Position numbers and translations under genes: made by a program | DNA from: a virus | Reading direction: 5' to 3' (one strand) | Length of the DNA: 64,000 nucleotides | IMG/VR virus record: IMGVR_UViG_3300050343_000122 | Location: 1-64,000 of that record | The notes under the pieces: model-generated | The model's input: only the letters and a program-made list of their open reading frames with translations | What the model was told of the DNA's origin: nothing | The model's database searches: none | Shown: one piece after another, positions 1-64,000 of the stretch | Layout of the letters: every line of letters starts with the position of its first letter | Position numbering within the stretch: position 1 is the stretch's first letter

Positions 1-7
1 TATGTTA

Positions 8-403
8 TTAATGTACTATCTTAAGAAAGTCTCCTGTACGGTATACGTCACCCACAGTTAAGCCAGCAAACACAGCAGCTGAATTATTAGGATACTCAGG
101 AGCACCTGTTATAGGTACAGTTAAGAGTACTTCCCAATCAGACGCTGTTCCAGCAAGATTAGCAATGTAGACTTTCCCACTTGTTGCACTTTGATCAATG
201 TGTATTTTTCCTACATAAGGTGCAGGACTTACAGGCGTAGATGTGTTAAACGAAGGAACCAAGTTCAAATTAATGTTACCTAGTATCGTTTGTAGGTCAT
301 CGCCAGGATTTATAACAGCATTACCTAAGTATCTACCATTATAAATAATACATTCTGCATTTTGATACACAGCACATGTGGGACAAATTTCAGCGGTTCT
401 CAT
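8..403 (-). CDS. Small fibre-like virion protein with C-terminal GDVYRTGDFLKIVH
   Basis: This 131-residue protein has a Cys-containing N-terminus (CPTC) followed by a YNGRYLG...DDLQTILGNIN segment. That pattern (Y-x-G, then a D-D-L before a short helix) also opens the 103- and 378-residue fibre proteins at 41705-42016 and 42028-43164, so it is probably a shared docking domain. The C-terminus, GDVYRTGDFLKIVH, is an ending I know from many small phage tail and fibre proteins. No enzymatic motif is visible. It is the last gene of the minus-strand series in the window and is separated from the polymerase/nuclease block by 78 bases holding a TAnnTTTG promoter-like box at 411-418. It may therefore be transcribed on its own. 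Function as a fibre or decoration protein is inference. Confidence 0.6.
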   Translation of the reverse strand: MRTAEICPTCAVYQNAECIIYNGRYLGNAVINPGDDLQTILGNINLNLVPSFNTSTPVSPAPYVGKIHIDQSATSGKVYIANLAGTASDWEVLLTVPITGAPEYPNNSAAVFAGLTVGDVYRTGDFLKIVH

Positions 404-410
404 ATTATTA

Positions 411-418
411 CAAATTTA
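411..418 (-). promoter_or_regulatory. TAnnTTTG promoter-like box (TAAATTTG)
   Basis: The minus strand reads TAAATTTG exactly 7 bases upstream of the ATG at 403, matching the Bacteroidota -7 consensus TAnnTTTG. No TTG -33 element lies at the usual 17-23 bases upstream. The same 7-base spacing to ATG occurs at 20632-20639, which would give a leaderless or nearly leaderless transcript. In AT-rich DNA such a match can be chance. Confidence 0.35.
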
Positions 419-481
419 TGTTATTATTTTTTATTTTTAATCATTACTAGTAAAATACCTTCGTATAATATAGCAATTGTA

Positions 482-3400
482 TTATCTTCTTCTCTTTTCT
501 TGGATGGTTACATCAAAATCTTTAGCGAATTCAGCATCAAACATAGCTATCCACTGTACCATAGACTTAGTTACAGGAAGCATTCTCATTCCCTGTTTTA
601 TAGGAAGAGCATCTTCTCTAACTTCTATTGGTCCTTTATCAAGATTACCAAATTCAATACCTGTAGTTTGTCTACTCATGTGTTGAACAAAAGTACTGAA
701 TTCTTTAAGCAAACTTAATGATGGTAATATACCTCCACTTAAAGTTGAACTCCACTCTGCTGGATTGTAAAAGAACATAAGTTCTTCATAGAATCTATTA
801 AAAGATTTTCTCATGTATCTATAAGAATTCTTTTCAGCTCTATCTGCATCATCATCTGGTTCAAAGAACCCTGTTACAAATAGCATTCCTTGGAGTGTCA
901 TAAGTATAAGAAGTTCTTGTAGTTGTTTTCTTGTATTCTGTCGTACCATTTCTATGAAGTCTTCTCTGGACATGTTTAATCTTTCTCCGGTTGTTTCTTC
1001 ATAAGACTTAGCGTACTTCTCAAACATTTGATCCATTTTTTCTAGACCTGCATCAGTTATATCATTACCAAATGCACCTATAGATATTAACTCCCTTACA
1101 CTTCTTAGTAGATTAAGATGAAGAAAGTTTCCAGCAAACAATCTAACTCTTCCTATGTCATACTTCTCTCCGGTAGTCATACCATCTTCTCCTACTCGTG
1201 TAGTAAAGTCATCACCTACTTTTCTGAACTCACTAAAACGTGTGTCTACAAGTTTAGGGATCCAACCTTTAAACACCATCATGGACTTAGTCCAAATATT
1301 CATGTTCATTTTAATTTGATCGAAGTCTGTAAAACCACCAGTAGCATTTCTAGCTATAGTTCTTGTAAGATTTGTAAGACGTTGAATCTCTTTTCTATTC
1401 TTTAAATCTAAACCTGGTACTACAACTTTACCATCTACAAGTTTTTGAGTGGCTGTAATAGATTTATTTTTCTTTAGTTCTTCAATCTCTTTCTTTATGG
1501 TATCCTTTACTGAATTATATGTTGCAGCATCCTTATATCTATCTTTATATTTATTTCTTACAAACTCTTTTATATTAATTAAGTTACCATCTATAACCAT
1601 GGTGTTATCTAAAAGAGTTTTGAATAGAGATCTTTCTAAGTGTAGTTCTGGTTCTCTAAAGAATGCAAACAATGTATCCTGTGCACCCATATCTAGTTTG
1701 GCAGACTTGGAGATAACAGAGTCTTTCAACTTTTCATAAGTAGGACTCTCTTTCAGTGGCATAAATATCTCTACCAACTGCTCGAACATATCTCTCTCTT
1801 CACCTTTACGCCATTTATTTCCTACAAGTTTCAGCTCATTAGCTGCAAACTCTCTAGCGTTGAAATAATTACCTGCTTGAGCTGCTACCTGTATGTTAGA
1901 ACCAAAAATGTTAACAGCACCAGACAGAGGTTCTAGACCTAAAGTCTTTGCTTGAAATGCATTATTAAGTGTTTGCATAAACTTAATAATAGAATAGTTA
2001 CTTCCTTTTTCTCCTACATCAAACAACTCTTTACCTGTTAATTGTTTAGCGATCTTATTTATTCCTGTTCTTAATCTACCAGTAGGTACACCAAAGTCTT
2101 CACCGTCTGCAGGGAACTGATTATCATACATGATTGTTTCCATAAACAGGTCGAATATCTTTGCATTATTTTCATTACCTTTCTCTATAACTGGTTTACC
2201 ACCTTCCATAGCAGTTCTTGAAAACCTGCCAGTTTTGTAGTGATCCTTAGCATGTACTATAGTTTTTACTAGATTCATCTGACCTTCTATATCACTCATG
2301 TACTTATACTTATTCATGTGATTGATATACAAGATTTGATTCTTAAAGAACTCTAACGATACATCAGTCATATCATTTGGTCCACCCTCAGAGTCTGCAC
2401 TAAAATCAAATGTATAGTATTTAGGAATAGCATTCTCAGTAGCTCCAGTTATTTCATTGATAGAACCGTATCCTATATCGTCTGCTCTTGCAGTTAATCT
2501 AGCTCCAAAATTCTTTACAGCACTCAGACTAAAATCCCATGCCATGCTTTCTGCTGTACCTTTACGTATAAAAGGTAGGAATGTACTTTGTACTCTATTA
2601 TCTAAATAACCTATGTCTTTAGCTTTTTCATTCATCTTTGAGATGAAGTTGTACAAATCTAGTAGGTCTGGATTCTTCTTTATTTCTTTATACTCTGTAG
2701 ATTCCCATTTAGATTGTGGATGTCTTTTAATTACATAGTTGTTCCATCCATTAAAATCATTTCTACCTATATCCCACTTACGTTTGGCTTCTAGTATAAG
2801 TCTATCTCTTAAAGCTTCATCATCGTATAGTTTGTTATACTTGTCTATTTCTCTTTTTAAAAGTTCATTAGCTTCTTTTTTGTAGCCTGCGATATCTATA
2901 CTTTCTTGTAAAAACTTTTTACTTCTATTGCCCTCTTCTGCATTTTGATCTATAGCATCATAAAAATCTCTAGAGTATTTATAGATTAATTTATTTACTA
3001 AGCCACCCTCTGTGTTTGTTTGATACAAAGGTCTTACAATATCTAATAGATTACCCCCTTGTTGTTTTAGTTTATCTCTAATTGCAAGAAGTTCATTAAC
3101 TTCACCAACAGAAGTTGCTTGTGCTTCTGATTGTGCAACTCTAGCTACCCTCGACAATATTCTTAAAGAAGGTAAAGGCAACTCAGATAAACTTCTAAAT
3201 GTAGACTTCAATCCTCGTAATAGTGTTTGAGGAGAAAGTAAACCACTTACATTATTCTTTAATCCTACAAACTTATCTGCAAATTCCCCACTTATCTTCT
3301 CTATCTCTCTTAGATTTCTACTTATTTGACGTGCTTTTTCATCTATGTCTTTTAAGTATGAAGCTTGTTCTTCCTTACTAAGACCAGAGTTTTTAATAAG

Positions 3401-5329
3401 TGGTTCTAGGTCTAAGTTAATTTGAGAAAATACTTTTCCTGTTTCTAGGTATTGAACTATTCTATCTGCATAGTCTGATAACTGTGCGTCCTCAAAGTCT
3501 TCAGCAGTAGGAGGCCTGTTCTTATATGTAGTTTCAAACTCTGCAATAAGGTTTTCACCTTCTGTTTGTTGCACAACCACCGCATCGATTAAAGGTGATA
3601 GGTTTTGATTTGCTTGTGCTTGACGTATGGCAGACTTTAGTATGTTAAGACGATCTCTTTTACTTGATCTATCAACCTCATCTGTAGGCTTTGTTTTTTC
3701 TATCTGAGTATAAACTGCATTTAATTTTTGAATAAGCTCATCTAAGTCTCTCACACCAGTAGTCTCAGTCTTTTCAGATACAGGAGTTAAAGTTAAAGGC
3801 TCAACACTTGAAGGATTAACACTTCCTATACCTATTCCAACAAACTCTAATGGAGACTTGCGATCTTGAAAGTTTTGTCTCTTTAAATTTAATAGTATAG
3901 GAACAGCTCTATTCTTTCCTATTTCTTTTACTCCATAGTTATCTTTTAAGATTTGCTTGTATGTACCAAGTTGTATACCATATGCTCCTTGTTTGTACCA
4001 TGCTACATCTTTTGCACCTTTAGCTACATTCATAAACTTCCAGTCATATATATGTGACTTTCCATCTTGATCTACAATCAGTAGGTCAATTGTGCCTGCC
4101 TCTTTATTCTGTTCATCATAAATCATGACTTCAGAAAACACCATAGGGTTTTTATTATTTTTAGAAAACTCTGCTATAAGATCTGTGTAATACTTTTCTA
4201 GTTTACTATAGACCTGAGCTTTCTTAACGTCTTGTATACTTGGTGCAGGACCTGGAACTTCCCTTCTCGTACCATCTGAGTTAAAGAATCTTCCATGTAT
4301 CTCTTCGAACATATCGTGAAACTCTACACCCAGTTGTCTTTTTAATTCATTATCTCTTTTCTCTTCTGCAGTAAATGATTTACCTCTAAACTTACTAGCG
4401 TACCATGCCTTTACTCTATCTGTAACTCTTTTTAATACTCGTTGATACTCACCATTTACAAGAACTTCATAATAGTTATTTGCATTCTCGTCATCTAGTA
4501 ATAAAGGATTAGCTTCTTTTGTACTCTCAACCTTCCTAAGACTATTCTTAGTAGCTATAAGTTTTTGCTGTATTGCCTTCTGTGCAGGGGTAATTGAAAA
4601 GTAAATTTCTTTTGCACTAGCATCAATCAGGTCTCCTTCTACACCCTCTGTTACTTGTTCTGCAGCTTGTTGAAATATGTCTAGATTAGATTGTGCATAC
4701 TGCCCTCTAAACCAATCTTTTATAGTGTTCCATATCTGTCTAAAAAAACTAGTGTTTTCTTCTTCTAGTGCAGCTGGATCACTTAGTTCGTTTAAGTTTT
4801 CACTTACTAGATATGTAATTAGTTTATCCGCTGCCTCTTTCTTTATCTTTCTAATATCAGGTCTACCGTTCTCTAACTGATAAACTGGATTGTCTCTATA
4901 TTGATCTAACGTATCTTTGTATATCTTAAATCTATCTATCTTAGATATCATCTGAGTAACTAGACTTGGGTTCTGTTGCTCTAGTATAGCCGTAGCAATG
5001 TGAACCATTTCCTCTGTAATGTCTATATCTGTTGCTCCTTCGCTTACAGCAATTATCTTTCCGGTAATATCAGCAATTGCATTAGCTGAACTAAAATCTA
5101 TTTCAGGGTTTTCCTTTGCATAATCTTGTAGCTCTACAATGTTTACACCCATCTTAGCTATCAACTCTTTTACTCTAGGAGTGATAGAATTAACTCCAGC
5201 TACATCTGTATATTCCTGTGCAGGAACATTACCATTGTAATTATTCCATAAAAAATATGCTCGGTCTTCTCCTTTAGCAGCAACTAATTGTTTCCACTCC
5301 GGTAAATTTATGTTAGGACATCTTGCCAT
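482..5329 (-). CDS. 1615-residue virion cargo-type protein with PD-(D/E)XK nuclease domain
   Basis: Residues about 330-435 carry a RecB/Cas4-like PD-(D/E)XK nuclease signature. A conserved His lies in GVEFHDMFEEIHGRFF, followed by an acidic residue near E400, then GTID with D415, a hydrophobic strand, and D429-W-K431 in the sequence IYDWKF. These are the usual metal-binding Asp and the catalytic Lys of motif II. The remaining roughly 1200 residues are Lys/Glu-rich helical sequence that I do not recognise. The start ATG overlaps the stop of the RNA polymerase gene by one base (TAATG), which implies translational coupling and co-production with it. Large multidomain proteins next to the polymerase are typical of crAss-like phages and are thought to be packaged and ejected. 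Attack on host DNA or processing of phage DNA is possible, but substrate and location are inference. Confidence 0.75.
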   Translation of the reverse strand: MARCPNINLPEWKQLVAAKGEDRAYFLWNNYNGNVPAQEYTDVAGVNSITPRVKELIAKMGVNIVELQDYAKENPEIDFSSANAIADITGKIIAVSEGATDIDITEEMVHIATAILEQQNPSLVTQMISKIDRFKIYKDTLDQYRDNPVYQLENGRPDIRKIKKEAADKLITYLVSENLNELSDPAALEEENTSFFRQIWNTIKDWFRGQYAQSNLDIFQQAAEQVTEGVEGDLIDASAKEIYFSITPAQKAIQQKLIATKNSLRKVESTKEANPLLLDDENANNYYEVLVNGEYQRVLKRVTDRVKAWYASKFRGKSFTAEEKRDNELKRQLGVEFHDMFEEIHGRFFNSDGTRREVPGPAPSIQDVKKAQVYSKLEKYYTDLIAEFSKNNKNPMVFSEVMIYDEQNKEAGTIDLLIVDQDGKSHIYDWKFMNVAKGAKDVAWYKQGAYGIQLGTYKQILKDNYGVKEIGKNRAVPILLNLKRQNFQDRKSPLEFVGIGIGSVNPSSVEPLTLTPVSEKTETTGVRDLDELIQKLNAVYTQIEKTKPTDEVDRSSKRDRLNILKSAIRQAQANQNLSPLIDAVVVQQTEGENLIAEFETTYKNRPPTAEDFEDAQLSDYADRIVQYLETGKVFSQINLDLEPLIKNSGLSKEEQASYLKDIDEKARQISRNLREIEKISGEFADKFVGLKNNVSGLLSPQTLLRGLKSTFRSLSELPLPSLRILSRVARVAQSEAQATSVGEVNELLAIRDKLKQQGGNLLDIVRPLYQTNTEGGLVNKLIYKYSRDFYDAIDQNAEEGNRSKKFLQESIDIAGYKKEANELLKREIDKYNKLYDDEALRDRLILEAKRKWDIGRNDFNGWNNYVIKRHPQSKWESTEYKEIKKNPDLLDLYNFISKMNEKAKDIGYLDNRVQSTFLPFIRKGTAESMAWDFSLSAVKNFGARLTARADDIGYGSINEITGATENAIPKYYTFDFSADSEGGPNDMTDVSLEFFKNQILYINHMNKYKYMSDIEGQMNLVKTIVHAKDHYKTGRFSRTAMEGGKPVIEKGNENNAKIFDLFMETIMYDNQFPADGEDFGVPTGRLRTGINKIAKQLTGKELFDVGEKGSNYSIIKFMQTLNNAFQAKTLGLEPLSGAVNIFGSNIQVAAQAGNYFNAREFAANELKLVGNKWRKGEERDMFEQLVEIFMPLKESPTYEKLKDSVISKSAKLDMGAQDTLFAFFREPELHLERSLFKTLLDNTMVIDGNLINIKEFVRNKYKDRYKDAATYNSVKDTIKKEIEELKKNKSITATQKLVDGKVVVPGLDLKNRKEIQRLTNLTRTIARNATGGFTDFDQIKMNMNIWTKSMMVFKGWIPKLVDTRFSEFRKVGDDFTTRVGEDGMTTGEKYDIGRVRLFAGNFLHLNLLRSVRELISIGAFGNDITDAGLEKMDQMFEKYAKSYEETTGERLNMSREDFIEMVRQNTRKQLQELLILMTLQGMLFVTGFFEPDDDADRAEKNSYRYMRKSFNRFYEELMFFYNPAEWSSTLSGGILPSLSLLKEFSTFVQHMSRQTTGIEFGNLDKGPIEVREDALPIKQGMRMLPVTKSMVQWIAMFDAEFAKDFDVTIQEKRRR

Positions 5330-8300
5330 TACTTACAAATTAGTTTAAATATTTCACCAGCTTGATCTTCTGTGTAACCTAAGTCAAGTAACATTGGCAC
5401 ATTGATTTCAGATATATTAAATTCTTTTGAGCCAGTTCTACCTAGTTGAACCATGTCACCTTTCTTAGCAAACATAAGTTTGTTAGGTGCGACAGATTGT
5501 GTAGGTGCAGTTCTTGTTTTTCCTTTATTATTAAATGCTTCTACAATTGATGAGTCATGCTTTTCATCAGCTTTTACTGTACCGTTATCAAATACTGATG
5601 GTCTAGGTCCAGTATAATATTCTTTAGCTCTATATCCATCTCCTAATGCATTGACATGTTTATAAACAAAATAAAGTTTTGGTTCACTCTCACCTTTTTT
5701 TGTATAGGAGTGTATAAAAGGGTCAGCAGTTGGGAGCATACTAATACTATTACCTCTTACCTTTTTAAATAGTCCTTTATTTATGAATGAATAATCTCCT
5801 TTGGAGGCCATCTCTTTTCTTTCTTTTGCATCAAAGTTTGGATTGTTCCAACTAAATGTAACAAGATCTGATTGTGCAGCTCTACTACCTGTACTTAATG
5901 TCATCACTTGAGGAATAGCTCCGGATGCTACAGAAGCTTTTACACCCTTTGGAAGATATGCCATTGCTGGATTATACACATACATACCGTTTTGTTGTTG
6001 TATCCACCTTGCTCTTTCTTGAGGTACAATTCCTGTGCTTGATTCCCAGTTGTTTCTCTCAAACATGTTCAAGGTATAGAAGTCATCTAAGGTATCAATT
6101 TTATCTAACCTAGACAAGGTTTGATTGTATATTTCTTGAAAGTCTTCATACGGCATTAAAGAAGTAAATGATATTTGTGAGTTATCTAGTCCGGACTGCA
6201 GTATACCTGTCACTATAATCTTTTTATAAAGAGCAGGGTCTATGTTTTGTTTAAGTTCACGAAACGCATATATTATGGTGTTCTGCTCATATACCTTTCT
6301 ATTATTATTCCTAAGCTTTATGTTGTTAGGAGTATCTCCAGAACGTTTTGATGGATCTGTTTCTAATAACTGAATTACCTGATTACCGTATAGTGGGTGT
6401 TTAGGATTTCCAAGTACCTCAGTAACAAATGATGCCACCTCACCTGCTGTACCATCGTTATCCACAAGCATAGTTTTTAGCATCATATTTAACTGTTGGT
6501 CTGTTTGAACAGCATAATCATATAAGCTGTTAACAGCTCTTCTAGACACTTTTATAAATTCACTATCTGGTAAATTTGTATAAGGTAGTAACACATTTTG
6601 TAATATATCTCTAGTAGTTGATTGATCTGATGTAAGCATTAAAGACATAGCTTCTCTTGCCTCTAACAATGATGACACAGTTTCTTTTAAGAATGTATTA
6701 TCTATAAGAGCCATAGCTGCAGACACTGACTCACCTTTATTATTCATTGCATAGAACACTGGATCAACCCTTTCTGTAAGAGAAATTGCTTTAGATAATT
6801 GTGCTTGTTTCTTAAACACTAAGTAAGGATCATTAAATGTTGTTGTATCCCAATTAGTTCCTTGTGTAAGTGTAAACAAGTCACGTGCTTGTTCTGCATA
6901 GCTTATAAATTCATCTAATATAAATCTTTGATACGCTTTTTCTTTATTGCTCATATTGGTTTTACCAAGTTGAGATCTCAGGTAATCTCTGAAAGGGAGT
7001 AGTTCAGACTCTTTCTCTGTTAGTTCTGAAGGACTTCCATATTTGTCTTCTTTCAGTTCATTAGCAAAGTCTTCAATAAATAACCAAGTATATCCACTCT
7101 CCTCAATTCTACGTAAATAATCTCTAACGATTGGTTGATTCATAAAGTAGGATACAGTGTCAACAGGTACACCAGCTTTAATTAAATACAACCAAGTAGA
7201 CGCTGTAGCAGGTGTCATACCTAGTTCTATAATCCACGGTCCTGCTGATATGTCTACCATACCATCTATTACCTGTCCATTTATATCAGATATAAAATCA
7301 CCAGCCGCATTCTTTACACCAGACAAAGACACTGCTTCTCCAACACCTGGTATATTTACAGTGTTCTTTCTTCTAAACTTTATTTGTTCTGGCTTTACAT
7401 ATAGTAGAGAATGTTGATTAAGAGCTAAGTTAGTTTGATTAACTGCAGCTATACCAATACCTCTTTTACCTTGAACAAATGCATTACGTAACCTAGACAT
7501 AAACCTTTTATCAAGTAAGTTTCCTATGTTACTGTAGTCAAATGCTCCTGTTCTAGTTTTATCCACAATCTCTTCTGACAATGCTTTTAATTGACTAGCA
7601 TCATTAGGAACAATAAGTCTTTCAAAGTTCTCAGGTAATGTAATAATATTTTCTGTAGACTTTATATACTGGTTCTCTAAAGATCTAGAATACATTCTAT
7701 CTACTACTGTTTGTCTGATTCCTTTTTCTTGAAGCTCAAACATGTAATCATCTATAACGTCTTGATTGTCAAAGGTTTCTCCAAAGATAGCTTCTATTAA
7801 CTCGCCTTCAAGTTCTCCAGACTCAAAGTCTTTTATTCTTTGAGCTAGTTCTTTCTGTTGAGCTTTATTAAGTAGTGCCCCACTGTCATACAGTTCTTCA
7901 AACCTTTTCTTAGCTTGATCACCATATCCATAGAAAGGTACTTCTTGTAACTTACCATTAACTACAACTGCATTCTTAAGATACATGAAAAGTTTATCAA
8001 TATCAAAATCCGATCCCACCTTCTCAACTATTGCTGCAGGAACTACAACATTATCTCCAAACTCTTTAGGTAAGAATTGTTTTATTCTTATAGCATCTAT
8101 AGAGTTTTGTTTCTGTGTAGGTATACGGAATGCTACACCGGTCAATAACTCTTGACCTTCTTCAGTGTTATTTAGGTAGTCTAATAGTTCTGCATCTGTC
8201 ATTCCCATGTTAGAGAACCAGCGACCCACCATAACCTCCATAACTCTTTTACCATCTGCATCTTCATAGAACTTAAGGACATCAGAAGTATAACCAGTCT

Positions 8301-11300
8301 TTCCATTGATAGTAGTCTTAGCTACACGATTAGACTCAAACAGAGAAGAAGGTATTTGCACCTTTTGTCCACCTGATATTTTAGGACGTATGATATTCTT
8401 CTGCACTATAGAGTATAAGATATTTCTAACTTGATTGTATGCAGGTGTGGCCTCTAATATAACATCACCCACTAAGAATCCATCAAGAGCAGAACTTATG
8501 TTATCATTAGTTTCTCTTTTAAATATCTCTTCACGCAAAGTTTTAGTAGCTGGAGCCATGTCTGTTAATTGAAGACCATCTGCTGTTTGTTTTATACCTA
8601 ACTTTTTAAACAACTGATCAAGACCTTCCTTGGTCATCTCATTAAGTAGCTCTGTGTTGTTGGCAACCTCTGCGTAAATGAGTGAAGCTTTCTGTTTTTG
8701 TTCTTCACTTAAACTAAACCATTGATCAAGTGTACCAGTGTAATCTATAGGTAGACCATTATCTAATAAATCTAGAGTTAACAATTTAGTAATTTGACTA
8801 GCAAGTGTAACTCTACCATCTTCTTTTGATGGTACCTCCGATTGTATGCTCATGATATTAAAAGGAATATTTACGATGTTATCATAAACAGCATCATTAA
8901 ATGACCCATCATCATTGTATGTAGCATGTGTTGGACCAGCCCCAACCTTTCTACCAGACTCAAATATAATATAGTCTATATCCTCTCTAAGCATTTTATC
9001 AAATAACTTCAGACCATTAGATCCAGGATTTACTTCTTTCATCACTCTGTATGACAGAGGATAAAGAGCGTATTTGTCTAATACTACATCATTTGTATTG
9101 TTGTAATCAAAGTTCTCATTTAGCCTAGCTCCAGATACGATAGGTTTCAGTGCTTTGTATGCACTTTGTACACGAGGATTACCTTCTTTTAAAAGATCCT
9201 GTTCAGCTATGCTTAATGTTTGGTTCTTATCTCTTTTATAAAAAGCAATGTCATAACGGAATTGTTTCTCTTCTGCATCATTCCAATCGTTAGCTCGTAT
9301 TCTTATTTGTCGATAAGATTTAAATCTAACAATACCACCACCATCAGTTTCTACCATCTCTTTATAATTAGGTAGATCTATTACACTAATCACATCTCCA
9401 TGAGTTACAGTTCTTAATCCATCTTTGGTAAACTGTGTAAACCCAGGACTAAATTTATCAAAGTCTCTATTCCATAATCTGTTTGCGGATGCATTCCAAT
9501 TAGGTGAATTAGATACTAGTGGTTGTCTAGGAGACAAGAAGCTCTTTGTACGCTTAAGCTCATCCTTATATTTGTATGGATCACCATAAAGAATCTTATG
9601 CATCTCTATGTTGGCAATAATATAATTAGCCTGTAGTACAATAAGTTTTCTATTCATATCTTGAATAGTCATATTAGTCATTCCTTGTACTCCATTTGCT
9701 GTGTACTTGTCTATGAGCTCTCCTGTTTTTTCGTTCTCTTGTTGTGTTATTACACCAAACCTCATTAAATAGTCAGCATACTGATCCTTACTATTTATTA
9801 CATAACTAAAGGTTCTGTCAACAATTTGATCTGCATGTAAGTCATACACCTCTTCAGCTGAAAGTGAAGAGTCTAATATATTTACTTTTATATCTTTATG
9901 AATTTCTTCCCCCAATATGTCTTTAAAGAATCTAAGATCAGTAGCATCTCTATCTCCTACTTTTGCTATAGCACGGTCCTCTCTAGCTAGATTAACTTCA
10001 GATATAAAGTATTCTCTCATTATAGTATTGAATACAACATTGTTTTGAAGTAAGTCTCTTTCGGTTATAGGGTTACCCATTTCTAAAGTGTGCTCTAAAG
10101 AAGAGTCTCCAGGGACAAGGTTCATGTATATACCACTAATGTTGTAATTTAGTTCTTGTCGAAGTCTATCAGGAAATTGAAGTCTACCTGATTTTTTAGA
10201 AGTGCCTTTTTGAGAGTTTAGTATACCACCAGCATATCCAGGTTTAAACAAGTTAAGCTTGTCTGTTCTCAAGTTACCTTCTCTATCATACATTGAGTTT
10301 AATATAACAGACCCTTGAGAGAATGCATCTGTAAGTAAATAAGCATAAGGTGTACTACCTAGTTCTTCCTTATTGCTGACAGATGTCATAAAGTTATGAA
10401 CTTCAGATGCTGCATTAGGTCCAATATATGTTTGAGCTCTTTGTCCTTCTATATTAATGTATGTACTACTTACCTCCGGATTAGCTATGTCTACTTTTAA
10501 CTCAGCTAAATTCAACAGACGTTTAGATAAGTCTAATGATTTAGTAGAGAATATTTTTAAATTCTTAGTATCCTGAATACTTTTCTTTATACCATTTACA
10601 GAAGAAGCAAATATTTTCTTTTGTGTTTGATTAAGTAATGCATACTCTTTTGAATTAAAAGGTATACCTAACTCATCTAAGAATCTAAACATATTGTTTA
10701 AGGTAGCTAAGGAGTATTTGCCCAACTTAACAGTATCAGGATTAAATACACCATCTGTTTCTTTGAATATACCGTTACCTTGTTTAGACTTAGTTACAAT
10801 AGAGTTTAGATACTGTTGTTGCATTTGTCTAGATGCTAAAGATAAATTAGCATCTGTCAAAGCAGTTTCACCGTTCTCTAAAACCATCACCATCTTAACT
10901 GAAGGATCTTGTAACTTGAAGGTTTTCCAAAGTGCAGTGGCTAATGTAAGCTCGTGTGTTTCATTAAGTGTTCTAAAATCAAATGTACCTTCACTAGCAT
11001 TTTGTTTTGTAATACGTTTATAAAGTGCATTGTAATTAGGGTCACTGATAGCTATAGATCTAAGTCTTTCTATCATGTCTTCCATGCTAGTGGAAGAAGA
11101 TAACTGCTCTAGTAATGTAATGTATACTTGTGTAGTTGGTAAAAGTTTAACACCGTTAATAGTACTAGGACTAAACCTTATGTCACCATTATCGTTGACA
11201 TTAACTATAGGAAGTGTTCCCATTAACAATCTTAGGGCTACATTAGTTTTCTTGAAGTTGTCTATTTGAGTTGCATCTAGATTAAATCCTTTGTTAGACA

Positions 11301-14300
11301 TGTCTTCAGAAGCCATACTCATAGCACCTTCATCAAAAGTAACTCCAAAGGATCTCATGTACTCTTTGTGTTTCTTTACAATATCAGGCCATGAAGTACT
11401 GATGTTCTGCATAAGAGAAACAGTGTCTTGCAGTCTTACATCTCTTTCTTCGGACTGTGGTAAAGACTCTAGAGTTTTTACTATTTGTGCAGTTGATGCT
11501 AATACTTCTCCTTTTAATCTTGTATATAAAACATCTTCATTAAGTAATGCATTCTTAATATTGAATAAGCTCTGATTGTTTTTAATTAAATCTCTAAGTG
11601 TGAGATATGTCATGTGCTGGATAGTGTCATGCGTAGCAACATCACTTAACCCTGCCACTCTAAACACAGCATTGTTTCCTGGTATTGCAAAGTCAACAGT
11701 GTTGTTTGAAATGTCTAGATTAAAAGGACCAAGATCTTCGTAAGATTCACCAAAGAATTCAAAACCACCTCCATCAATCTTGTTAAACAACTCATCAGTA
11801 TAAGTTTGTGACTGTGGACTAATAAACCATTTTTCAATAAGATCCTTTAATTGTTTAAATAATCTAGAAAAGAAACCACCTTCTGGTTTTTTCTTGTCTT
11901 GTATATAATCTCTAAAGTCTTCTGCTAACTGTTCTCTCATTTGATCCAGTGTAGCATCTTTATGCTTAACTGTTCTGCCGGTTGGTCTATCTACAAAGCT
12001 TCCTCTACGAGATTTAAACTCGTTAAATAGTTTCTCTTTTTCTTGAGGAAATAAGAATTGTGCAAAGACAGCTTCAAATGCTTCATGATAGACTGTACCT
12101 ACTTCTGCATTTTCATATACATATATACTATTGTTTTCAAAGAATCCCCATGCTTTTTTTCCACCTTTAGTTTTTATTACATTCTTAACTCTGTTGAAAT
12201 TAACACCAGGTAAATTCTTAGACATCCATGCTCTTGCATCTTTCCAGTTTTCCTCACTCATTGCTTCTACAGAATCAGTAATAACCTCACGTAGAACTTC
12301 ATTGTTCATGTTATTCTGACCACGCTCTAATGCAGCTTTAACATCATCATCTAGTTGCTGATCTTTAGATTTTTGTAACTCTGCAAATTGTTCAGGAGAA
12401 ATCTGAACTGACATTTCTGCTTCTTCTTTCTTAAGTTTTGCAAGAGTAGGACTAATATAATTATATACTCTACCTTTTATTTCATTTTTATCTTTACCAC
12501 TCTTTTCAACTAACGCTACTACTTCTGCTAAGTCACCTCCTTCAATGAACTGTATCTTCTTTTTATAGTTTGATATTGTAGTATCAGCAGGTGCTCTAAA
12601 GATTAACTTTTTACCTTCTGGACTAGTATATGTATTAGCAGTTTGACCATCTAATACAATACGTTCTGCATCAGGAGTCACCTTAATTACTTTACTAGTT
12701 TGTTGTTCTGTGTCAGCTGGTGGTACTTCAGATATAAAGTCTCCAGCACTATCTTCATTTACAAAGTATACACCTTTTCTATTAACCTCTTCGCTATCTT
12801 TTATAACAGGTCTCATTGTAGTATGTAGAGGAAGTTCGAAGTCTTCTCTAACACCACCCCCTGGAATATTTTTAGATAGTAGGTAGGTTTGATAGTTTGG
12901 CCAAACGATAGACTCTACATTTCCTTCCTCACTAACTGATGTGATTTGTTCGAACTCTTGGTCTAGTTTCTGTGTATATGCATTATCTATATTGTTATAC
13001 ATCTGCCCTAGAGTATCAATAATAAGTTGTTTACTTTTATCTAAACTAGCAGGTCTTAAATCTATTTTTGTGTTAGGTCCTATTTGTAAAACTAACTTAC
13101 TAAAAGATAAACCTTTTACAGTTGTGCTTTCTTCTCTTTCAAAGAACACACTATTCTGACCTGTGTCTTTTCTTTTACCCTGAGCATCTTTTGGTATACC
13201 CCAATAGGTAACACCTTTTAAGAAGTTCAACATTCTTACAGACATGTCACTATTAGCACCTTGATCTGGATCAACTATTTGTTTAGATAATGTATACAAT
13301 GCATCAAATATAGCTTCAGCCTCAGATGTAGTATGTCTCCTATTTCTAAGTTTTACATAACCATTAGGTAAATCTAAATACACACTACCTAAAGGTTGAC
13401 TATATGCAACTGTTCCTTTAAATATGTTCTTGTTTGTAGTAGGAATAAGTATGACTTGATCTTTAGATAGATCCTCTTCTGCAATAAGGTCTGCTTCTAC
13501 AACAGATGTAGCACTAAACACATCATTGCCTTTAGAATCTTTCTCATACTGAGGAATACCAAACGATGCTTCAATATTAAAAGGTGCACCTATCATAGTC
13601 CTGTCTAGAATACCTTTTCTGAATACACCGAACTGTTTTTTAATTTCAGCTGTTTCTGCATTCTCCTCTCTAAACAAACTACCTTTACTGTTTGTGAGAT
13701 TTGCTTCAGGTATAACTTGGTATATAGCATTGTCTAGCTTACTTTGATTTTCACCAATAGCTTGACCGTTCACATCTACTAGATTACCTGCAGCATCTAT
13801 CATCACCATGATAATAATACTGTCACCAAACTTATCCATAAGTTCCTGATTACCATCATCAAGTATTCTTTCAACTACACCATCTAGTAATTGATCTTGT
13901 GTAGCACGTGTAATATACACACCACGAATTTGATTTCTGTTTTCAAACTTATTTAAGTTTACTCCAAACCTATTAGCTCTAATATGATGATCTTGTACTT
14001 CACCTGCAGGTTGTCCTATACTAGCTCTTGGTACTACGTCATTAGACTTTTTAGGAATAGGACTAAATGACTTTGGTTCAGATTCTATAACAGGACTATT
14101 AGTTTGTGTATTTAATAGTTGAGCTTGTAATTTAAGATCCTTAGATAGTTTATCTTGCTGTGCCTGTTCTTGTGCATACTCATCTATTATTCTTTGAAAC
14201 CTATCTGCTATTACTTTCTTAGCCTTGTATTCTCCCCTTAGACTTTCCAGCTGCTCTTCAAGTTCCTTAATACTTTCCATAGCATCAAACACGCCTCTTT

Positions 14301-17300
14301 CTCCTACACTGGTATCTAATTGTATATCGTTAGTTAGATTAAAGTTTGCCAACTCTTGTTTGAGCAAAGGCCAGACATTAACTAAGTCTTCCCCTTTAGC
14401 AGCTTTATCTAAAAGCTCTTTCATATAATCACCATAATCTTGGTCAAATACATACGTGGTTTCTAGAGCACTTCTAAGTAACTTGCTTGCTTCTTTTGCA
14501 GCTTTAATTATTGCTGTTACTAACTTTTGATTTTCAGCTATTTCTTTCTTTACAGCCTTTCCGTTTTGTTCTAGTAAATTAATTTGATCTTTTAGTTCCT
14601 GTAAAAACTCTCCAGTATTTCCTGGTAGATCTAATAAGTCTGTTTCAAATGCTTCGAAATAAGATATGTTAAACTCCTGCTCTTCTTGTTCTTTAGACAA
14701 CTGTTGAATACGAAGTGCTGTATCATCTTGCATTTCTGTCAACTTGTTCAGAGCTCTTGTAAAGTTTTTCTGTGCCTTAGAATACTTTAATTTGATTCTA
14801 GGACCACCTTCACGCATTTCATATATAGCACTTATATCTTTGTTGACATCAGCTAACTTCTTCTTATCTTTTTCTAACTGTTTGTTTATCTCCTCTAGCC
14901 TTCTTTTAGATTCAACACCTAAGTCATTCATTATCTTAAGCCTGTTCTCTCTGTTCTGTGCAAGAGTTTGTTCGTTCTTTGCTAACTCTTCTGCAGACAG
15001 GAATTGAATAGTTGCATCTTTTTGAGATTGAGTGACAGTTCCTACTGGTCTTATTCTAGCTTCATTATATCCTTCTTGAGGTGTAAAGAATTTATTTGCT
15101 AATTGTTTTTTGAGGACTGTACCATTAGCATCTTTATATACAAACAATAACTTACCATTATCATACTGTAATCTTCCTCTTCTTTTACCACCAAAGTTCT
15201 TTCCGAAGTTAAATTCAAATATATTGTTTCTGTGTCTGAAGTAGAAGTTTGCGGTTTTATTATTATTTACTGTTTCAAAAGGTGCCACCTTATAATCTAT
15301 AAGTACATCAGGAGATATAGTTTTAGTTTCACCAGCTGGTGTTTTTATTTCTATACTACCATCTTCTTTCTTTCCAATAACAGTGAAGTTAGGAATTACC
15401 ACTGGCTCATCTAGTGGTGTATCTTTTAAGAAGTTTACACCTTGTCCTACAAAATATTCCTGTCCTGCTTGTAGAGTCTTTTCTCCATTCTTTGTTTGAA
15501 CAACTATGCTTTCAGTTACATCATTAATGTCCTGTGTTATATCTGTCTCTGCCGGTCTTACATCAAATTCCTTAGGGTTGGTTTTTATATCCTCGTACTC
15601 TTGGAGAAGTTCTTCTCTCATTTTAGCTATAGTAGCTACATCATTTAACTTTTGTCCTAGTGTATCTTTTGTGTCCGAAATTACATCTAGATTATTTATT
15701 TCCTCAACTGCTGCGTTAAAGCTTTCAGCCTTATTGTTTAATACATCTTGAATGATTGTGTTAACATCGATATTAGGCAATGCAGTTTGAAGTTCTTGTG
15801 TAAGCTGAGGTATACGTGTGTCAAAGTCTGTAATCATACTAGCTGTATATAACATCTTATCCATTACAGCTGGTCCGTATACACGTCTTTGTTTTCCATC
15901 TGGACCCTCTTCTGTTATACCTCCGTATCTCAAGTTTAAAGACTGGTAAAGACTTAATGTACTTTCAGCTGTATTTTTAAACCTCTGCATGCGTGCAAGA
16001 AATGCATCTCTAGTATCACCCTCTTGTATCTTACCCTCAGCCTGAAGTTGAGCAAACCCTTGTTCTGTTTGTGCTAAGTTTATAACATCTGCAATCTCTT
16101 GTTGCACCATGTCGTATCTTCCATACTTTATTCTAGGAGTTAGATAATTAACTATATACTGTAACTCTAGATTCTTGTAAGCTAACTCATCTCCCATACG
16201 AGCTGCTGTTTCTATTTCTTGCCCTATAACCCCTGCTCTATTCACAGCATCTATAGTACCATTTGTAAAATCAGAGAAGGTATAAGGCTTACCAGTGATT
16301 GGGTTTAATCTATTAAGTGCTTGTAATGCTGCTTGTGTATTAGATTCTCTTGCACTGTTTCTTCGGTATCTTCCTCTACCAGTCATTATAGAACCAGACA
16401 GTCCACCGATTAGTGCATTCTTAGCTCCCTCATCACTAAACACACCTTTGGTCACTGCTGCACCAGCTGAGTCTAACCAAGAGGTTGCTTCATTATTATA
16501 CTTCTTATTATAATAATCTTGAGATCCTACACTAGCACCAAACTGTCCCACCTCTTCTGCAGCTTCTGTAGCTGAAAAAAGGTAAGGTCTAATTTTATTT
16601 ACTCTGGCTAATACAGGATGTATCTTACTTACTTTCTCAGTATACTTACCACCTTTGTATACTATTTCATCTGTTTCTCTTACTAAGCTGTTGATCGCAC
16701 CTTTGTCTCCTTTATATGTGAAGCGTCCTATACGTGGAAACATAACGTAGTTACTTGCACTTAAGATTCCTACATTTGTCCAGAATGAAGCATTCCCTGC
16801 ACCATCAGCAGCATCATTAATTACTTCTAGTGCTTCAGAGCCTGGTGTTACTCCATACTCATCTTCATATTCTTTTATTAATTTATCTCTAAATTCATTT
16901 GAATTATGTAAAGCTTCAATGCCTGCCTCACCGCTTGTTGCAAGACCTGCAACTACAGCTCGTTGTCCTGGGTTTAATATATTATATTGTGTTAGTAAAT
17001 TATCAGACAATGCCTTCACCTCACCATACACCCCAGCTCCTTTGCCTGCAGCACTTAATCCTTTTTCTGTGGCTGCAACTGTCTCAGCAGCTTTACCTAC
17101 ACTAACTAATTTAGCTGAAGGTATTACTGATGTCATAGCTTTTGTTGCAAGATTTATACCTCTACTAAACACACCACCGGACGCATATGCACCTGCTGCA
17201 AATCCTAAGTTTTTAACTACACCATCCCATAAAAAGTTTCCTGTTAGTAAATAGTCAGGACTGTACCACTTAGCATCTCTTTCTCTTTGTGTATAATAGT

Positions 17301-17859
17301 TTGGAAACTGATCTTCTGACCACTTGTTAACTGAGTCAAGTTTTCTATTAAATTCATTATCATAGAATGAAGCAAACCTACCATCAGAGATTGCTTTATA
17401 TGTTCCGTTTACTAGCCCCACGGTACTTTGTAGAAATGTATTAACTGCAAGTATGGATCCTTTGGTAACACCATTAACAGCTTTACTACCAAAACTTTGA
17501 TACTTTGCAGCAAGCTCTTCGTTGTCCACACCCATAGAAGTTGGTTGGAAATAATCATACCTTCCAGATCCTTCATACTCATCTTGAGTTGTTATCCTAC
17601 TTCCTGCACCTTTATTACCAGGCCTTGATGTTTCTTGAATAAGATTGTTAAGTCCACCTTTTCTAGGTGCCATCATTGGACTACTAGGAGTATATTGAGA
17701 ACGACCTTGAAGATTAGAAAACATATTAGGAGGAGGGGTATACCCACCAAACTGTGCATCAAATGACCCAAAGTCTAACTGAGGGGTAATAGGACTTGTA
17801 GCCATTGGTGGTATGTTAACTCCTTGTTGAGCTTTTTTAAGATCTTTTTTACTTGCCAT
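5329..17859 (-). CDS. Giant crAss-like virion RNA polymerase polyprotein (4176 residues)
   Basis: D3284-F-D-I-D3288 within KVGSDFDIDKLF matches the metal-binding loop of the crAss-like phage RNA polymerase (established in Cellulophaga phage phi14:2 gp66), a double-psi beta-barrel enzyme related to eukaryotic RNA-dependent polymerases. Supporting elements are RPKISGGQKVQIPSSLF (K3166, probable first-barrel Lys) and GKRGIGIAAVNQ near residue 3470. I place the catalytic core at about 3100-3550. Earlier parts are an Ala/Gly-rich region (about 200-320), a Lys/Glu coiled coil (about 965-1250), and a zincin-like site H1925-E-A-F-E1929 followed by EQLAEDFRDY, in which the second zinc-binding His is replaced by Glu. 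The enzyme is expected to be packaged, ejected and to transcribe early genes. It is far longer than phi14:2 gp66 (about 2200 residues), so it is a fusion of several cargo modules. Gene extent is certain; roles outside the core are inference. Confidence 0.9.
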   Translation of the reverse strand: MASKKDLKKAQQGVNIPPMATSPITPQLDFGSFDAQFGGYTPPPNMFSNLQGRSQYTPSSPMMAPRKGGLNNLIQETSRPGNKGAGSRITTQDEYEGSGRYDYFQPTSMGVDNEELAAKYQSFGSKAVNGVTKGSILAVNTFLQSTVGLVNGTYKAISDGRFASFYDNEFNRKLDSVNKWSEDQFPNYYTQRERDAKWYSPDYLLTGNFLWDGVVKNLGFAAGAYASGGVFSRGINLATKAMTSVIPSAKLVSVGKAAETVAATEKGLSAAGKGAGVYGEVKALSDNLLTQYNILNPGQRAVVAGLATSGEAGIEALHNSNEFRDKLIKEYEDEYGVTPGSEALEVINDAADGAGNASFWTNVGILSASNYVMFPRIGRFTYKGDKGAINSLVRETDEIVYKGGKYTEKVSKIHPVLARVNKIRPYLFSATEAAEEVGQFGASVGSQDYYNKKYNNEATSWLDSAGAAVTKGVFSDEGAKNALIGGLSGSIMTGRGRYRRNSARESNTQAALQALNRLNPITGKPYTFSDFTNGTIDAVNRAGVIGQEIETAARMGDELAYKNLELQYIVNYLTPRIKYGRYDMVQQEIADVINLAQTEQGFAQLQAEGKIQEGDTRDAFLARMQRFKNTAESTLSLYQSLNLRYGGITEEGPDGKQRRVYGPAVMDKMLYTASMITDFDTRIPQLTQELQTALPNIDVNTIIQDVLNNKAESFNAAVEEINNLDVISDTKDTLGQKLNDVATIAKMREELLQEYEDIKTNPKEFDVRPAETDITQDINDVTESIVVQTKNGEKTLQAGQEYFVGQGVNFLKDTPLDEPVVIPNFTVIGKKEDGSIEIKTPAGETKTISPDVLIDYKVAPFETVNNNKTANFYFRHRNNIFEFNFGKNFGGKRRGRLQYDNGKLLFVYKDANGTVLKKQLANKFFTPQEGYNEARIRPVGTVTQSQKDATIQFLSAEELAKNEQTLAQNRENRLKIMNDLGVESKRRLEEINKQLEKDKKKLADVNKDISAIYEMREGGPRIKLKYSKAQKNFTRALNKLTEMQDDTALRIQQLSKEQEEQEFNISYFEAFETDLLDLPGNTGEFLQELKDQINLLEQNGKAVKKEIAENQKLVTAIIKAAKEASKLLRSALETTYVFDQDYGDYMKELLDKAAKGEDLVNVWPLLKQELANFNLTNDIQLDTSVGERGVFDAMESIKELEEQLESLRGEYKAKKVIADRFQRIIDEYAQEQAQQDKLSKDLKLQAQLLNTQTNSPVIESEPKSFSPIPKKSNDVVPRASIGQPAGEVQDHHIRANRFGVNLNKFENRNQIRGVYITRATQDQLLDGVVERILDDGNQELMDKFGDSIIIMVMIDAAGNLVDVNGQAIGENQSKLDNAIYQVIPEANLTNSKGSLFREENAETAEIKKQFGVFRKGILDRTMIGAPFNIEASFGIPQYEKDSKGNDVFSATSVVEADLIAEEDLSKDQVILIPTTNKNIFKGTVAYSQPLGSVYLDLPNGYVKLRNRRHTTSEAEAIFDALYTLSKQIVDPDQGANSDMSVRMLNFLKGVTYWGIPKDAQGKRKDTGQNSVFFEREESTTVKGLSFSKLVLQIGPNTKIDLRPASLDKSKQLIIDTLGQMYNNIDNAYTQKLDQEFEQITSVSEEGNVESIVWPNYQTYLLSKNIPGGGVREDFELPLHTTMRPVIKDSEEVNRKGVYFVNEDSAGDFISEVPPADTEQQTSKVIKVTPDAERIVLDGQTANTYTSPEGKKLIFRAPADTTISNYKKKIQFIEGGDLAEVVALVEKSGKDKNEIKGRVYNYISPTLAKLKKEEAEMSVQISPEQFAELQKSKDQQLDDDVKAALERGQNNMNNEVLREVITDSVEAMSEENWKDARAWMSKNLPGVNFNRVKNVIKTKGGKKAWGFFENNSIYVYENAEVGTVYHEAFEAVFAQFLFPQEKEKLFNEFKSRRGSFVDRPTGRTVKHKDATLDQMREQLAEDFRDYIQDKKKPEGGFFSRLFKQLKDLIEKWFISPQSQTYTDELFNKIDGGGFEFFGESYEDLGPFNLDISNNTVDFAIPGNNAVFRVAGLSDVATHDTIQHMTYLTLRDLIKNNQSLFNIKNALLNEDVLYTRLKGEVLASTAQIVKTLESLPQSEERDVRLQDTVSLMQNISTSWPDIVKKHKEYMRSFGVTFDEGAMSMASEDMSNKGFNLDATQIDNFKKTNVALRLLMGTLPIVNVNDNGDIRFSPSTINGVKLLPTTQVYITLLEQLSSSTSMEDMIERLRSIAISDPNYNALYKRITKQNASEGTFDFRTLNETHELTLATALWKTFKLQDPSVKMVMVLENGETALTDANLSLASRQMQQQYLNSIVTKSKQGNGIFKETDGVFNPDTVKLGKYSLATLNNMFRFLDELGIPFNSKEYALLNQTQKKIFASSVNGIKKSIQDTKNLKIFSTKSLDLSKRLLNLAELKVDIANPEVSSTYINIEGQRAQTYIGPNAASEVHNFMTSVSNKEELGSTPYAYLLTDAFSQGSVILNSMYDREGNLRTDKLNLFKPGYAGGILNSQKGTSKKSGRLQFPDRLRQELNYNISGIYMNLVPGDSSLEHTLEMGNPITERDLLQNNVVFNTIMREYFISEVNLAREDRAIAKVGDRDATDLRFFKDILGEEIHKDIKVNILDSSLSAEEVYDLHADQIVDRTFSYVINSKDQYADYLMRFGVITQQENEKTGELIDKYTANGVQGMTNMTIQDMNRKLIVLQANYIIANIEMHKILYGDPYKYKDELKRTKSFLSPRQPLVSNSPNWNASANRLWNRDFDKFSPGFTQFTKDGLRTVTHGDVISVIDLPNYKEMVETDGGGIVRFKSYRQIRIRANDWNDAEEKQFRYDIAFYKRDKNQTLSIAEQDLLKEGNPRVQSAYKALKPIVSGARLNENFDYNNTNDVVLDKYALYPLSYRVMKEVNPGSNGLKLFDKMLREDIDYIIFESGRKVGAGPTHATYNDDGSFNDAVYDNIVNIPFNIMSIQSEVPSKEDGRVTLASQITKLLTLDLLDNGLPIDYTGTLDQWFSLSEEQKQKASLIYAEVANNTELLNEMTKEGLDQLFKKLGIKQTADGLQLTDMAPATKTLREEIFKRETNDNISSALDGFLVGDVILEATPAYNQVRNILYSIVQKNIIRPKISGGQKVQIPSSLFESNRVAKTTINGKTGYTSDVLKFYEDADGKRVMEVMVGRWFSNMGMTDAELLDYLNNTEEGQELLTGVAFRIPTQKQNSIDAIRIKQFLPKEFGDNVVVPAAIVEKVGSDFDIDKLFMYLKNAVVVNGKLQEVPFYGYGDQAKKRFEELYDSGALLNKAQQKELAQRIKDFESGELEGELIEAIFGETFDNQDVIDDYMFELQEKGIRQTVVDRMYSRSLENQYIKSTENIITLPENFERLIVPNDASQLKALSEEIVDKTRTGAFDYSNIGNLLDKRFMSRLRNAFVQGKRGIGIAAVNQTNLALNQHSLLYVKPEQIKFRRKNTVNIPGVGEAVSLSGVKNAAGDFISDINGQVIDGMVDISAGPWIIELGMTPATASTWLYLIKAGVPVDTVSYFMNQPIVRDYLRRIEESGYTWLFIEDFANELKEDKYGSPSELTEKESELLPFRDYLRSQLGKTNMSNKEKAYQRFILDEFISYAEQARDLFTLTQGTNWDTTTFNDPYLVFKKQAQLSKAISLTERVDPVFYAMNNKGESVSAAMALIDNTFLKETVSSLLEAREAMSLMLTSDQSTTRDILQNVLLPYTNLPDSEFIKVSRRAVNSLYDYAVQTDQQLNMMLKTMLVDNDGTAGEVASFVTEVLGNPKHPLYGNQVIQLLETDPSKRSGDTPNNIKLRNNNRKVYEQNTIIYAFRELKQNIDPALYKKIIVTGILQSGLDNSQISFTSLMPYEDFQEIYNQTLSRLDKIDTLDDFYTLNMFERNNWESSTGIVPQERARWIQQQNGMYVYNPAMAYLPKGVKASVASGAIPQVMTLSTGSRAAQSDLVTFSWNNPNFDAKERKEMASKGDYSFINKGLFKKVRGNSISMLPTADPFIHSYTKKGESEPKLYFVYKHVNALGDGYRAKEYYTGPRPSVFDNGTVKADEKHDSSIVEAFNNKGKTRTAPTQSVAPNKLMFAKKGDMVQLGRTGSKEFNISEINVPMLLDLGYTEDQAGEIFKLICK

Positions 17860-17867
17860 AATATCTT

Positions 17868-20624
17868 TTATTGTCCTATTTTACCATCACCATTCAGATC
17901 TCTGCCAACAAACTTTTCATAATCTATATTTGTGTTGGGACTTTGTGCTGCTTTAGCTAACTGTTGGTACTGTCTTGAACTCATTTGAGCACCTGGTTCT
18001 ACAAGCAGCTCATATATAATCTCATCAGTGAGTTGACCTAATAAAGGTGCAATTTGTTCTTTTGGAACCATAGAAGGCCATAATATATTTTTAGATATTC
18101 TATCAGATACTGGATCATATATATTAAGTTGTAACCTGTACATTCCATTCTCTGTTTTTGGACTCATGTCACTCACAATATTTCCACTTGCTTTATAATA
18201 TTTAAGTGCTGGGAAGTCACCTGATTCAGAACTTAAGAATGCATTTTCCAAACTTGTTTTATATTTACTGTCTGTGGCTGTAGTAAAATAAGCATTTGGA
18301 TTTCTTCTGAATGATCTTTCTCCATTAGACAATGTAAATTCCTCTAGAGGTTGTCTAGTGTCTATCATTGCAGGTAATATTCTTTGATTGAAAGCTCTGA
18401 CAGCTGGGCTTGGTTCATATCTACCTTGAAAGAATCTTTCATATTGTTGTTGAGTTAAATCTATCTCACTAGGATTACCATCTCCATCCGTTACAATTAA
18501 TTGATACTTACCATCAGCTCCAGCAGTTACAACATTAGCAGATATTATACCTTTTTCAAGAGCAGTTCTAATATCTGAAGCTACACCACCGCCTCCAAAC
18601 ACTCCCTCATCAACATCTCCTTTATCCATGTCAATAGCTATTCCTCCTAGTAAACCATCAAACTCTGCTTTCTGTGCTGTGTTAGTTAGAGGAATAGGAT
18701 AGGCAACTGATTGAGGAATTATATTAGTCTTTCTTAATTCTTCTGCAATAAACTTTTCTCTCTGTTGTGTAAGATTACGTAATGTATTTTGAATAGGTTC
18801 GCTTTCACTAAAAGATATAATGTCATCATATACAGCACTACCAGAATCTTTAGTAACTCCATACAGTATATCTCTATCCATATACCCAGGAGCAAATAGT
18901 TGTTCGAATACAGCCTTCTCCTGTGCAGACAATTCACTCTCTGGACCCATAGCTTTCTTATAATCCCAGCTTTGAATTTCATCAGGGTACTCATCATCTG
19001 AATCTTCATATACATACTGTTGGAACTTATCACTATTAAACATACTAATTAATGATTTGTAGTCAGCAGTGTAAGTAGATGGTATGCCACCATCGTCATA
19101 ATTAATTGTTATTGACTTATTTGCAGCCTTCAGTTGAGGGGGTTCAGGGTATATTTTTAAAGCATCTTCATTAATAGATGTTACTAGATTACTTATTTGT
19201 TTATATTCTGCATCAAGTCTACTTAGAACAGATAGGTCCGATCTTAGATCATCTGGTAGAGATGCAGGATTACTACTATTTCTTGTTATTTCATCCTGTA
19301 ACTGTTTATCAGTGTATCCGTATTTAGTTTTTAATCTTTCACGCTCGGTTATTGTTAGTTGCAGTGCTTCTTCCATAGCAATTTTTCCAGCAGCTGCTAC
19401 TTGCGAATCACTAGCATCATCACCCTGATTAATAGGAACTCCTCCATATGCACCAACTTCAAGTGTAGCATTCTCTTGTTTTTTCAACCTAGCCATTTCT
19501 GCATTATGTCTTTCAGTCTGATAAAACTTAGCATTAAAGTTTGCTTGATCTTGTTGCATCTTAGCAACTTTAAGTTCTGTTTCTCTAAATGGATTACTGT
19601 GAATTGTTTCAGATACATTTTTATAAGAATAAGAATTAGTAAAATTCTTCATCCAATCAGTACTGTATAATTGTCCTTTTGCTGTTTCTACATCACTATT
19701 TAAAAAACTTGAAGACACACTTTCGTATTCTGATTTTAGAGATTCTGCCTGACGTTGAAGAGCATCTATTTGATCCTGAATAGCATTCTTTTCTGCAGCG
19801 GTCTTTGATGAGTCTTGCAAAGCCTCCATGTCTTTTATCTCCTTCTGAAGTCCTAGGAACGTGTTGTTGTATGACTGATTTACATCTTGAGAAAATACTT
19901 CATCATCTATACCATTGTATTTAAACTGTCCATCAATAGCCATTTGCTGATATGCATCTGGTGGAAGAGCAGCTTTTAAAGCAGTTTGAATTTTCTCTGG
20001 AGTAAGAGCTTCTATCTTTCTTCTAGTGACAGCATCATAATATACAACTTTACCTCTTGAGTCTGTAGTTGCATATATATCATTCTGTGTTGAATCAGCA
20101 GCTAAACCTTCTACAACATCCTGAGCCATTTTATTATAGTCTACATAAGGTCTGTATGTTGCATTGAATGTAGAGTTTAAATCTCCCTCCATCCAAGCTT
20201 GTACTTGTTTAGAAAAGAATAAATCATTTGATTGAGACCCTTTTCCTTTACCTGTAATTTCTTGTTGTTGTTCTAATTGTTTTCTATATTTAGCTGCAGA
20301 ACCAACAGCATTTAAAATAACTGGATCATTTACCAATTGTTTAGTCATACCATCAACTGAATTAACAAGTTGAAAGTTTGAGAAATCTGATGCAGCAATA
20401 CTATTGAGCTGTCCTCCTAAAGCATTAAGCTTAGATTGAAGATATTCTTTATCTTGTGGTCTAACTACATCAAGACCAGCAATGTTATCAATGCTGTCCT
20501 GAATCTTTTGTACTCCCTGGTTATATGCTTGTTGCTTGAACAAGCCAACCTTAAGCATTTCATCCTGAGGACGCTGCTCTACATATTCGTTGAAGGTGGG
20601 AATGTTATCTAGATATGATGCCAT
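17868..20624 (-). CDS. Virion protein, probable ejected/cargo protein (918 residues), C-terminal EF-hand-like loop
   Basis: The N-terminus (FNEYVEQRPQDEMLKVGLFK followed by GVQKIQDSIDNIAGLDV) resembles a protein that I recall recurring beside giant cargo genes in Bacteroidota phages. I do not know a proven function. Residues about 255-400 are Gln/Glu/Lys-rich helical sequence. The last ten residues are DLNGDGKIGQ, a Ca2+-loop pattern (D909, N911, D913) as in EF-hands and dockerins, but the protein stops before the twelfth-position Glu. It lies 8 bases upstream of the RNA polymerase gene and is preceded by a well-formed Bacteroidota promoter candidate at 20632-20662, so it may be the first gene of the polymerase transcript. 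Confidence 0.65.
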   Translation of the reverse strand: MASYLDNIPTFNEYVEQRPQDEMLKVGLFKQQAYNQGVQKIQDSIDNIAGLDVVRPQDKEYLQSKLNALGGQLNSIAASDFSNFQLVNSVDGMTKQLVNDPVILNAVGSAAKYRKQLEQQQEITGKGKGSQSNDLFFSKQVQAWMEGDLNSTFNATYRPYVDYNKMAQDVVEGLAADSTQNDIYATTDSRGKVVYYDAVTRRKIEALTPEKIQTALKAALPPDAYQQMAIDGQFKYNGIDDEVFSQDVNQSYNNTFLGLQKEIKDMEALQDSSKTAAEKNAIQDQIDALQRQAESLKSEYESVSSSFLNSDVETAKGQLYSTDWMKNFTNSYSYKNVSETIHSNPFRETELKVAKMQQDQANFNAKFYQTERHNAEMARLKKQENATLEVGAYGGVPINQGDDASDSQVAAAGKIAMEEALQLTITERERLKTKYGYTDKQLQDEITRNSSNPASLPDDLRSDLSVLSRLDAEYKQISNLVTSINEDALKIYPEPPQLKAANKSITINYDDGGIPSTYTADYKSLISMFNSDKFQQYVYEDSDDEYPDEIQSWDYKKAMGPESELSAQEKAVFEQLFAPGYMDRDILYGVTKDSGSAVYDDIISFSESEPIQNTLRNLTQQREKFIAEELRKTNIIPQSVAYPIPLTNTAQKAEFDGLLGGIAIDMDKGDVDEGVFGGGGVASDIRTALEKGIISANVVTAGADGKYQLIVTDGDGNPSEIDLTQQQYERFFQGRYEPSPAVRAFNQRILPAMIDTRQPLEEFTLSNGERSFRRNPNAYFTTATDSKYKTSLENAFLSSESGDFPALKYYKASGNIVSDMSPKTENGMYRLQLNIYDPVSDRISKNILWPSMVPKEQIAPLLGQLTDEIIYELLVEPGAQMSSRQYQQLAKAAQSPNTNIDYEKFVGRDLNGDGKIGQ

Positions 20625-20631
20625 AATTTAA

Positions 20632-20662
20632 CAAATGTATTATTATTTAAAGACTTATCCAA
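20632..20662 (-). promoter_or_regulatory. Bacteroidota-type promoter (TTG, 20 nt, TACATTTG)
   Basis: On the minus strand a TTG (20660-20662) is followed after 20 bases by TACATTTG (20632-20639). This fits the Flavobacterium/Bacteroides consensus TTG-N17-23-TAnnTTTG. The -7 box ends 7 bases before the ATG at 20624, so the message would be leaderless or nearly so. It lies in one of the few gaps of more than 70 bases in this half of the window and would drive the 918-residue, polymerase and nuclease genes. Not tested; base composition makes chance matches possible. Confidence 0.5.
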
Positions 20663-20704
20663 GATACACTAATCGATTCTGGTAATTCTTTATAATCAGA
20701 TTAG

Positions 20705-23700
20705 TTATTGTTTTTTGAATTGTCTTAGTATATTACTATTCCTGTGGTTCTTTTTTACTTTTTTATTGATAGGTTTTAATTTTGTTCCGTACTTTCCAAC
20801 TGCTGTACTTGGATCATTTACATAATCGTATATAGGTTCAGCCCTTGCAGCATCTAACACTTCACCCATTGCGTCTTCATTTATACCTTCATTAGTAGAA
20901 TTAGTAGTTTGTCCACCTCCAAAACCACCACCAGTTAAATAATCAAAGATAGTTTGATACGGTCCAAAAGCAGATGTCTGTCCTTTACCAGGTATATTAA
21001 ACTGTGCCATTCCTTGATTAAATAAATCTAAATCTTCACTAAATCTAAAGTTAGGAAATAGTTCACGTAGAACTTTCTCTCTTCGGTTCTCTAGTTTATT
21101 CTGCTGATACTTATCAGATATAGACTTAACAATTTCTTGCTGTGTTGCTTTTGTATTAGCTACAGCTTGAGCTTGTCTTTGTTGTTGTTGATCATAAATA
21201 CCTAAGTTAGTAAGCCTTGCCTGATTAATCGCCTCAATGTTGCCAGAGTATACTTGATCTTTCATTGCTTGGTTCTGTCTAAACTCTTCAGCACCGACAC
21301 TATTAAGTGCATCAAAGAAAGGAGCTTGTGCAGCAGCTAGAGCTGCAGGATTATTTGCCAGTATAGGATTTTGAGCCATAGCTCTATACTGTGAGTTAAT
21401 TACATTTCTTTGATCCTGCAAACTTATATCGTAAGGAACTCTTAATCTAGGTTGGTATGTCTGTGCATAAACAGGATCAAGTTGATTGTTTGCAGCTGCA
21501 TTTATCTCAGGCAGTATCTGGTTATAATCAAGATCATTGTCTATAGGTCTTCTAAATAAGGGTCTAAGAAAACTTGCATCAAATGGTGTTTTTGGTTTTA
21601 CTGTAGTAGTTTCTGTAGTAGTTGCTTCTTCTTCTACCTCTGCAAATTCATATTCAGCAGGTGCAGCTTCCTTTGATTCTACCTCAGGGGTAAATCTAGC
21701 ACTAGAAGTTTCTTCACCAATAACACCATCTACATTTACTGACACGTTTATACCTGCATCTTTGTTTCTTTTATTAAATTCTCTTTGGAATCTTTTTACA
21801 TCTTCTTTCTTTCTACGATCAAAGTTCTCCCAATCAAACCAAGAGTTTTCTTTTACAAACGCTTCATAATCTGCTTCAGTTACATTACCAGCTAATCCTG
21901 TTTTATCATCATACTTCTGTCCTTTAGGCATATCACCTATATCAGAACCAGTTGCATCTTTACGATCAATTTTTTCTTTTGCTGGTGTCTTTTCCTTCTT
22001 CCACTTTTTCTGCTCTTCATCCCATGTAAAGCCAGCATCTTCAGCTTCTTTTATTGTTTTAAATTTTGTAGGAAGGTTATTTATTTTAAGACCACCTTGG
22101 GCTATAGGTATTTCTGTACCATCTTCAGCATAATCCTGTGTGTCTTTAACAGCTTCTATCTCACCTTTAGATAAGAACTTATTACCATCTATACCACGTT
22201 CATTAAATGTATCATTTAAGGCTGTTTGAAGATCAGCTAACATTTCTTTCTTATTAGCTATATCTTTTAATTTCATGTCACCACCTTGTACAATTGCATC
22301 TGAAGTTGATCTTACCAACTCGCCCCATTTAGTCTTTTGGGTATCTCCAGCATTTTCTACAGCTTTTCCCATTTGTTTATTTATTCTTGCTTCCTCATCA
22401 TTGAGGTTGTTTACATAGTTTTTAAACTTTTTACCTTTTGCATTATCGTCACCTAACTCTGATATAAAATTATTTGGTATTTTTAAATCTCCAAACACTA
22501 CTAAGTTTTCCTGGTTCCCACCGTCTTGCATAATTTGAGCTGGTTCATTTTCTACTTCTACCACTGCTTCATTATTAGCAACGGACTGTGGACCATACGC
22601 AACACCAATACCAGTTTGACCAGTCTTAGGATCTTTTTTATCATGCGAGTTACCAGAGAAATATAAACTTTCTCCCCCAGCATAAGGGTTATAGGATACA
22701 GCATTTACATCTCCACCCCATAGAGTTTTAACATTACCATCACCTGCTACCGATCCACCTTTTTGCATATGAGAAGCATATCCTGCGTGGATTTGAGGAC
22801 CTATCTTCATGTTGTTCATGTCGGAAATATTTGTATTGATAGCATCTCTAGCTATATCTTGTTTATTATCATTAGTGTCTATTAAACCTCCTATACCACT
22901 TCCAATAAAATCACCAATAGCACCACCAAGTGGTCCACCAACAAGCGTACCTATACCTCTACCAACACCACCACCAATATTGCTTCCTGCATCTCTACTA
23001 GCTTTATCTCCATAAAGTGAATTTCCTAACGTGTTTCCTATTGCATCATATGGTACTCCTCCACCATCTTGATACGATTTAACTATGCTAGGATTATTTA
23101 GTGGAACGTATCCTCCATCCTGAAGAGCACGCATGCTATTTACATTTCTTCTATTAAGCATTCTATTATGTTCTAATTTTTCTTTCATAGTTTCGTAGTA
23201 AGGTAGACCATAAGTAAATTCTCCTTTACCAAGAAGGTCATCTCCTTTTAGATTTAAGTTTCTAGGACCTCCAGCTCTAAAGTTATTTAGAAAATTACCA
23301 CCACGTTTAGCAAGTACGTTTGTGCCTACACCATAAATAGGGAAGAACTCTTCGCCTGTGTTCTGAATATCTTCAGGACGAACATAGTCTCTTTCTATTT
23401 CTTCTGGTTTAGTCAGAGCAGCCTGTCGTGCTATTGCACTTACCTCCTGCATTTGTTTAAGATCTTTTAGGGCATCCTTCTGACTTTTTATCTTACTGAT
23501 ACCCATCATGATATCTTTTGTAATAGGACTATTAAGGACTTGACCTAATTCCTCTGATTGTAAAAAGCTTCCCACTTTCTGTCCAAAATTCATAGCAGTT
23601 CCATCCTCATTGTATTGCCCTTTACTAAATGCTTTTCCAAACATACCAGATCCATCAGGATTACCATACTGATCTTGCTGTGGGATCTCAAATCCTAGAT

Positions 23701-24472
23701 CCATACTTTGTATCTGACCCAAACCAGTTTGTGCTTTAGGTGCTTCATGTCCCCAACCTTTTTTCTTAAGTGCTAAGTGCTCTTTGTAAGTCATAGCTTT
23801 CTTACCCTTCTTAGTCTTAGGATCATACATCATGTGTGGTTCAAACTTTTCAACCTTTCCACCTTTTTTAAGCATCTTACCAATTCTTTCAGCTTGGCTC
23901 TTGTGCATATTAGAAGCTTTGTATAACTCACCTTCTATCTTTTTCAATTTATCTTTACTAATTTTAGCACCCTTCTTACCAGCCACCATTCCTATTATTT
24001 CTGCATCACCAACTTCTACAGATCCTGTTGGACCACCTTCGCCTCCACCAAATAAACCACTAAGTCCTTCTAGTGCACCTCCCATGCCTTGTATTTTTCC
24101 TAATAGACCATCATCTTGTTTTTTGTTCATGTTAGCATACATAGCATCTATCTTTGCTTTGTATTCATAATCTTCTTTCTCCTCTTCAGTAGTCAAAGCA
24201 TCAACGCCAAGCTCATAGGCCCTATCTTTAAACTGATCAAAGTAATCCAAAGTATCTTTATTTACACTCTTTAGAAGTTCTGTACCGTCAATAACTTTAC
24301 GGTTATTACCAGCTTCCACATCAGTGTATTCTATAACATCACCTACTGCAGCTTTCTTAAGCTTAGCTAGTTCTTTTCCATGCTTCTTCATAAAAGCTGC
24401 CTCTGTAGGAAACTTCTTGTAGAATTCTTTTTCAGACTTAACGCCTGCTATTTTTAATATTTGAGCTTTCAT
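20705..24472 (-). CDS. Large ejected-type virion protein with peptidoglycan-binding and Gly-zipper segments
   Basis: The 1255-residue protein has a Lys-rich N-terminal third. A Gly-zipper hydrophobic stretch at about 495-533 contains GIGTLVGGPLGGAIGDFIG, a pattern suited to membrane insertion. Residues about 870-925 look like a peptidoglycan-binding domain: VKRFQREFN, then VDGVIGEETSSARF with the usual DG-IG-T core around D915. The last 250 residues (for example PRLRVPYDISLQDQRNVIN and EINAAANNQLDPVY) resemble a C-terminal block common in Bacteroidota phage cargo proteins. Short MQDGG/MQKGG/ALQDGG motifs recur through the middle. Role inferred: a capsid-packaged protein that helps the genome cross the cell wall and inner membrane. 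No lytic catalytic motif was found. Confidence 0.7.
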   Translation of the reverse strand: MKAQILKIAGVKSEKEFYKKFPTEAAFMKKHGKELAKLKKAAVGDVIEYTDVEAGNNRKVIDGTELLKSVNKDTLDYFDQFKDRAYELGVDALTTEEEKEDYEYKAKIDAMYANMNKKQDDGLLGKIQGMGGALEGLSGLFGGGEGGPTGSVEVGDAEIIGMVAGKKGAKISKDKLKKIEGELYKASNMHKSQAERIGKMLKKGGKVEKFEPHMMYDPKTKKGKKAMTYKEHLALKKKGWGHEAPKAQTGLGQIQSMDLGFEIPQQDQYGNPDGSGMFGKAFSKGQYNEDGTAMNFGQKVGSFLQSEELGQVLNSPITKDIMMGISKIKSQKDALKDLKQMQEVSAIARQAALTKPEEIERDYVRPEDIQNTGEEFFPIYGVGTNVLAKRGGNFLNNFRAGGPRNLNLKGDDLLGKGEFTYGLPYYETMKEKLEHNRMLNRRNVNSMRALQDGGYVPLNNPSIVKSYQDGGGVPYDAIGNTLGNSLYGDKASRDAGSNIGGGVGRGIGTLVGGPLGGAIGDFIGSGIGGLIDTNDNKQDIARDAINTNISDMNNMKIGPQIHAGYASHMQKGGSVAGDGNVKTLWGGDVNAVSYNPYAGGESLYFSGNSHDKKDPKTGQTGIGVAYGPQSVANNEAVVEVENEPAQIMQDGGNQENLVVFGDLKIPNNFISELGDDNAKGKKFKNYVNNLNDEEARINKQMGKAVENAGDTQKTKWGELVRSTSDAIVQGGDMKLKDIANKKEMLADLQTALNDTFNERGIDGNKFLSKGEIEAVKDTQDYAEDGTEIPIAQGGLKINNLPTKFKTIKEAEDAGFTWDEEQKKWKKEKTPAKEKIDRKDATGSDIGDMPKGQKYDDKTGLAGNVTEADYEAFVKENSWFDWENFDRRKKEDVKRFQREFNKRNKDAGINVSVNVDGVIGEETSSARFTPEVESKEAAPAEYEFAEVEEEATTTETTTVKPKTPFDASFLRPLFRRPIDNDLDYNQILPEINAAANNQLDPVYAQTYQPRLRVPYDISLQDQRNVINSQYRAMAQNPILANNPAALAAAQAPFFDALNSVGAEEFRQNQAMKDQVYSGNIEAINQARLTNLGIYDQQQQRQAQAVANTKATQQEIVKSISDKYQQNKLENRREKVLRELFPNFRFSEDLDLFNQGMAQFNIPGKGQTSAFGPYQTIFDYLTGGGFGGGQTTNSTNEGINEDAMGEVLDAARAEPIYDYVNDPSTAVGKYGTKLKPINKKVKKNHRNSNILRQFKKQ

Positions 24473-24476
24473 ATTA

Positions 24477-27400
24477 TTAGTATTTGTCTAACCAGCCTCC
24501 TGGTTGTGGTGTATTATAGTTCGTAAAGTTAGTTAATTGATCTAAGCTGACCAAAGATTCTCCCTGCTTTGCATAACCCATGTTAGAAGATTTAGATAAT
24601 TTAGTGTTATCTGATACAGTATTTAAAAGTTCCAGTATCTCCTCATCGTTGTATACCTCTTGCAACTCTCTAAACTGTTCATTATCTTTCATCACTTCCA
24701 TCATGTCAGAGGTTACCTCTGAATCAAAGATGCTAGGCATTCCTTCCTCTTTTCCAATTGGACTAGTTTCATAGAAATATCTAATAGAATTAAGTCTTGC
24801 TCTAGTTTCTGTTGGATCACCTATATAGTTTACCCTGTCTTTAATATCTCCTCTAACTTTTCTAGGTGCATCTAATTTCTTTGTGTCCTTAAGAGTTCTC
24901 TTTCTATATTTATTAATAAGCTTTTGATCACTAGATGGTATAGTTAATCTATTAAACTCAGCACCTGGTGAGAAATCTTGAGCGTGTGACAACTCATGAA
25001 GTACTACATCTTTATCTTGATTACCTATTAGTTTAGGTTCTGATGTATCTAGAAGACTAGAGTTTAATTTAATGTCATGCCTGCTACGATTATATCTACC
25101 TAAGAAGTCATCAGCATGGTCATCAATACTAAAATCAACGTTATCTAAATTGTTTATTCTTTTGTAAGTTAGTCTCTCTATATCTTTTTCATCTCCATCA
25201 AAACTATTACTTAATAGTTCTTGACCTCTTTTAGAATTTGTCCAGTCTTTTAAAAAGTCAACTTGAGGTGAAGTGTCAGGAACTCTGTTTATATATGGAA
25301 AGCTTGATGTCGCTGTTTTAAGTTTAAGTCCATCCTGTGCCATAGGATACTCTGTTACAGAGCTACCATCGTATGTGTAATTCTCAACACCTGGTTGCAT
25401 CATCTTTGTATCACCAGTGTCAGATATTCCAAGTACAGGATAGTTAACACCCTTCATTGTTATATTGTTGGAGTTTATTTTAGTTATCTTTCCTGGGTGT
25501 GCTAATTGTCCTCTATTATCTTCTATCACACCACCTTCTTGAAACTTGTCTAACCATCCACCATCTTGAGCTTTCTGACAACTACCCTTACTAAAAGGTG
25601 TCTTACCAGCAACTGTTTTATATCCTGGCCAACATCTTCCACCATCTCTTTGTTGAGGTATACTACCAATAGCAACAGGTGCTGCTACAGCAGGAAGAAC
25701 TTTAAACAGATTCTTAAATGCTTTTTTATCTTTTATCATTTTAAAGAACCTTACATCCACTGAAGTTTTACCTGCTTTACCTTCCGATATTATTTTATTT
25801 ATCAAGTCATCAGAAACCTCATATTGTTTATCTGTTCCCCAAAACTTTTTAGGTATGTATTCCATTCTTAACTCATCAATCCTTCCAGCAACTTCTTGTG
25901 GTCTAGATAGATATTCTATACTTTCTGTTGTATCATCTCCTAAGTTTTTTATATTTCCATAAACTTTTTGGATATCCTTTTTGTGAGCTCCTGTTAACAC
26001 CTTTGTGTAATCATCTGTTACCTGAGGAACAGCAGATTGAATTGTTCTAGCATATTCAGGCTTAGTAGCTCTTGCACCAATATCCATTGCATGTTTATTT
26101 TCATGTGCAATAGTTCTTGAAAGTTTCCAATTCCTTTGGGATAAATTTGGAAATCTTGATTCAAACCTAGGAAGAGAAATAAGTGACCTATTTTCTGAAG
26201 CTCTAAAGAACCCTAGTGTGTTAGGGTTCTTAGCAAAATAGCTTATATCATCAGCACTTGTAGGTGCCATTACTTTTGTAAATCTACCTGTTGCTCCTAT
26301 TTGATCTACATTCATTCTAGCATTATTAGCGTAGTTAATTTTATTAGCTCCTTCAACTACCTGATCGTTTAACCTTCTTAGTAACATTGCATCATCAGCA
26401 AGTCTTGGGAACATTTTATGTATTGCACTTAAAGGTACACTTAGTTCACCGCTTGGTGTAAATAGCTCTGGTTGTTTTGCTTTTAATTGTTCAAGACCTC
26501 GTTTGTATAAATTTTGATTATTACGAACTTGTCTGGTTAGACCGGGATCATTAAATTGATATGTAAAATCATCAAATCTTGTTTGAAACCCTGGAGCTTT
26601 TTGCCAAGTCTTATTAAAGTCAGCAGCTGCTTTAACACCACTTTCATTAAAACCTCTAAATTTAGATTTAAACGGTCCTCCCTTTAGTAGTCCCATTAAT
26701 TCAGTAAGACCTACCCTAGTGTCTGACAAAGGATTAGTAAGATTATCTACTCCTCTTTTAAGTGATTGTCTTAGTGAAGGTGCTGCTGCATCAACACTTG
26801 CATCTACTAGTCCAGATTGTCCAAGACCTCTATAGTACATGTTTGGTTTGGATTTCAATGCATTCGTAAAAGGTGCCATAAGAGGTTTTTTAAACAAACC
26901 TGCACCTATATATGTTGTGGGATCTGTTGCTATATCAAGAGCGATTGCTCCAACTGGATTCTCAATGTTTAATACTTGAGATGGTGTTCTTTGTGTATCA
27001 AATGTAAGTGCATTTAAAAAGTTGGCATCTCTACCTCTTAGTGCTTGTATACCCTCCACCATAAGCGATTGAGGAACTTGTAATGCAGATAAAGGTTGTT
27101 GCACTAACATACCTGTTACCATATCCCTGGTGTCTTCAGCAAGTCCTCTTTTTGTATAAGCAGCTCTTCTTACACCTCTACCAATCGGACCATCATCATT
27201 AAAGTATTTTCTTTGCTCTGCACTTAAATCATTATAGTAAGGATACTTCTCATAGTCTACCCCTGAGTACATTACTACCTCATCTAGTTGATTAGGAACA
27301 TCAGCAAATGTACCCTCTTCATATGCTTTTTTATATTCAGGAGTGCCATACATAACTGTACCATCCTGAGCTTTCTTAGGTTCTTCAGGAGATGTTCCAG

Positions 27401-27605
27401 ACGTACGTGCATACATCATACCAGATGCACCTGGAAGACTTCCTCCCATAGCAAACTTATCTAACCAACCACCGTTAATTGCTTTCACAGGCGTAGCACC
27501 TCCAGCTATAGCACCGAAGTATTTCTTCTGCTTATCAGTCAGACCTCTCCCATGGACAGTTCCGTCTTCTAAAATCTTTCTCGCTTTACCTGGTGTTAAT
27601 GCCAT
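24477..27605 (-). CDS. Ejected-type virion protein with two HExxH metallopeptidase motifs
   Basis: This 1042-residue protein carries two separate zincin motifs: H501-E-N-K-H505 (IAHENKHAMDIG) and H870-E-L-S-H874 (VVLHELSHAQDF). Each fits the zinc-binding HExxH signature. The N-terminus (ARKILEDGTVHGRGLTDKQK, then YFGAIAGG) is a short module I know from many phage cargo proteins. The linear motif GGWLDK[FY] occurs three times, at residues 45, 682 and 1036-1042, the last forming the exact C-terminus. The start ATG overlaps the stop of the 288-residue gene (TAATG). Likely packaged and ejected; cutting of a host envelope or phage precursor protein is plausible but substrate is unknown. Confidence 0.75.
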   Translation of the reverse strand: MALTPGKARKILEDGTVHGRGLTDKQKKYFGAIAGGATPVKAINGGWLDKFAMGGSLPGASGMMYARTSGTSPEEPKKAQDGTVMYGTPEYKKAYEEGTFADVPNQLDEVVMYSGVDYEKYPYYNDLSAEQRKYFNDDGPIGRGVRRAAYTKRGLAEDTRDMVTGMLVQQPLSALQVPQSLMVEGIQALRGRDANFLNALTFDTQRTPSQVLNIENPVGAIALDIATDPTTYIGAGLFKKPLMAPFTNALKSKPNMYYRGLGQSGLVDASVDAAAPSLRQSLKRGVDNLTNPLSDTRVGLTELMGLLKGGPFKSKFRGFNESGVKAAADFNKTWQKAPGFQTRFDDFTYQFNDPGLTRQVRNNQNLYKRGLEQLKAKQPELFTPSGELSVPLSAIHKMFPRLADDAMLLRRLNDQVVEGANKINYANNARMNVDQIGATGRFTKVMAPTSADDISYFAKNPNTLGFFRASENRSLISLPRFESRFPNLSQRNWKLSRTIAHENKHAMDIGARATKPEYARTIQSAVPQVTDDYTKVLTGAHKKDIQKVYGNIKNLGDDTTESIEYLSRPQEVAGRIDELRMEYIPKKFWGTDKQYEVSDDLINKIISEGKAGKTSVDVRFFKMIKDKKAFKNLFKVLPAVAAPVAIGSIPQQRDGGRCWPGYKTVAGKTPFSKGSCQKAQDGGWLDKFQEGGVIEDNRGQLAHPGKITKINSNNITMKGVNYPVLGISDTGDTKMMQPGVENYTYDGSSVTEYPMAQDGLKLKTATSSFPYINRVPDTSPQVDFLKDWTNSKRGQELLSNSFDGDEKDIERLTYKRINNLDNVDFSIDDHADDFLGRYNRSRHDIKLNSSLLDTSEPKLIGNQDKDVVLHELSHAQDFSPGAEFNRLTIPSSDQKLINKYRKRTLKDTKKLDAPRKVRGDIKDRVNYIGDPTETRARLNSIRYFYETSPIGKEEGMPSIFDSEVTSDMMEVMKDNEQFRELQEVYNDEEILELLNTVSDNTKLSKSSNMGYAKQGESLVSLDQLTNFTNYNTPQPGGWLDKY

Positions 27606-28471
27606 TACTTATATGATATTTGTGCTGGTGCTACAATAAATTGACTAACTATGTGTGTAGTAGATGTATTATCTAATATATGTCTTACCTTTAAATCCTT
27701 TGCTCTAAGTTGTGACTTCTTAAATGATAGGTCACCATAGTTCATGTTATCTTGATTTACCTCCTTATCCAAAGATAGTGATGTACACGGTGTTTCAAAT
27801 AAAGGAACATTACTACTTTTTTGTAATGCCCAAAAAGTATTATACTGATAAAAGTTATCACTTTTAGTGAATACAATCGTCTTACTGTCACTATTTAATA
27901 TAGGATATTGTAAGTATGAACTTAGATCATTCATAGGTTTAGGTACAAGTTCTAGTATACCTGTTGATTGTTGTCCGTTATATAATACAGCTTTATTAAA
28001 GTATTTATTATCTGTCTGAACTTTACTGTTGTCATCAAATGCCCCAACAGTAGAAGGTATATATGTATATGTCTTACTATAATCTTTTATGTTCTGTACT
28101 ATTTGATCATTATACTTGTAATCAAATGGATACTCAATGATGTAAGGAGAAATGTCCCCATAGTAATAGTTATATAAACTATCGTTTCTCAAGTGAGTCC
28201 ACAAACATCCTGTTCTTTTAGGAACAAATTTAGAATTTCTATAATCAAATCCATTTATCTTTCCTTGAACATCAAAAGATTTTACAAACTCGCAGTCCCC
28301 TGTTGAGGTTAGCGTAATAACTCTCACTGCATTTTGTACATCATAGGACACACCTGTTATTAATGTAAACAAAGATACGCCTGTAGCTATAGTATTACCT
28401 AAGTCATCAGTGATTGTAAACGGTCCTACGTTAGGACTAGCAGATGTTATTTTTATACTTATTGTTTTCAT
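27605..28471 (-). CDS. Tail stabilisation protein, C-terminal half (split gene), with docking-like N-terminus
   Basis: Residues about 155-275 (AVLYNGQQSTGILELVPKPM, KSDNFYQYNTFWALQKSSN, SLSLDKEVNQDNMNYGDLSF, RAKDLKVRHILD) resemble the C-terminal part of the large crAss-like tail stabilisation protein, as I recall that family. Residues 1-60 are a compact beta-type module with a GPF, a later GVS and a closing TGDC. This matches the N-terminal docking domains of the fibre genes at 39-49 kb. The gene starts 2 bases after the 2261-residue protein ends, and that protein has the family's N-terminal half. I infer a fission of one ancestral protein. Function inferred: part of the distal tail assembly. 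Confidence 0.65.
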   Translation of the reverse strand: MKTISIKITSASPNVGPFTITDDLGNTIATGVSLFTLITGVSYDVQNAVRVITLTSTGDCEFVKSFDVQGKINGFDYRNSKFVPKRTGCLWTHLRNDSLYNYYYGDISPYIIEYPFDYKYNDQIVQNIKDYSKTYTYIPSTVGAFDDNSKVQTDNKYFNKAVLYNGQQSTGILELVPKPMNDLSSYLQYPILNSDSKTIVFTKSDNFYQYNTFWALQKSSNVPLFETPCTSLSLDKEVNQDNMNYGDLSFKKSQLRAKDLKVRHILDNTSTTHIVSQFIVAPAQISYK

Positions 28472-28473
28472 AT

Positions 28474-31400
28474 TTATATATCACAAGCACCTATTAGTGT
28501 GGCTGATGGTCCTAGATCACCAGGTGTATTAGTATTTGCACAAATGAAACTAGTCTGACCTGTTGCAACAGATACAACTTGTTCTATTCCACTACAGTCT
28601 GTATACCTTATTGCTATTGGTCCAGTAATTTCCCACTTAGAACAATTAGGTTGTATACTTGTAGTAGTAGTTGTTGTTGGAGCAAGTGTAGTACTAGTTG
28701 TTGTGGTTGTTGGTCCTGCACTTGGACTAACGCATGATGTAAGTTGAGTTATATTTGTTGGACTAAAGTAGTTTTCGATCTTTCCTTTACCACTAGTAGC
28801 TCCTTCTAGAACTACTTCAAATGGAGAGAAAGGTGCCACAGAAAACTGAGCATATGGGTAAACAGGAGTATTTCCTTTACATACAATTATAATGTCACAG
28901 TCACACGAATGGATTGTTATATCCACTCCACTAAATTCACTACTAGTAATAGTAGAAACTATCTCTGGAGTTACTACTTGGTTATCATAATCCCACTGAA
29001 CATATTCAAATGCTCCTGTTGCTATTACTTCTCTAATTGTTATTAGTTTACCTTCAGTTGTGTATAATAAATTAGTAGGGTATGTGTAACCAGTTTGTAA
29101 AAGAATTTTCGATGATGGGATTCCACTTGTTGTATCTATTTCTACTATAAATCCTTGAGCTGTATCTATTGCAAGAATTGCACTGTCATCTTTAACTACC
29201 ACTCCAGCAGTTGTACCAAATGCATTATCAGCGATTACTAAATCTGAATCTGCTACTACAGTCCATGGGCTTGTTGTAATTGTCCATTTCTTAAATGAAG
29301 TATTAATACCTGGTGAAACTGCGTATAGAGCAGTTGGGCCAACAGCTAACTTACCAGACGTATAGCCAGGAATATTTATATAGGCATAGTTAACCCAATC
29401 TTGTTCTACATTTTGAAGAACTACATTACCATCATCATCATTATAAATAAGTCCACAACATTGATCTAGATCTCCATTAAACATAGTAGTTGTAGTAGTT
29501 AATGTATTACAATCACATGGTACTTGTTCTAACAATATTCCATCTTCAACATAATTAGCAGTTTGATAAGAGTTTATATCTACACTAGTATACCAACCAT
29601 CAGGAACTTTTGTACAAGAATCATCATCACCAAAATAAAGAACTTGTCCTATAGATACGTTAGCACCATTAACATCTGCTCCTGAATATTCGAACGTGAA
29701 GTTTATAGGTACAGCCTCATCATTACTATTTAGATTTGCTAAAAATGCTCCTATAGCACAAGCACTTGCTGCACTTGATGATCCTATAATAGGAGCAGGT
29801 TCAGTCATAATCTGATAACCTTCTGTAAAAGTAGATTGTGAAAGAGGTGAAGGTCTAGAACAAATTGTTGTAGTAGTAGGACTAGGAACAGTAATATATC
29901 CTACACCATCTATGTCACAATTTATTTCTTCTAATATTGATATATCAAGATCACAATCAGGAACATATCCTGTAGTAGTTGTAGTAGTAAATAAAGGATC
30001 AGATGAAGTTGTGGTAGTAGTTGTTCTAATTTCTTCAGGTTCTACCTCTCCAAACCATCCATCCAGATATGGAGTCTCTTCCCCTATTTCAGATCTATCA
30101 GGAGTTTCTAACACTGCTGTAAATTGTGTACAACAGTTATTTATACCAGAATAGTAAAAGTTGTTTTCACCAATGTAGAAATTAGGTAGATAGGAATGAA
30201 AAGATATCCAACTTCTAGTACTAAAGTCAAAAGACATAGTCCAAGATTTGTTACAGAAATACTCTCTATCAAATAAGTATACTTCTTGTTCTTGTTCTGT
30301 TTCTCCTACCGTTACATAAAACTTCTTATTTACAGAATCATACCTTACATCATCGTTAACAGGAATATAGTCTAACTTAGTAATAATTACTCTATCAAAC
30401 CTATTATCATATACACCGTGTAACCCAATGCCATTAAAATGGTTGTCTGTATAAACATCTGGGAAGTATTCTAGAATCTCAAAAGGTAAATGACTTGTCA
30501 TAAATCTATTTACACCTGATCCAAACTTAGTCATGTCTATAACTTTTGACCCAGCCATTAAGAATATCTGACCTCTTTTTGCATCTGCAGTAACTGCTCC
30601 GTATGGAACTTTTAGTAAGAACTTATTTTGAGAACCTACATATCCCAAATCTGTCTCTGCAAAATCTATAGGAGGTGCTCCATCAAACAATCTAGGATTA
30701 CCTATATATGCTGCTTGAGGATTACTGGTATCAATAGTTAGTAACTTGTTATATAGCAAAGCTTTATTTTCAAACCTTGCCAATACAGCCTTATCCATCA
30801 TTCCATCTAAAGATGTTAGATTACCGTAGTTTTGTGGGAAGTCATGGTAAGAAAGAGCTCTATATACTAACCAGTTGTTTACTCTATTATCTGCACTGTC
30901 CCCTTGTGTATCTGAATAAATTGCTCTGAATGGAAAGAATGTATAACATTCAGCTATCCAATCTGGAGGCAGTTGACTAAACACATTTTCTTTGTTCTGT
31001 TTAGAGAATGTTACATTATAGTAATACGTATTATCTTGAGCAATTGGTACATTTGTTTCTTGTAACCAGTCATCAGGAATACCTGAACTTACATGAGGCC
31101 AGAAGTCTCCTTCTTTTGTATTAAATGCTTGCCTTAAGTCTGTATTATATACACTCTCACAATAGAAATTAGGAACACCATATGCCCATAGATACATATA
31201 TCCATCATAAAATGATCTATATGTTCCTGCATAAGACTCTTGATCATTAGGAGGTGGACCAATTAAAGAAGGATCGCTAGGACAATCAAGATTATGTGCT
31301 TTAGTTGATATAAGATTGTACATTAACTGATCAGGGTCGCCTGATGTTACATTATAAGGTTCTAAGATAGATCTTGCCGAATGCCAGTATTTAGGATAAG

Positions 31401-34400
31401 CAACATTACCTAACTCATCAAAGAATATATCTGAATCATCTGGTGCTTGCACTCTATTATCTATAAAGAATGGTAGTTTAGTTTTGAATGTAAATCTAGA
31501 TATAAATATATCTCCACCAAATATTGTATCTGTCCCTGAAGCTGTAACAAGTTTTTGATAACCAGTGTCAATTCTTTGAAATGAGTTTAATTGACCCCAT
31601 TGATTAGGAAGAATATTCTTCATAGAAGCATAGTATGATACTACTTTTATATCTTGCTCTTGTCCTGGTTTGTCACAAACTCCAGACTCCCCTATGCTAA
31701 ATCTTGAGTATTCTACCATACTAGATTCACCGTCTGCTCCAATTAAACTTTCAGTATTTTGAGGTAAAGGAAGTGCTAAAATATCATCACTAATAGTAGT
31801 ATTAATATATACAGAAGATTCTCTATTCCAATTATTAATTGGAGGTTGGCTATTATTAAAAGATTGTACACCTGGTATAAGGTATCTTGTAAGTTCTATT
31901 TCTCTTTGTTTGATACCACCGTTCGTATTATTATTGATAGGAAAATGATAATCATAGTTTGCTCTTGAGTTGAAAGACATTGCATAATTCTTTCTTGTAA
32001 TACCATTTATGTATATAGTAAGATAGGATTGGTATACTGTAAACATTATACCAGCATTAAATACACCTGAACCCATAGAAGCCACTCTCTCAGAACTTTT
32101 TAACGCATCTTCTTGAGCTTCTTTACTTAGAAGTTTGTACTTAGCATTGTCTTTAACTTCTACAAAGTGAGCCTTTCCTGCTCCAAACATTACACTTTCT
32201 AACTTAAGTACGCTTCCTAAGAATGGTTGTCCAAAAGATGTGTCTGGTGAATTGAAGATTTGCTTATCTAGAATATCTTTTGCTTCTTCATAGTCAGCCC
32301 CATCTAATGGTTTAATAGGTATATCTCTGTCACATTTTAAACAGGATCTTCTACTATGTCTTTTAGAGAATTCATTATTTTGTCCTCCAGAACCAGTATC
32401 ATTTGCATTTTCAGCTGGAGTAAAAGTATCCCAAGCATTTACTGGAGTTGGAAATCCAGGTCCGCTATAAGCAGCACTCGAAGCAACACTATCATCAAAA
32501 AGAGGAAGAGGATTAGTAGGTTGTCCAAATCCAGGACTTGGCCAAGGTTGTACATTGTCTGGATTTTCTTCTACTTTAACACATGTCTGACATGCTTTTG
32601 ATTCCTGATCAGGATCCGGACATGGGTAATTAGGATCAAAGGTATTTGGAGGATATGATATTATGTCATAGTTTTCTTCTGGATTATCAGGATCTGGTTC
32701 AGTACAAGGTCCTGGATAAATTTGAGTTAGAAAAATACGAGGATTTGAACAGCAACTACCAGAAGGTTCACGCCAAGTAGGTGCATAGGGGTGATTTCCT
32801 TCATATCCATAACTTGCTCCAGCTGGTGCTCCTCCAGGACTTTCATCAAAATCAATTTGGTTTGTACCATAAACATCAAATTCAGGGTCAGCATTTGTAA
32901 TCACATTAACTCTGTCAATACCGTCAATAATATCACCACCCCACCTCAGAGTAGCAGAACAATTTACTGTTCCATCAAAATTAAAATTGTTAAATGGATT
33001 TTGCCATTTTAATTCATATCTACTACAAGGGCCTTTATCACTAAAAGGTACAGGAAAAATCTGACAGTTGGAGCTATGGTCACCAATCCATACATCAAAG
33101 TCTCCAGGTCCTATTGTTATAACACCTTTCAGAGATACAGGTCTTGTTAAGGAACAAACTTCTAAAATACAATTAGGTGAAATAGTGGCTTGTGTTTGTT
33201 TACCATTTTCAATACTAGTATATACAAATACTCCATCTTCATCATTTACAGTTATATCTATACCATATGCAGTATACCAAGGTCCAAGAAAAAAATCTGT
33301 AGCCTTATCAGGCATATATAAAAGCCATGACTTAGATTTATAATTCCAAGCATTGTTATTCTCTTGTAGGAACGAGTCCTCTCCAGATACTTGATTATAT
33401 GGGTAGTTAGGGTAGTAGTATTCTTGATCATCTTTTGTATACTTGTTTAAATTTCTAAGAATACCTTTTGCTATTACTGATTTGTTTGTACCACGGTCCC
33501 CTCTTACTATTTTAAATGCTACAATATCATCTTTCTGTTCTTGAGTAAGATTAGAAGCTGTTATTAGTCCTGTTATTTGAGTATTGTTAATCTTAACTCC
33601 TATAGGATAGATAGCATCAGAGTCTTGCATCGTGGGTACAATACTAGTACCTTCATAAACAATCTGTGGATTTTCTACAATAGGACTTACTAATACATCT
33701 GGAAACTTATGATGTCGTATAGGTGTATCTGCAAGGCTTCCCCACAACTCAGTATTACATGGATACTTTTCAGTAGATTCCCAGTATGCAAAGTTTCCGT
33801 ATTCAAAAGGTCCTTTATAATTAGCTTCTCCATTATACTCAGGTGAAAATCCTAAGTTTGTAGCATTGTTATATATCTTCCAATAAGGACTATAACCAAT
33901 ACCACTTTCAAAGTAATCAGGTTCTCCAATAAAGTCATCATTGGTATTAGGAACATCCGGTTGAGGGTTTAGATTAAGTGGGCCTGGTATGTGAAATGAG
34001 TCTGTCTGTTTTCCATTTCGTAAAAGAAATACTATTTCAAATGCATACACTTCATCACGCATGTATCCACGATAATTAGTAGCATTCAATTCATCACTGT
34101 AGTCTTCTCCAGGTGGGAGTCTATGTGTTTCCCATTGTAATGTTATTTGACTAGCAATATTCTGATAATTAATTCTATCTACAGAAGCTAAGTCACTCCA
34201 TATCAGCGTGTCTTGTGCAGAAGTTATATCCTTGGCTACATCATAATATGGATACTTCTCAAAAATATCTGCAATAGATAATTGTATAGGATTTGCATCT
34301 GCACCAGTGTATGTAATTATCTGTTGATCTTCAGTAATGTTATATGTACCTACTAACTCTACAGAGGTTATATCATTAATAGTTTTTATTACTGCTAAAT

Positions 34401-35259
34401 TGAAGTAGTTATATTGTCCTGATAAGTCCAGGTTTGATACTCTTAGTTCTATTGATTTACCTACTGGATAGTTAAAGTTTACTGTTGTGTTTAACGGATC
34501 AGCAATAGGTGTAGGGTTAGTAACTGAATAGTAAGAAGTAAGATCGCTACCAGCTGCATCTGAATACTGTACAGCAAATTGATATGTTCCAGCAACCAGT
34601 GAGCCTACGTTTAGTATATCGTTTATTTCTAAAAAAGGTATGTCGAAATTAGGTTGTATCTTAAGTTGATTACAATCCAATTGATCAGTATATACAGGAT
34701 CACATCCAGGGTCTGAGTTAGGATCAATAACATATGGAATGTTATCTATATCTAAATATCTCCTAGCATTAAATCCATCTGTCCAGTATATCTCTGTACT
34801 GCAATTTGTTATTCTATGCACTACTTTATGTATAGGATAATCTATACTAAAGTTTAAACAAGGAGCATTTACTAATGTTTGATATTGACAATCATTATTA
34901 AACATGAAGCCAATTTCACTATCACCAGTTAAAGGATCTGTTAGAAAGAATATGTTTTTCTTTTTCTCTGGAATTGTATATTTTCCAATGAGTTCGTACC
35001 CATCAGGAAAACTTAAACAAGGCTCATTACCAGGTTCATTTTGATAGTTGACTGAACTAGAATCAAAGTTCTCTATAGTAGCATTCAATGCATAGGTAAG
35101 ACTTCCTGTCTTTACTTGATTGATGGTGCTATCCATGTTAAGACCAGTAGTAGCTTGATTATATTCAAGTCTAACTTGGCCTTTCTGAGCTTTGTCATCT
35201 TTTTTAGCAGCAGCAGCTTTTTTAGCTTTTGCGTCTTCCATTTCTTTTCTAGTAGCCAT
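28474..35259 (-). CDS. Large tail stabilisation-type protein with Thr-rich, propeller-like C-terminal extension
   Basis: The N-terminus (RLEYNQATTGLNMDSTINQV, then SLTYALNATIENFDSSSVN) closely follows the crAss-like tail stabilisation protein pattern, after a Lys/Ala-rich leader of about 27 residues. About 1700 residues of beta-rich sequence follow, ending near FYYSGINNCCTQF. From about residue 1740 the protein changes: TTTTTT tracts alternate with small modules, including a GDD...PDGWY unit similar to ones in the 179- and 380-residue fibre genes. A propeller-like region (about 1980-2190) precedes a final Cys-containing unit. It is probably a major tail component exposing fibre-like modules. 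It sits between a probable tail tubular gene and the 288-residue gene holding the rest of the family fold. Confidence 0.75.
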   Translation of the reverse strand: MATRKEMEDAKAKKAAAAKKDDKAQKGQVRLEYNQATTGLNMDSTINQVKTGSLTYALNATIENFDSSSVNYQNEPGNEPCLSFPDGYELIGKYTIPEKKKNIFFLTDPLTGDSEIGFMFNNDCQYQTLVNAPCLNFSIDYPIHKVVHRITNCSTEIYWTDGFNARRYLDIDNIPYVIDPNSDPGCDPVYTDQLDCNQLKIQPNFDIPFLEINDILNVGSLVAGTYQFAVQYSDAAGSDLTSYYSVTNPTPIADPLNTTVNFNYPVGKSIELRVSNLDLSGQYNYFNLAVIKTINDITSVELVGTYNITEDQQIITYTGADANPIQLSIADIFEKYPYYDVAKDITSAQDTLIWSDLASVDRINYQNIASQITLQWETHRLPPGEDYSDELNATNYRGYMRDEVYAFEIVFLLRNGKQTDSFHIPGPLNLNPQPDVPNTNDDFIGEPDYFESGIGYSPYWKIYNNATNLGFSPEYNGEANYKGPFEYGNFAYWESTEKYPCNTELWGSLADTPIRHHKFPDVLVSPIVENPQIVYEGTSIVPTMQDSDAIYPIGVKINNTQITGLITASNLTQEQKDDIVAFKIVRGDRGTNKSVIAKGILRNLNKYTKDDQEYYYPNYPYNQVSGEDSFLQENNNAWNYKSKSWLLYMPDKATDFFLGPWYTAYGIDITVNDEDGVFVYTSIENGKQTQATISPNCILEVCSLTRPVSLKGVITIGPGDFDVWIGDHSSNCQIFPVPFSDKGPCSRYELKWQNPFNNFNFDGTVNCSATLRWGGDIIDGIDRVNVITNADPEFDVYGTNQIDFDESPGGAPAGASYGYEGNHPYAPTWREPSGSCCSNPRIFLTQIYPGPCTEPDPDNPEENYDIISYPPNTFDPNYPCPDPDQESKACQTCVKVEENPDNVQPWPSPGFGQPTNPLPLFDDSVASSAAYSGPGFPTPVNAWDTFTPAENANDTGSGGQNNEFSKRHSRRSCLKCDRDIPIKPLDGADYEEAKDILDKQIFNSPDTSFGQPFLGSVLKLESVMFGAGKAHFVEVKDNAKYKLLSKEAQEDALKSSERVASMGSGVFNAGIMFTVYQSYLTIYINGITRKNYAMSFNSRANYDYHFPINNNTNGGIKQREIELTRYLIPGVQSFNNSQPPINNWNRESSVYINTTISDDILALPLPQNTESLIGADGESSMVEYSRFSIGESGVCDKPGQEQDIKVVSYYASMKNILPNQWGQLNSFQRIDTGYQKLVTASGTDTIFGGDIFISRFTFKTKLPFFIDNRVQAPDDSDIFFDELGNVAYPKYWHSARSILEPYNVTSGDPDQLMYNLISTKAHNLDCPSDPSLIGPPPNDQESYAGTYRSFYDGYMYLWAYGVPNFYCESVYNTDLRQAFNTKEGDFWPHVSSGIPDDWLQETNVPIAQDNTYYYNVTFSKQNKENVFSQLPPDWIAECYTFFPFRAIYSDTQGDSADNRVNNWLVYRALSYHDFPQNYGNLTSLDGMMDKAVLARFENKALLYNKLLTIDTSNPQAAYIGNPRLFDGAPPIDFAETDLGYVGSQNKFLLKVPYGAVTADAKRGQIFLMAGSKVIDMTKFGSGVNRFMTSHLPFEILEYFPDVYTDNHFNGIGLHGVYDNRFDRVIITKLDYIPVNDDVRYDSVNKKFYVTVGETEQEQEVYLFDREYFCNKSWTMSFDFSTRSWISFHSYLPNFYIGENNFYYSGINNCCTQFTAVLETPDRSEIGEETPYLDGWFGEVEPEEIRTTTTTTSSDPLFTTTTTTGYVPDCDLDISILEEINCDIDGVGYITVPSPTTTTICSRPSPLSQSTFTEGYQIMTEPAPIIGSSSAASACAIGAFLANLNSNDEAVPINFTFEYSGADVNGANVSIGQVLYFGDDDSCTKVPDGWYTSVDINSYQTANYVEDGILLEQVPCDCNTLTTTTTMFNGDLDQCCGLIYNDDDGNVVLQNVEQDWVNYAYINIPGYTSGKLAVGPTALYAVSPGINTSFKKWTITTSPWTVVADSDLVIADNAFGTTAGVVVKDDSAILAIDTAQGFIVEIDTTSGIPSSKILLQTGYTYPTNLLYTTEGKLITIREVIATGAFEYVQWDYDNQVVTPEIVSTITSSEFSGVDITIHSCDCDIIIVCKGNTPVYPYAQFSVAPFSPFEVVLEGATSGKGKIENYFSPTNITQLTSCVSPSAGPTTTTTSTTLAPTTTTTTSIQPNCSKWEITGPIAIRYTDCSGIEQVVSVATGQTSFICANTNTPGDLGPSATLIGACDI

Positions 35260-35269
35260 ATGCTATTTG

Positions 35270-36286
35270 TTAACTCCTACCGTTACCTCTCCACAAACCA
35301 TATCCATATCTGTTTGAATATCTTCCTGACACTTGAGATTTTGCATCAGGTAATTCATACATATTATTACGATTGAGATCAGTAATAACTCTTCTTTGTT
35401 TTTGATATACTGTTTCTTTCTTAAGTTCTGTTTCTGCCATAATCCAAGACTCATCAGACATTTGTTTATAATAAACTAGTTTTTGTTGTAGCTGATTAAA
35501 TGTTTCATCATTTGTCTGATTTGTTAGAGTTTCAAATACCTTAAACTTAATAAACGATTCTATATATTCTCTTACACGATAATTATCTGGAATCAATTGA
35601 TTTCCTATCTTGTCATAGTCTGTAGAATAGAATACTAAATGAACTACTCCTTTTCTAAAGTTAGTAACAAACTTATTGTCTCTTACATCAAAAGAATCGT
35701 AAGAAGAAGATCCTGGAGTGAACTCACGTCCTGATAAAGCTAACTGATTGTATTGGTCCCAAGAATCTGTATATGCTAAATTACAGCTCTTTCTAGCTGA
35801 GATGTTACCTGGTTTAAGTAGGTATGTTCTTCTATATGCTCTAGGTATTTCACTGTTTGTTTTATATACAGCTTGTACTATCTCAGGCATACATGTCCCA
35901 TCGCAACTAGGATGTTGACAATCAGGATTATTACAGGGAGTACCACCAATAGTTAAAGGAGCAATTTGAATAGTTGTAGCATTTGCAGCCTGACTATAAA
36001 AAGAAGATGCTGCAGGATAAGGGTTTCCTGGAATAACTGCACACATCCAAGCTTCTCTCACAGCATGAAAGTTGTCTGGTAACCTTGCTTCAAAGTCTTC
36101 TATAAATAGAGCCTCTGTAGTAATCTTATATGTTGTTCTTCCCATTTTCCTAAGACACTTATCTAAGTATGTAGGAAATAGTAAATCATCTACAGCACCA
36201 GTATCGAAGTAACTTTTAAGCTCTTCTTTTACTGTAGCGTATAGTGGTTCTGGGGATACAAAATCGTATTTATAATAGTATGACAT
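35270..36286 (-). CDS. Conserved crAss-like tail protein (ring / tail-tube type)
   Basis: The N-terminus (SYYYKYDFVSPEPLYATVKE, DTGAVDDLLFPTYLDKCLRK and FEARLPDNFHAVREAW) matches a conserved protein of the crAss-like tail module that I remember as ring or tail-tubular type. The precise structural slot is not certain. It contains a Cys/His cluster in the middle (CNNPDCQHPSCDGTCMPE), which could bind zinc. It lies between the 159-residue protein and the tail stabilisation protein, with gaps of 3 and 10 bases, so the tail genes appear to be one operon. No enzymatic motif is seen. Confidence 0.65.
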   Translation of the reverse strand: MSYYYKYDFVSPEPLYATVKEELKSYFDTGAVDDLLFPTYLDKCLRKMGRTTYKITTEALFIEDFEARLPDNFHAVREAWMCAVIPGNPYPAASSFYSQAANATTIQIAPLTIGGTPCNNPDCQHPSCDGTCMPEIVQAVYKTNSEIPRAYRRTYLLKPGNISARKSCNLAYTDSWDQYNQLALSGREFTPGSSSYDSFDVRDNKFVTNFRKGVVHLVFYSTDYDKIGNQLIPDNYRVREYIESFIKFKVFETLTNQTNDETFNQLQQKLVYYKQMSDESWIMAETELKKETVYQKQRRVITDLNRNNMYELPDAKSQVSGRYSNRYGYGLWRGNGRS

Positions 36287-36289
36287 AAC

Positions 36290-36769
36290 TTATTTTTTCC
36301 ATTCGTGATAGGTCTGTTGATATTTAGGATCTGCTTTTATATAATGAGAAAGGTCTCTGGAAGTTCTTCTAGATGGTTTAAAATACCATAAGTCTGAGTT
36401 TCTAAATCTTGCTGTAGATTTAAACCACATCCAACCAAAAAAATAACCTTCTGTATGATAGTTAAAGTTATATACAACTTTTCCTTTCTTTCGTGTCTTC
36501 TGCCAATCAATAGGAAGATTTACAAACTCCTTTCCATTGATGTCTTTAGTTTTTCTTCTTTTCTTCTTATTAATCGAAAACTCTCCAAAACCAGTTGGAA
36601 GCTTTTCTTTCTCTCCTGTTTCTAAAATATAGTGTTTGAATGACTCATTGAAACCATACAGGATATTTCTCCACTCATCAAAAGTTAGAGATATTAAAGG
36701 GTGCTTCTTACAGAAGTCCTCGTAATTCTTTTTACTTGCACTTCGCCAGTCAACTGCTACTCTTGACAT
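36290..36769 (-). CDS. Conserved crAss-like tail-module protein (159 residues)
   Basis: The protein is basic and aromatic, with SKKNYEDFCKKHPLISLTFD, LPTGFGEFSINKKKRRKTKD, YHTEGYFFGWMWFKSTARF and LWYFKPSR blocks. I recall these as highly conserved across crAss-like phages, without a proven role. I start it at the ATG at 36769, which lies 10 bases after the upstream stop. An in-frame ATG at 36814 would overlap the upstream gene by 35 bases and add 15 non-conserved-looking residues. The Lys/Arg content suits contact with DNA or with the acidic portal region; this is inference. Confidence 0.65.
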   Translation of the reverse strand: MSRVAVDWRSASKKNYEDFCKKHPLISLTFDEWRNILYGFNESFKHYILETGEKEKLPTGFGEFSINKKKRRKTKDINGKEFVNLPIDWQKTRKKGKVVYNFNYHTEGYFFGWMWFKSTARFRNSDLWYFKPSRRTSRDLSHYIKADPKYQQTYHEWKK

Positions 36770-36779
36770 ATATAATTTA

Positions 36780-37508
36780 TTACTGAGTTGGTTGGGCATT
36801 TGGAGCTTGTCCATCTATGCCTTCGTTACTCATGTCGGTTTTAATTTGGAAGTATGTAGCTAAGAGTTTTTGTGATACTAATCCTAAAGCTGAAGACTCT
36901 AAATAACCTGGTAGAGCATACTCTTTATCCAAAGGGTTTTTACAATATTCTTCATCTGTAACATCCACACCACCACAATCACAATCTGGATACATAATTT
37001 CACTAGGTACATCTTCTTCAAAAAATGCAGATAGTCTGATTGCTTTTAGTAAAGGATTGTTTACATATAAGTATCCATTAGATATCCAGAAGTAATAATC
37101 ATTTTTTACTATTGGTAGTTTCAATAAATTCAAATATCTATTTATAGTTATCTCCTTTAATTTAGTTCCTCTTCCTCCCATAGCATCTACAGAATATACA
37201 CCCTGTATTACATATTGGTAGTTACCTTCCGATATTCTAGGTAGTTTATGTGCAGTTCTGGATACATTACACTCGTCTGCATACTCACAACATTCTGAGA
37301 TGGGAACTTCTTTCATCTCTAGACAAGGAATAGTGGTATATAATGTATCACTAGCCCATAGTTTTCTTAAATTGGTTTCTCTTTTTATCAACATTTGAGA
37401 TGTGTTTCTTATCTCAGAAGCAATAACTCTATCCGTTATCAAAGCATCTGTTGATAAAATCTTATGTGTACCTCTCACATCCGAAACCAATTTTCTTAAT
37501 GTTGCCAT
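36780..37508 (-). CDS. Conserved crAss-like ring/adaptor-type structural protein
   Basis: The N-terminal block (HKILSTDALITDRVIASEIR, LIKRETNLRKLWASDTLYTT, IPCLEMKEVPISECCEYADE) matches a protein conserved in crAss-like tail modules. I believe it is one of the ring or neck proteins joining portal and tail, but the exact position is not something I can prove from sequence. Cys pairs (ECCEY, CDCGG) occur twice. It is followed by the 159-residue gene after 10 bases and preceded by the 46-residue gene after 4 bases. Confidence 0.65.
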   Translation of the reverse strand: MATLRKLVSDVRGTHKILSTDALITDRVIASEIRNTSQMLIKRETNLRKLWASDTLYTTIPCLEMKEVPISECCEYADECNVSRTAHKLPRISEGNYQYVIQGVYSVDAMGGRGTKLKEITINRYLNLLKLPIVKNDYYFWISNGYLYVNNPLLKAIRLSAFFEEDVPSEIMYPDCDCGGVDVTDEEYCKNPLDKEYALPGYLESSALGLVSQKLLATYFQIKTDMSNEGIDGQAPNAQPTQ

Positions 37509-37512
37509 TGTT

Positions 37513-37653
37513 TTATTTTTTATAATTACCGAAGCCTTTTATTCCTCCCTCTTGGTCAGCCTCTCTCATATAATTCTTTTTCATATTATAAGGACGCACC
37601 TTGGGAGCTTTTACATTCTTGCCTGGTGTAGGCTTTCCATACTTTGTTGCCAT
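37513..37653 (-). CDS. 46-residue basic protein
   Basis: A short gene fills the otherwise empty interval between the phosphoesterase and the ring-type gene. It starts with ATG at 37653, 2 bases after the phosphoesterase stop, and ends in TAA 4 bases before the next ATG. The 46 residues are rich in Lys, Gly and Tyr (KYGKPTPGKNVKAPKVRPYN near the start, GGIKGFGNYKK at the end), with no hydrophobic segment or Cys. Tight fit between neighbours, a leader ATG and absence of another use of the DNA support it. Function unknown; possibly a small virion or assembly peptide. Confidence 0.6.
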   Translation of the reverse strand: MATKYGKPTPGKNVKAPKVRPYNMKKNYMREADQEGGIKGFGNYKK

Positions 37654-37655
37654 AA

Positions 37656-38897
37656 TTATATTCTTTCTTCAAATTCAGCAACCTTGCCAACTTTACTATC
37701 GTAAACTAAAGCTAAGGCAGCTCGTACACTATGTACAAAATTATTATCTTTATGCCACCTATCTGTTCCAGATAAACTAGGCATTTGTTGTATCCTAACT
37801 CCTTTTATCTCTTTGGCCATATAGTGATGTTTATCACCTGTATGAACTTCTCTATATGTAGCATCACCAAACCACTTACTATATTTTGGATGCGTTGCAA
37901 ACAATAATGGTAATGCATCAATTTTACAATTACCATGATGGAAGCCAATGAACGTATTACCTACTACAGTAGCTTTTACTAAACCTTCTTCTCTTACAAA
38001 AGATATATTCTTATCTTCCTTAAAATATATGTCTAACGCATGAGCTAAGTAATATGATTTAGTTCTATCGTGATTACCTTGTACTAAAATAACCTCAACA
38101 TGTTTAGAATTAGTCTTTAACATTTTAATAGTATCTACTAAAAGATCAAATCCCATCTCGTACTCTGACGCATAATCTAATATTATATCTTGAGGAGTAC
38201 CATTAGTTGTAGTGTTCTGATAATTATCTGTATGAAAGAAATCATTAGATATAGGAAACACTACTTTATTTATATTGTAAATAGATCTAACTTTATGAGT
38301 TAAAGCTTCTGCTATTTTCACAAATCTATTAGCTCTAGTTTGTGGATCATTATCTCCATCAACATATCTTTTAGCTAAGTGATAATCTGATAAAGATAAC
38401 TCAATATCTACCAGAGGTTTCAGCTCCATCTGAGGAGCAGGAATAGGAATGTAGTTTGACTTATAGTTCTCTAGGAACTTGCTGAAGTCATCAGCTGTAT
38501 AATCTTTTGGACCTTTTCTTTTAGAAAAGATTGAAGATGTAAACTTCCCAGTGGGAAGAACCTTAGACCAATAGTTAGTAATTATATACTTTTCTAGATC
38601 TATCTTGTGTAATTGTGCTAACTCTATATCACTTTTTGGTTCGAAGTCTAGAGTTATTGTACTTTCAATTGTGCCCTGTTCATTGCTAACTTTTCTTACT
38701 GCTTCCTCAATCTGTTTACTATTTGTTGCCCCATCTAGAAATTTATTACTGTCGTCATATTTCTTTCCTTTTAGTTCCTTTTTCAGCTCTTTTACTTCAT
38801 TAACTGTAACGTTTAGCTTTTCTGCATACCACTCTTCACTTCTTTTTCTTGTTAACAACTCTTTAAGTTGATTAAGAAGACTCTGATTCTCAGACAT
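37656..38897 (-). CDS. Calcineurin-like (SbcD/Mre11-type) metallophosphoesterase
   Basis: Metal-binding motifs of the metallophosphoesterase superfamily appear in order: D171-x-H173 (LSDYHLA), SNDFFH near residue 210, G-N-H276-D277 (VQGNHDRT), FHHGN near 320 and HTGDKHH near 350. The fold is the one used by SbcD/Mre11 nucleases and by many phosphodiesterases. Residues about 5-45 form a small helical region (AEKLNVTVNEVKELKKELKG) that could be a helix-turn-helix. An SbcD-like enzyme is known from crAss-like phages. Here it opens the tail module just after a double-hairpin terminator, behind a TATCTTTG box at 38926-38933. A role in DNA end processing is the family expectation. Confidence 0.8.
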   Translation of the reverse strand: MSENQSLLNQLKELLTRKRSEEWYAEKLNVTVNEVKELKKELKGKKYDDSNKFLDGATNSKQIEEAVRKVSNEQGTIESTITLDFEPKSDIELAQLHKIDLEKYIITNYWSKVLPTGKFTSSIFSKRKGPKDYTADDFSKFLENYKSNYIPIPAPQMELKPLVDIELSLSDYHLAKRYVDGDNDPQTRANRFVKIAEALTHKVRSIYNINKVVFPISNDFFHTDNYQNTTTNGTPQDIILDYASEYEMGFDLLVDTIKMLKTNSKHVEVILVQGNHDRTKSYYLAHALDIYFKEDKNISFVREEGLVKATVVGNTFIGFHHGNCKIDALPLLFATHPKYSKWFGDATYREVHTGDKHHYMAKEIKGVRIQQMPSLSGTDRWHKDNNFVHSVRAALALVYDSKVGKVAEFEERI

Positions 38898-38925
38898 ATG
38901 TATCGTATTTAATTAGAAAATATCT

Positions 38926-38933
38926 CAAAGATA
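38926..38933 (-). promoter_or_regulatory. TAnnTTTG promoter-like box (TATCTTTG)
   Basis: The minus strand has TATCTTTG 28 bases before the phosphoesterase ATG at 38897, in the gap that follows the terminator at 39000-39037. Its position after a terminator and before a new operon supports a promoter. There is no TTG at the expected -33 spacing, so the match is partial. Confidence 0.4.
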
Positions 38934-38999
38934 GATAAATTATTTAACTTAACATAAAAAACTTAACCATGAGAGTTATTCTTTATAACTAATTTGGTT

Positions 39000-39037
39000 A
39001 TATATAAAACTCCCTAGGGGCGTTTTGCCCCTGGGAG
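39000..39037 (-). terminator. Rho-independent terminator after the fibre block
   Basis: The minus-strand transcript forms a GC-rich hairpin (stem CUCCCAGGGGC with GCCCCUAGGGAG, AAAAC-type loop, one bulged base; 39010-39037). It is followed by UUUUAUAUA. It stands about 37 bases after the stop of the last fibre gene at 39074 and is by far the most GC-rich hairpin of the region. Confidence 0.8.
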
Positions 39038-39067
39038 AAGTTCTCTAAAACCAACAAAAGAGAACTT
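39038..39067 (-). other. Second hairpin immediately upstream of the terminator
   Basis: AAGTTCTCT (39038-39046) pairs with AGAGAACTT (39059-39067) around a 12-base loop. On the plus strand this stem is followed by a T tract (39066-39070), so the pair of hairpins could also stop transcription from the other direction. On the minus strand it stacks directly before the main terminator and may protect the 3' end. Confidence 0.5.
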
Positions 39068-39073
39068 TTTATT

Positions 39074-39739
39074 CTATCTCACATCACTTCCACAACATTC
39101 GTCATAGATCCATGAAAACTCAAAGTCATCTCCAGACGATCCTACCCACTGAAGATCTTCAATAAAACATGGGTTTACTAATGTATTCCCTGATATCTCG
39201 TAGTTGCGTATTGATAATGTACCTTGATTACCGTTTCCATTATTTTGTGTGTTTATCATTTGTACAGTGTTTCTTAGAGTTATTATATCTGGATCAAAAA
39301 AGAACAACTGCATGTTGCTCAAGGGACAAAGAAAGTCTGGTTCAGTTATCACTAACGGTGTATTGCTAGCAACAAATATCGATCCCACTTGAGCATTTTG
39401 ATTTAGATCTAAATTCCCTATTAAGCTCCCATTTAGAAATACATCAAAATTGTCATCTCTTTCTGAGTTCTCATTACAAACCTGAAAGACAGTGACAGTA
39501 TTTGGACAATTTGGAGGTGCGTCTATTTCTCTATCTAGATAAGTATCACAGTCAGGACTAGTAGATATAATTCTAACTACAGCAGTTCCAAAAGGAACGT
39601 TATATGAAACAAATCCTGCAAGTAGTTGATTGCTTGTTACATCTACTTCAAAAGCTTCAGTAAAACCATCAACCTGAGAAAACAAGTTAAAAGGTCCAGC
39701 ATCTGCTCCTATGTTACTAGCTTGTATTAGTATTGCCAT
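39074..39739 (-). CDS. Fibre-type protein with N-terminal docking domain (221 residues)
   Basis: Residues 1-75 contain the docking-domain pattern seen in the neighbouring fibre genes: GPFNLFSQVDGFTEAFEV, then a VTSNQLLAGF strand, VPFGTAVVRI and a closing SPDCD. The remaining 145 residues are beta-type with scattered Cys, ending DECCGSDVR, and unlike any family I recognise. There is no Thr-rich linker in this copy. It is the last gene before the double-hairpin terminator and ends in TAG, while most neighbours use TAA. Role as a fibre or decoration subunit is inferred from the paralogues. Confidence 0.6.
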   Translation of the reverse strand: MAILIQASNIGADAGPFNLFSQVDGFTEAFEVDVTSNQLLAGFVSYNVPFGTAVVRIISTSPDCDTYLDREIDAPPNCPNTVTVFQVCNENSERDDNFDVFLNGSLIGNLDLNQNAQVGSIFVASNTPLVITEPDFLCPLSNMQLFFFDPDIITLRNTVQMINTQNNGNGNQGTLSIRNYEISGNTLVNPCFIEDLQWVGSSGDDFEFSWIYDECCGSDVR

Positions 39740-39753
39740 TTTATATTTTTATT

Positions 39754-40293
39754 TTATTGACAAAGAGTAGTACAACATAAAACTTCATATCCATTTAAAG
39801 CTATCTGTATTGCTGCTACACTTGTGTCAGTTGCACTCGGTCCTATTTTATACCATCCTGCATCCAATTCTAATAGACTTGCTGTTGCTGGGTTTGGATC
39901 ATCATATAAAAAAGACCCAACAGATGGAACATAATTAAAAGTATCACCATTGTGCCAGTACTCAGTTACCGGTAATATAGATGCATCTGAACATGCATCT
40001 GTAGCATTATTGTGAGGTGCTGGAGCATCAAAAAGTCCAAATCCAGATGTATATTGTGAGACAATTGATGCGTCAACATAATTATCACAGTCAGCATTGT
40101 TATTTTTTATTCTCACAATGGTAGTTCCACTAGGAACAAGACTTGTAGATATGTTATAACCTAGTGCACTTGTTAGAATAGTTATAGAAACGTTCGTAGC
40201 AAAGGGTGTTGTATAAAGATCTGCATTTGAATATAGATCAACTGGTCCTGAGCAACTGCCTGCGGATTCTAGTTTTATTGTTAGTGTTGCCAT
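39754..40293 (-). CDS. Fibre-type protein: docking domain plus GWY module (179 residues)
   Basis: The N-terminal docking domain reads GPVDLYSNADLYTTPFAT, VPSGTTIVRI and ADCDN. The C-terminal 80 residues form a small module with ACSDA, a VGSFLYDDPN strand, then LDAGWYKIG and a final IALNGYEVLCC. Equivalent modules (Cys-x-x-Ala start, LY.D, GWY or KWY, DG/NG-x-V/I, Cys) occur at the C-terminus of the 380-residue protein and inside the 2261-residue protein. The gene has an A-rich leader (TAAAATAAAATTATAAAATG) and no Shine-Dalgarno. Probably a short fibre or decoration protein. Confidence 0.6.
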   Translation of the reverse strand: MATLTIKLESAGSCSGPVDLYSNADLYTTPFATNVSITILTSALGYNISTSLVPSGTTIVRIKNNNADCDNYVDASIVSQYTSGFGLFDAPAPHNNATDACSDASILPVTEYWHNGDTFNYVPSVGSFLYDDPNPATASLLELDAGWYKIGPSATDTSVAAIQIALNGYEVLCCTTLCQ

Positions 40294-40307
40294 TTTATAA
40301 TTTTATT

Positions 40308-41450
40308 TTATGGATCTGGACAATCCTCAATGTTAGTAATACGTCCATTTGTATCAATTTTTATAAGCCAAGTTCCTGGATCAGCTGTAGATATAGACAT
40401 TTGAAACTTGTACCATTTGTTGTCTCCGTTAAATGTTTGAAGTGCTGGAAATATTACATCATATGTAAAATCATTTATTTGTGGTTCAGCAAGTGATCCA
40501 TTTTTCCATAGGAATGCAGCAAGGTCAGCATTACATAAACCAATATTTAGATTTGAACTACTAGTTATTGATCTTATACCAGCTGCAAGAGATGCACTAG
40601 GTGTTGTACTAGTAGTTGTCGTAATTGGAGTTTTAGTTGTTGTAGTACCAGTAAGTGTTACGGTAGGATTATTTAAGGAACAATCACATGTAGTAGTAGT
40701 TGTTGTTGTTGAAGAAGAGCTGGTACTAGTTGTAGTGCTAGTAGAACTAGTAGAACTAGTAGTTGTTGTTGTAACTTCTTTATAAGTATCAGCTATAAAG
40801 GAGAAGTCTACATCAACTCCTGCTCCAGTATAATTAGGACTTAGGGCACTTACAAAACTATCAGTACAGAAAGTACACACATCCTGTCCTTGATATAGTA
40901 TTCCGTCTTTTTGAATTGTATTGATAAAATTGTAAACTCCGACTCTGTTACTATCTATTGTAGCAGAAACTACATCTCCTGGTAAGATTTGAATAGTTCC
41001 ACTTTGTGAAGATGCATTACCTGTAATAGTTGCATCTACAACATTAGTTCCATTAACATCTATTTTTAAGTTACTGCTCTGTGGATCTGCCGCAATTAGA
41101 GAACTTGGAGTGTTTGTTATCAACTCCCAATTAAATCTATTAGGTGGTTGATCTGTTGTAGTGGTTGATGTTGATGTTGAAGTACTTGTAGTAGTTGATG
41201 TACTAGAACTACTTGTTGTAGTTGTTGTAGGACAATTAGTTGGTAGGTCAATACAATTATCACATGTACCAACAGAGCAGACTCTTATAATAGTTGCTCC
41301 TGTAGGAAGTTCAATAACATATCCATTAGTTAAAGTTAAAGCAGGAACTTGTGTTTGAAATGGATTAGTATATCCATCTGCATCTGAGTATAAATCAAAA
41401 GGTCCAGCAGAGCCTCCTGGGGGTATGGTTATGTTTATTTGTATCAACAT
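40308..41450 (-). CDS. Fibre protein: docking domain, Thr/Ser linkers and two shuffled modules (380 residues)
   Basis: Order of parts: docking domain 1-72 (GPFDLYSDADGYTNPFQT, LPTGATIIRVCS, CDNC); Thr/Ser linker about 75-98; a beta module about 103-225 containing NLKIDVNGTNVV and GDVVSATI; a second Thr/Ser linker; a short spacer with a third Thr tract; and a C-terminal module with NADLAAFLW, KWYKFQ and a closing IEDC. The NLKI..NGT module also occurs near the C-terminus of the protease-fibre at 43189-46779, and the last module resembles that of the 179-residue gene. I infer a modular fibre assembled by exchange at the linkers. No catalytic motif. Confidence 0.65.
   Translation of the reverse strand: MLIQINITIPPGGSAGPFDLYSDADGYTNPFQTQVPALTLTNGYVIELPTGATIIRVCSVGTCDNCIDLPTNCPTTTTTSSSSTSTTTSTSTSTSTTTTDQPPNRFNWELITNTPSSLIAADPQSSNLKIDVNGTNVVDATITGNASSQSGTIQILPGDVVSATIDSNRVGVYNFINTIQKDGILYQGQDVCTFCTDSFVSALSPNYTGAGVDVDFSFIADTYKEVTTTTTSSTSSTSTTTSTSSSSTTTTTTTCDCSLNNPTVTLTGTTTTKTPITTTTSTTPSASLAAGIRSITSSSNLNIGLCNADLAAFLWKNGSLAEPQINDFTYDVIFPALQTFNGDNKWYKFQMSISTADPGTWLIKIDTNGRITNIEDCPDP
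40603..40775 (-). repeat. Thr/Ser-coding repeat tracts (380-residue fibre)
   Basis: Two Thr/Ser tracts, 40603-40640 and 40688-40775, flank a short Cys-containing spacer. A further tract of the same composition lies at 41151-41232 in the same gene. All are in frame and coding. Confidence 0.8.
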
Positions 41451-41453
41451 ATC

Positions 41454-41705
41454 TTATGGTGTTGGTGTTGTTGTGGTAGTTGTAGTTTGTTCTAATACAA
41501 TATCAAAACTATTTTCACATAATGAATCTGACGTTACTCTTATTATAGTAGTAAAATCAGGAACTACAGTACTAGTATAGCCAGCTAATAAATTAACTTT
41601 AGTTACACCAGTTTCAAAAGCAGCAGTGAACCCATCTACATCTGAGAACAGATCGAAGGGTCCAGTATTGTTTCCTGCAGTTGTTAGTTTAATAAATGCT
41701 TCCAT
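41454..41705 (-). CDS. Minimal docking-domain protein with short Thr tail (83 residues)
   Basis: The gene is almost a bare docking domain: GPFDLFSDVDGFTAAFETG, VNLLAGYTSTVVPDFTTIIR, a Cys, then TTTTTTTPTP at the C-terminus. I use the ATG at 41705, which overlaps the upstream TAA (TAATG) and aligns with the paralogues. An upstream in-frame ATG at 41720 would add five residues inside the previous gene. It could be a short adaptor or the remnant of a fibre gene that has lost the part beyond its linker. Confidence 0.6.
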   Translation of the reverse strand: MEAFIKLTTAGNNTGPFDLFSDVDGFTAAFETGVTKVNLLAGYTSTVVPDFTTIIRVTSDSLCENSFDIVLEQTTTTTTTPTP

Positions 41706-42016
41706 TATGATCCGCAACAAGTATTTAGTGTGTTATTTATATTTATAACTTGCTCTTTTATAGCAGAAATATCTGATGTATTAGTTGCTTGTTGAGTCTT
41801 CAATATACAAAGAAGTTCGTCAATTTTAGACAAAGCAACGTTTAAATCATCACAAGGTTCTACATTAGAACAAGGTAATATTGGTCCATTGTATGTAATA
41901 GATTTTGAATAATGTATTCCAGTTTGACATGGATCATTACTTACAGAAGTAGAACAACCACAAGTAGTGTTCACTGCTATATTTGTACAACAAGGATTAG
42001 TGGGTAAGTATGCCAT
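41705..42016 (-). CDS. Cys-rich docking protein with C-terminal coiled coil (103 residues)
   Basis: Ten Cys residues in the first 70 positions (NPCCTN, CGCS) surround ITYNGPILPC and EPCDDLNVALSKIDELLCIL. The latter matches the second docking family, also seen at 8-403 and 42028-43164. The last 40 residues are a heptad-like helix (TSDISAIKEQVININNTL), suitable for trimerisation, ending CCGS. It sits between the collar-domain fibre and the minimal docking gene. Probably a fibre base or connector; the function is inferred. Confidence 0.55.
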   Translation of the reverse strand: MAYLPTNPCCTNIAVNTTCGCSTSVSNDPCQTGIHYSKSITYNGPILPCSNVEPCDDLNVALSKIDELLCILKTQQATNTSDISAIKEQVININNTLNTCCGS

Positions 42017-42027
42017 TGTTTTTAGTA

Positions 42028-43164
42028 TTAAGGTATGTAAATTATATAATATGATCCAATTCCAGGTTGATAATTATTATGTGGTAATCCTCCACCAGTA
42101 GAATTTATTGTAACAGTTGTAGCTACACTTTGACTAACCTCAGTAGTTTTTCCTACAGTAGCTGTATTACTTGCTCCTCTAAGTGCATATCCTAAGTTAC
42201 CACCTGTGCTTTTTGACTGGCGAATATAGTTATTGCTTGTAGGAGGATTTGTTTCATTTGAACTTCCCATAGTTGCAACAAGGTGGGTGTGAGAAGCTGG
42301 ACTAAGTGAAGCTACTACAGTATTAGTGTGTGTATGTGAAGGTATTTGTGCTGTTGTTAATACAACTTGATTTGTTCCAGTAAGGTCATTTACGTTATAT
42401 GTAGGATTTCCACTAACAGACGGATCAACTATTTTATCCATAGTTTGACCTGGCATATCAGTAGCTCCAACAGCTACTCTTCCTCTCATATCTGGTGTAC
42501 CATTGTTTCCATTACATAGAAATATTCTATCCCAAATACCTATTCCTGCACCTGATGCATCAAATGGTGTTAAGTCTCCAAAGTATGGCTGTGCAGAAAA
42601 TGGAACCATTCGATTACTAATAAGCTGTTGCTGAGGATTAGTGTTTAAATAGTTTTCTATATACGTATTAATATCAACAATTCGTACGTAGTTGTTTGTA
42701 ACATCAGTAATAAAAGTGTTCAGTGACTGCTCAACTTCACACAACTTATTTATAGTTTGTTGTAATACATCTGATGTACTTGTAGTATCTGTTACTCCAG
42801 ATACACAGCCTACATCATAGTTTACATCTGATCCTGAACCACCTTCTATCTCACTTACTTCTTCCTGTAATTTACAGATAGTTTTGATTATACCTACTAG
42901 GTAGTTATTTAAAGTTAATGGATTACAGTCATCTAGATTAGCCTGCACTGCAGGGCATATATCTGATGGGGGAACCACAGGTGTTATACCTGTTCCGTCT
43001 AGTGTAGATCCTAAAAAGGTAATAAGAGCTTGCTCCACAAATGATAGGGAGTCTCCATTCTTTATTCCTAGTATAGGAACGTCTACACCTGTATATTTAA
43101 CGCACTTGTCTGAAGTAATTTCAGTACATCCGTTATAACAATTTGAGCAATTTTGTGTTGACAT
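42028..43164 (-). CDS. Tail-collar-domain fibre protein (378 residues)
   Basis: The N-terminus is Cys-rich (NCSNCYNGC), then CVKYTGVDVP and GDSLSFVEQALITFL, a docking pattern shared with two other small genes. Helical segments follow (about 85-175). Residues about 186-234 form a phage tail-collar domain: MVPFSAQPYFGD, WDRIFLCNGNNGTPDMRGRV, AVGA. The C-terminal part has two HTH-type metal-site motifs (SHTHTNTV, SHTHLV) and ends HNNYQPGIGSYYIIYIP, the usual termination of collar/microcystin-dependent-protein-like fibres, where His pairs commonly coordinate iron in trimeric tips. Probably a receptor-binding or spike fibre. Confidence 0.8.
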   Translation of the reverse strand: MSTQNCSNCYNGCTEITSDKCVKYTGVDVPILGIKNGDSLSFVEQALITFLGSTLDGTGITPVVPPSDICPAVQANLDDCNPLTLNNYLVGIIKTICKLQEEVSEIEGGSGSDVNYDVGCVSGVTDTTSTSDVLQQTINKLCEVEQSLNTFITDVTNNYVRIVDINTYIENYLNTNPQQQLISNRMVPFSAQPYFGDLTPFDASGAGIGIWDRIFLCNGNNGTPDMRGRVAVGATDMPGQTMDKIVDPSVSGNPTYNVNDLTGTNQVVLTTAQIPSHTHTNTVVASLSPASHTHLVATMGSSNETNPPTSNNYIRQSKSTGGNLGYALRGASNTATVGKTTEVSQSVATTVTINSTGGGLPHNNYQPGIGSYYIIYIP

Positions 43165-43188
43165 AATTTTATTTATTTGTTTATCACA

Positions 43189-46100
43189 CTATGGTGATGT
43201 TTGTGTTACGCTTAGAGAAATAGCACCTGTTCCTGTTACAAAAAAGTTTCCAGCTACTGGACCTATTAATGTTTCAGCAGCTCCAGTATCGGTATCAGTA
43301 AAACTAGTAAATCCACTAACTTGAAGACCACTTGCTGTTAAAGTGCAGTTTTGTCCTGGGTTACTTGATTTATAAGTTGCTTGTAGATCATAATTCTTTC
43401 CGTTTACTAAAGTAAAGTTGTAAGTTCCATTACTGTTTGGATCAGCAGGATAACTCTCTGAAACATTACCGTCTTCACCATCAAAAGATACAAACTGAAC
43501 TCCGTCTCCAGGATCTTCAAAGTCTATTATAAGGCTTGCAGGTGCAGTTGCAGTAGTAATAGTATCATAAAGCCAAACACTATTACTTACACCTGTTTGA
43601 GTCCAGTTGGGAAAGACAAATGTATAGTCACTAGATGCAGATACAAGACTTGTATCGAATTGCGTTGGTTGAACACTAGTGGTTAGTTTGTGTTCAACAA
43701 AAGTAGTATCGCTTGATAAATTTTCAGTTGTCATTGATGCACTAATAACGTCACCTACTGCTGTCATTATAACACCACCGTCTGATGAATTAGTTGTGTT
43801 TATATTAGAATTTACAACTGTTGTACCATTAATTACTATCTTAAGATTCGCACTCCTAAATAGACTTGATCCACTTGGGTTAGAGTCTCCAGTAAACACC
43901 CAATTCCATGCATACGATTTAGGATCAGGAGTTGTACTTGTAGTAGTTGTACTACTTGTACTTGTTGTTGTAGAAGTACTTGTAGAAGTACTTGTGGACG
44001 TACTAGTAGTACTTGTACTTGTGGATGTACTTGTACTTGTGCTTGTGCTAGTAGAACTACTTGTAGTAGTGGTAGTAGGCACAGGAGTAGTAGTTGTTGT
44101 TGTTGTAGGTATAGGTGTGGTAGTACTAGTAGTTGTACTAGAAGTGCTAGTAGAACTACTTGTAGTAGTAGTGGTTGATCCACAATCTCCATATGCAGTA
44201 ACTTTATAACCATCTCCAGTTGTATGATCAAAGGTAGAAAGTATTGATGATAAGTCATTACCATTTGCATCTATCTTTGAAAATTGGAATGCACTTGTAC
44301 CTGATAACGGACCTGAAGCAGCGTTAGTGCTAACTTTACCATAAGGAACAGTAACTGCTCCAACTCCAACATCAAGAAGTTGATACACTGCTGTATAGTC
44401 TACTCCTCCTATATTAAATACTACATCATAGTTGGTATTTGGAACTTGAGACCAGTTGGTATAACTTGTTGTGTTTGTAGTTGGTCCAACGAAAGATGAT
44501 CGAACATATAGAGAGGGGGTATTCACACCTACAGGACTTGGTGGGTCTGTATACCAGAAGTTATTATCTGTAGTAGTTAAATAGTCAAACTCTAGACATC
44601 CAACTAGTGGTGTAATAGTTGTTGTTGTAGTTGTAGTACTAGAAGTGCTCGTAGAAGTGCTAGTGGACGTGCTAGTAGATGTACTAGTTGAACTACTTGT
44701 TGTAGTAGTAGTTGGTACAGGGGTAGTAGTACTAGTAGTTGTACTAGAAGTACTTGTACTGGTACTGGTACTGGTACTTGTACTAGACGAACTTGTTGTA
44801 GTTGTTGTTAGCTGATCATCTGGACATAAATAAAAATCAAGAAGGCAACCTGCTAACTTATCTCCTACATGTGTAAATATTAGTTCATTAATTCTATCAC
44901 CATTGTTTCTAGGAAATATATTAAATAAAGCACGAGCTGGTTGATCTCCTGAATTCAACTTTGCTTTAAATATCACACTACCATCTGTCTCATTAGAAAC
45001 TATAAAACTATCAGGATTTTCTCTACATACCTGTATAAATGATATATTAAGATCTACGTCAGATGTTACTCTCACTGTTTCATATATTCCTGGATTAGGA
45101 TAATACCCTATACCAGTACAGTAAAATGCCATAGATGATATTGAGTTATCAAATGACATTGTAGATGAAGCACACTTTCCACCACCTAGAGCATATGTAC
45201 CCTGATTATTATATTGATTATTGTGGAAACCTTGTAGTTCACAATCTGGATCAGTTCCATTATTTGCAAGAAGTTGCGAAGAAGAACTTGGAACATATGT
45301 TGTCTCACAATCAGCGTTATCAGATGATAATGTCAGTACAAATCCATTACTTAATGTTTTAACTCCATTTCCAGTGCTTATTCCTGGGAATCCCTCTGGA
45401 GCATCAAAGTTATAAGGTTGGCTACAGTTACCTGAAATAGGAGCTGAACTAGTGGTGGTGGTGGTGGTTTCAGAACCACAGTTATTTTCTAAACTACCTG
45501 TAAATCCTACTTGCCAGTACGCTTCACTTTCACAATATATTATTTTCTGGTCACTTTGTCCATCTATAGTTATATACTCAATTGTATCTGGATCTACTAG
45601 TGGACCAGGAGTAACAAACTGCTGTATACCCATTTGTTCTGCAACCATATCTATTCTACAGGCATAACCATATAGATAACAACCAGCTGCCACCTGAGCT
45701 CCACCAGCATAACATAGTCCTATTATCTTGATAGTTCCCTCTATATCTGCGAGGAGGAGTGATCCTGAATCTCCTGAATATATAGGATTACAACAATATT
45801 CTGTTGTACTCGCATTATCAGGATCTTCTTGAGGAGGTTTAATAAATCTAATAGCATCAGTAAACTTACAATTTACACTAGTTGCTTGTGAACTAGGATA
45901 AGCTATATTTTCAAGCGTAGCATTTATTGATTGAATTAACATAGGACAATCTGGTACAATACCTTTAGGTCCAGTAGTTCTTCCAGTACTATATACACGA
46001 GGGTTTGTAGCTAATATATTATCTATTTCTAATGTAGAAGCAAACGGTGGTGGATTACTACCTAGTATAGACTCTAGTCCTACTTGATTCCATGCAATTG

Positions 46101-46779
46101 TTGGATCCCATCTTGTCGGATCAATGGAAATTATAGCTGCATCTACCTGATTAAATAAACCTGTAGACTTTGCATGAATAGGAACATACTGTAAACTTAC
46201 ACCACAGTTATAACTTGCAGGTGTGGATGCACTTCCAAATTCTCCTTGTTGGTATACATAATCTACTGGACTATATTCATTTACAAGAGCTCCAGTAACA
46301 CTTCTATCAGATGTATAAAATGCATCTTGAATAGTAACGTGATTATTTGTTAAACCAACTGAACAGCCTGTTTCTGAATGTATAACTACACCTCCAAGAG
46401 TACCTACACTAGTTCCATTATTTCTACTAGAAAAAGAAATACCACCTTGTAAATGTTGAAAGAACTGTCTGTTTGCTAGTGAAGTGTTATTTGTTTGTCC
46501 ACAAGTTGAAGAACACGTACCTATAATTTCATGCTTCGCTATTTCTATTACATCTGTTTTTATACTTTTTCCAGATACTATAACACGTGATGGAATATGT
46601 TCATTTATTGAAATCTCAGAAAGAGGCTTCTTTTTTTCTACAGCTATAACTATAGCAAAGTCACCTGTCCACGTTCCATTAACAACTTTTCTTCCCCAAG
46701 CAACACTAGTTACATTAGGAAGTTGCTGAGACAACTCTAATATTCTATCTTTTATTTCTTGTGTTAATAGTCCTTTCAT
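43189..46779 (-). CDS. Trypsin-like serine protease fused to a Thr/Ser-rich fibre stalk (1196 residues)
   Basis: Residues about 1-85 form the small N-terminal domain often found before bacterial S1-like proteases (FAIVIAVEKKKPLSEI, IPSRVI, TDVIEI). The catalytic triad is visible: H147 in LTNNHVT, D213 in QVDAAIIS, S338 in SGDSGSLL. The protease part ends near residue 410. It is followed by a Cys-containing beta domain, a Thr/Ser linker (about 657-722), a second beta domain, a longer linker (about 868-950) and a C-terminal part that includes the NLKIVINGTTVV module shared with the 380-residue fibre. There is no signal peptide. Being between two fibre genes, it is probably mounted on the virion. 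Target (cell-surface protein, capsule, or self-processing) is unknown. Confidence 0.8.
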   Translation of the reverse strand: MKGLLTQEIKDRILELSQQLPNVTSVAWGRKVVNGTWTGDFAIVIAVEKKKPLSEISINEHIPSRVIVSGKSIKTDVIEIAKHEIIGTCSSTCGQTNNTSLANRQFFQHLQGGISFSSRNNGTSVGTLGGVVIHSETGCSVGLTNNHVTIQDAFYTSDRSVTGALVNEYSPVDYVYQQGEFGSASTPASYNCGVSLQYVPIHAKSTGLFNQVDAAIISIDPTRWDPTIAWNQVGLESILGSNPPPFASTLEIDNILATNPRVYSTGRTTGPKGIVPDCPMLIQSINATLENIAYPSSQATSVNCKFTDAIRFIKPPQEDPDNASTTEYCCNPIYSGDSGSLLLADIEGTIKIIGLCYAGGAQVAAGCYLYGYACRIDMVAEQMGIQQFVTPGPLVDPDTIEYITIDGQSDQKIIYCESEAYWQVGFTGSLENNCGSETTTTTTSSAPISGNCSQPYNFDAPEGFPGISTGNGVKTLSNGFVLTLSSDNADCETTYVPSSSSQLLANNGTDPDCELQGFHNNQYNNQGTYALGGGKCASSTMSFDNSISSMAFYCTGIGYYPNPGIYETVRVTSDVDLNISFIQVCRENPDSFIVSNETDGSVIFKAKLNSGDQPARALFNIFPRNNGDRINELIFTHVGDKLAGCLLDFYLCPDDQLTTTTTSSSSTSTSTSTSTSTSSTTTSTTTPVPTTTTTSSSTSTSTSTSTSTSTSTSSTTTTTTTITPLVGCLEFDYLTTTDNNFWYTDPPSPVGVNTPSLYVRSSFVGPTTNTTSYTNWSQVPNTNYDVVFNIGGVDYTAVYQLLDVGVGAVTVPYGKVSTNAASGPLSGTSAFQFSKIDANGNDLSSILSTFDHTTGDGYKVTAYGDCGSTTTTTSSSTSTSSTTTSTTTPIPTTTTTTTPVPTTTTTSSSTSTSTSTSTSTSTSTTSTSTSTSTSTSTTTSTSSTTTTSTTPDPKSYAWNWVFTGDSNPSGSSLFRSANLKIVINGTTVVNSNINTTNSSDGGVIMTAVGDVISASMTTENLSSDTTFVEHKLTTSVQPTQFDTSLVSASSDYTFVFPNWTQTGVSNSVWLYDTITTATAPASLIIDFEDPGDGVQFVSFDGEDGNVSESYPADPNSNGTYNFTLVNGKNYDLQATYKSSNPGQNCTLTASGLQVSGFTSFTDTDTGAAETLIGPVAGNFFVTGTGAISLSVTQTSP
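43931..44177 (-). repeat. Thr/Ser-coding tandem repeat tract (linker of protease-fibre)
   Basis: About 245 bases of near-periodic ACT/ACA/AGT codons encode alternating Thr and Ser with two short PVPT/PIPT interruptions. Six-base units (ACTAGT, ACAAGT) recur many times. The same units occur in the linkers of at least four other genes here, giving sites for recombination or slippage. Confidence 0.85.
44614..44810 (-). repeat. Thr/Ser-coding tandem repeat tract (first linker of protease-fibre)
   Basis: A second tract in the same gene, made of the same six-base units and interrupted by one PVPT. It separates the Cys-containing beta domain from the following beta domain. Its sequence is similar enough to the 43931-44177 tract for intragenic deletion or duplication. 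Confidence 0.85.
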
Positions 46780-46788
46780 ATCTATGTG

Positions 46789-49551
46789 TTATGCTGGTTC
46801 TGACCCTGCACTGAATTTGGTAAATATTGTTCTTACACCAGGTATAGGTGTAGTAGTGGTAGTTGTTGTTGTTATATCAGGATCTGTTGTAGTAGTGGTA
46901 GTTGTACCAAGTACTGCAAATCCATCATTTGTTCTACATAATGGTAAACTTCCTGAACTTCCACCAAAGTATTCATCTTCGTTTGCTACTTCTTCCCAAA
47001 CATGTGTTTGTAGATTAACTCTATATAATCTAAATCCTCCTGTAGTAATACCTAAAGTTACATATAAATAATCATCAACTACAGCCATATCTCCACCACT
47101 GTTCCAATTACCAACTGGTCCTGGAATCTCTACTTCTAGATTACCTGTGTCATAATCAAACTGAGCAAGTACATATGGTTGAGTTCCATAATTAGATTTG
47201 ACTGCTATAAATTTATTTGGTGTTCCATCTTCTTTAAGGGTAACCACATGTTCACCAGAACCATTAAATGGTTCAGGTATAAAGAATTTAAGTGCAACTG
47301 CTAATGTTGTAGATCCATCTACAAATTCAGCTTCAATCACTTGTTGACCTCCTCCAGCAAAGGAAGAGATACCATACGATAGTACCATTAAGTTGTCATT
47401 AACCGTACTTACTCCAAAAAAAGTAGGAGGAAATATATTAGGTAACCCACTTTGATCTATAGTATAAAGTATACCCTCCCATGTAAAGTTTGAAGGTGTA
47501 CCACTTGGTAATGTGGTATCATAACTCCATCTTGTAAATTGTGTAATTCTATCTCCTTCTGCATTTTTATTGTTAACTTGACCAATAAAATAATTATTAG
47601 TAATATCTGAATTAGGTAGTTGGAAATAGCTACCTCCTGGAAGAGCAATTTCCTCTATAGTATTTGTTACAGTATTTTGTGAATAAACTCTACTATAGGT
47701 TCCATTCAAATTATCAGGAGCACATATTCCATCACTACATCTATATGCAACGTTACGAGTAAATATTCTTGAACAACTTAAAGGAGGGGTGACACAACCA
47801 AGCAGAATTGGTCCCCCAGTTGGTGCATTACCGGATATAGTTATAACAGTAAAGTTGGTAGGAGTTGTTACAATAAACTCTCCATCACCTTCTGTATTGT
47901 AATCTGGCACACCTCCACCTATTCTATTTCCTTGTACTTGTACATTACATCCATTACTTATTGATATAGAAGGTGTTCCTGTATTTGTAGTAATTTCATA
48001 AACGTCCCCAGCACTAAAGTCAGGAGAAGTGTTAAGTACAGCAGCTCTAATAGGAAGATTATTAATAGGACTTTCAAAAGTTAGAGTAATACTAAAATCA
48101 TTACCTTGAACAGTTGTTAACTTATTAGTTGCAGCTGGATTAGATAATCCACTACATCCGCTATTAGGTATACCTCCAACTGGATTTCCTGGTAGTAATG
48201 CTAAGAAGTTATCGTCAGCACTAGCTGTAACCTGAATTCCCTGATATGTAAAAGTAACAGGCCCAATATAGAAGAGGTTATTTTCAGCATCTCGTTCAGT
48301 TAGTGCAGGTATCCAAGTAGCCTCACAATCAGGATCTGTTAATTTAATACCAACATTTGCACAACCAGTTGATGTATGTATCCAAACACTATCGTCAGCC
48401 ACTGTAGTTTCTAATGTAGCATTATATGGTGCTGTTTGACTTATGTTATATACTTCAAGTGTTTCTGGTTGAATTACTTGTATTAATCCATTTACACCCC
48501 ATACAGGCATAGCTTTAGTTGAACCAGTCCATGTAGATGTAAATTCAGGAACACCAGAATTCTGTAAGTTGATTATAGGAGTGTTAGGATTTGGTGACCA
48601 ACTACCAGATGAAGGTAAGCCTGGATATTGTTTAATTCGATTTGAGGCATTGAAATCACTTTGGTCTTCATAATATCTACTAGAAAGAATAACATCACCA
48701 TCATTAGTAATAAACATACCTGTAAGCTCTGTTGTGTGTCCAAAGGTATTACCAAAGCTAACAGTGACTTGATCACTATTATTAAATTCAGTTAATTCAA
48801 TATCTCCAACTGTAGAAATGTCCCATTCGTAAACACCCATAGCAACATTTCCATTAAATCTATCGCTAAACCCTACAAGTAATGTTTTATTATCAGAGGT
48901 TGTAGCTATTGTAGATATTTTAGTTCCCCATATACTTTTGTAATTAAGTGAACTTACAGCAATCGTTATTTCTCTAACATAAGATAAAGTTGGTGCAGAA
49001 CCAGATAGAACTATGTCCCACTCTCTAATGTATGCCACTGTATTATCAGTTGTAACACTAGCCAACCATAACTTATCTTCTGTAGAGCAGATAGGTCTGT
49101 TGATTCCTACAGTAGTTGTAAAGTCATTAGGTACAAGCACAGGACTTGAAGAATTAGTATTAAAGTCATATACAGCTATTTCTCCAGGGTTACCTCCATA
49201 AGTTGACCATGTACATGGTGAGAATGCTGGATAATTAGTACTTGTTGTAGTACTTGTTGATGATGACGTGGTTGTTGTTGTTGTAACATCACAAAGAATA
49301 GATCCAGAAAAATCACAGTTTGGTGTAGCACAAGAATAAATATCTGTTGTATTAGGTGTACACAATGCACCCAAGTCCAACAGTCTAACAGTTATAGTTC
49401 CATCAGGGGCTAATGATGTTTCATACCCAGACAATAGATCCGCTTTACTCACACCTGTCTCAAATGGAGTAATAAACCCATCTACGTTCGAGTATAGATC
49501 AAAAGGACCTGTGTCTGCACCTGCAAAACTTAATGTTATTATTATTGTCAT
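46789..49551 (-). CDS. Fibre protein: docking domain, Thr linker, two propeller-like regions (920 residues)
   Basis: Residues 1-66 are a docking domain (GPFDLYSNVDGFITPFETG, LLSGYETSLAPDGTITVRL). After a Cys-pair spacer and a Thr/Ser linker (about 90-105), residues about 110-370 contain repeated four-strand-like units (for example DKLWLASV and GDVILSSRY) suggesting a beta-propeller. A middle Cys-containing domain (about 375-590) follows, and a second propeller-like region (about 590-880) has units such as VNDNLMVLSYG and VDDYLYVTLG. The protein ends with two Thr tracts and a short tail. No catalytic residues are recognised. Probably a binding fibre for cell-surface glycan or protein. Confidence 0.65.
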   Translation of the reverse strand: MTIIITLSFAGADTGPFDLYSNVDGFITPFETGVSKADLLSGYETSLAPDGTITVRLLDLGALCTPNTTDIYSCATPNCDFSGSILCDVTTTTTTSSSTSTTTSTNYPAFSPCTWSTYGGNPGEIAVYDFNTNSSSPVLVPNDFTTTVGINRPICSTEDKLWLASVTTDNTVAYIREWDIVLSGSAPTLSYVREITIAVSSLNYKSIWGTKISTIATTSDNKTLLVGFSDRFNGNVAMGVYEWDISTVGDIELTEFNNSDQVTVSFGNTFGHTTELTGMFITNDGDVILSSRYYEDQSDFNASNRIKQYPGLPSSGSWSPNPNTPIINLQNSGVPEFTSTWTGSTKAMPVWGVNGLIQVIQPETLEVYNISQTAPYNATLETTVADDSVWIHTSTGCANVGIKLTDPDCEATWIPALTERDAENNLFYIGPVTFTYQGIQVTASADDNFLALLPGNPVGGIPNSGCSGLSNPAATNKLTTVQGNDFSITLTFESPINNLPIRAAVLNTSPDFSAGDVYEITTNTGTPSISISNGCNVQVQGNRIGGGVPDYNTEGDGEFIVTTPTNFTVITISGNAPTGGPILLGCVTPPLSCSRIFTRNVAYRCSDGICAPDNLNGTYSRVYSQNTVTNTIEEIALPGGSYFQLPNSDITNNYFIGQVNNKNAEGDRITQFTRWSYDTTLPSGTPSNFTWEGILYTIDQSGLPNIFPPTFFGVSTVNDNLMVLSYGISSFAGGGQQVIEAEFVDGSTTLAVALKFFIPEPFNGSGEHVVTLKEDGTPNKFIAVKSNYGTQPYVLAQFDYDTGNLEVEIPGPVGNWNSGGDMAVVDDYLYVTLGITTGGFRLYRVNLQTHVWEEVANEDEYFGGSSGSLPLCRTNDGFAVLGTTTTTTTDPDITTTTTTTTPIPGVRTIFTKFSAGSEPA

Positions 49552-49575
49552 CTTTATCTACAATTTTTGATTTTA

Positions 49576-51315
49576 CTAAACTCCATATCCAAAGCTTATT
49601 AATGTATTTCTTATTTCATCATACCAGTACTGCTCTGGGTTAGCAGGATTATTATCTAGATCCGCTGACCATGCAAATCTTGCAGGACTTGCACTTGGGT
49701 AGTTTACTAGATTATCTGTAGAACTGTTGTAAGCACTAGCAGGAGCATTACCAATACTTGCAACTACAGCTACACCATTATTTCCTGCATTAAGAAGTCC
49801 TTCAGGTGAAACTAGAGGTTTTATTGTTGAGAATGTGTACTGACTTGTAGCTGCTGGATGGAAAAACTTAGCTCTATATACATTAGTGTTACCTTTTGCA
49901 TTTTCTACATTCGTAACAAAAGTTCTTACACTTGCTATATCATCTACTATTCTTGAATTTGTTTGACTCGCTCGAGTTGACCAGGAGGTCCTGAACTTGG
50001 GTAATTACCATCCATATTATATCCTATACCTGACTCATCACCAAATGCCATAATTACTAAACTATCTGCATCAGGAAAATATCCTGTTGGGTCTATAGTG
50101 TCCCCAAGACCTTTGTTTGAGAGCATTTGAATTTGTCTCTCTTGACCACTATGACACCAGTATACACGAGTTTCAAACTCATCACTACCATTGGTAGCTC
50201 TGTCTGTATTTCCACTTGCTTCAGTTCCACCTGTTGCATAAAAATCTTGAAGTAAGTTTCTTAAATTAGATGTGTTTTGGTAATCAGCAGTTTTCTGAGC
50301 ATCTGTTAGATTAAACGTGACAACACCATTAGCTCCCTGGATTAATATCTGCTGTTAATGCAACAGGGTCTCCATTACTGTCTACAAGATTAAATGTTAG
50401 AGCATTTGATCCTACAGTAATAAAAGTTCCTGCAGGTATTGAAGGATGTATAGCTTCCATGCCAGGTACCACACATAAATACGCCCCACCTGTAGTGTTT
50501 CCACTAGGTTGTTGCACGGTAACTTTATTAGCCTGATTACCATATGACAGTTGGATTTGTGTTGATCCTGCTGGTGCAGTTCCACCAACTAGAACTTTTA
50601 CACCTGTAACACTAGCTATTTTTGCTGTCACTGCAATTGTGCTATTCATAGAACCTGAAACATCACTCCAGAAAGTAAAGTATGAGTTTCCTGTGACTGG
50701 TATTAGACTACTAGTAGTTGTAGTGGTAACAGGATCAGTAGTGGTAGTTGTTGTTGTGCTTGATGTACTTGTACTAGTTGTACTTGTACTAGTTGTACTT
50801 GTACTTGTGCTAGTTGTACTTGTACTAGTACTAGTAGAACTAGTTGTGGTAGTAGTTGGTGTTGTAAAACATCCTTCCACTCTACAGTCTGGATAGATTG
50901 TACTAGTTGTAGTAGTAGTTGATGATGTACTAGTTGTAGTAGTACTAGAGGTACTAGTTGTTGTTGTTGTTGGATTAGGACAAGGTTTGATTGCACATGT
51001 AGTTATTTCACATACAGTTGGTTCGTTACAGAATGGTACACAACCAGCTGTAAGACGTATTACCTTACTTGCAATGTCTTCTGTAGATACACTGTTGCAA
51101 CCTTTTGCATAATGACTGTCACAAAATCTATGTTGTAATATACGTTTATAGACTAACAGTTCTGAAATCTCACTAACAGCTATGGGTCTGTTTAACATAA
51201 ATACAACATTGTTGTATAAGTTATTCCCTAGCTCTGCAAGTTTACAGTCTATTTTTCGTAATAGATCAGGAATGTTTGCACACTCCTTACAATTCGTTAG
51301 TCTTGGTGAGATCAT
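49576..51315 (-). pseudogene. vWA-like fibre protein interrupted by two compensating single-base indels (about 579 residues if repaired)
   Basis: The first frame (51315 down to a stop at 50329) encodes a Cys-containing helical N-terminus (LRKIDCKLAELGNNLYNN), two Thr/Ser linkers and the start of a vWA domain with MIDAS motif D218-V-S220-G-S222-M. Sensible protein (FNLTDAQKTADYQN to VIMAFGDESGIGYN) then continues in the +1 frame, and returns to the original frame near 49977 to finish at 49576 (NTLISFGYGV). A run of three G (50335-50337, minus strand) reads through with two. A run of two A (about 49977) reads through with three. Both are homopolymer changes and net zero, so sequencing or assembly error is likely, though a real lesion cannot be excluded. 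Function if intact: surface-binding fibre. Confidence 0.75.
50708..50971 (-). repeat. Thr/Ser-coding repeat tracts (vWA fibre)
   Basis: Tracts at 50708-50864 and 50898-50971 encode Thr/Ser linkers split by a short PDCRVEGCF spacer. Units are the same ACTAGT/ACAAGT hexamers used in the protease-fibre. Confidence 0.8.
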
Positions 51316-51320
51316 ATGTC

Positions 51321-51431
51321 TTACTTTTTACCTTGCTGTTTTTCTAACTTAGCTTTACAGGTAGCACATAGACCATTTGAAAGTCTACAGCCACACCCCA
51401 CTTTTGCTCCACATCCTGCACACTGTGCCAT
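51321..51431 (-). CDS. 36-residue zinc-ribbon-like protein
   Basis: A very short gene occupying the gap between the 188-residue gene and the vWA fibre. It starts with ATG at 51431, 2 bases after the upstream stop, and ends in TAA 5 bases before the next ATG. It has six Cys in CAGCGAKVGCGC and CATCKAK, consistent with one zinc knuckle pair, and a basic tail KLEKQQGKK. Its tight placement supports a real gene. Small CxxC proteins are common in Bacteroidota phage structural regions; function unknown. Confidence 0.65.
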   Translation of the reverse strand: MAQCAGCGAKVGCGCRLSNGLCATCKAKLEKQQGKK

Positions 51432-51433
51432 AA

Positions 51434-52000
51434 TTAAATAAAGTTTATTTGGTAGTTGTTTCCAGTACAACCACAATTTGATTTTATAAATGTATCAAGC
51501 ATATTACTAGCTTGATTGTATAGTTTTAAAGCTTCTTTCTCAGCACAGTTATTAGCAGCAGCTAATGACCCTTGAATAAAGAAGTTAATTGTATTTAAAG
51601 TAACGTTAGACTGTGTTCTCAGAGCACTGTCACACTCCATCATATTTAACTTTAAAAACGCATCGTCAAACTTTTGTTGAAGTTTATCAATACGCATTAT
51701 AGTCTTTTCTACATAATTCTTGTAGGCAGGTGCCACAGAGTATTTCAGATAGTATATACCATCTGGAATAGGTTGTTTGCATCCAGCTTCAGTAATTCCT
51801 AAAGTATCTGACGCAAAAATATTTGTTTCTAAGGGTTTGAAAGGTAAGACTTTTGTTCCAAATCCAGGTATCTCTATTTCAATCGTAGGTGATGAGACCA
51901 ACGGTGGATCATCTGGATACACTGATGCATCAGTAACTGCTAGTAAATTAACACTATAACTAGGAGGAACAATAATATCTAACTGTAAAATAGCTGACAT
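51434..52000 (-). CDS. Conserved phage structural-region protein (188 residues)
   Basis: The first half is beta-type (PTIEIEIPGFG, DTLGITE, PIPDGIYYLKYSVAP). The second half is helical (VEKTIMRIDKLQQKFDDAFL, ECDSA, GSLAAANNCAEKEALKLYNQ), ending in a CGC motif. I recall this arrangement from structural regions of crAss-like and other Bacteroidota phages, always near ring or fibre genes, but no function is established to my knowledge. It is the first gene after the terminator at 52011-52060 and starts the fibre block. It has no obvious promoter of its own, as the terminator's U tract runs into the leader. Confidence 0.6.
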   Translation of the reverse strand: MSAILQLDIIVPPSYSVNLLAVTDASVYPDDPPLVSSPTIEIEIPGFGTKVLPFKPLETNIFASDTLGITEAGCKQPIPDGIYYLKYSVAPAYKNYVEKTIMRIDKLQQKFDDAFLKLNMMECDSALRTQSNVTLNTINFFIQGSLAAANNCAEKEALKLYNQASNMLDTFIKSNCGCTGNNYQINFI

Positions 52001-52010
52001 AAGAATTATT

Positions 52011-52060
52011 TAAAAAAAAATACCAGAGGATTGAGTATTTAATCCTCTCACCTCTGGTAT
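52011..52060 (-). terminator. Strong rho-independent terminator after the 379-residue structural gene
   Basis: On the minus strand TACCAGAGG (52051-52059) pairs perfectly with CCTCTGGTA (52021-52029), with an additional inner AGGATT/AATCCT pairing. Directly after it comes a run of nine U plus U-rich sequence (52011-52020). It separates the capsid block from the fibre block and suggests strong transcription of the gene before it. Confidence 0.85.
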
Positions 52061-52094
52061 TATAGGTTAGTATTGTTTTATGTAACTCTGTCTA

Positions 52095-53234
52095 TTAGGC
52101 AGCAGTAGTTGTAGTTGTAGTTGTAATACAAACATTATTATCAACAACATCTCCAAGAGCAGCCTCTAGGACAGCAGATACAGCTGTAGATAGTCCAGCA
52201 GAAGAATCTTCATTAGGTACAGCAACTATTACAATATTGTCCATGTGGATATAATCACCCCATTGGTAAGCAGCTTTGTCATATTCATTGAATCTGATTG
52301 TGTAGCTATCGTACACAGCTCCATCAGTTACATAAGACTCAAAGTTCTCATTGTAACCACCCATTCTATAAAGAGATTTTAAATACCCAGCTTGGTAGCT
52401 ATAGTAGTTAATTTCTGCTTGCTTCCATTCAGTAGATAATCCTGAAGGGTAAGTAGAATTTTGGATGATAGAAGAAGTTGCAACAATGTTACATGCATCA
52501 GCTACGATAAAGTCAGCAGTAGTAGCTGGTCCTTCGTATACAAATGCATTAAAATACATTCTGTCATATTCAAATGGGAATGCAGCGATATCACATGGTT
52601 GACCATATTGTGTTAATGGTTTTCCGTGGATTCTAAGTTTAGTTCCACCTACATTTTCAAAAGTATAGAAACTGCTGAAAGAAATATTGTCTGGATTGTT
52701 ACCAGGAGCTTTCTTGTTAAAAGCAGCAATAAGTGAATTGATTAATGCATTAGTGTCAACATCAGTACATACATCACCACCACACTCACAACATGGAGCT
52801 TGGACAGTTACTGAACGTGTAAATCCGTTGAAGTATAACGTATTAATATAATTTGAAAAAGCTCTAAGCGTTACAGTTAGTATTTCACCACATTGTACTT
52901 TGAAGTCTGTGATGTCAGTAATCTGATTAGCTGCAGTTGCACAACCAGAAACTTTATACCATTCTGTTACGTTAGAGTTACAAGATGCACCAGCTGTTGG
53001 GCATCCTTTAATTTTGTCAGATCTTTTAGATCCTTGCAAATAAGTATTTGCTCTACCTTGTGCGACATAGAAATATGGTGAATCAGCAATATCTGTAGCA
53101 TCAACTGCTGCATATGTATTGCTAAAAAAACCAACTTCACCAGCGGTCAAGTCTTGGGTAGATTTCGAACCAGAGCTAGGTATTGTAGAACCTACTGGCA
53201 CCACGAATAACGTGGTTAATGCGAATGTACTCAT
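52095..53234 (-). CDS. Probable abundant virion structural protein (379 residues)
   Basis: The protein is beta-rich with a hydrophobic, initiator-like N-terminus (MSTFALTTLFVVPVG), a central VQCGEILTVTLRAFSNYINT followed by Cys cluster APCCECGGDVC, and a C-terminus with a TTTTTTTAA tail. Position after the capsid gene, and the strong terminator directly behind it, point to an abundant virion protein such as an auxiliary capsid or tail-tube protein. I cannot decide between these. The Thr tail is a short version of the fibre linkers, hinting that a linker module was acquired here too. Confidence 0.55.
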   Translation of the reverse strand: MSTFALTTLFVVPVGSTIPSSGSKSTQDLTAGEVGFFSNTYAAVDATDIADSPYFYVAQGRANTYLQGSKRSDKIKGCPTAGASCNSNVTEWYKVSGCATAANQITDITDFKVQCGEILTVTLRAFSNYINTLYFNGFTRSVTVQAPCCECGGDVCTDVDTNALINSLIAAFNKKAPGNNPDNISFSSFYTFENVGGTKLRIHGKPLTQYGQPCDIAAFPFEYDRMYFNAFVYEGPATTADFIVADACNIVATSSIIQNSTYPSGLSTEWKQAEINYYSYQAGYLKSLYRMGGYNENFESYVTDGAVYDSYTIRFNEYDKAAYQWGDYIHMDNIVIVAVPNEDSSAGLSTAVSAVLEAALGDVVDNNVCITTTTTTTAA

Positions 53235-53262
53235 AATTTAATTTATATTTAAGGGTTAATAA

Positions 53263-53994
53263 TTATTCATTTGTTTGAATTCTAAATTGTGCACTTTGTA
53301 CAGCAGCAGCATTCTCTGTGTACATAGCTAGATTCTGAACTGTTAAATCTACAACTTCATCCTCTAGATATTCTTCTAGTTCACAATTTACGTCTGTAGA
53401 TGGTGTACCATCTAACATAATATATCCTGATTTATTTATATATACAGGATATCTCATATACATTATATATATCATTGTGGGGGTAAATGTACCGTCCGTA
53501 TAGACACTTAGACTATTAGAAGACAATGAGTTCATTGTTTCCTGATACTCGAAGCTTGGTTTATAATGATCATTGTTAAGTAATAAGGAGATGTCTCCAT
53601 GTTTACTTAGATCTTTATTAATCCAAATCTTACGATCTTTGCATCTTCCTTTATCAGCTAGCAAATAACTATCTACATAGAACATGTATTTAGGTTTGAG
53701 TTGTGTAAGGTCAGCATCCCACTGATGTAATTGTGTATTAGTTTCTACTAATTGTAATGGTTGGTTTGTAAAATCTACAACTAAGTTTTGTAAATCCTCA
53801 TACCTTTTTTTAAACGCATCAAAACCTAACCTGTTAGGAATTGGAAAACCATCAACTTTTTGTTTTATCAACTTAATCTGAGCCTCATTCAAACTCAAGA
53901 TTTTGTCTTCTAGTGCAATTTGTTGATGCTCGTTAGTTGATAGTTTATTTAGTTTTTGATCAATCTTGTATAATAAACTATCGACTGGTATCAT
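53263..53994 (-). CDS. Conserved ring/neck-type structural protein (243 residues)
   Basis: After an N-terminal coiled coil (IDQKLNKLSTNEHQQIALED), the C-terminal half shows MIYIMYMRYPVYINKSGYIM, LDGTPSTDVNCELEEYLEDE and VVDLTVQNLAMYTENAAAVQ. This block is one I recall from conserved Bacteroidota phage head-tail proteins (YLRYP-x-I, DG-x-ST-x-x-CEL, then a helix). Its place three genes after portal and just after the capsid supports a ring or head-completion role. An 8-bp hairpin at 54001-54020 sits between the previous stop and this ATG. Confidence 0.65.
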   Translation of the reverse strand: MIPVDSLLYKIDQKLNKLSTNEHQQIALEDKILSLNEAQIKLIKQKVDGFPIPNRLGFDAFKKRYEDLQNLVVDFTNQPLQLVETNTQLHQWDADLTQLKPKYMFYVDSYLLADKGRCKDRKIWINKDLSKHGDISLLLNNDHYKPSFEYQETMNSLSSNSLSVYTDGTFTPTMIYIMYMRYPVYINKSGYIMLDGTPSTDVNCELEEYLEDEVVDLTVQNLAMYTENAAAVQSAQFRIQTNE

Positions 53995-54000
53995 ATTTAA

Positions 54001-54020
54001 CTAGTTTTATAAAAAACTAG
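54001..54020 (-). other. Small 8-bp hairpin before the 243-residue gene
   Basis: CTAGTTTT (54001-54008) and AAAACTAG (54013-54020) form a perfect stem with a 4-base loop, 6 bases upstream of the ATG at 53994 and 4 bases after the preceding stop. It could weaken translation or act as a weak terminator. The stem is AT-rich and may be chance. Confidence 0.3.
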
Positions 54021-54024
54021 CTAC

Positions 54025-54993
54025 TTATACTGCAGCTAGTTTCTTAGATTTTAATTTCTTTTCGAGTACTAGTAAGTCATCTTGGTGATCTTCATCAATT
54101 AGATACTTAACTAATTCATCTTCATCCATTGCTACTTCATAATCTCCTTCGTATATCTTACCGCTCGGTTTGATTCTATAGATAGAATGTTGAATAGCTT
54201 GTTTAACTAAATCTTTAATATGTAGTAAATTATCTTTCATGTCTGCAAATCTGCCAAACACTTCTACAGGATTTAATCCTTTGAAAGAACCACTTTTAAC
54301 TTCAGATTGTTTTAACATGTTATCAACTAAATTATAAACAACTTCCTCTTTGGAATCTGATGTAACTGGTAATCCGAGTAGTCTTGCAACTTTTCTCTTC
54401 TTCTCCATACTCATGCCATCGAACTTAATGATAGCTTTATTAATTTGTTGTTTCTTTTTATAAACTATTTGACTTTCAACCTCATCATTTACAACATAAA
54501 ACTGTGTATCTGCTGGAAACTCACCTCTTTCCCACGCTTGGTAAGAAGATGCAATGGTTGGATGTACCCTTAACCATGCAAAAGAAAGTTCTTGAATAGG
54601 TACAGTTAAATCGTAAAGATTATCTCCATCTAAAAGTTTAATTGCTTTTACATGTAAGAGATCTTGTGATCCAGTTGATAGTCCGTAGTTCCAAAACTTT
54701 GATCTTGGTCCTAAATCTATATCTCCTAGAGCAGCTTGAAGTTTATCTTTAAGCTCAGTAACTCTTTCTATCTCTAGTTCTTTTTCAAGAGGATCTTGAA
54801 TCCTTTTAATATACCCAGCTTCAGGATCTAAACCTGTTCGGTACTTACCATCTAATTCCTTGTAAGGGTACTTAAATACCCCTGTTCCAGGAATCCTTGT
54901 CATACCTTGTTTAGATAGACCACTTTGAAGGGTCTGTAGTTGACTGCTATTATACTCTTTCTTAATCGTAGAGATTTTTCCTAATTTACCCAT
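54025..54993 (-). CDS. Capsid-region protein of unknown function (322 residues)
   Basis: A soluble, charged protein with a basic N-terminus (MGKLGKISTIKKEYNSSQLQ), a middle block (LDGDNLYDLTVPIQELSFAW) and a Lys/Glu-rich C-terminal helix (DEDELVKYLIDEDHQDDLLV) ending KKLKSKKLAAV. No transmembrane, coiled-coil tail or catalytic pattern. It comes directly after the capsid gene and the structured 55039-55138 region, in the position of head-completion or minor capsid genes in crAss-like maps. I do not recognise a specific family. Confidence 0.5.
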   Translation of the reverse strand: MGKLGKISTIKKEYNSSQLQTLQSGLSKQGMTRIPGTGVFKYPYKELDGKYRTGLDPEAGYIKRIQDPLEKELEIERVTELKDKLQAALGDIDLGPRSKFWNYGLSTGSQDLLHVKAIKLLDGDNLYDLTVPIQELSFAWLRVHPTIASSYQAWERGEFPADTQFYVVNDEVESQIVYKKKQQINKAIIKFDGMSMEKKRKVARLLGLPVTSDSKEEVVYNLVDNMLKQSEVKSGSFKGLNPVEVFGRFADMKDNLLHIKDLVKQAIQHSIYRIKPSGKIYEGDYEVAMDEDELVKYLIDEDHQDDLLVLEKKLKSKKLAAV

Positions 54994-55038
54994 AATGTAG
55001 TTTAATTAATTATTCTTTTTGGTTTTATTTTACTTAGT

Positions 55039-55138
55039 AGAGTGATCCAATTGAATGGGTAGAAACTTAATTCGTCACTCTGATTGAGAAGCCTGTCCCC
55101 TCTGAGGAGGGACAGTGTGGGTGAGGGGACTACTTCTC
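55039..55138 (-). other. Structured GC-rich intergenic RNA element after the capsid gene
   Basis: The roughly 190-base gap after the capsid stop holds nested inverted repeats. GAGAAG (55086-55091) pairs with CTTCTC (55133-55138), and GTCCCCTC (55095-55102) with GAGGGGAC (55123-55130). An alternative stem CTGTCCC/GGGACAG (55093-55099/55109-55115) uses part of the same arm. A third pair, AGAGTGA/TCACTCT (55039-55045/55075-55081), lies beside it. No U tract follows, so it is not a standard terminator. It may stabilise the capsid mRNA or attenuate downstream genes. Confidence 0.5.
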
Positions 55139-55184
55139 TGTGAAGGGTGAGTATTACGCTAGCAATAATTCACCTATTCTGTTT

Positions 55185-56750
55185 TTAGAACTGTGGAATT
55201 TCTTCAATAAGTACAGTTCTTGATAAATCCTCGATAAATACATCGCATCTATCTTTCATCCAGATTTCGTATCCTGGGAATTTATTAGCAGACTGCATTC
55301 CTTGAGACTTAGCAAAGCCTAGGTGGGAACGAGTTCCGTCAATATAACCCCAAGTCATAGAAGGAGCACCCTTCATACGAACTTCTCGGATGTTGTTTAC
55401 CATTGCACCATCAGATAGTGGAGAAACATCAAACACCATAAATACTGGAGTAGATTTCATGTTTTGTCCAAACTCTAAATTAGTTTGTGGTAAATCAAGT
55501 TCTTTCAAGTGAATTAATTCAACTCGACCTGTCTCTCTTGTAACCATTGCATCGAATGCAAAGTTATAAGTGATATTTTGTCCTTCTCCTTGCATGTATC
55601 TGTTTCCAGAATCTGCAACGAAAGTAAGACCTGAATTAAGTGCATCGTCTTTAAGAGCTTGTTGGAATACATCGAATCCAGCCTCATTAGTATACATCTT
55701 AACTCGTCTATCTTTAACATCCACTCGTCTATAGAACAAGTCTCCAAATACTGAACGAATCAGGTTTGCAGAGAACTCACCTCTATTGTATTGTACTAAG
55801 TTTCCGTTATTTCTCATTCTGTGGTATACACCAGCAGAAGTTCTTTTTAAGTTTTGTTGTGAACCATTAGTTTTAACAGTACCTGGAGAAGCCCAGATCA
55901 TTCTTTTAACTTTTAGTTCTAGCATAGACTTACGCATCCAGAACTCAATAAATGGCTCCCACTTAACATCTTCTCTTCTTAAAGGAAGTTGATTACGTCT
56001 TTGTGGAGCATATACTAAGATATCCAGTGGCTTACCAGCAGAATCACGCAACATTTTGTCATCAGCCCATTCTGTAATTTTGTGCTCATATCCATATGCA
56101 GAACCTAGTGATTCAAACATAGTGATTTCTTCACCTAATTTAGGAAGGCCTAATAGATCTTGATCAAATTCACCGATAGCAGCATCTACTAATTCTAATT
56201 CAACACCTTGTGTTAAGAATGTAGGATTAACAAAGTCTACAATTGGATTATCACTTACTAGTGTGAATTTGTAAATCCATCCCATGTTCCATGGTTGTGG
56301 ATCTTTAATTACGTAGAAACGTGGTCCATATTGACGTGTTCCTACAGAGATGATAGCATTCTTGGAGAATTCGTTAGAACTTAAGATAAGCTCAAACTCT
56401 TGTCCATCAACACCAACTTTACCTCCAGCATCAATCACATCTTGTGTAGATTTTGGAATGTCAATAATTTTAGGGAATTTGTAAGGAACTGCGATATTCC
56501 ATTTCCATGCATCGCTGTTATTATCAATAAAGTAAGGTGTACTCTTATTGATCATGTCTAGAAAATCATTGCTATACAATGAAGATTGAGTATACAGACT
56601 GATAATCTTTTTATCATAGTCTGCAGGCTCAGTAGAGTGAAAAGACTCTAGGTGGTTTGCATCTGTAAGTTTACCTACAGCACGTGCGTCCATAGACGCT
56701 ACACGAGCATAAGTAAAACCAGTTAAACCTGGGATTGTTTGAATTGCCAT
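55185..56750 (-). CDS. Probable major capsid protein (521 residues)
   Basis: Identification rests mainly on place and size: order terminase, portal, acidic scaffold-like protein, then this 521-residue protein, as for the HK97-fold capsid gene in crAss-like phages. Sequence is typical of a soluble beta-rich structural protein with many Phe, Tyr and Trp (FTYARVASMDARAVGKL, QYGPRFYVIKDPQPWNMGWI, GEFSANLIRSVFGDLFYRRV). There is no signal or catalytic motif. The leader before its ATG is A-rich (AACAAATAAAAATG) with no Shine-Dalgarno, and a structured RNA region follows its stop. High expression is expected. Confidence 0.75.
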   Translation of the reverse strand: MAIQTIPGLTGFTYARVASMDARAVGKLTDANHLESFHSTEPADYDKKIISLYTQSSLYSNDFLDMINKSTPYFIDNNSDAWKWNIAVPYKFPKIIDIPKSTQDVIDAGGKVGVDGQEFELILSSNEFSKNAIISVGTRQYGPRFYVIKDPQPWNMGWIYKFTLVSDNPIVDFVNPTFLTQGVELELVDAAIGEFDQDLLGLPKLGEEITMFESLGSAYGYEHKITEWADDKMLRDSAGKPLDILVYAPQRRNQLPLRREDVKWEPFIEFWMRKSMLELKVKRMIWASPGTVKTNGSQQNLKRTSAGVYHRMRNNGNLVQYNRGEFSANLIRSVFGDLFYRRVDVKDRRVKMYTNEAGFDVFQQALKDDALNSGLTFVADSGNRYMQGEGQNITYNFAFDAMVTRETGRVELIHLKELDLPQTNLEFGQNMKSTPVFMVFDVSPLSDGAMVNNIREVRMKGAPSMTWGYIDGTRSHLGFAKSQGMQSANKFPGYEIWMKDRCDVFIEDLSRTVLIEEIPQF

Positions 56751-56780
56751 TTTTATTTGTTTTTTATTATTAATTAAAAT

Positions 56781-58064
56781 TTACAAGAACCATGAATTAG
56801 GTTTCTTATTGTTACTACTTTGTTTTTTAGAAGCAACAGTTTTAGCTTTCGTAACTTGTCTTGCAACTTCTCCAAATAACTGGTTAGACTTTTTAGTCAC
56901 ACCTGCTCTTTGTATCGTAGATAACGTTGGATCTTTTTCTAACACCTTTAGTAGTAATCCCACTTTTACTTTTAATTCATGATTCTCTGGTCTTTTCAAA
57001 TCTAAGATAGAACGATCAAAATCTGTTAGGGTATCTCCACTTGGTGTTTTCCATTTATCCACTAGTAAGAAGTCTTGTAGTTCGTTTGCTAAATTAGAGT
57101 TGATAGGTATACCATCGAACTCTTTTTCTTTTACTTTATCTGAAAGTATAGTCTGAACATTAGTAACATACTCTTGCTTAATAGCATTTTTTGTTTGTAA
57201 CTCTTGTTGAGACTGTGCCTCTAGTTGTTGAAGCTTTTTAGCTTCCTTTTTTACTAGCACCTTATGGTGTCTAGTTGATACGGATTCTAGATCACCGTAA
57301 TTTTGTAATCTTTCAATTTCTTTATCTATGTCTTCTGTTTCGAACCCTTGATCAGAAAGTGCTTGTTTCATCACTTGTTTTTGATTGTTTTCTTTGCTCA
57401 AGTCCATTTCAGAAAAGTTAACAATATTATTGTAAGTTCCGAAATATTCTTTTGGGTTTACACCTTTTACAAAGATTGATTCAAACGCTTGTTGATAATC
57501 TTCACCAAATTGACCTATGAATTGTTGAACTAAATCTTGTGCTCCCTTTTTCTTTTCAGATTCAAAACGAGCTAAGAAGTCTTCTGGTGATTCTATGTTT
57601 ACCTCTTCATCTTCTTCCTTGTTAAATACTCCTAGTTCAAATAGGTCATTTGCTAAAGCTTCAAAATTAGGGGCAGTTGCATCAGATTCCTCATCTTCCA
57701 CCTTATCTAGAACATCAGGTTCTGGTTCTGGTTCAACCACTGGAGTTTCCTCTGTAGTTATTTCTTCCTCTTCTGTATCCGGACTATCACTTAAGAAGTC
57801 AGCAATTAGAGATTCTCCAGTTTGCTTTTCTTCTTCAGTCTTTCCGTCTACACTTTTAGGAGGAACAATATCTTTACCTTTGGGAGCTGTCTTTTCAGGG
57901 ACAGTATCTTCTACCTCTTTGACTATTGGCTCTACTGCTTCTGGATCTGCTTGAGCAGTCTCAGGAGCTAATAAATCGTTTAGTAACTGGGTATCACCAG
58001 CTCCACCAACAGACATGGTATCTTGTATGCCAAAGTTACCTTGTGCTTGCATATTATCAGACAT
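56781..58064 (-). CDS. Acidic scaffold-like / capsid assembly protein (427 residues)
   Basis: Residues about 30-135 are strongly acidic and low in complexity (TEEEEITTEETPVVEPEPEP). Residues about 165-320 are helical with coiled-coil character (KEAKKLQQLEAQSQQELQTK), and the end is basic (ASKKQSSNNKKPNSWFL). A basic C-terminal tail after a coiled coil, encoded directly before the capsid gene, is the usual layout of phage scaffolding proteins. I propose that role by analogy only. The gene is preceded by a 155-base gap after the portal (58065-58219), AT-rich and without a clear promoter, terminator or ORF. Confidence 0.55.
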   Translation of the reverse strand: MSDNMQAQGNFGIQDTMSVGGAGDTQLLNDLLAPETAQADPEAVEPIVKEVEDTVPEKTAPKGKDIVPPKSVDGKTEEEKQTGESLIADFLSDSPDTEEEEITTEETPVVEPEPEPDVLDKVEDEESDATAPNFEALANDLFELGVFNKEEDEEVNIESPEDFLARFESEKKKGAQDLVQQFIGQFGEDYQQAFESIFVKGVNPKEYFGTYNNIVNFSEMDLSKENNQKQVMKQALSDQGFETEDIDKEIERLQNYGDLESVSTRHHKVLVKKEAKKLQQLEAQSQQELQTKNAIKQEYVTNVQTILSDKVKEKEFDGIPINSNLANELQDFLLVDKWKTPSGDTLTDFDRSILDLKRPENHELKVKVGLLLKVLEKDPTLSTIQRAGVTKKSNQLFGEVARQVTKAKTVASKKQSSNNKKPNSWFL

Positions 58065-58219
58065 ATGTAGTTATTTTTATTATAAATTGGTTTTACTTCC
58101 GTATTTTACTGTAAATTTAATTCAGTCAGTTCGAATTACAAAACTTTATTTATCTATTTTTGTAAATTCTTGAAATAATATAGCATTAATATTTTCTCTT
58201 CTATAATGAAGATAATTAT

Positions 58220-60802
58220 TTAGCTTTTCTTTCTTCCTTTTGCGTTCTCTTTTGCTACAGCTAGATCATTTGCTTGATTGTCACGAGCTAGTTTTATTTT
58301 GTCTCGTTCAAGTTGTAGTTTCTGCTGTGATAAAGAGTTTCTATTGTTGATCTCTGCCATCTTTCCTTCAAACTCTTTATTTGCTTTGTTTGTTTCTGCT
58401 GACAGTTTAGATAGTTCTATTATATCAGGAGCACCTGAGTTATCAATGTCAGCCCCTACACCTTGTGGATCTTTAGCCATAGCATTAATAAGAGCTATCT
58501 CTTTTTTATTAACTCTATCAAGTTCATTTTGTCTATCTGCATTAGCTTGATCTTGCAACTTCATTTGGGCAGCTTGTTGTAATGCAGCCTGGGCTTGTTG
58601 TTGTTGAGCCTCTTGCTGTTGTTGCTGCATTTGAAGTTGTTGTTGTTGTTGAGCATCCATCTTATCTCTGAGATCCTTAAATGTTTTCTTCATCTCTCTC
58701 ATTGATTTGGTGCTGTATAATTCTATTACATCATAAAGCGTACCACCGTTTTGAATAACTGCTTGTGATAATTGTCTAAGCTCATTAAACATTTGAGTGT
58801 CTTCAGGTCTATTAGTTAAGAATACTTGAAGATCACGTAATGATAGGTCTGTACCGTTAACTTGCACAAATGCAGACTCACCTTCATTAGTTATATATGA
58901 TAATGTAGATTGTGGTTTCTGACTTTCTATATATAGAGCTGAATCTACAATTGCTTGATATAATTGTCCTGTTACATACTCATGAGCAACGAATAGAGGC
59001 TCTGTCTGAGAGTAACTCTGTTGCATTGCTGTGTTTGTAGCTGTGGCTGTTTCTGATGCAGCTATAGATCCCATACGTTGTTTCGACATACCAATGAGCT
59101 CCCAACATTCTACTTTCATTTGTTGTGCTAGGGTATATCTTGATTGTATTTCCTGTGTACGTGTAAGATCTAGTGATGTGAACTGGTTAAATGAACTTGG
59201 AGCTTTTAAGTTCTCTGGACTATCATCTACAAATACTACACCCCTATTTCTTGCTTCCATTTCCCACATCTCTAATGCATCTTGTGAGTCTCCATCTTTA
59301 GGAATAGGAATGTGGCGTAAAGACATAAGCTGAACTTTACCCATCTCCTTCTCTAGTAACTTATATAATTGATTCATGCAAACATTATAGATAACCTGAA
59401 AAGGTTTCATTAAGTCTACTAAAGATTTAGCTTCTGTATTCTTCTGCTCATAAACTGTACCTATAATAGGACAGTAGTCTAGTAGTTTATAAGGTTTAAC
59501 ATGATAGATGTCTGCACCTATTTTAATTCCTTGATACCATTGATTTACCCATCCCCACTCTAGTGAGATTTGTGTAGGCATCATACCATTCTTGTAATTT
59601 TCATCTACAAGTGTAGATTGTTCATTACCTAGTTCGTCTAAATATATAAGTCTACCAATTTTCTTTTTAGAAACCCAATAGCTTCTGAGAACTACATACT
59701 TGTATCCAAACGCTGACACATTATTAGTTAGACCTAAAAAGTCTCTCAACCCATCATCGTTCTCCTTCATTTCAGACTCTATAATCATACGTGTCTGTAA
59801 TACTAAAGGATCATAAGTATCGTAAGTAATAGAATCAGCACCTGGTGTAACATCTGGATTAGTAAGGTTAGATTCTGAAACATTTAACAGTCCATAGTTT
59901 TCAAGAGATGATCTTAAGTGATCAATCTCTTCTTTAGTTAGTTCTGGAACTGCTTCAATTATTTCTGATAGCTCCATTACTTCTACTGTACCTGCAGCAT
60001 ATGCTCCTTGTTTTCTACCTGTAGGATCAGATATATACTTCTTATTAGGTGTAGTTAAATACCAAGTATTTCTAGGATTACATACTTCTATGTTATATCC
60101 TGCCTTAGAGTTATCTTCATAAATGTGATAGAATTGACGTGCAGATATTAGAAGGTCTCTAAATGCTTCCTCTGACTTTTCTTTCATATTAAAGTCTGCT
60201 TTCTGTGCAGTAAGGACATGGTTGGCCCACTTTTCTGCTACAGAGGTGTAACTATCAAGTTGATCTTTTACTTGATCAAATGTAAGTTTCTCTAAATCTT
60301 CTTGACTTATTTCTTCTCCAGCAATGGATGCTTTTTGAACAACTTGTTCTTTTACTTTTCCTACAACGTACGCTTTTAATGTGTCTGTTTTAAATTGTAG
60401 CTCCTGAGCTTGACTGTCATCATCAAATGCCTTCACTCTAAATGAATCAGGACGTTTTGATATCTCACCTACAAGTTCGTTTACTGGAGTAGTTACAATA
60501 GAATACATCTTTACATAAGCAGGTAAGTCTGCATCTGAAACTAATTGATCTGTAAAGCTTCTTACTTCTGGCTCCTGATAAAAATCTTCTCTACGAAGAA
60601 TTCCTTTCATTAGATCATAGTTCTTTACAAACGTATCCCTATTTCTTATATACATTGCATATGCTTGATTTGCAAAGTAGTCCATTGTGTTCTTAACCCA
60701 ACTGTCATCTTGTTTCTGCTTCTCAGTTTTAAACTGATCAGGAAATATATTTAAGTACGCATACTTAACTGTTGAATCGTTTGAATATCTTATAATTGCC
60801 AT
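58220..60802 (-). CDS. Portal protein (860 residues)
   Basis: The protein follows the large terminase with a TAATG overlap and has the length of crAss-like portals. N-terminal helical sequence (WVKNTMDYFANQAYAMYIRN, FVKNYDLMKGILRREDFYQE) leads to a region with TPVNELVGEISKRPDSFRVK, as in many portal families. Later blocks (YNVCMNQLYKLLEKEMGKVQ) fit the clip/stem region. The C-terminal 190 residues are a long helical tail with poly-Gln runs (58590-58660), corresponding to the barrel or a disordered internal extension. The portal forms the dodecameric DNA channel at one capsid vertex and docks the terminase and neck ring. Confidence 0.8.
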   Translation of the reverse strand: MAIIRYSNDSTVKYAYLNIFPDQFKTEKQKQDDSWVKNTMDYFANQAYAMYIRNRDTFVKNYDLMKGILRREDFYQEPEVRSFTDQLVSDADLPAYVKMYSIVTTPVNELVGEISKRPDSFRVKAFDDDSQAQELQFKTDTLKAYVVGKVKEQVVQKASIAGEEISQEDLEKLTFDQVKDQLDSYTSVAEKWANHVLTAQKADFNMKEKSEEAFRDLLISARQFYHIYEDNSKAGYNIEVCNPRNTWYLTTPNKKYISDPTGRKQGAYAAGTVEVMELSEIIEAVPELTKEEIDHLRSSLENYGLLNVSESNLTNPDVTPGADSITYDTYDPLVLQTRMIIESEMKENDDGLRDFLGLTNNVSAFGYKYVVLRSYWVSKKKIGRLIYLDELGNEQSTLVDENYKNGMMPTQISLEWGWVNQWYQGIKIGADIYHVKPYKLLDYCPIIGTVYEQKNTEAKSLVDLMKPFQVIYNVCMNQLYKLLEKEMGKVQLMSLRHIPIPKDGDSQDALEMWEMEARNRGVVFVDDSPENLKAPSSFNQFTSLDLTRTQEIQSRYTLAQQMKVECWELIGMSKQRMGSIAASETATATNTAMQQSYSQTEPLFVAHEYVTGQLYQAIVDSALYIESQKPQSTLSYITNEGESAFVQVNGTDLSLRDLQVFLTNRPEDTQMFNELRQLSQAVIQNGGTLYDVIELYSTKSMREMKKTFKDLRDKMDAQQQQQLQMQQQQQEAQQQQAQAALQQAAQMKLQDQANADRQNELDRVNKKEIALINAMAKDPQGVGADIDNSGAPDIIELSKLSAETNKANKEFEGKMAEINNRNSLSQQKLQLERDKIKLARDNQANDLAVAKENAKGRKKS

Positions 60803-62823
60803 TATGAAAAAAGTTTATTTCTTTTTCTACCAAAGAGTCCCCTTGACTCTGTAAATAGAATATTTTTCTTATTTTGTTTACGGAATGATGAAAATCTTTC
60901 ATCTTCTTTTGCACCCACTTTACCTATCATTGGATCTAGTTTCATTGCTAGTCCTACGGCTAATTCAGCTGCAATAATTCGGTCAAAGTTACCTGACTCG
61001 TTATATTGTATCATTTCTTCAAGCAGTACAGGGTCTAATATTTTAGACATACCTTTTACCTCTGATACTGTTTCTCCTTCTTCATTGGTTTCTGTGTGTA
61101 CCACTTCTTCAGTGTATTTCTTCAAACAACTATGTAAGAAGTCTCGTATCTTTTCTGAAGATCTATGTATACCGTAGTCACGTCTCACGGTAGTATTTGG
61201 TACTATTTCTTTTAACCACTGTGGTTGTTTTTCTAAATAATGAGCATCTCCTTTGTTAATCATGTAGTCAATAAAGGATATCTCATCATTTTCACACAAT
61301 GCTCTTGCATTGTAGTACTTTATTAGGTATCTAGCTTGTTCTTCCCAGGTTTCTTTCTTGTCTGGACGTGCACAATAGCTTGCAACAAACATATCTTGGT
61401 ACTTTTCTCCAGATATAGCATGCATACGCTTATATATGTATACAGAACCTAATGATGAGCTATATGCTGATTTACCCTGTCTATATGGGTCAATACCTGC
61501 AACATATAAGCCATATGGAGGATTTTCTATAGGAAACTCGTATATAATCACCGGTGCATCCTTCATATCAGTCTGCTTTAGTGGAAAGTTAGTTATAGGA
61601 AGCTTATCTGTAAAATCATGCTTTACTCCTTCTCCATCATCGTATAATATAACAGGTGTACCTGTTTTTTCTTGTTCTGATATTCTGTACTTCTGACGCT
61701 TGGCTGCTTCTATGTCAAATATGTTTGTATCTTCATTCAAGAATATATCATCTACGTCTTGAGGATAATACATCTTTTCTTTTAAGTAAGCAACTCTATC
61801 ACCAGCCTTCTTTAATCTTTCTAGGATATCGTTTGTGATCTCTGTTGCCTTCTCTTCATTTGATACTAGCATAGGGATCTTAGAAAGGGAAGAAGACTTT
61901 TCTTTATTTAAGAAACTACCTAATGTAGATTCTTCTTTTGCCTCCATTCTATATTTATGTGATATGAATAATCCATGGATACGCTTCTCATCTTTTTGGT
62001 TATTGTACGTAAGAAAGTTAAAATTATCTACGTCAAACATTAATGACTTTGCATCCATAAACATTTTCATGTCACCACCTGTACCTGTAAGAATGGGACT
62101 ACATCCCCATCCAAAAGGTGTGGTAAATCCTGGTATTGCAGCTTGTAAGCCACGTAAGAAGTTACCTTTACCTATCTCATCAATAATAAGTCTACGAGGT
62201 TTTGTACCTGCAATAGCTTCTTCATTATTACCTCCATCCAAGTTACGAATAAGGATCTGTGAGAATGGTATTCTTGTACCAGATTTAGTTTTTATACCAA
62301 GTGTTACTTGATTTTTCCAGTTATCTTCTACTCTTTGCCATCTCCATTCTTTTGGTAAAAAGTTTAAACCTTTATCAATCTTATCTGTAATCAACTTTAT
62401 ATCAGGTGCATTCAAACCTGCAATAATGTTTTGAGAGTTTTCATCAAAGGTAGCACCATGACCAATATAACTAGCTTCTATCACTGACTTAGCAAAACGT
62501 CTAATTCCTAATATCACTAGACCTTTCTTTTCTTTGTGAGCTCTATCTATCTCATTAGTTACCAACCACTCATTGTCACGTAATAATGGATTTGAATACT
62601 TTTGATTAATCCTACCGTACTCATCAATTATATCTACCTCTGTGTGCCAGAAGTTTAAGTGCCAATATAAGAATGGATTTATATATGTACCATCTACTGT
62701 ACATCCATTCATACACACCTCCTTATGAAAATCAAAAAATGCTTTATGCTCTTCTGAGTCTGGATCTGGAATTCGTTTCTGATTTATAAACCACTCAGAG
62801 TATTGCAAGTTTTGATAATCCAT
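60802..62823 (-). CDS. terL: Large terminase subunit
   Basis: The ATPase shows a Walker A variant G106-I-R-R-F-A-K112-S113 (no Gly before Lys, as in many phage terminases) and Walker B LIID215-E216. The C-terminal RNase H-like nuclease has candidate metal ligands D445 (VAGIDPYRQ), E511 (LCENDEISF) and D614 (NFDRIIAAE). Length 673 residues is normal for a large terminase. It cuts concatemeric DNA and drives it into the capsid through the portal, whose gene overlaps its stop by one base. The start overlaps the stop of the 109-residue gene by one base. Function is certain from motif order. Confidence 0.92.
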   Translation of the reverse strand: MDYQNLQYSEWFINQKRIPDPDSEEHKAFFDFHKEVCMNGCTVDGTYINPFLYWHLNFWHTEVDIIDEYGRINQKYSNPLLRDNEWLVTNEIDRAHKEKKGLVILGIRRFAKSVIEASYIGHGATFDENSQNIIAGLNAPDIKLITDKIDKGLNFLPKEWRWQRVEDNWKNQVTLGIKTKSGTRIPFSQILIRNLDGGNNEEAIAGTKPRRLIIDEIGKGNFLRGLQAAIPGFTTPFGWGCSPILTGTGGDMKMFMDAKSLMFDVDNFNFLTYNNQKDEKRIHGLFISHKYRMEAKEESTLGSFLNKEKSSSLSKIPMLVSNEEKATEITNDILERLKKAGDRVAYLKEKMYYPQDVDDIFLNEDTNIFDIEAAKRQKYRISEQEKTGTPVILYDDGEGVKHDFTDKLPITNFPLKQTDMKDAPVIIYEFPIENPPYGLYVAGIDPYRQGKSAYSSSLGSVYIYKRMHAISGEKYQDMFVASYCARPDKKETWEEQARYLIKYYNARALCENDEISFIDYMINKGDAHYLEKQPQWLKEIVPNTTVRRDYGIHRSSEKIRDFLHSCLKKYTEEVVHTETNEEGETVSEVKGMSKILDPVLLEEMIQYNESGNFDRIIAAELAVGLAMKLDPMIGKVGAKEDERFSSFRKQNKKNILFTESRGLFGRKRNKLFS

Positions 62824-63152
62824 TAATCTCTAGTTTTTAGAAAATCTTCAGCCATACTACCTAGTGCTGCACCTCCTCTTGTTTCCACTTTTTTAACTTC
62901 CTTCTCACGAAGATTGTCTACCTGACCTAATAAGGCTAAGTAGTTTTTCATGGTATCTTGTATAAATTTACCTTGTGATTCAATAGAAGCTACAACCATA
63001 GGTATAGATCCACCATTTGCAGTTTGCTTATACTCTATCCTGTCTTTTAAAGATGGAAGAGGGTTTGCATCTACATAAGCTTTCCATTGGACCAACTGTT
63101 GTTCAGCCCAATCTAATTCTGCATTTATGTATGTAGTTTTCTTTACTGGCAT
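62823..63152 (-). CDS. Small protein before the terminase (109 residues), possible small terminase subunit
   Basis: The protein has a helical start (YINAELDWAEQQLVQWKAYV), a central block LPSLKDRIEYKQTANGGSIP and a helical, charged C-terminus. A small helical protein encoded directly before the large terminase and overlapping it by one base is where a small terminase subunit would sit. No helix-turn-helix is obvious, so the assignment is only a possibility. It could be an unrelated conserved small protein. Confidence 0.4.
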   Translation of the reverse strand: MPVKKTTYINAELDWAEQQLVQWKAYVDANPLPSLKDRIEYKQTANGGSIPMVVASIESQGKFIQDTMKNYLALLGQVDNLREKEVKKVETRGGAALGSMAEDFLKTRD

Positions 63153-63159
63153 TCATTTT

Positions 63160-63396
63160 TTATTTACCTATTGACATTCCGTCTTCTATAATTTTGTTTA
63201 AATCAAAATTATCATCAAGTAACTCCACTGCATCCAGTTTAGCTTGGTAGTCATTTAGGAGATTATAAAACTTTTTATCTGAGATAGACCATACATCTTC
63301 TCCATCTAATGCTGTGGCAATATGTTTGCCTATGTTCATTTTAGGGTGAGTCTTTTTAAGCAGGTCTATAATATTAATTATCTTTTGTACGTACAT
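63160..63396 (-). CDS. Unknown small protein (78 residues)
   Basis: A helical, acidic protein (MYVQKIINIIDLLKKTHPKM at the start, LDAVELLDDNFDLNKIIEDG near the end) without recognisable motif. I choose the ATG at 63396, 4 bases after the upstream stop. A TTG at 63408 would add four residues inside that gene. It belongs to the tight series of small genes leading to the terminase. Function unknown. Confidence 0.5.
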   Translation of the reverse strand: MYVQKIINIIDLLKKTHPKMNIGKHIATALDGEDVWSISDKKFYNLLNDYQAKLDAVELLDDNFDLNKIIEDGMSIGK

Positions 63397-63400
63397 TGGT

Positions 63401-63691
63401 TTAATCAATTAGGTCATTTATATCTTCGTCTGATATAGGGGGTAAATTTTCTTCGTAATCTTGTTCAGTAACCATATACTCTGGATCAGTGTCATACATT
63501 TTGTTTTCTTCTGTTTCTTGATCGACATAGTACTCAGGTTTAACTGTAATCTTAATCATGTCTTGATCTGAGTCAGTTGGTTCACCTTCTATATCTATAA
63601 AGTCTGCACCATCATCATATATCTTCTTAAGCATATCTATTAATGCCATAATAGACACTTTTCTTAGTTTTGTAAATCTCTTTGCACTCAT
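63401..63691 (-). CDS. Acidic small protein (96 residues)
   Basis: The N-terminus is basic (MSAKRFTKLRKVS), then a helix (MALIDMLKKIYDDGADFIDI) and a strongly acidic C-terminus rich in Asp and Glu (DTDPEYMVTEQDYEENLPPI). The ATG overlaps the upstream TGA (ATGA), implying coupling. No family recognised. The acidic tail could be a DNA mimic or binding partner; that is only a suggestion. Confidence 0.5.
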   Translation of the reverse strand: MSAKRFTKLRKVSIMALIDMLKKIYDDGADFIDIEGEPTDSDQDMIKITVKPEYYVDQETEENKMYDTDPEYMVTEQDYEENLPPISDEDINDLID

Positions 63692-63990
63692 AACTCATAT
63701 TCTTCAATTACATCTTGTTGTTCATCATTTAACACTGCCAACCATTTGTGTATAGGGCATTCGCAAGATAGGCATTTTGTTTTAGCTGACAAAGTACAAC
63801 CGCAACTAACACAATGTGCATCCGGTCTAACCACTTTATGATTCTTTGAATGGTTAGGACAATCTTCACATATGGCCATGCGTTCTGCACTCACCAAGTC
63901 TATCTGCTCCACCATATCGGCATCAGGGAGTAGCTTATTCTTCCATCCTTCGTATATCTGACCTACGTTGATTTTTAGATTTTTATACAT
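63688..63990 (-). CDS. Zinc-ribbon protein upstream of the terminase (100 residues)
   Basis: Eight Cys arranged CEDC, then CVSCGC and CLSCEC with a final His (PIHKWL), form one or two zinc sites. Sequence around them (AERMAICEDCPNHSKNHKVV, RPDAHCVSCGCTLSAKTKCL) is a pattern I recall in small proteins upstream of terminases in Bacteroidota phages. It may bind nucleic acid or protein; the role is not established. Its ATG is at 63990, so its leader and promoter lie at the window edge. Confidence 0.6.
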   Translation of the reverse strand: MYKNLKINVGQIYEGWKNKLLPDADMVEQIDLVSAERMAICEDCPNHSKNHKVVRPDAHCVSCGCTLSAKTKCLSCECPIHKWLAVLNDEQQDVIEEYEL

Positions 63991-64000
63991 TAGTCCTGTA

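What the first reader, a model, noticed from the sequence alone, without database searches (positions are those of the whole stretch)
5329..17859. A 4176-residue fusion carrying the crAss-like RNA polymerase
D3284-F-D-I-D3288 and K3166 mark the polymerase core, which occupies perhaps 450 residues. About 3000 residues precede it, with a coiled coil, an Ala/Gly-rich region and a degenerate zincin site. The known crAss-like polymerase from phi14:2 is about half this length, so this gene would deliver several functions as one ejected polypeptide, or be cut into parts.
Basis: partly seen in the sequence, partly recalled or inferred. Interest (0 to 1): 0.75.

Follow-up and report, generated by a model that had tools for sequence, protein, structure and literature searches.

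The report
Phage polymerase train with cysteine couplings
This giant phage gene joins two parts of the RNA polymerase that crAss-like phages carry into the cell, and across relatives each place where that polymerase is split into separate proteins is marked by one cysteine on each facing end, as if the pieces were hooked together like train carriages and pulled into the host in order.

Summary
The 4176-residue ORF is real (minus strand, 17859 to 5329). It fuses the leader cargo protein of crAss-like phages (crAss001 gp47 / phi14:2 gp67, with a zincin-like end) to the catalytic virion RNA polymerase subunit (phi14:2 gp66 / crAss001 gp50). The DFDID aspartates are invariant; the region matches PDB 6vr4 by profile (E 1.5e-40) and by predicted fold (Z 21). 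K3166 is not conserved. The fusion itself is ordinary: over 70 relatives and deposited Suoliviridae genes share it.

The unexpected result is a cysteine rule. This protein has one cysteine, C4175, next to last; the next protein (1615 aa) has one, C4. Across about 200 loci, leaders carry a terminal cysteine only at the C-end, middle subunits at both ends, last subunits only at the N-end. Six complete full fusions (5220-6405 aa) have none. Break and cysteine agree in 144/145 (N side) and 152/157 (C side) proteins, through at least 15 changes of gene structure. Controls: 3-4%.

Best reading: subunits are hooked head-to-tail by disulfides in the virion so that a leader pulls them through the tail; gene fusion replaces the hook. 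The rule is shown; the disulfide is inferred.

The parts
5329..17859 (-). 4176-aa fused cargo protein: leader (gp47/gp67-like) + catalytic virion RNA polymerase (gp66/gp50-like)
15550..17580 (-). leader domain, residues ~94-770; also found in crAss001 gp47, phi14:2 gp67, phi17:2 gp39, csAssE-Sib and a Leptolyngbya phage
   Evidence: tblastn; hhalign (E 2.3e-39 to crAss001 gp47)
11575..12312 (-). zincin-like domain, residues ~1850-2095, just before the fusion point
   Evidence: hhalign to crAss001 gp47 2073-2319 (of 2341), E 4e-11
12073..12087 (-). HEAFE (1925-1929), degenerate HExxH; HExxE in 17 of 22 aligned rows, HExxH in 5
5332..11508 (-). catalytic half, residues ~2118-4176, ortholog of phi14:2 gp66 and crAss001 gp50
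   Evidence: hhalign 2559-3674 to gp66 632-1749, E 2.7e-32; PDB 6vr4_A E 1.5e-40; Foldseek E 1.1e-23; VIA Z 21.1
7996..8010 (-). DFDID (3284-3288), catalytic DxDxD; D, F, D and D invariant in 65 of 65 rows
5335..5337 (-). codon of C4175, the only cysteine of the 4176-aa protein
482..5329 (-). 1615-aa last subunit, gp65/gp49 family, next link of the chain
5318..5320 (-). codon of C4, the only cysteine of the 1615-aa protein (MARC...)
17868..20624 (-). 918-aa upstream protein, probably ejection cargo, no cysteine; relative of a phi17:2 virion protein

Best explanation
The gene encodes the first link of the virion RNA polymerase train of a crAss-like phage: a leader domain, a degenerate zincin-like domain and the catalytic two-barrel polymerase fused in one chain; the 1615-aa protein after it is the second and last link. 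I propose that inside the virion C4175 forms a disulfide with C4 of the next protein, so that both leave the capsid as one head-to-tail chain of about 5800 residues, leader first, unfolded through the tail. The reducing host cytoplasm would then open the bond, the subunits would refold, and early genes would be transcribed. Other crassviruses do the same with two bonds (leader | catalytic | last subunit), one bond elsewhere (leader | catalytic+last), or none when all three are fused. Shown here: homology, polymerase fold and catalytic motif, and the cysteine rule with its covariation with gene breaks. Inferred: presence in this virion, disulfide formation, threading order, reduction in the host.
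For: Window: one cysteine in 4176 aa (C4175) and one in 1615 aa (C4); at most 2 cysteines in 5791 aa has Poisson P 1e-10 at a 0.5% rate. Modules defined by homology, not by cysteine: separate leaders N-Cys 0/41, C-Cys 42/43; leader+catalytic fusions N-Cys 0/78, C-Cys 75/76; last subunits N-Cys 144/145, C-Cys 1/138; catalytic+last ORFs C-Cys 0/16. Position of DxDxD in the ORF is bimodal; break against end cysteine agrees in 144/145 (N side) and 152/157 (C side). Complete full fusions L099 (6405 aa), L190, L193, L197, L212, L217 contain no cysteine at all. Tree: at least 9 and 6 changes of the two breaks; independent pairs go with the cysteine 6:0 and about 4:0. New breaks carry new pairs: L050 splits the 4176-type protein and has KKCKG* / MGVC; L029 has an extra 421-aa link with C3 and C420 only. 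The pair persists when genes are not adjacent: in crAss001 and cr85_1 the leader lies on the opposite strand from the catalytic gene. Same in phi17:2: gp39 C1957 only, gp38 C4 and C516 only, gp36 C3 only. Controls in the same loci: 3/96 at the N-end, 4/96 at the C-end. crAss001 virions contain gp47, gp49 and gp50, and disulfides hold its tail barrel together (PMC10172136).
Against: No bond has been seen; cargo proteins are largely unresolved in the crAss001 map (PMC10172136). Gut hosts are anaerobic and virions assemble in a reducing cytoplasm, so when the bond would form is unclear. Inner cysteines are not always absent: 46 of 80 leader+catalytic fusions have one, mostly at a recurring catalytic-domain site, and some Intestiviridae proteins have 7-14. 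A few proteins miss the rule, mostly ones cut short by introns or frameshifts (L172, L188, cr108_1), with their cysteine slightly further from the end (L185, L136), or called from the wrong start or code. No thioredoxin (PF00085) was found in this record.
Confidence: 0.62

Rival explanations
1. The facing terminal cysteines join the subunits, but not by a disulfide: for example two or more junctions share a bound metal ion, or the thiols act as a non-covalent docking contact.
For: The rule shows only which ends bear a cysteine, not the chemistry. Several copies of each cargo protein per virion (up to six estimated for the polymerase proteins, PMC10172136) could bring several pairs together.
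Against: One cysteine per end and no conserved His or second Cys beside it; the flanking end sequences are of many unrelated kinds, which fits a bare thiol better than a metal site.
Confidence: 0.15
2. The cysteines are separate anchors of each protein, to the portal, tail or membrane, and do not link neighbours.
For: Disulfides are used widely in the crAss001 tail (PMC10172136).
Against: It does not explain why the first protein lacks the N-end cysteine, the last lacks the C-end one, and complete fusions have none.
Confidence: 0.08
3. The terminal cysteine codons reflect an RNA or translation signal at the stop/start junction, not a protein function.
For: Many of the genes are nearly abutting (TAATG in the window).
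Against: Both codons are used (TGT 176/TGC 25 at N-ends; 160/33 at C-ends), the distance to the stop varies from 0 to 8 residues, and the rule holds where the genes lie on opposite strands (crAss001, cr85_1). It would not empty the rest of the protein of cysteine.
Confidence: 0.03
4. The 4176-aa product is a polyprotein cut in the virion or host, perhaps by the zincin-like domain, and works as ordinary separate subunits.
For: The zincin-like domain sits just before the fusion point, and L050 is naturally split in this region.
Against: The zinc motif is HExxE in this protein and most close relatives. No cleavage data; the domain model was too poor to judge.
Confidence: 0.2

Closest known systems
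phi14:2 gp66 virion RNA polymerase (PDB 6vr4) with gp67 and gp65
   Same: Same catalytic domain, DFDID, module order leader-catalytic-last; gp67/gp66/gp65 obey the same cysteine rule (C1797; C3 and C2179; C3)
   Different: Three separate genes there; here leader and catalytic subunit are fused
crAss001 gp47, gp50, gp49 (virion cargo)
   Same: gp47 is the leader, gp50 catalytic, gp49 last; all found in virions by mass spectrometry; same end cysteines
   Different: Separate genes, gp47 on the opposite strand; intact HEAFH zincin motif
Suoliviridae fused genes (cr50_1 4774 aa, cr55_1 4551 aa)
   Same: Zincin-like and catalytic domains in one ORF, C-end cysteine, last subunit with N-end cysteine
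   Different: Distant in sequence; annotated as DNA helicase or hypothetical
p-crAssphage (Carjivirus communis) gp44 and gp45
   Same: Same modules; gp45 ends SCM, gp44 starts MSC
   Different: Opposite fusion: catalytic + last subunit (4070 aa), leader separate
N4 giant virion RNA polymerase (~3500 aa)
   Same: Very large polymerase ejected through the tail, thought to unfold (PMC12633501)
   Different: Described there as a T7-like single-subunit polymerase; not compared here

Membership tests
crAss-like virion RNA polymerase (gp66 family) | DxDxD catalytic motif in conserved context | tested here: met
   GSDFDIDK; D, F, D, D invariant in 65 of 65 rows
crAss-like virion RNA polymerase (gp66 family) | Sequence homology to phi14:2 gp66 | tested here: met
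   tblastn E 1e-19; hhalign E 2.7e-32; PDB 6vr4_A E 1.5e-40
crAss-like virion RNA polymerase (gp66 family) | Fold of gp66 with two double-psi barrels in one chain | tested here: met
   Foldseek 6vr4_A E 1.1e-23, probability 1.00; VIA Z 21.1, 876 residues, next QDE-1 Z 4.0. Model mean pLDDT 70.8 and low near the motif, so the overall fold match is met but the barrels themselves are not resolved in detail
crAss-like virion RNA polymerase (gp66 family) | Packaged in the virion and transcribes early genes | not testable with these tools
   Shown for relatives (PMC10172136; PMC7886860)
crAss001 gp47 / phi14:2 gp67 leader family | Homologous N-terminal domain | tested here: met
   hhalign E 2.3e-39 to gp47, 5.3e-13 to gp67
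Zincin metallopeptidase | HExxH zinc motif | tested here: not met
   HEAFE here; HExxH kept in 5 of 22 aligned rows and in crAss001 gp47
Zincin metallopeptidase | Zincin fold | tested here: inconclusive
   Model mean pLDDT 62.7, no significant fold match
Order Crassvirales | crAss-type portal, terminase, capsid and transcription block | tested here: inconclusive
   PHROG portal, terminase and major head families match; capsid protein matches only a Leptolyngbya phage by tblastn; no family placement made
Cysteine-coupled cargo chain (proposed here) | Cysteine only at ends that face another link; none in complete fusions | tested here: met
Cysteine-coupled cargo chain (proposed here) | Disulfide between facing ends in the virion | not testable with these tools
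   Needs virion biochemistry

The most novel reading that the evidence does not exclude
Phages of this large group eject their polymerase as a covalent protein train: carriages coupled tail-to-head by single disulfides, pulled by a leader, and uncoupled by reduction in the host cell. Gene fusion and disulfide coupling are interchangeable, and phages in which this polymerase was not found (phi17:2) use the same coupling for other cargo.
Probability: 0.6. Interest if true: 0.95.

Novelty: new variant of a known kind. Interest (0 to 1): 0.85.

Why it matters
How a polymerase of more than half a megadalton in several parts leaves a capsid through a narrow tail, in order and in the right numbers, is open. 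A near-exceptionless sequence rule across crAss-like phages, among the most abundant viruses of the human gut, gives a concrete mechanism that can be tested with one gel. It would explain why these genes fuse and split so freely and why their products have almost no other cysteines, and would give a recognition sign for ejected cargo in unannotated phages.

Tried and rejected
Pfam and PHROG scans of the fused protein gave nothing significant, and a single-sequence PDB search gave nothing; the profile search was needed. K3166 as catalytic lysine: rejected. Zincin fold: model too poor, Foldseek uninformative. Cysteines explained by an RNA signal: rejected on codons, spacing and non-adjacent genes. 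Thioredoxin in this record as the uncoupling enzyme: none found. crAss001 gp50 as query gave two loci, the Leptolyngbya leader none. Paper searches for terminal cysteines or disulfides in crAss polymerase cargo found no such report; the gp66 structure paper itself was not in the library, so a mention there cannot be excluded. Short ORFs in the gaps of L010, L025, L031 and L051 looked like possible extra links but read as membrane proteins without end cysteines.

Full report
Observation. The ORF at 5329..17859 is on the minus strand, starts with ATG and has 4176 codons. The window is part of a 113,502-base virus record from IMG/VR. The downstream gene (482..5329, 1615 aa) starts within the stop codon of the fused gene, reading TAATG.

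What it is. tblastn against annotated phages matches residues 2745-3586 to phi14:2 g066, the catalytic RNA polymerase subunit (E 1e-19), and residues 115-763 to crAss001 gp47 (E 3e-20). Profile comparison with 22 aligned sequences lines the protein up with two proteins in order: 98-765 and 1849-2095 with crAss001 gp47 68-821 and 2073-2319 (of 2341), then 2559-3674 with phi14:2 gp66 632-1749 (of 2180). So it is the leader protein followed by the complete catalytic subunit, fused near residue 2100. The 1615-aa neighbour belongs to the family of phi14:2 gp65 and crAss001 gp49. Total module length is close to that of other crassviruses (phi14:2 1797+2180+1421 aa, crAss001 2341+2412+1349 aa, this phage 4176+1615 aa).

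Polymerase. The profile of residues 2560-3720 finds PDB 6vr4, the phi14:2 virion RNA polymerase, at E 1.5e-40. An AlphaFold2 model (mean pLDDT 70.8) has 6vr4 as its only significant Foldseek match (E 1.1e-23); VIA-align gives 6vr4 Z 21.1 over 876 residues, then QDE-1 at Z 4.0 and the P23-45 gp96 polymerase at 3.5, all two-barrel polymerases. In a 65-row alignment D3284, F3285, D3286 and D3288 are invariant, as are K2905, K2929 and K2971; K3166 is not. By analogy with other two-barrel polymerases one of the invariant lysines is the likelier second-barrel catalytic lysine; this is inference.

Fusion is common. Of 75 distinct relatives in IMG/VR nearly all have the leader and catalytic domains in one ORF. 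Deposited Suoliviridae genes have the same arrangement (cr50_1 4774 aa, cr55_1 4551 aa), p-crAssphage has the other fusion (catalytic + last subunit, 4070 aa), and a review mentions polymerase genes up to ~6000 aa (PMC10136315). Taken alone, the finding is a member of a known kind.

The cysteine rule. The 4176-aa protein has one cysteine, C4175; the 1615-aa protein has one, C4. In phi14:2 gp67 has only C1797 (its last residue), gp66 only C3 and C2179, gp65 only C3. With modules assigned by iterated profile searches rather than by cysteine, leaders and fused leaders have no N-end cysteine (0/41 and 0/78) but a C-end one (42/43 and 75/76); last subunits have an N-end one (144/145) and no C-end one (1/138). 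Where DxDxD lies in the ORF tells whether each break exists; the distances are bimodal. Break and end cysteine agree in 144 of 145 proteins on the N side and 152 of 157 on the C side. Complete fusions of all three modules, six complete ORFs of 5220-6405 aa, have no cysteine anywhere; in five of these the leader was judged present from length and not by the leader profile. In other ORFs of the same annotated loci the figures are 3/96 and 4/96.

Independence. On a FastTree tree of 164 catalytic cores the two breaks need at least 9 and 6 changes; in independent pairs the cysteine changes with the break 6 to 0 and about 4 to 0. Taken separately these reach p 0.03 and p 0.125; together they are consistent, but the two traits share branches. 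L050, a close relative, has the 4176-type protein split in two, and the new ends read KKCKG* and MGVC. L029 has an additional 421-aa protein with exactly two cysteines, C3 and C420. The end sequences themselves are of many unrelated kinds, while the cysteine stays. In crAss001 and cr85_1 the leader gene lies on the other strand from the catalytic gene and still ends in a cysteine, which argues against a signal in the RNA; so do mixed codons and variable spacing.

Wider. Cellulophaga phage phi17:2 shows the rule in gp39 (C1957 only), gp38 (C4 and C516 only) and gp36 (C3 only), with an unrelated 119-aa gene in between. In the survey gp39 matched the leader profile while no phi17:2 ORF in the stretch held matched the catalytic profile. 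The Leptolyngbya phage leader ends in C and the next 2748-aa protein starts MSNC with no other cysteine.

Mechanism. crAss001 gp47, gp49 and gp50 are in virions and probably stored in the capsid cargo zone; passage through the tail requires partial unfolding, and gp45 is thought to leave N-end first; disulfides hold the tail barrel together (PMC10172136). The simplest explanation of the rule is that the polymerase subunits are coupled C-end to N-end by disulfides, so that one leader pulls all of them, in order, and the links part in the reducing host cytoplasm. Other cysteines would allow wrong couplings, which would explain their scarcity. Gene fusion makes the coupling permanent and removes the need for it. 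The rule is shown; the bond, its timing and its reduction are inferred. Upstream cargo (918 aa) has no cysteine.

Limits. Nothing here shows the bond. Some proteins keep inner cysteines, especially in Intestiviridae and at one recurring catalytic-domain site. Exceptions are few and mostly interrupted, truncated or recoded genes. The structure paper of gp66 could not be read, so an earlier mention cannot be excluded; searches of open papers found none.

Noticed in passing
window 3911-4375 (minus strand), residues 319-473 of the 1615-aa protein: PHROG exonuclease match (phrog_298, E 1.5e-6); the sequence AGTIDLLIVDQDGKSHIYDWKF looks like a PD-(D/E)XK nuclease core inside the last polymerase subunit.
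   Followed up: no
L123 13380-13671 (cr108_1): The catalytic gene is interrupted inside the DxDxD motif (KAGSD / LYDIDKMY), probably by an intron.
   Followed up: no
L010 14548-15003, L025 12950-13411, L031 14550-15035, L051 14702-15154: A small membrane protein gene (EELIFR/EEVFFR motif, CPBP-protease-like by eye) sits between the fused polymerase gene and the last subunit in several relatives.
   Followed up: no
L029 16051-16722: A homing-endonuclease-like ORF (GIY-YIG look by eye) lies at the extra break of the last subunit, next to the 421-aa link.
   Followed up: no
catalytic domain, homologs of about residue 3204: One inner cysteine recurs in about half of the fused relatives (RVCEIMVGRWF) but is absent in the window protein.
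   Followed up: partly
L014, L021, L022, L032, L034, L081 and others, downstream of the last subunit: A family of proteins starting like MNVTCSAKTCPVILDSxCVFYEG, cysteine-rich at the N-end, follows the module in many relatives.
   Followed up: no
window 39500-51000: Several related short DNA repeats among probable fibre genes (matches of roughly 35-100 bases at 71-91% identity).
   Followed up: no

What the first reader, a model, noticed from the sequence alone, without database searches (positions are those of the whole stretch)
43189..46779. Trypsin-like protease mounted on a mucin-like fibre stalk
H147, D213 and S338 (GDSGS) form a complete S1-type triad with a typical bacterial N-terminal helper domain. 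The rest of the protein is Thr/Ser linkers and beta domains, between two fibre genes. Virion depolymerases usually cut glycans or peptidoglycan; a tethered serine protease would attack surface proteins such as S-layer or outer-membrane proteins, or mature the fibres themselves.
Basis: partly seen in the sequence, partly recalled or inferred. Interest (0 to 1): 0.75.

Follow-up and report, generated by a model that had tools for sequence, protein, structure and literature searches.

The report
Phage protease paired with fibre tag
A group of environmental phages related to crAssphage carries a protein-cutting enzyme that almost always comes with a stalked fibre protein ending in the same short peptide tag, which suggests the tag is how the enzyme is attached to, or recognises, its fibre.

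Summary
Window 43189-46779(-) encodes a clan-PA serine protease domain (residues 1-433; H147, D213, S338) followed by Thr/Ser linkers and three beta modules, between two fibre-type genes. The triad is invariant in 60 distinct domains of the family, and the fold search returns rice NARROW LEAF 1 (NAL1) over the whole domain. The phage is an environmental crAss-like phage.

The stalk is not the essential feature: most relatives are stand-alone 415-465 aa proteases. The constant partner is the gene directly upstream. It ends in a Thr-rich linker and a short tag, G-V-x-T-I-[FWY]-T-x-F. The tag is present in 38/38 protease loci with an intact upstream gene. Among 58 sister loci found without using the protease, 37 have both, 19 neither, none the protease alone, and 2 (fragments) the tag alone. 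One 113-kb genome has two proteases and two matching tags, one pair about 52 kb apart. Tagged bodies sit on several N-terminal anchors, once on the tail muzzle.

Best explanation: an accessory, virion-borne NAL1-like protease recruited to stalked fibres through the tag, probably acting on host surface proteins. Pairing of tag and protease is strongly supported. Binding, docking versus cleavage, and the substrate are inferred.

The parts
43189..46779 (-). Protease gene, 1196 aa: NAL1-like protease domain plus Thr/Ser-linked beta modules
45481..46779 (-). NAL1-like serine protease domain, residues 1-433; the unit conserved as a stand-alone protein in relatives
46525..46779 (-). N-terminal domain (about residues 1-85), NAL1_N-like
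46339..46341 (-). Catalytic H147 codon
46141..46143 (-). Catalytic D213 codon
45766..45768 (-). Catalytic S338 codon (GDSGS)
45433..45480 (-). Thr/Ser linker 1 (residues 434-449)
44818..45432 (-). Module A (residues 450-654), found only in the closest relatives
44605..44817 (-). Thr/Ser linker 2 (residues 655-725)
44188..44604 (-). Module B (residues 726-864); 75-85% identical modules follow the tag in the partner proteins of L053/L103 and L056
43921..44187 (-). Thr/Ser linker 3 (residues 865-953)
43192..43920 (-). Module C (residues 954-1196), shared by tailed proteases; its first part resembles a domain of gene 40308-41450
46789..49551 (-). Partner gene, 920 aa, kelch-like body with Thr-rich linkers; ends 9 nt before the protease start
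46840..46905 (-). Thr-rich linker before the tag in the partner
46792..46839 (-). C-terminal tag GVRTIFTKFSAGSEPA of the partner (core TIFTKF 46813-46830)
42028..43164 (-). Downstream tail-fibre / Gp10_C-like gene
50329..51315 (-). 328-aa Thr-rich protein; untagged here, but its orthologues carry the tag in other genomes
28474..35259 (-). Crassvirus muzzle protein (PF25731); in L023 its orthologue carries the partner body and tag at its C-terminus

Best explanation
The gene encodes a catalytically intact NAL1-like serine protease that is an accessory, virion-associated enzyme of a clade of environmental crAss-like phages. It works as one half of a pair. The other half is a stalked fibre protein whose Thr-rich linker ends in a short, beta-strand-like tag (G-V-x-T-I-[FWY]-T-x-F) that the protease recognises. 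Most likely the tag docks the protease at the tip of that fibre, so that the particle carries the protease to the cell surface, where it clips host surface proteins or its own adhesin during adsorption. In the window's lineage the protease has further gained its own Thr/Ser stalk with shuffled beta modules, so it is part of a longer composite fibre. Shown: intact and invariant triad; NAL1-like predicted fold; one-to-one pairing of tag and protease, including pairing by type across about 52 kb in one genome; dispensability in sister genomes; tag fused to a virion protein orthologue in one relative. Inferred: physical binding, docking rather than cleavage, display on the particle in this phage, and the substrate.
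For: Triad invariant in 60 distinct domains down to about 37% identity. Fold match to NAL1. Tag at the end of the gene 2-12 nt upstream in 38/38 protease loci with an intact upstream gene, and at no other ORF end in those loci. Neighbour-first sampling: 37 both, 0 protease only, 2 tag only, 19 neither. Tag-first scan: all 21 Thr-rich hits have the protease next door. G002: two proteases, two tags; the second protease groups with TIYTHF-type proteases (100/99 support), and the only TIYTHF tag lies about 52 kb away before a different gene. Two 113-119 kb contigs without protease have no Thr-rich tagged protein. Tagged proteins use several kinds of N-terminal region, one being the muzzle. The same module can follow the tag in the partner or the protease domain itself.
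Against: No biochemical or virion proteomic data. No model of the complex (structure jobs spent). Tag and protease are usually neighbours, so most of the co-occurrence could be linkage; only one large genome (G002) shows pairing at a distance. Contigs are related and not independent. Five contig fragments found with the 188-aa query, and further ones found with the TIYTHF pattern, carry the tag on a 328-aa-protein orthologue with no protease in the fragment. Cleavage at the tag is not excluded.
Confidence: 0.5

Rival explanations
1. The tag is the protease's cleavage site: the protease trims the end of the stalked fibre protein, or cuts off what follows the tag, as a maturation or release step.
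For: The same pairing data. The tag sits behind a flexible Thr-rich linker, accessible to a protease. In L053, L056 and L103 a 400-470 aa extension follows the tag and would be released.
Against: In most phages cleavage would remove only about 9-15 residues. The extension behind the tag in L053/L056 is the same kind of module that elsewhere sits on the protease itself, which suits a retained complex better than a discarded piece.
Confidence: 0.27
2. Tag and protease belong to one co-inherited cassette but do not touch: the tag caps the stalk or binds something else, and the protease is free or virion-associated by other means.
For: They are nearly always adjacent. Carrier bodies are often homologous, so a cassette can explain joint transfer.
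Against: The 328-aa-type carrier ends in the tag in some genomes and in other sequences in genomes without the protease. Tag type follows protease type at a distance of about 52 kb in G002. Core codons vary synonymously, so it is not a conserved DNA or ribosome site.
Confidence: 0.15
3. Essential morphogenetic (prohead or tail) maturation protease.
For: It lies in the structural gene cluster.
Against: Sister genomes lack it. The gene changes place within the genome. Its fold and N-terminal domain are NAL1-like.
Confidence: 0.03
4. Catalytically inactive remnant used as a structural or binding module.
For: Stalk and beta modules have been added in this lineage.
Against: All three catalytic residues are invariant in 60 distinct domains.
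Confidence: 0.05

Closest known systems
NARROW LEAF 1 (NAL1) of rice and its bacterial homologues
   Same: Whole-domain fold match including the N-terminal domain; His-Asp-Ser triad.
   Different: About 14% identity in the structural match. NAL1 is a plant cell protein (established knowledge); this one is phage-encoded, paired with a tagged fibre protein, and in this lineage carries a stalk.
PHROG 20754 'protease'
   Same: 23 of 24 family members match, best E 2.6e-20.
   Different: In the window protein the match covers profile positions 23-215 of 324 and does not reach the serine region. The family label gives no function, partner or tag.
Virus NIOZ-UU157 protein A0A7S9XDX3
   Same: Nearest structure in the viral library, 43% identity, TM about 0.8, 449 aa.
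   Different: Uncharacterised; its length suggests a stand-alone protease without stalk.
Phage tail depolymerases and tailspikes
   Same: An enzyme carried with fibre genes (works like, by inference).
   Different: A protease rather than a glycan or peptidoglycan enzyme; the mount appears to be a short tag on another protein.
Crassvirales muzzle / tail apparatus
   Same: The window encodes a muzzle protein (PF25731, E 2.1e-33).
   Different: A tag-bearing body fused to the muzzle C-terminus (L023) was not described in the papers I could search.

Membership tests
NAL1-like serine protease | Chymotrypsin-like fold with the NAL1 arrangement | tested here: met
   Top 34 Foldseek hits are all NAL1, E down to 2.6e-14; model pLDDT 68.5
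NAL1-like serine protease | His-Asp-Ser triad | tested here: met
   H147, D213, S338 invariant; geometry in the model not measured
NAL1-like serine protease | NAL1_N domain (PF25608) | tested here: inconclusive
   8 of 24 members, best E 0.0033; no match for the window member itself
NAL1-like serine protease | Proteolytic activity | not testable with these tools
   needs an assay
Pfam Trypsin (PF00089) | Profile match over cut-off | tested here: not met
   No match in own genome; one family member at E 0.023
Order Crassvirales (phage) | crAss-type TerL, portal, MCP and muzzle | tested here: met
   TerL phrog_6681, portal phrog_6547, MCP phrog_11589; TerL relatives include crAss-like phages; muzzle PF25731
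Virion-borne enzyme (tail depolymerase-like) | Present in the particle | not testable with these tools
   inferred from gene place and from the muzzle fusion of the tagged body in L023
Prohead maturation protease | Essential and conserved across the clade | tested here: not met
   absent from G008, G009 and other sister loci

The most novel reading that the evidence does not exclude
Environmental crAss-like phages use a portable recruitment code: a short C-terminal peptide, placed on whichever virion protein (adhesin, 328-aa protein, muzzle), specifies which NAL1-like protease is mounted there, and cognate tag/protease types stay separate within one particle.
Probability: 0.4. Interest if true: 0.82.

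Novelty: new variant of a known kind. Interest (0 to 1): 0.7.

Why it matters
If the tag docks the protease, phages would have a genetically simple way to snap an enzyme onto different fibres, and a protease would join the glycan- and peptidoglycan-cutting enzymes known on virions. The prediction is sharp: a peptide of about ten residues should bind to, or be cut by, a soluble 430-residue domain. It also gives a function-level handle on phage members of a poorly understood protease family whose best solved matches here are all rice NAL1.

Tried and rejected
tblastn of the protease in the phage collection: no match; a second family member gave one weak partial match. Plasmids gave two distant bacterial relatives. 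The genome collection scan gave no confirmed relative. Pfam and NCBIfam miss the protein on its own. PDB sequence search of the single protein: nothing significant; the profile gave only weak hits to a picornaviral 3C protease and NAL1. The model of the tail was useless and was not searched. The first tag pattern missed nine loci; inspection showed a TIWIKF variant, and the widened pattern was then applied to all loci and to the protease-less genomes as well. Considered and rejected: the tag as a ribosome-binding site of the protease gene (synonymous variation; tag before a non-protease gene in G002); the tag as a mark of Thr-rich proteins in general (only 45 of 238 Thr-rich ORFs have it). Paper searches found no description of such a protease in crAss-like phages.

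Full report
OBSERVATION. The 1196-aa ORF at 43189-46779(-) is as described. Thr/Ser linkers lie at residues 434-449, 655-725 and 865-953, and the 760-residue tail is 37% T+S. The downstream gene matches tail and tail-fibre PHROGs. The upstream gene is a Thr-rich protein with a weak kelch match.

WHICH PHAGE. TerL, portal and major capsid protein match head-and-packaging PHROGs. TerL relatives include crAss-like phages of the human gut and Cellulophaga phages. The 2261-aa protein is a Crassvirus muzzle protein (PF25731, E 2.1e-33). The record is a 113,502-base virus contig, so this is an environmental crAss-like phage.

WHAT THE ENZYME IS. PHROG 20754 ('protease') is the only profile that matches the window protein strongly; 23 of 24 family members match it. 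A profile search of the PDB gave weak hits to a picornaviral 3C protease and to rice NAL1. An AlphaFold2 model of residues 1-436 on 24 sequences (pLDDT 68.5, pTM 0.78) matches NAL1 in its top 34 hits (E 2.6e-14 to 4.2e-10, about 410 aligned columns), then Streptomyces and related serine proteases. NAL1_N (PF25608) appears sub-threshold in 8 of 24 members and above threshold in a Rhizobium plasmid homologue. The triad is invariant in 42/42 first-search sequences and in 60 distinct domains. The first search was biased for the His motif, but 21 distinct domains found through a neighbouring virion gene are also 21/21.

THE STALK IS NOT ESSENTIAL. Of the viral relatives (down to 37% identity), most are stand-alone proteins of 415-465 aa ending shortly after the domain. 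L006, 73% identical, also ends there. Tails occur only in some lineages, all with partners carrying TIFT[KR]F tags. Tail modules shuffle: the slot between linkers 2 and 3 holds different modules in the window and in L001, and the L001 module is 54% identical to a domain of the separate window gene at 39074-39739.

THE TAG. In all 38 protease loci with an intact upstream gene (window included), that gene ends 2-12 nt before the protease and its product ends in a Thr-rich linker plus a tag. No other ORF in those loci, in six frames, ends in the tag. Consensus over 40 distinct sequences: G-V-[NRK]-T-I-[WFY]-T-x-F-[ED], with T and F invariant. A tag-first DNA scan (TIWTWFE) hit 25 stretches. All 21 in Thr-rich context have the protease next door, three of them on contigs not seen before with a C-terminal tag; the four others are unrelated proteins.

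CONTROLS. Sister phages were fetched through the 188-aa virion protein, not through the protease. Of 58 loci with at least 7 kb downstream, 37 have protease and tag, none protease alone, 19 neither, and 2 tag alone (Fisher 2e-13; related contigs, so not a true probability). The pattern was widened after nine loci showed a TIWIKF variant, then applied to positives and negatives alike. Two protease-less contigs of 113 and 119 kb contain no Thr-rich tagged protein. The 328-aa-type carrier has the tag in some genomes and other endings elsewhere. Core codons vary synonymously (one of the listed DNA cores is a chance antisense hit), so selection acts on the peptide.

PAIRING AT A DISTANCE. The 113.6-kb contig G002 has two tandem proteases. 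One belongs to the TYF-tag clade and has a TIFTYF partner beside it. The other lies inside the clade whose partners end in TIYTHF (100/99 support, 75-79% identity). The only TIYTHF tag in that genome is on a 328-aa-type protein about 52 kb away, upstream of a tail-fibre gene, not of a protease. Two proteases, two tags, matched by type: this is the best single argument for recognition rather than linkage. The window genome, G001 and G025 each have one protease and one tagged protein.

WHERE IT SITS. Tagged proteins have several kinds of N-terminal region: the GPFDLYSNVDGF domain, the 328-type, a 103-aa-type, 'MAIPSRQ', 'LKAYIRIDGSGR', and in L023 the muzzle orthologue (56-63% identical to the window muzzle) followed by the partner body and the tag. 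The L023 protein itself does not match the Pfam muzzle model; its identity rests on the alignment with the window muzzle. Most bodies are homologous to the window partner's kelch-like body; L011 has a Fib_succ_major body instead. The muzzle fusion puts the tagged body on a virion protein in that phage. In L053, L103 and L056 the partner continues after the tag with a module 75-85% identical to residues 726-864 of the window protease: the same distal module can hang on either member of the pair.

MECHANISM. Shown: intact triad, NAL1-like predicted fold, specific pairing, accessory distribution, virion-type carriers. Inferred: the tag binds the protease and mounts it on the fibre. Docking is preferred to cleavage because cutting would usually remove only 9-15 residues and because the distal module is interchangeable between the two chains. 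Cleavage remains the main rival. The accessory distribution and movement between genome places argue against core virion maturation and for a role in host interaction. The substrate is unknown.

NOVELTY. The protease is a phage branch of a known family. The tag pairing was not described in any paper I could find, within an open-access library only. I rate it a new variant of a known kind.

Noticed in passing
window 39074-49551: Five genes (39074, 39754, 40308, 41454, 46789) share a roughly 70-aa N-terminal domain (GPFDLYSNVDGF...), probably a common virion-attachment domain.
   Followed up: partly
L001 protease residues 706-854 versus window 39074-39739: Beta modules move between separate genes at Thr/Ser linkers, probably by recombination in the repetitive linker DNA.
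   Followed up: partly
L017 7995-10563 and L022: Tandem pair of proteases of two different tag classes.
   Followed up: yes
L006 1160-2463: Protease reading frame broken by a frameshift near residue 122; assembly error or decay not decided.
   Followed up: no
L053 and L103, partner C-terminus: After the tag and module B comes a stretch that looks like a von Willebrand A domain (VAFIVDYTQSMGS), read by eye.
   Followed up: no
PP438436.1 (L050): The best TerL match in the phage collection (41%) is Leptolyngbya phage Lbo-JY46, recorded with a cyanobacterial host although the other cultured relatives listed have Bacteroidota hosts.
   Followed up: no
L049 1944-2897: A Rhizobium plasmid NAL1-like protease lies beside a radical SAM protein and an HEXXH peptide-modification protein, a peptide-natural-product-like setting.
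   Followed up: no
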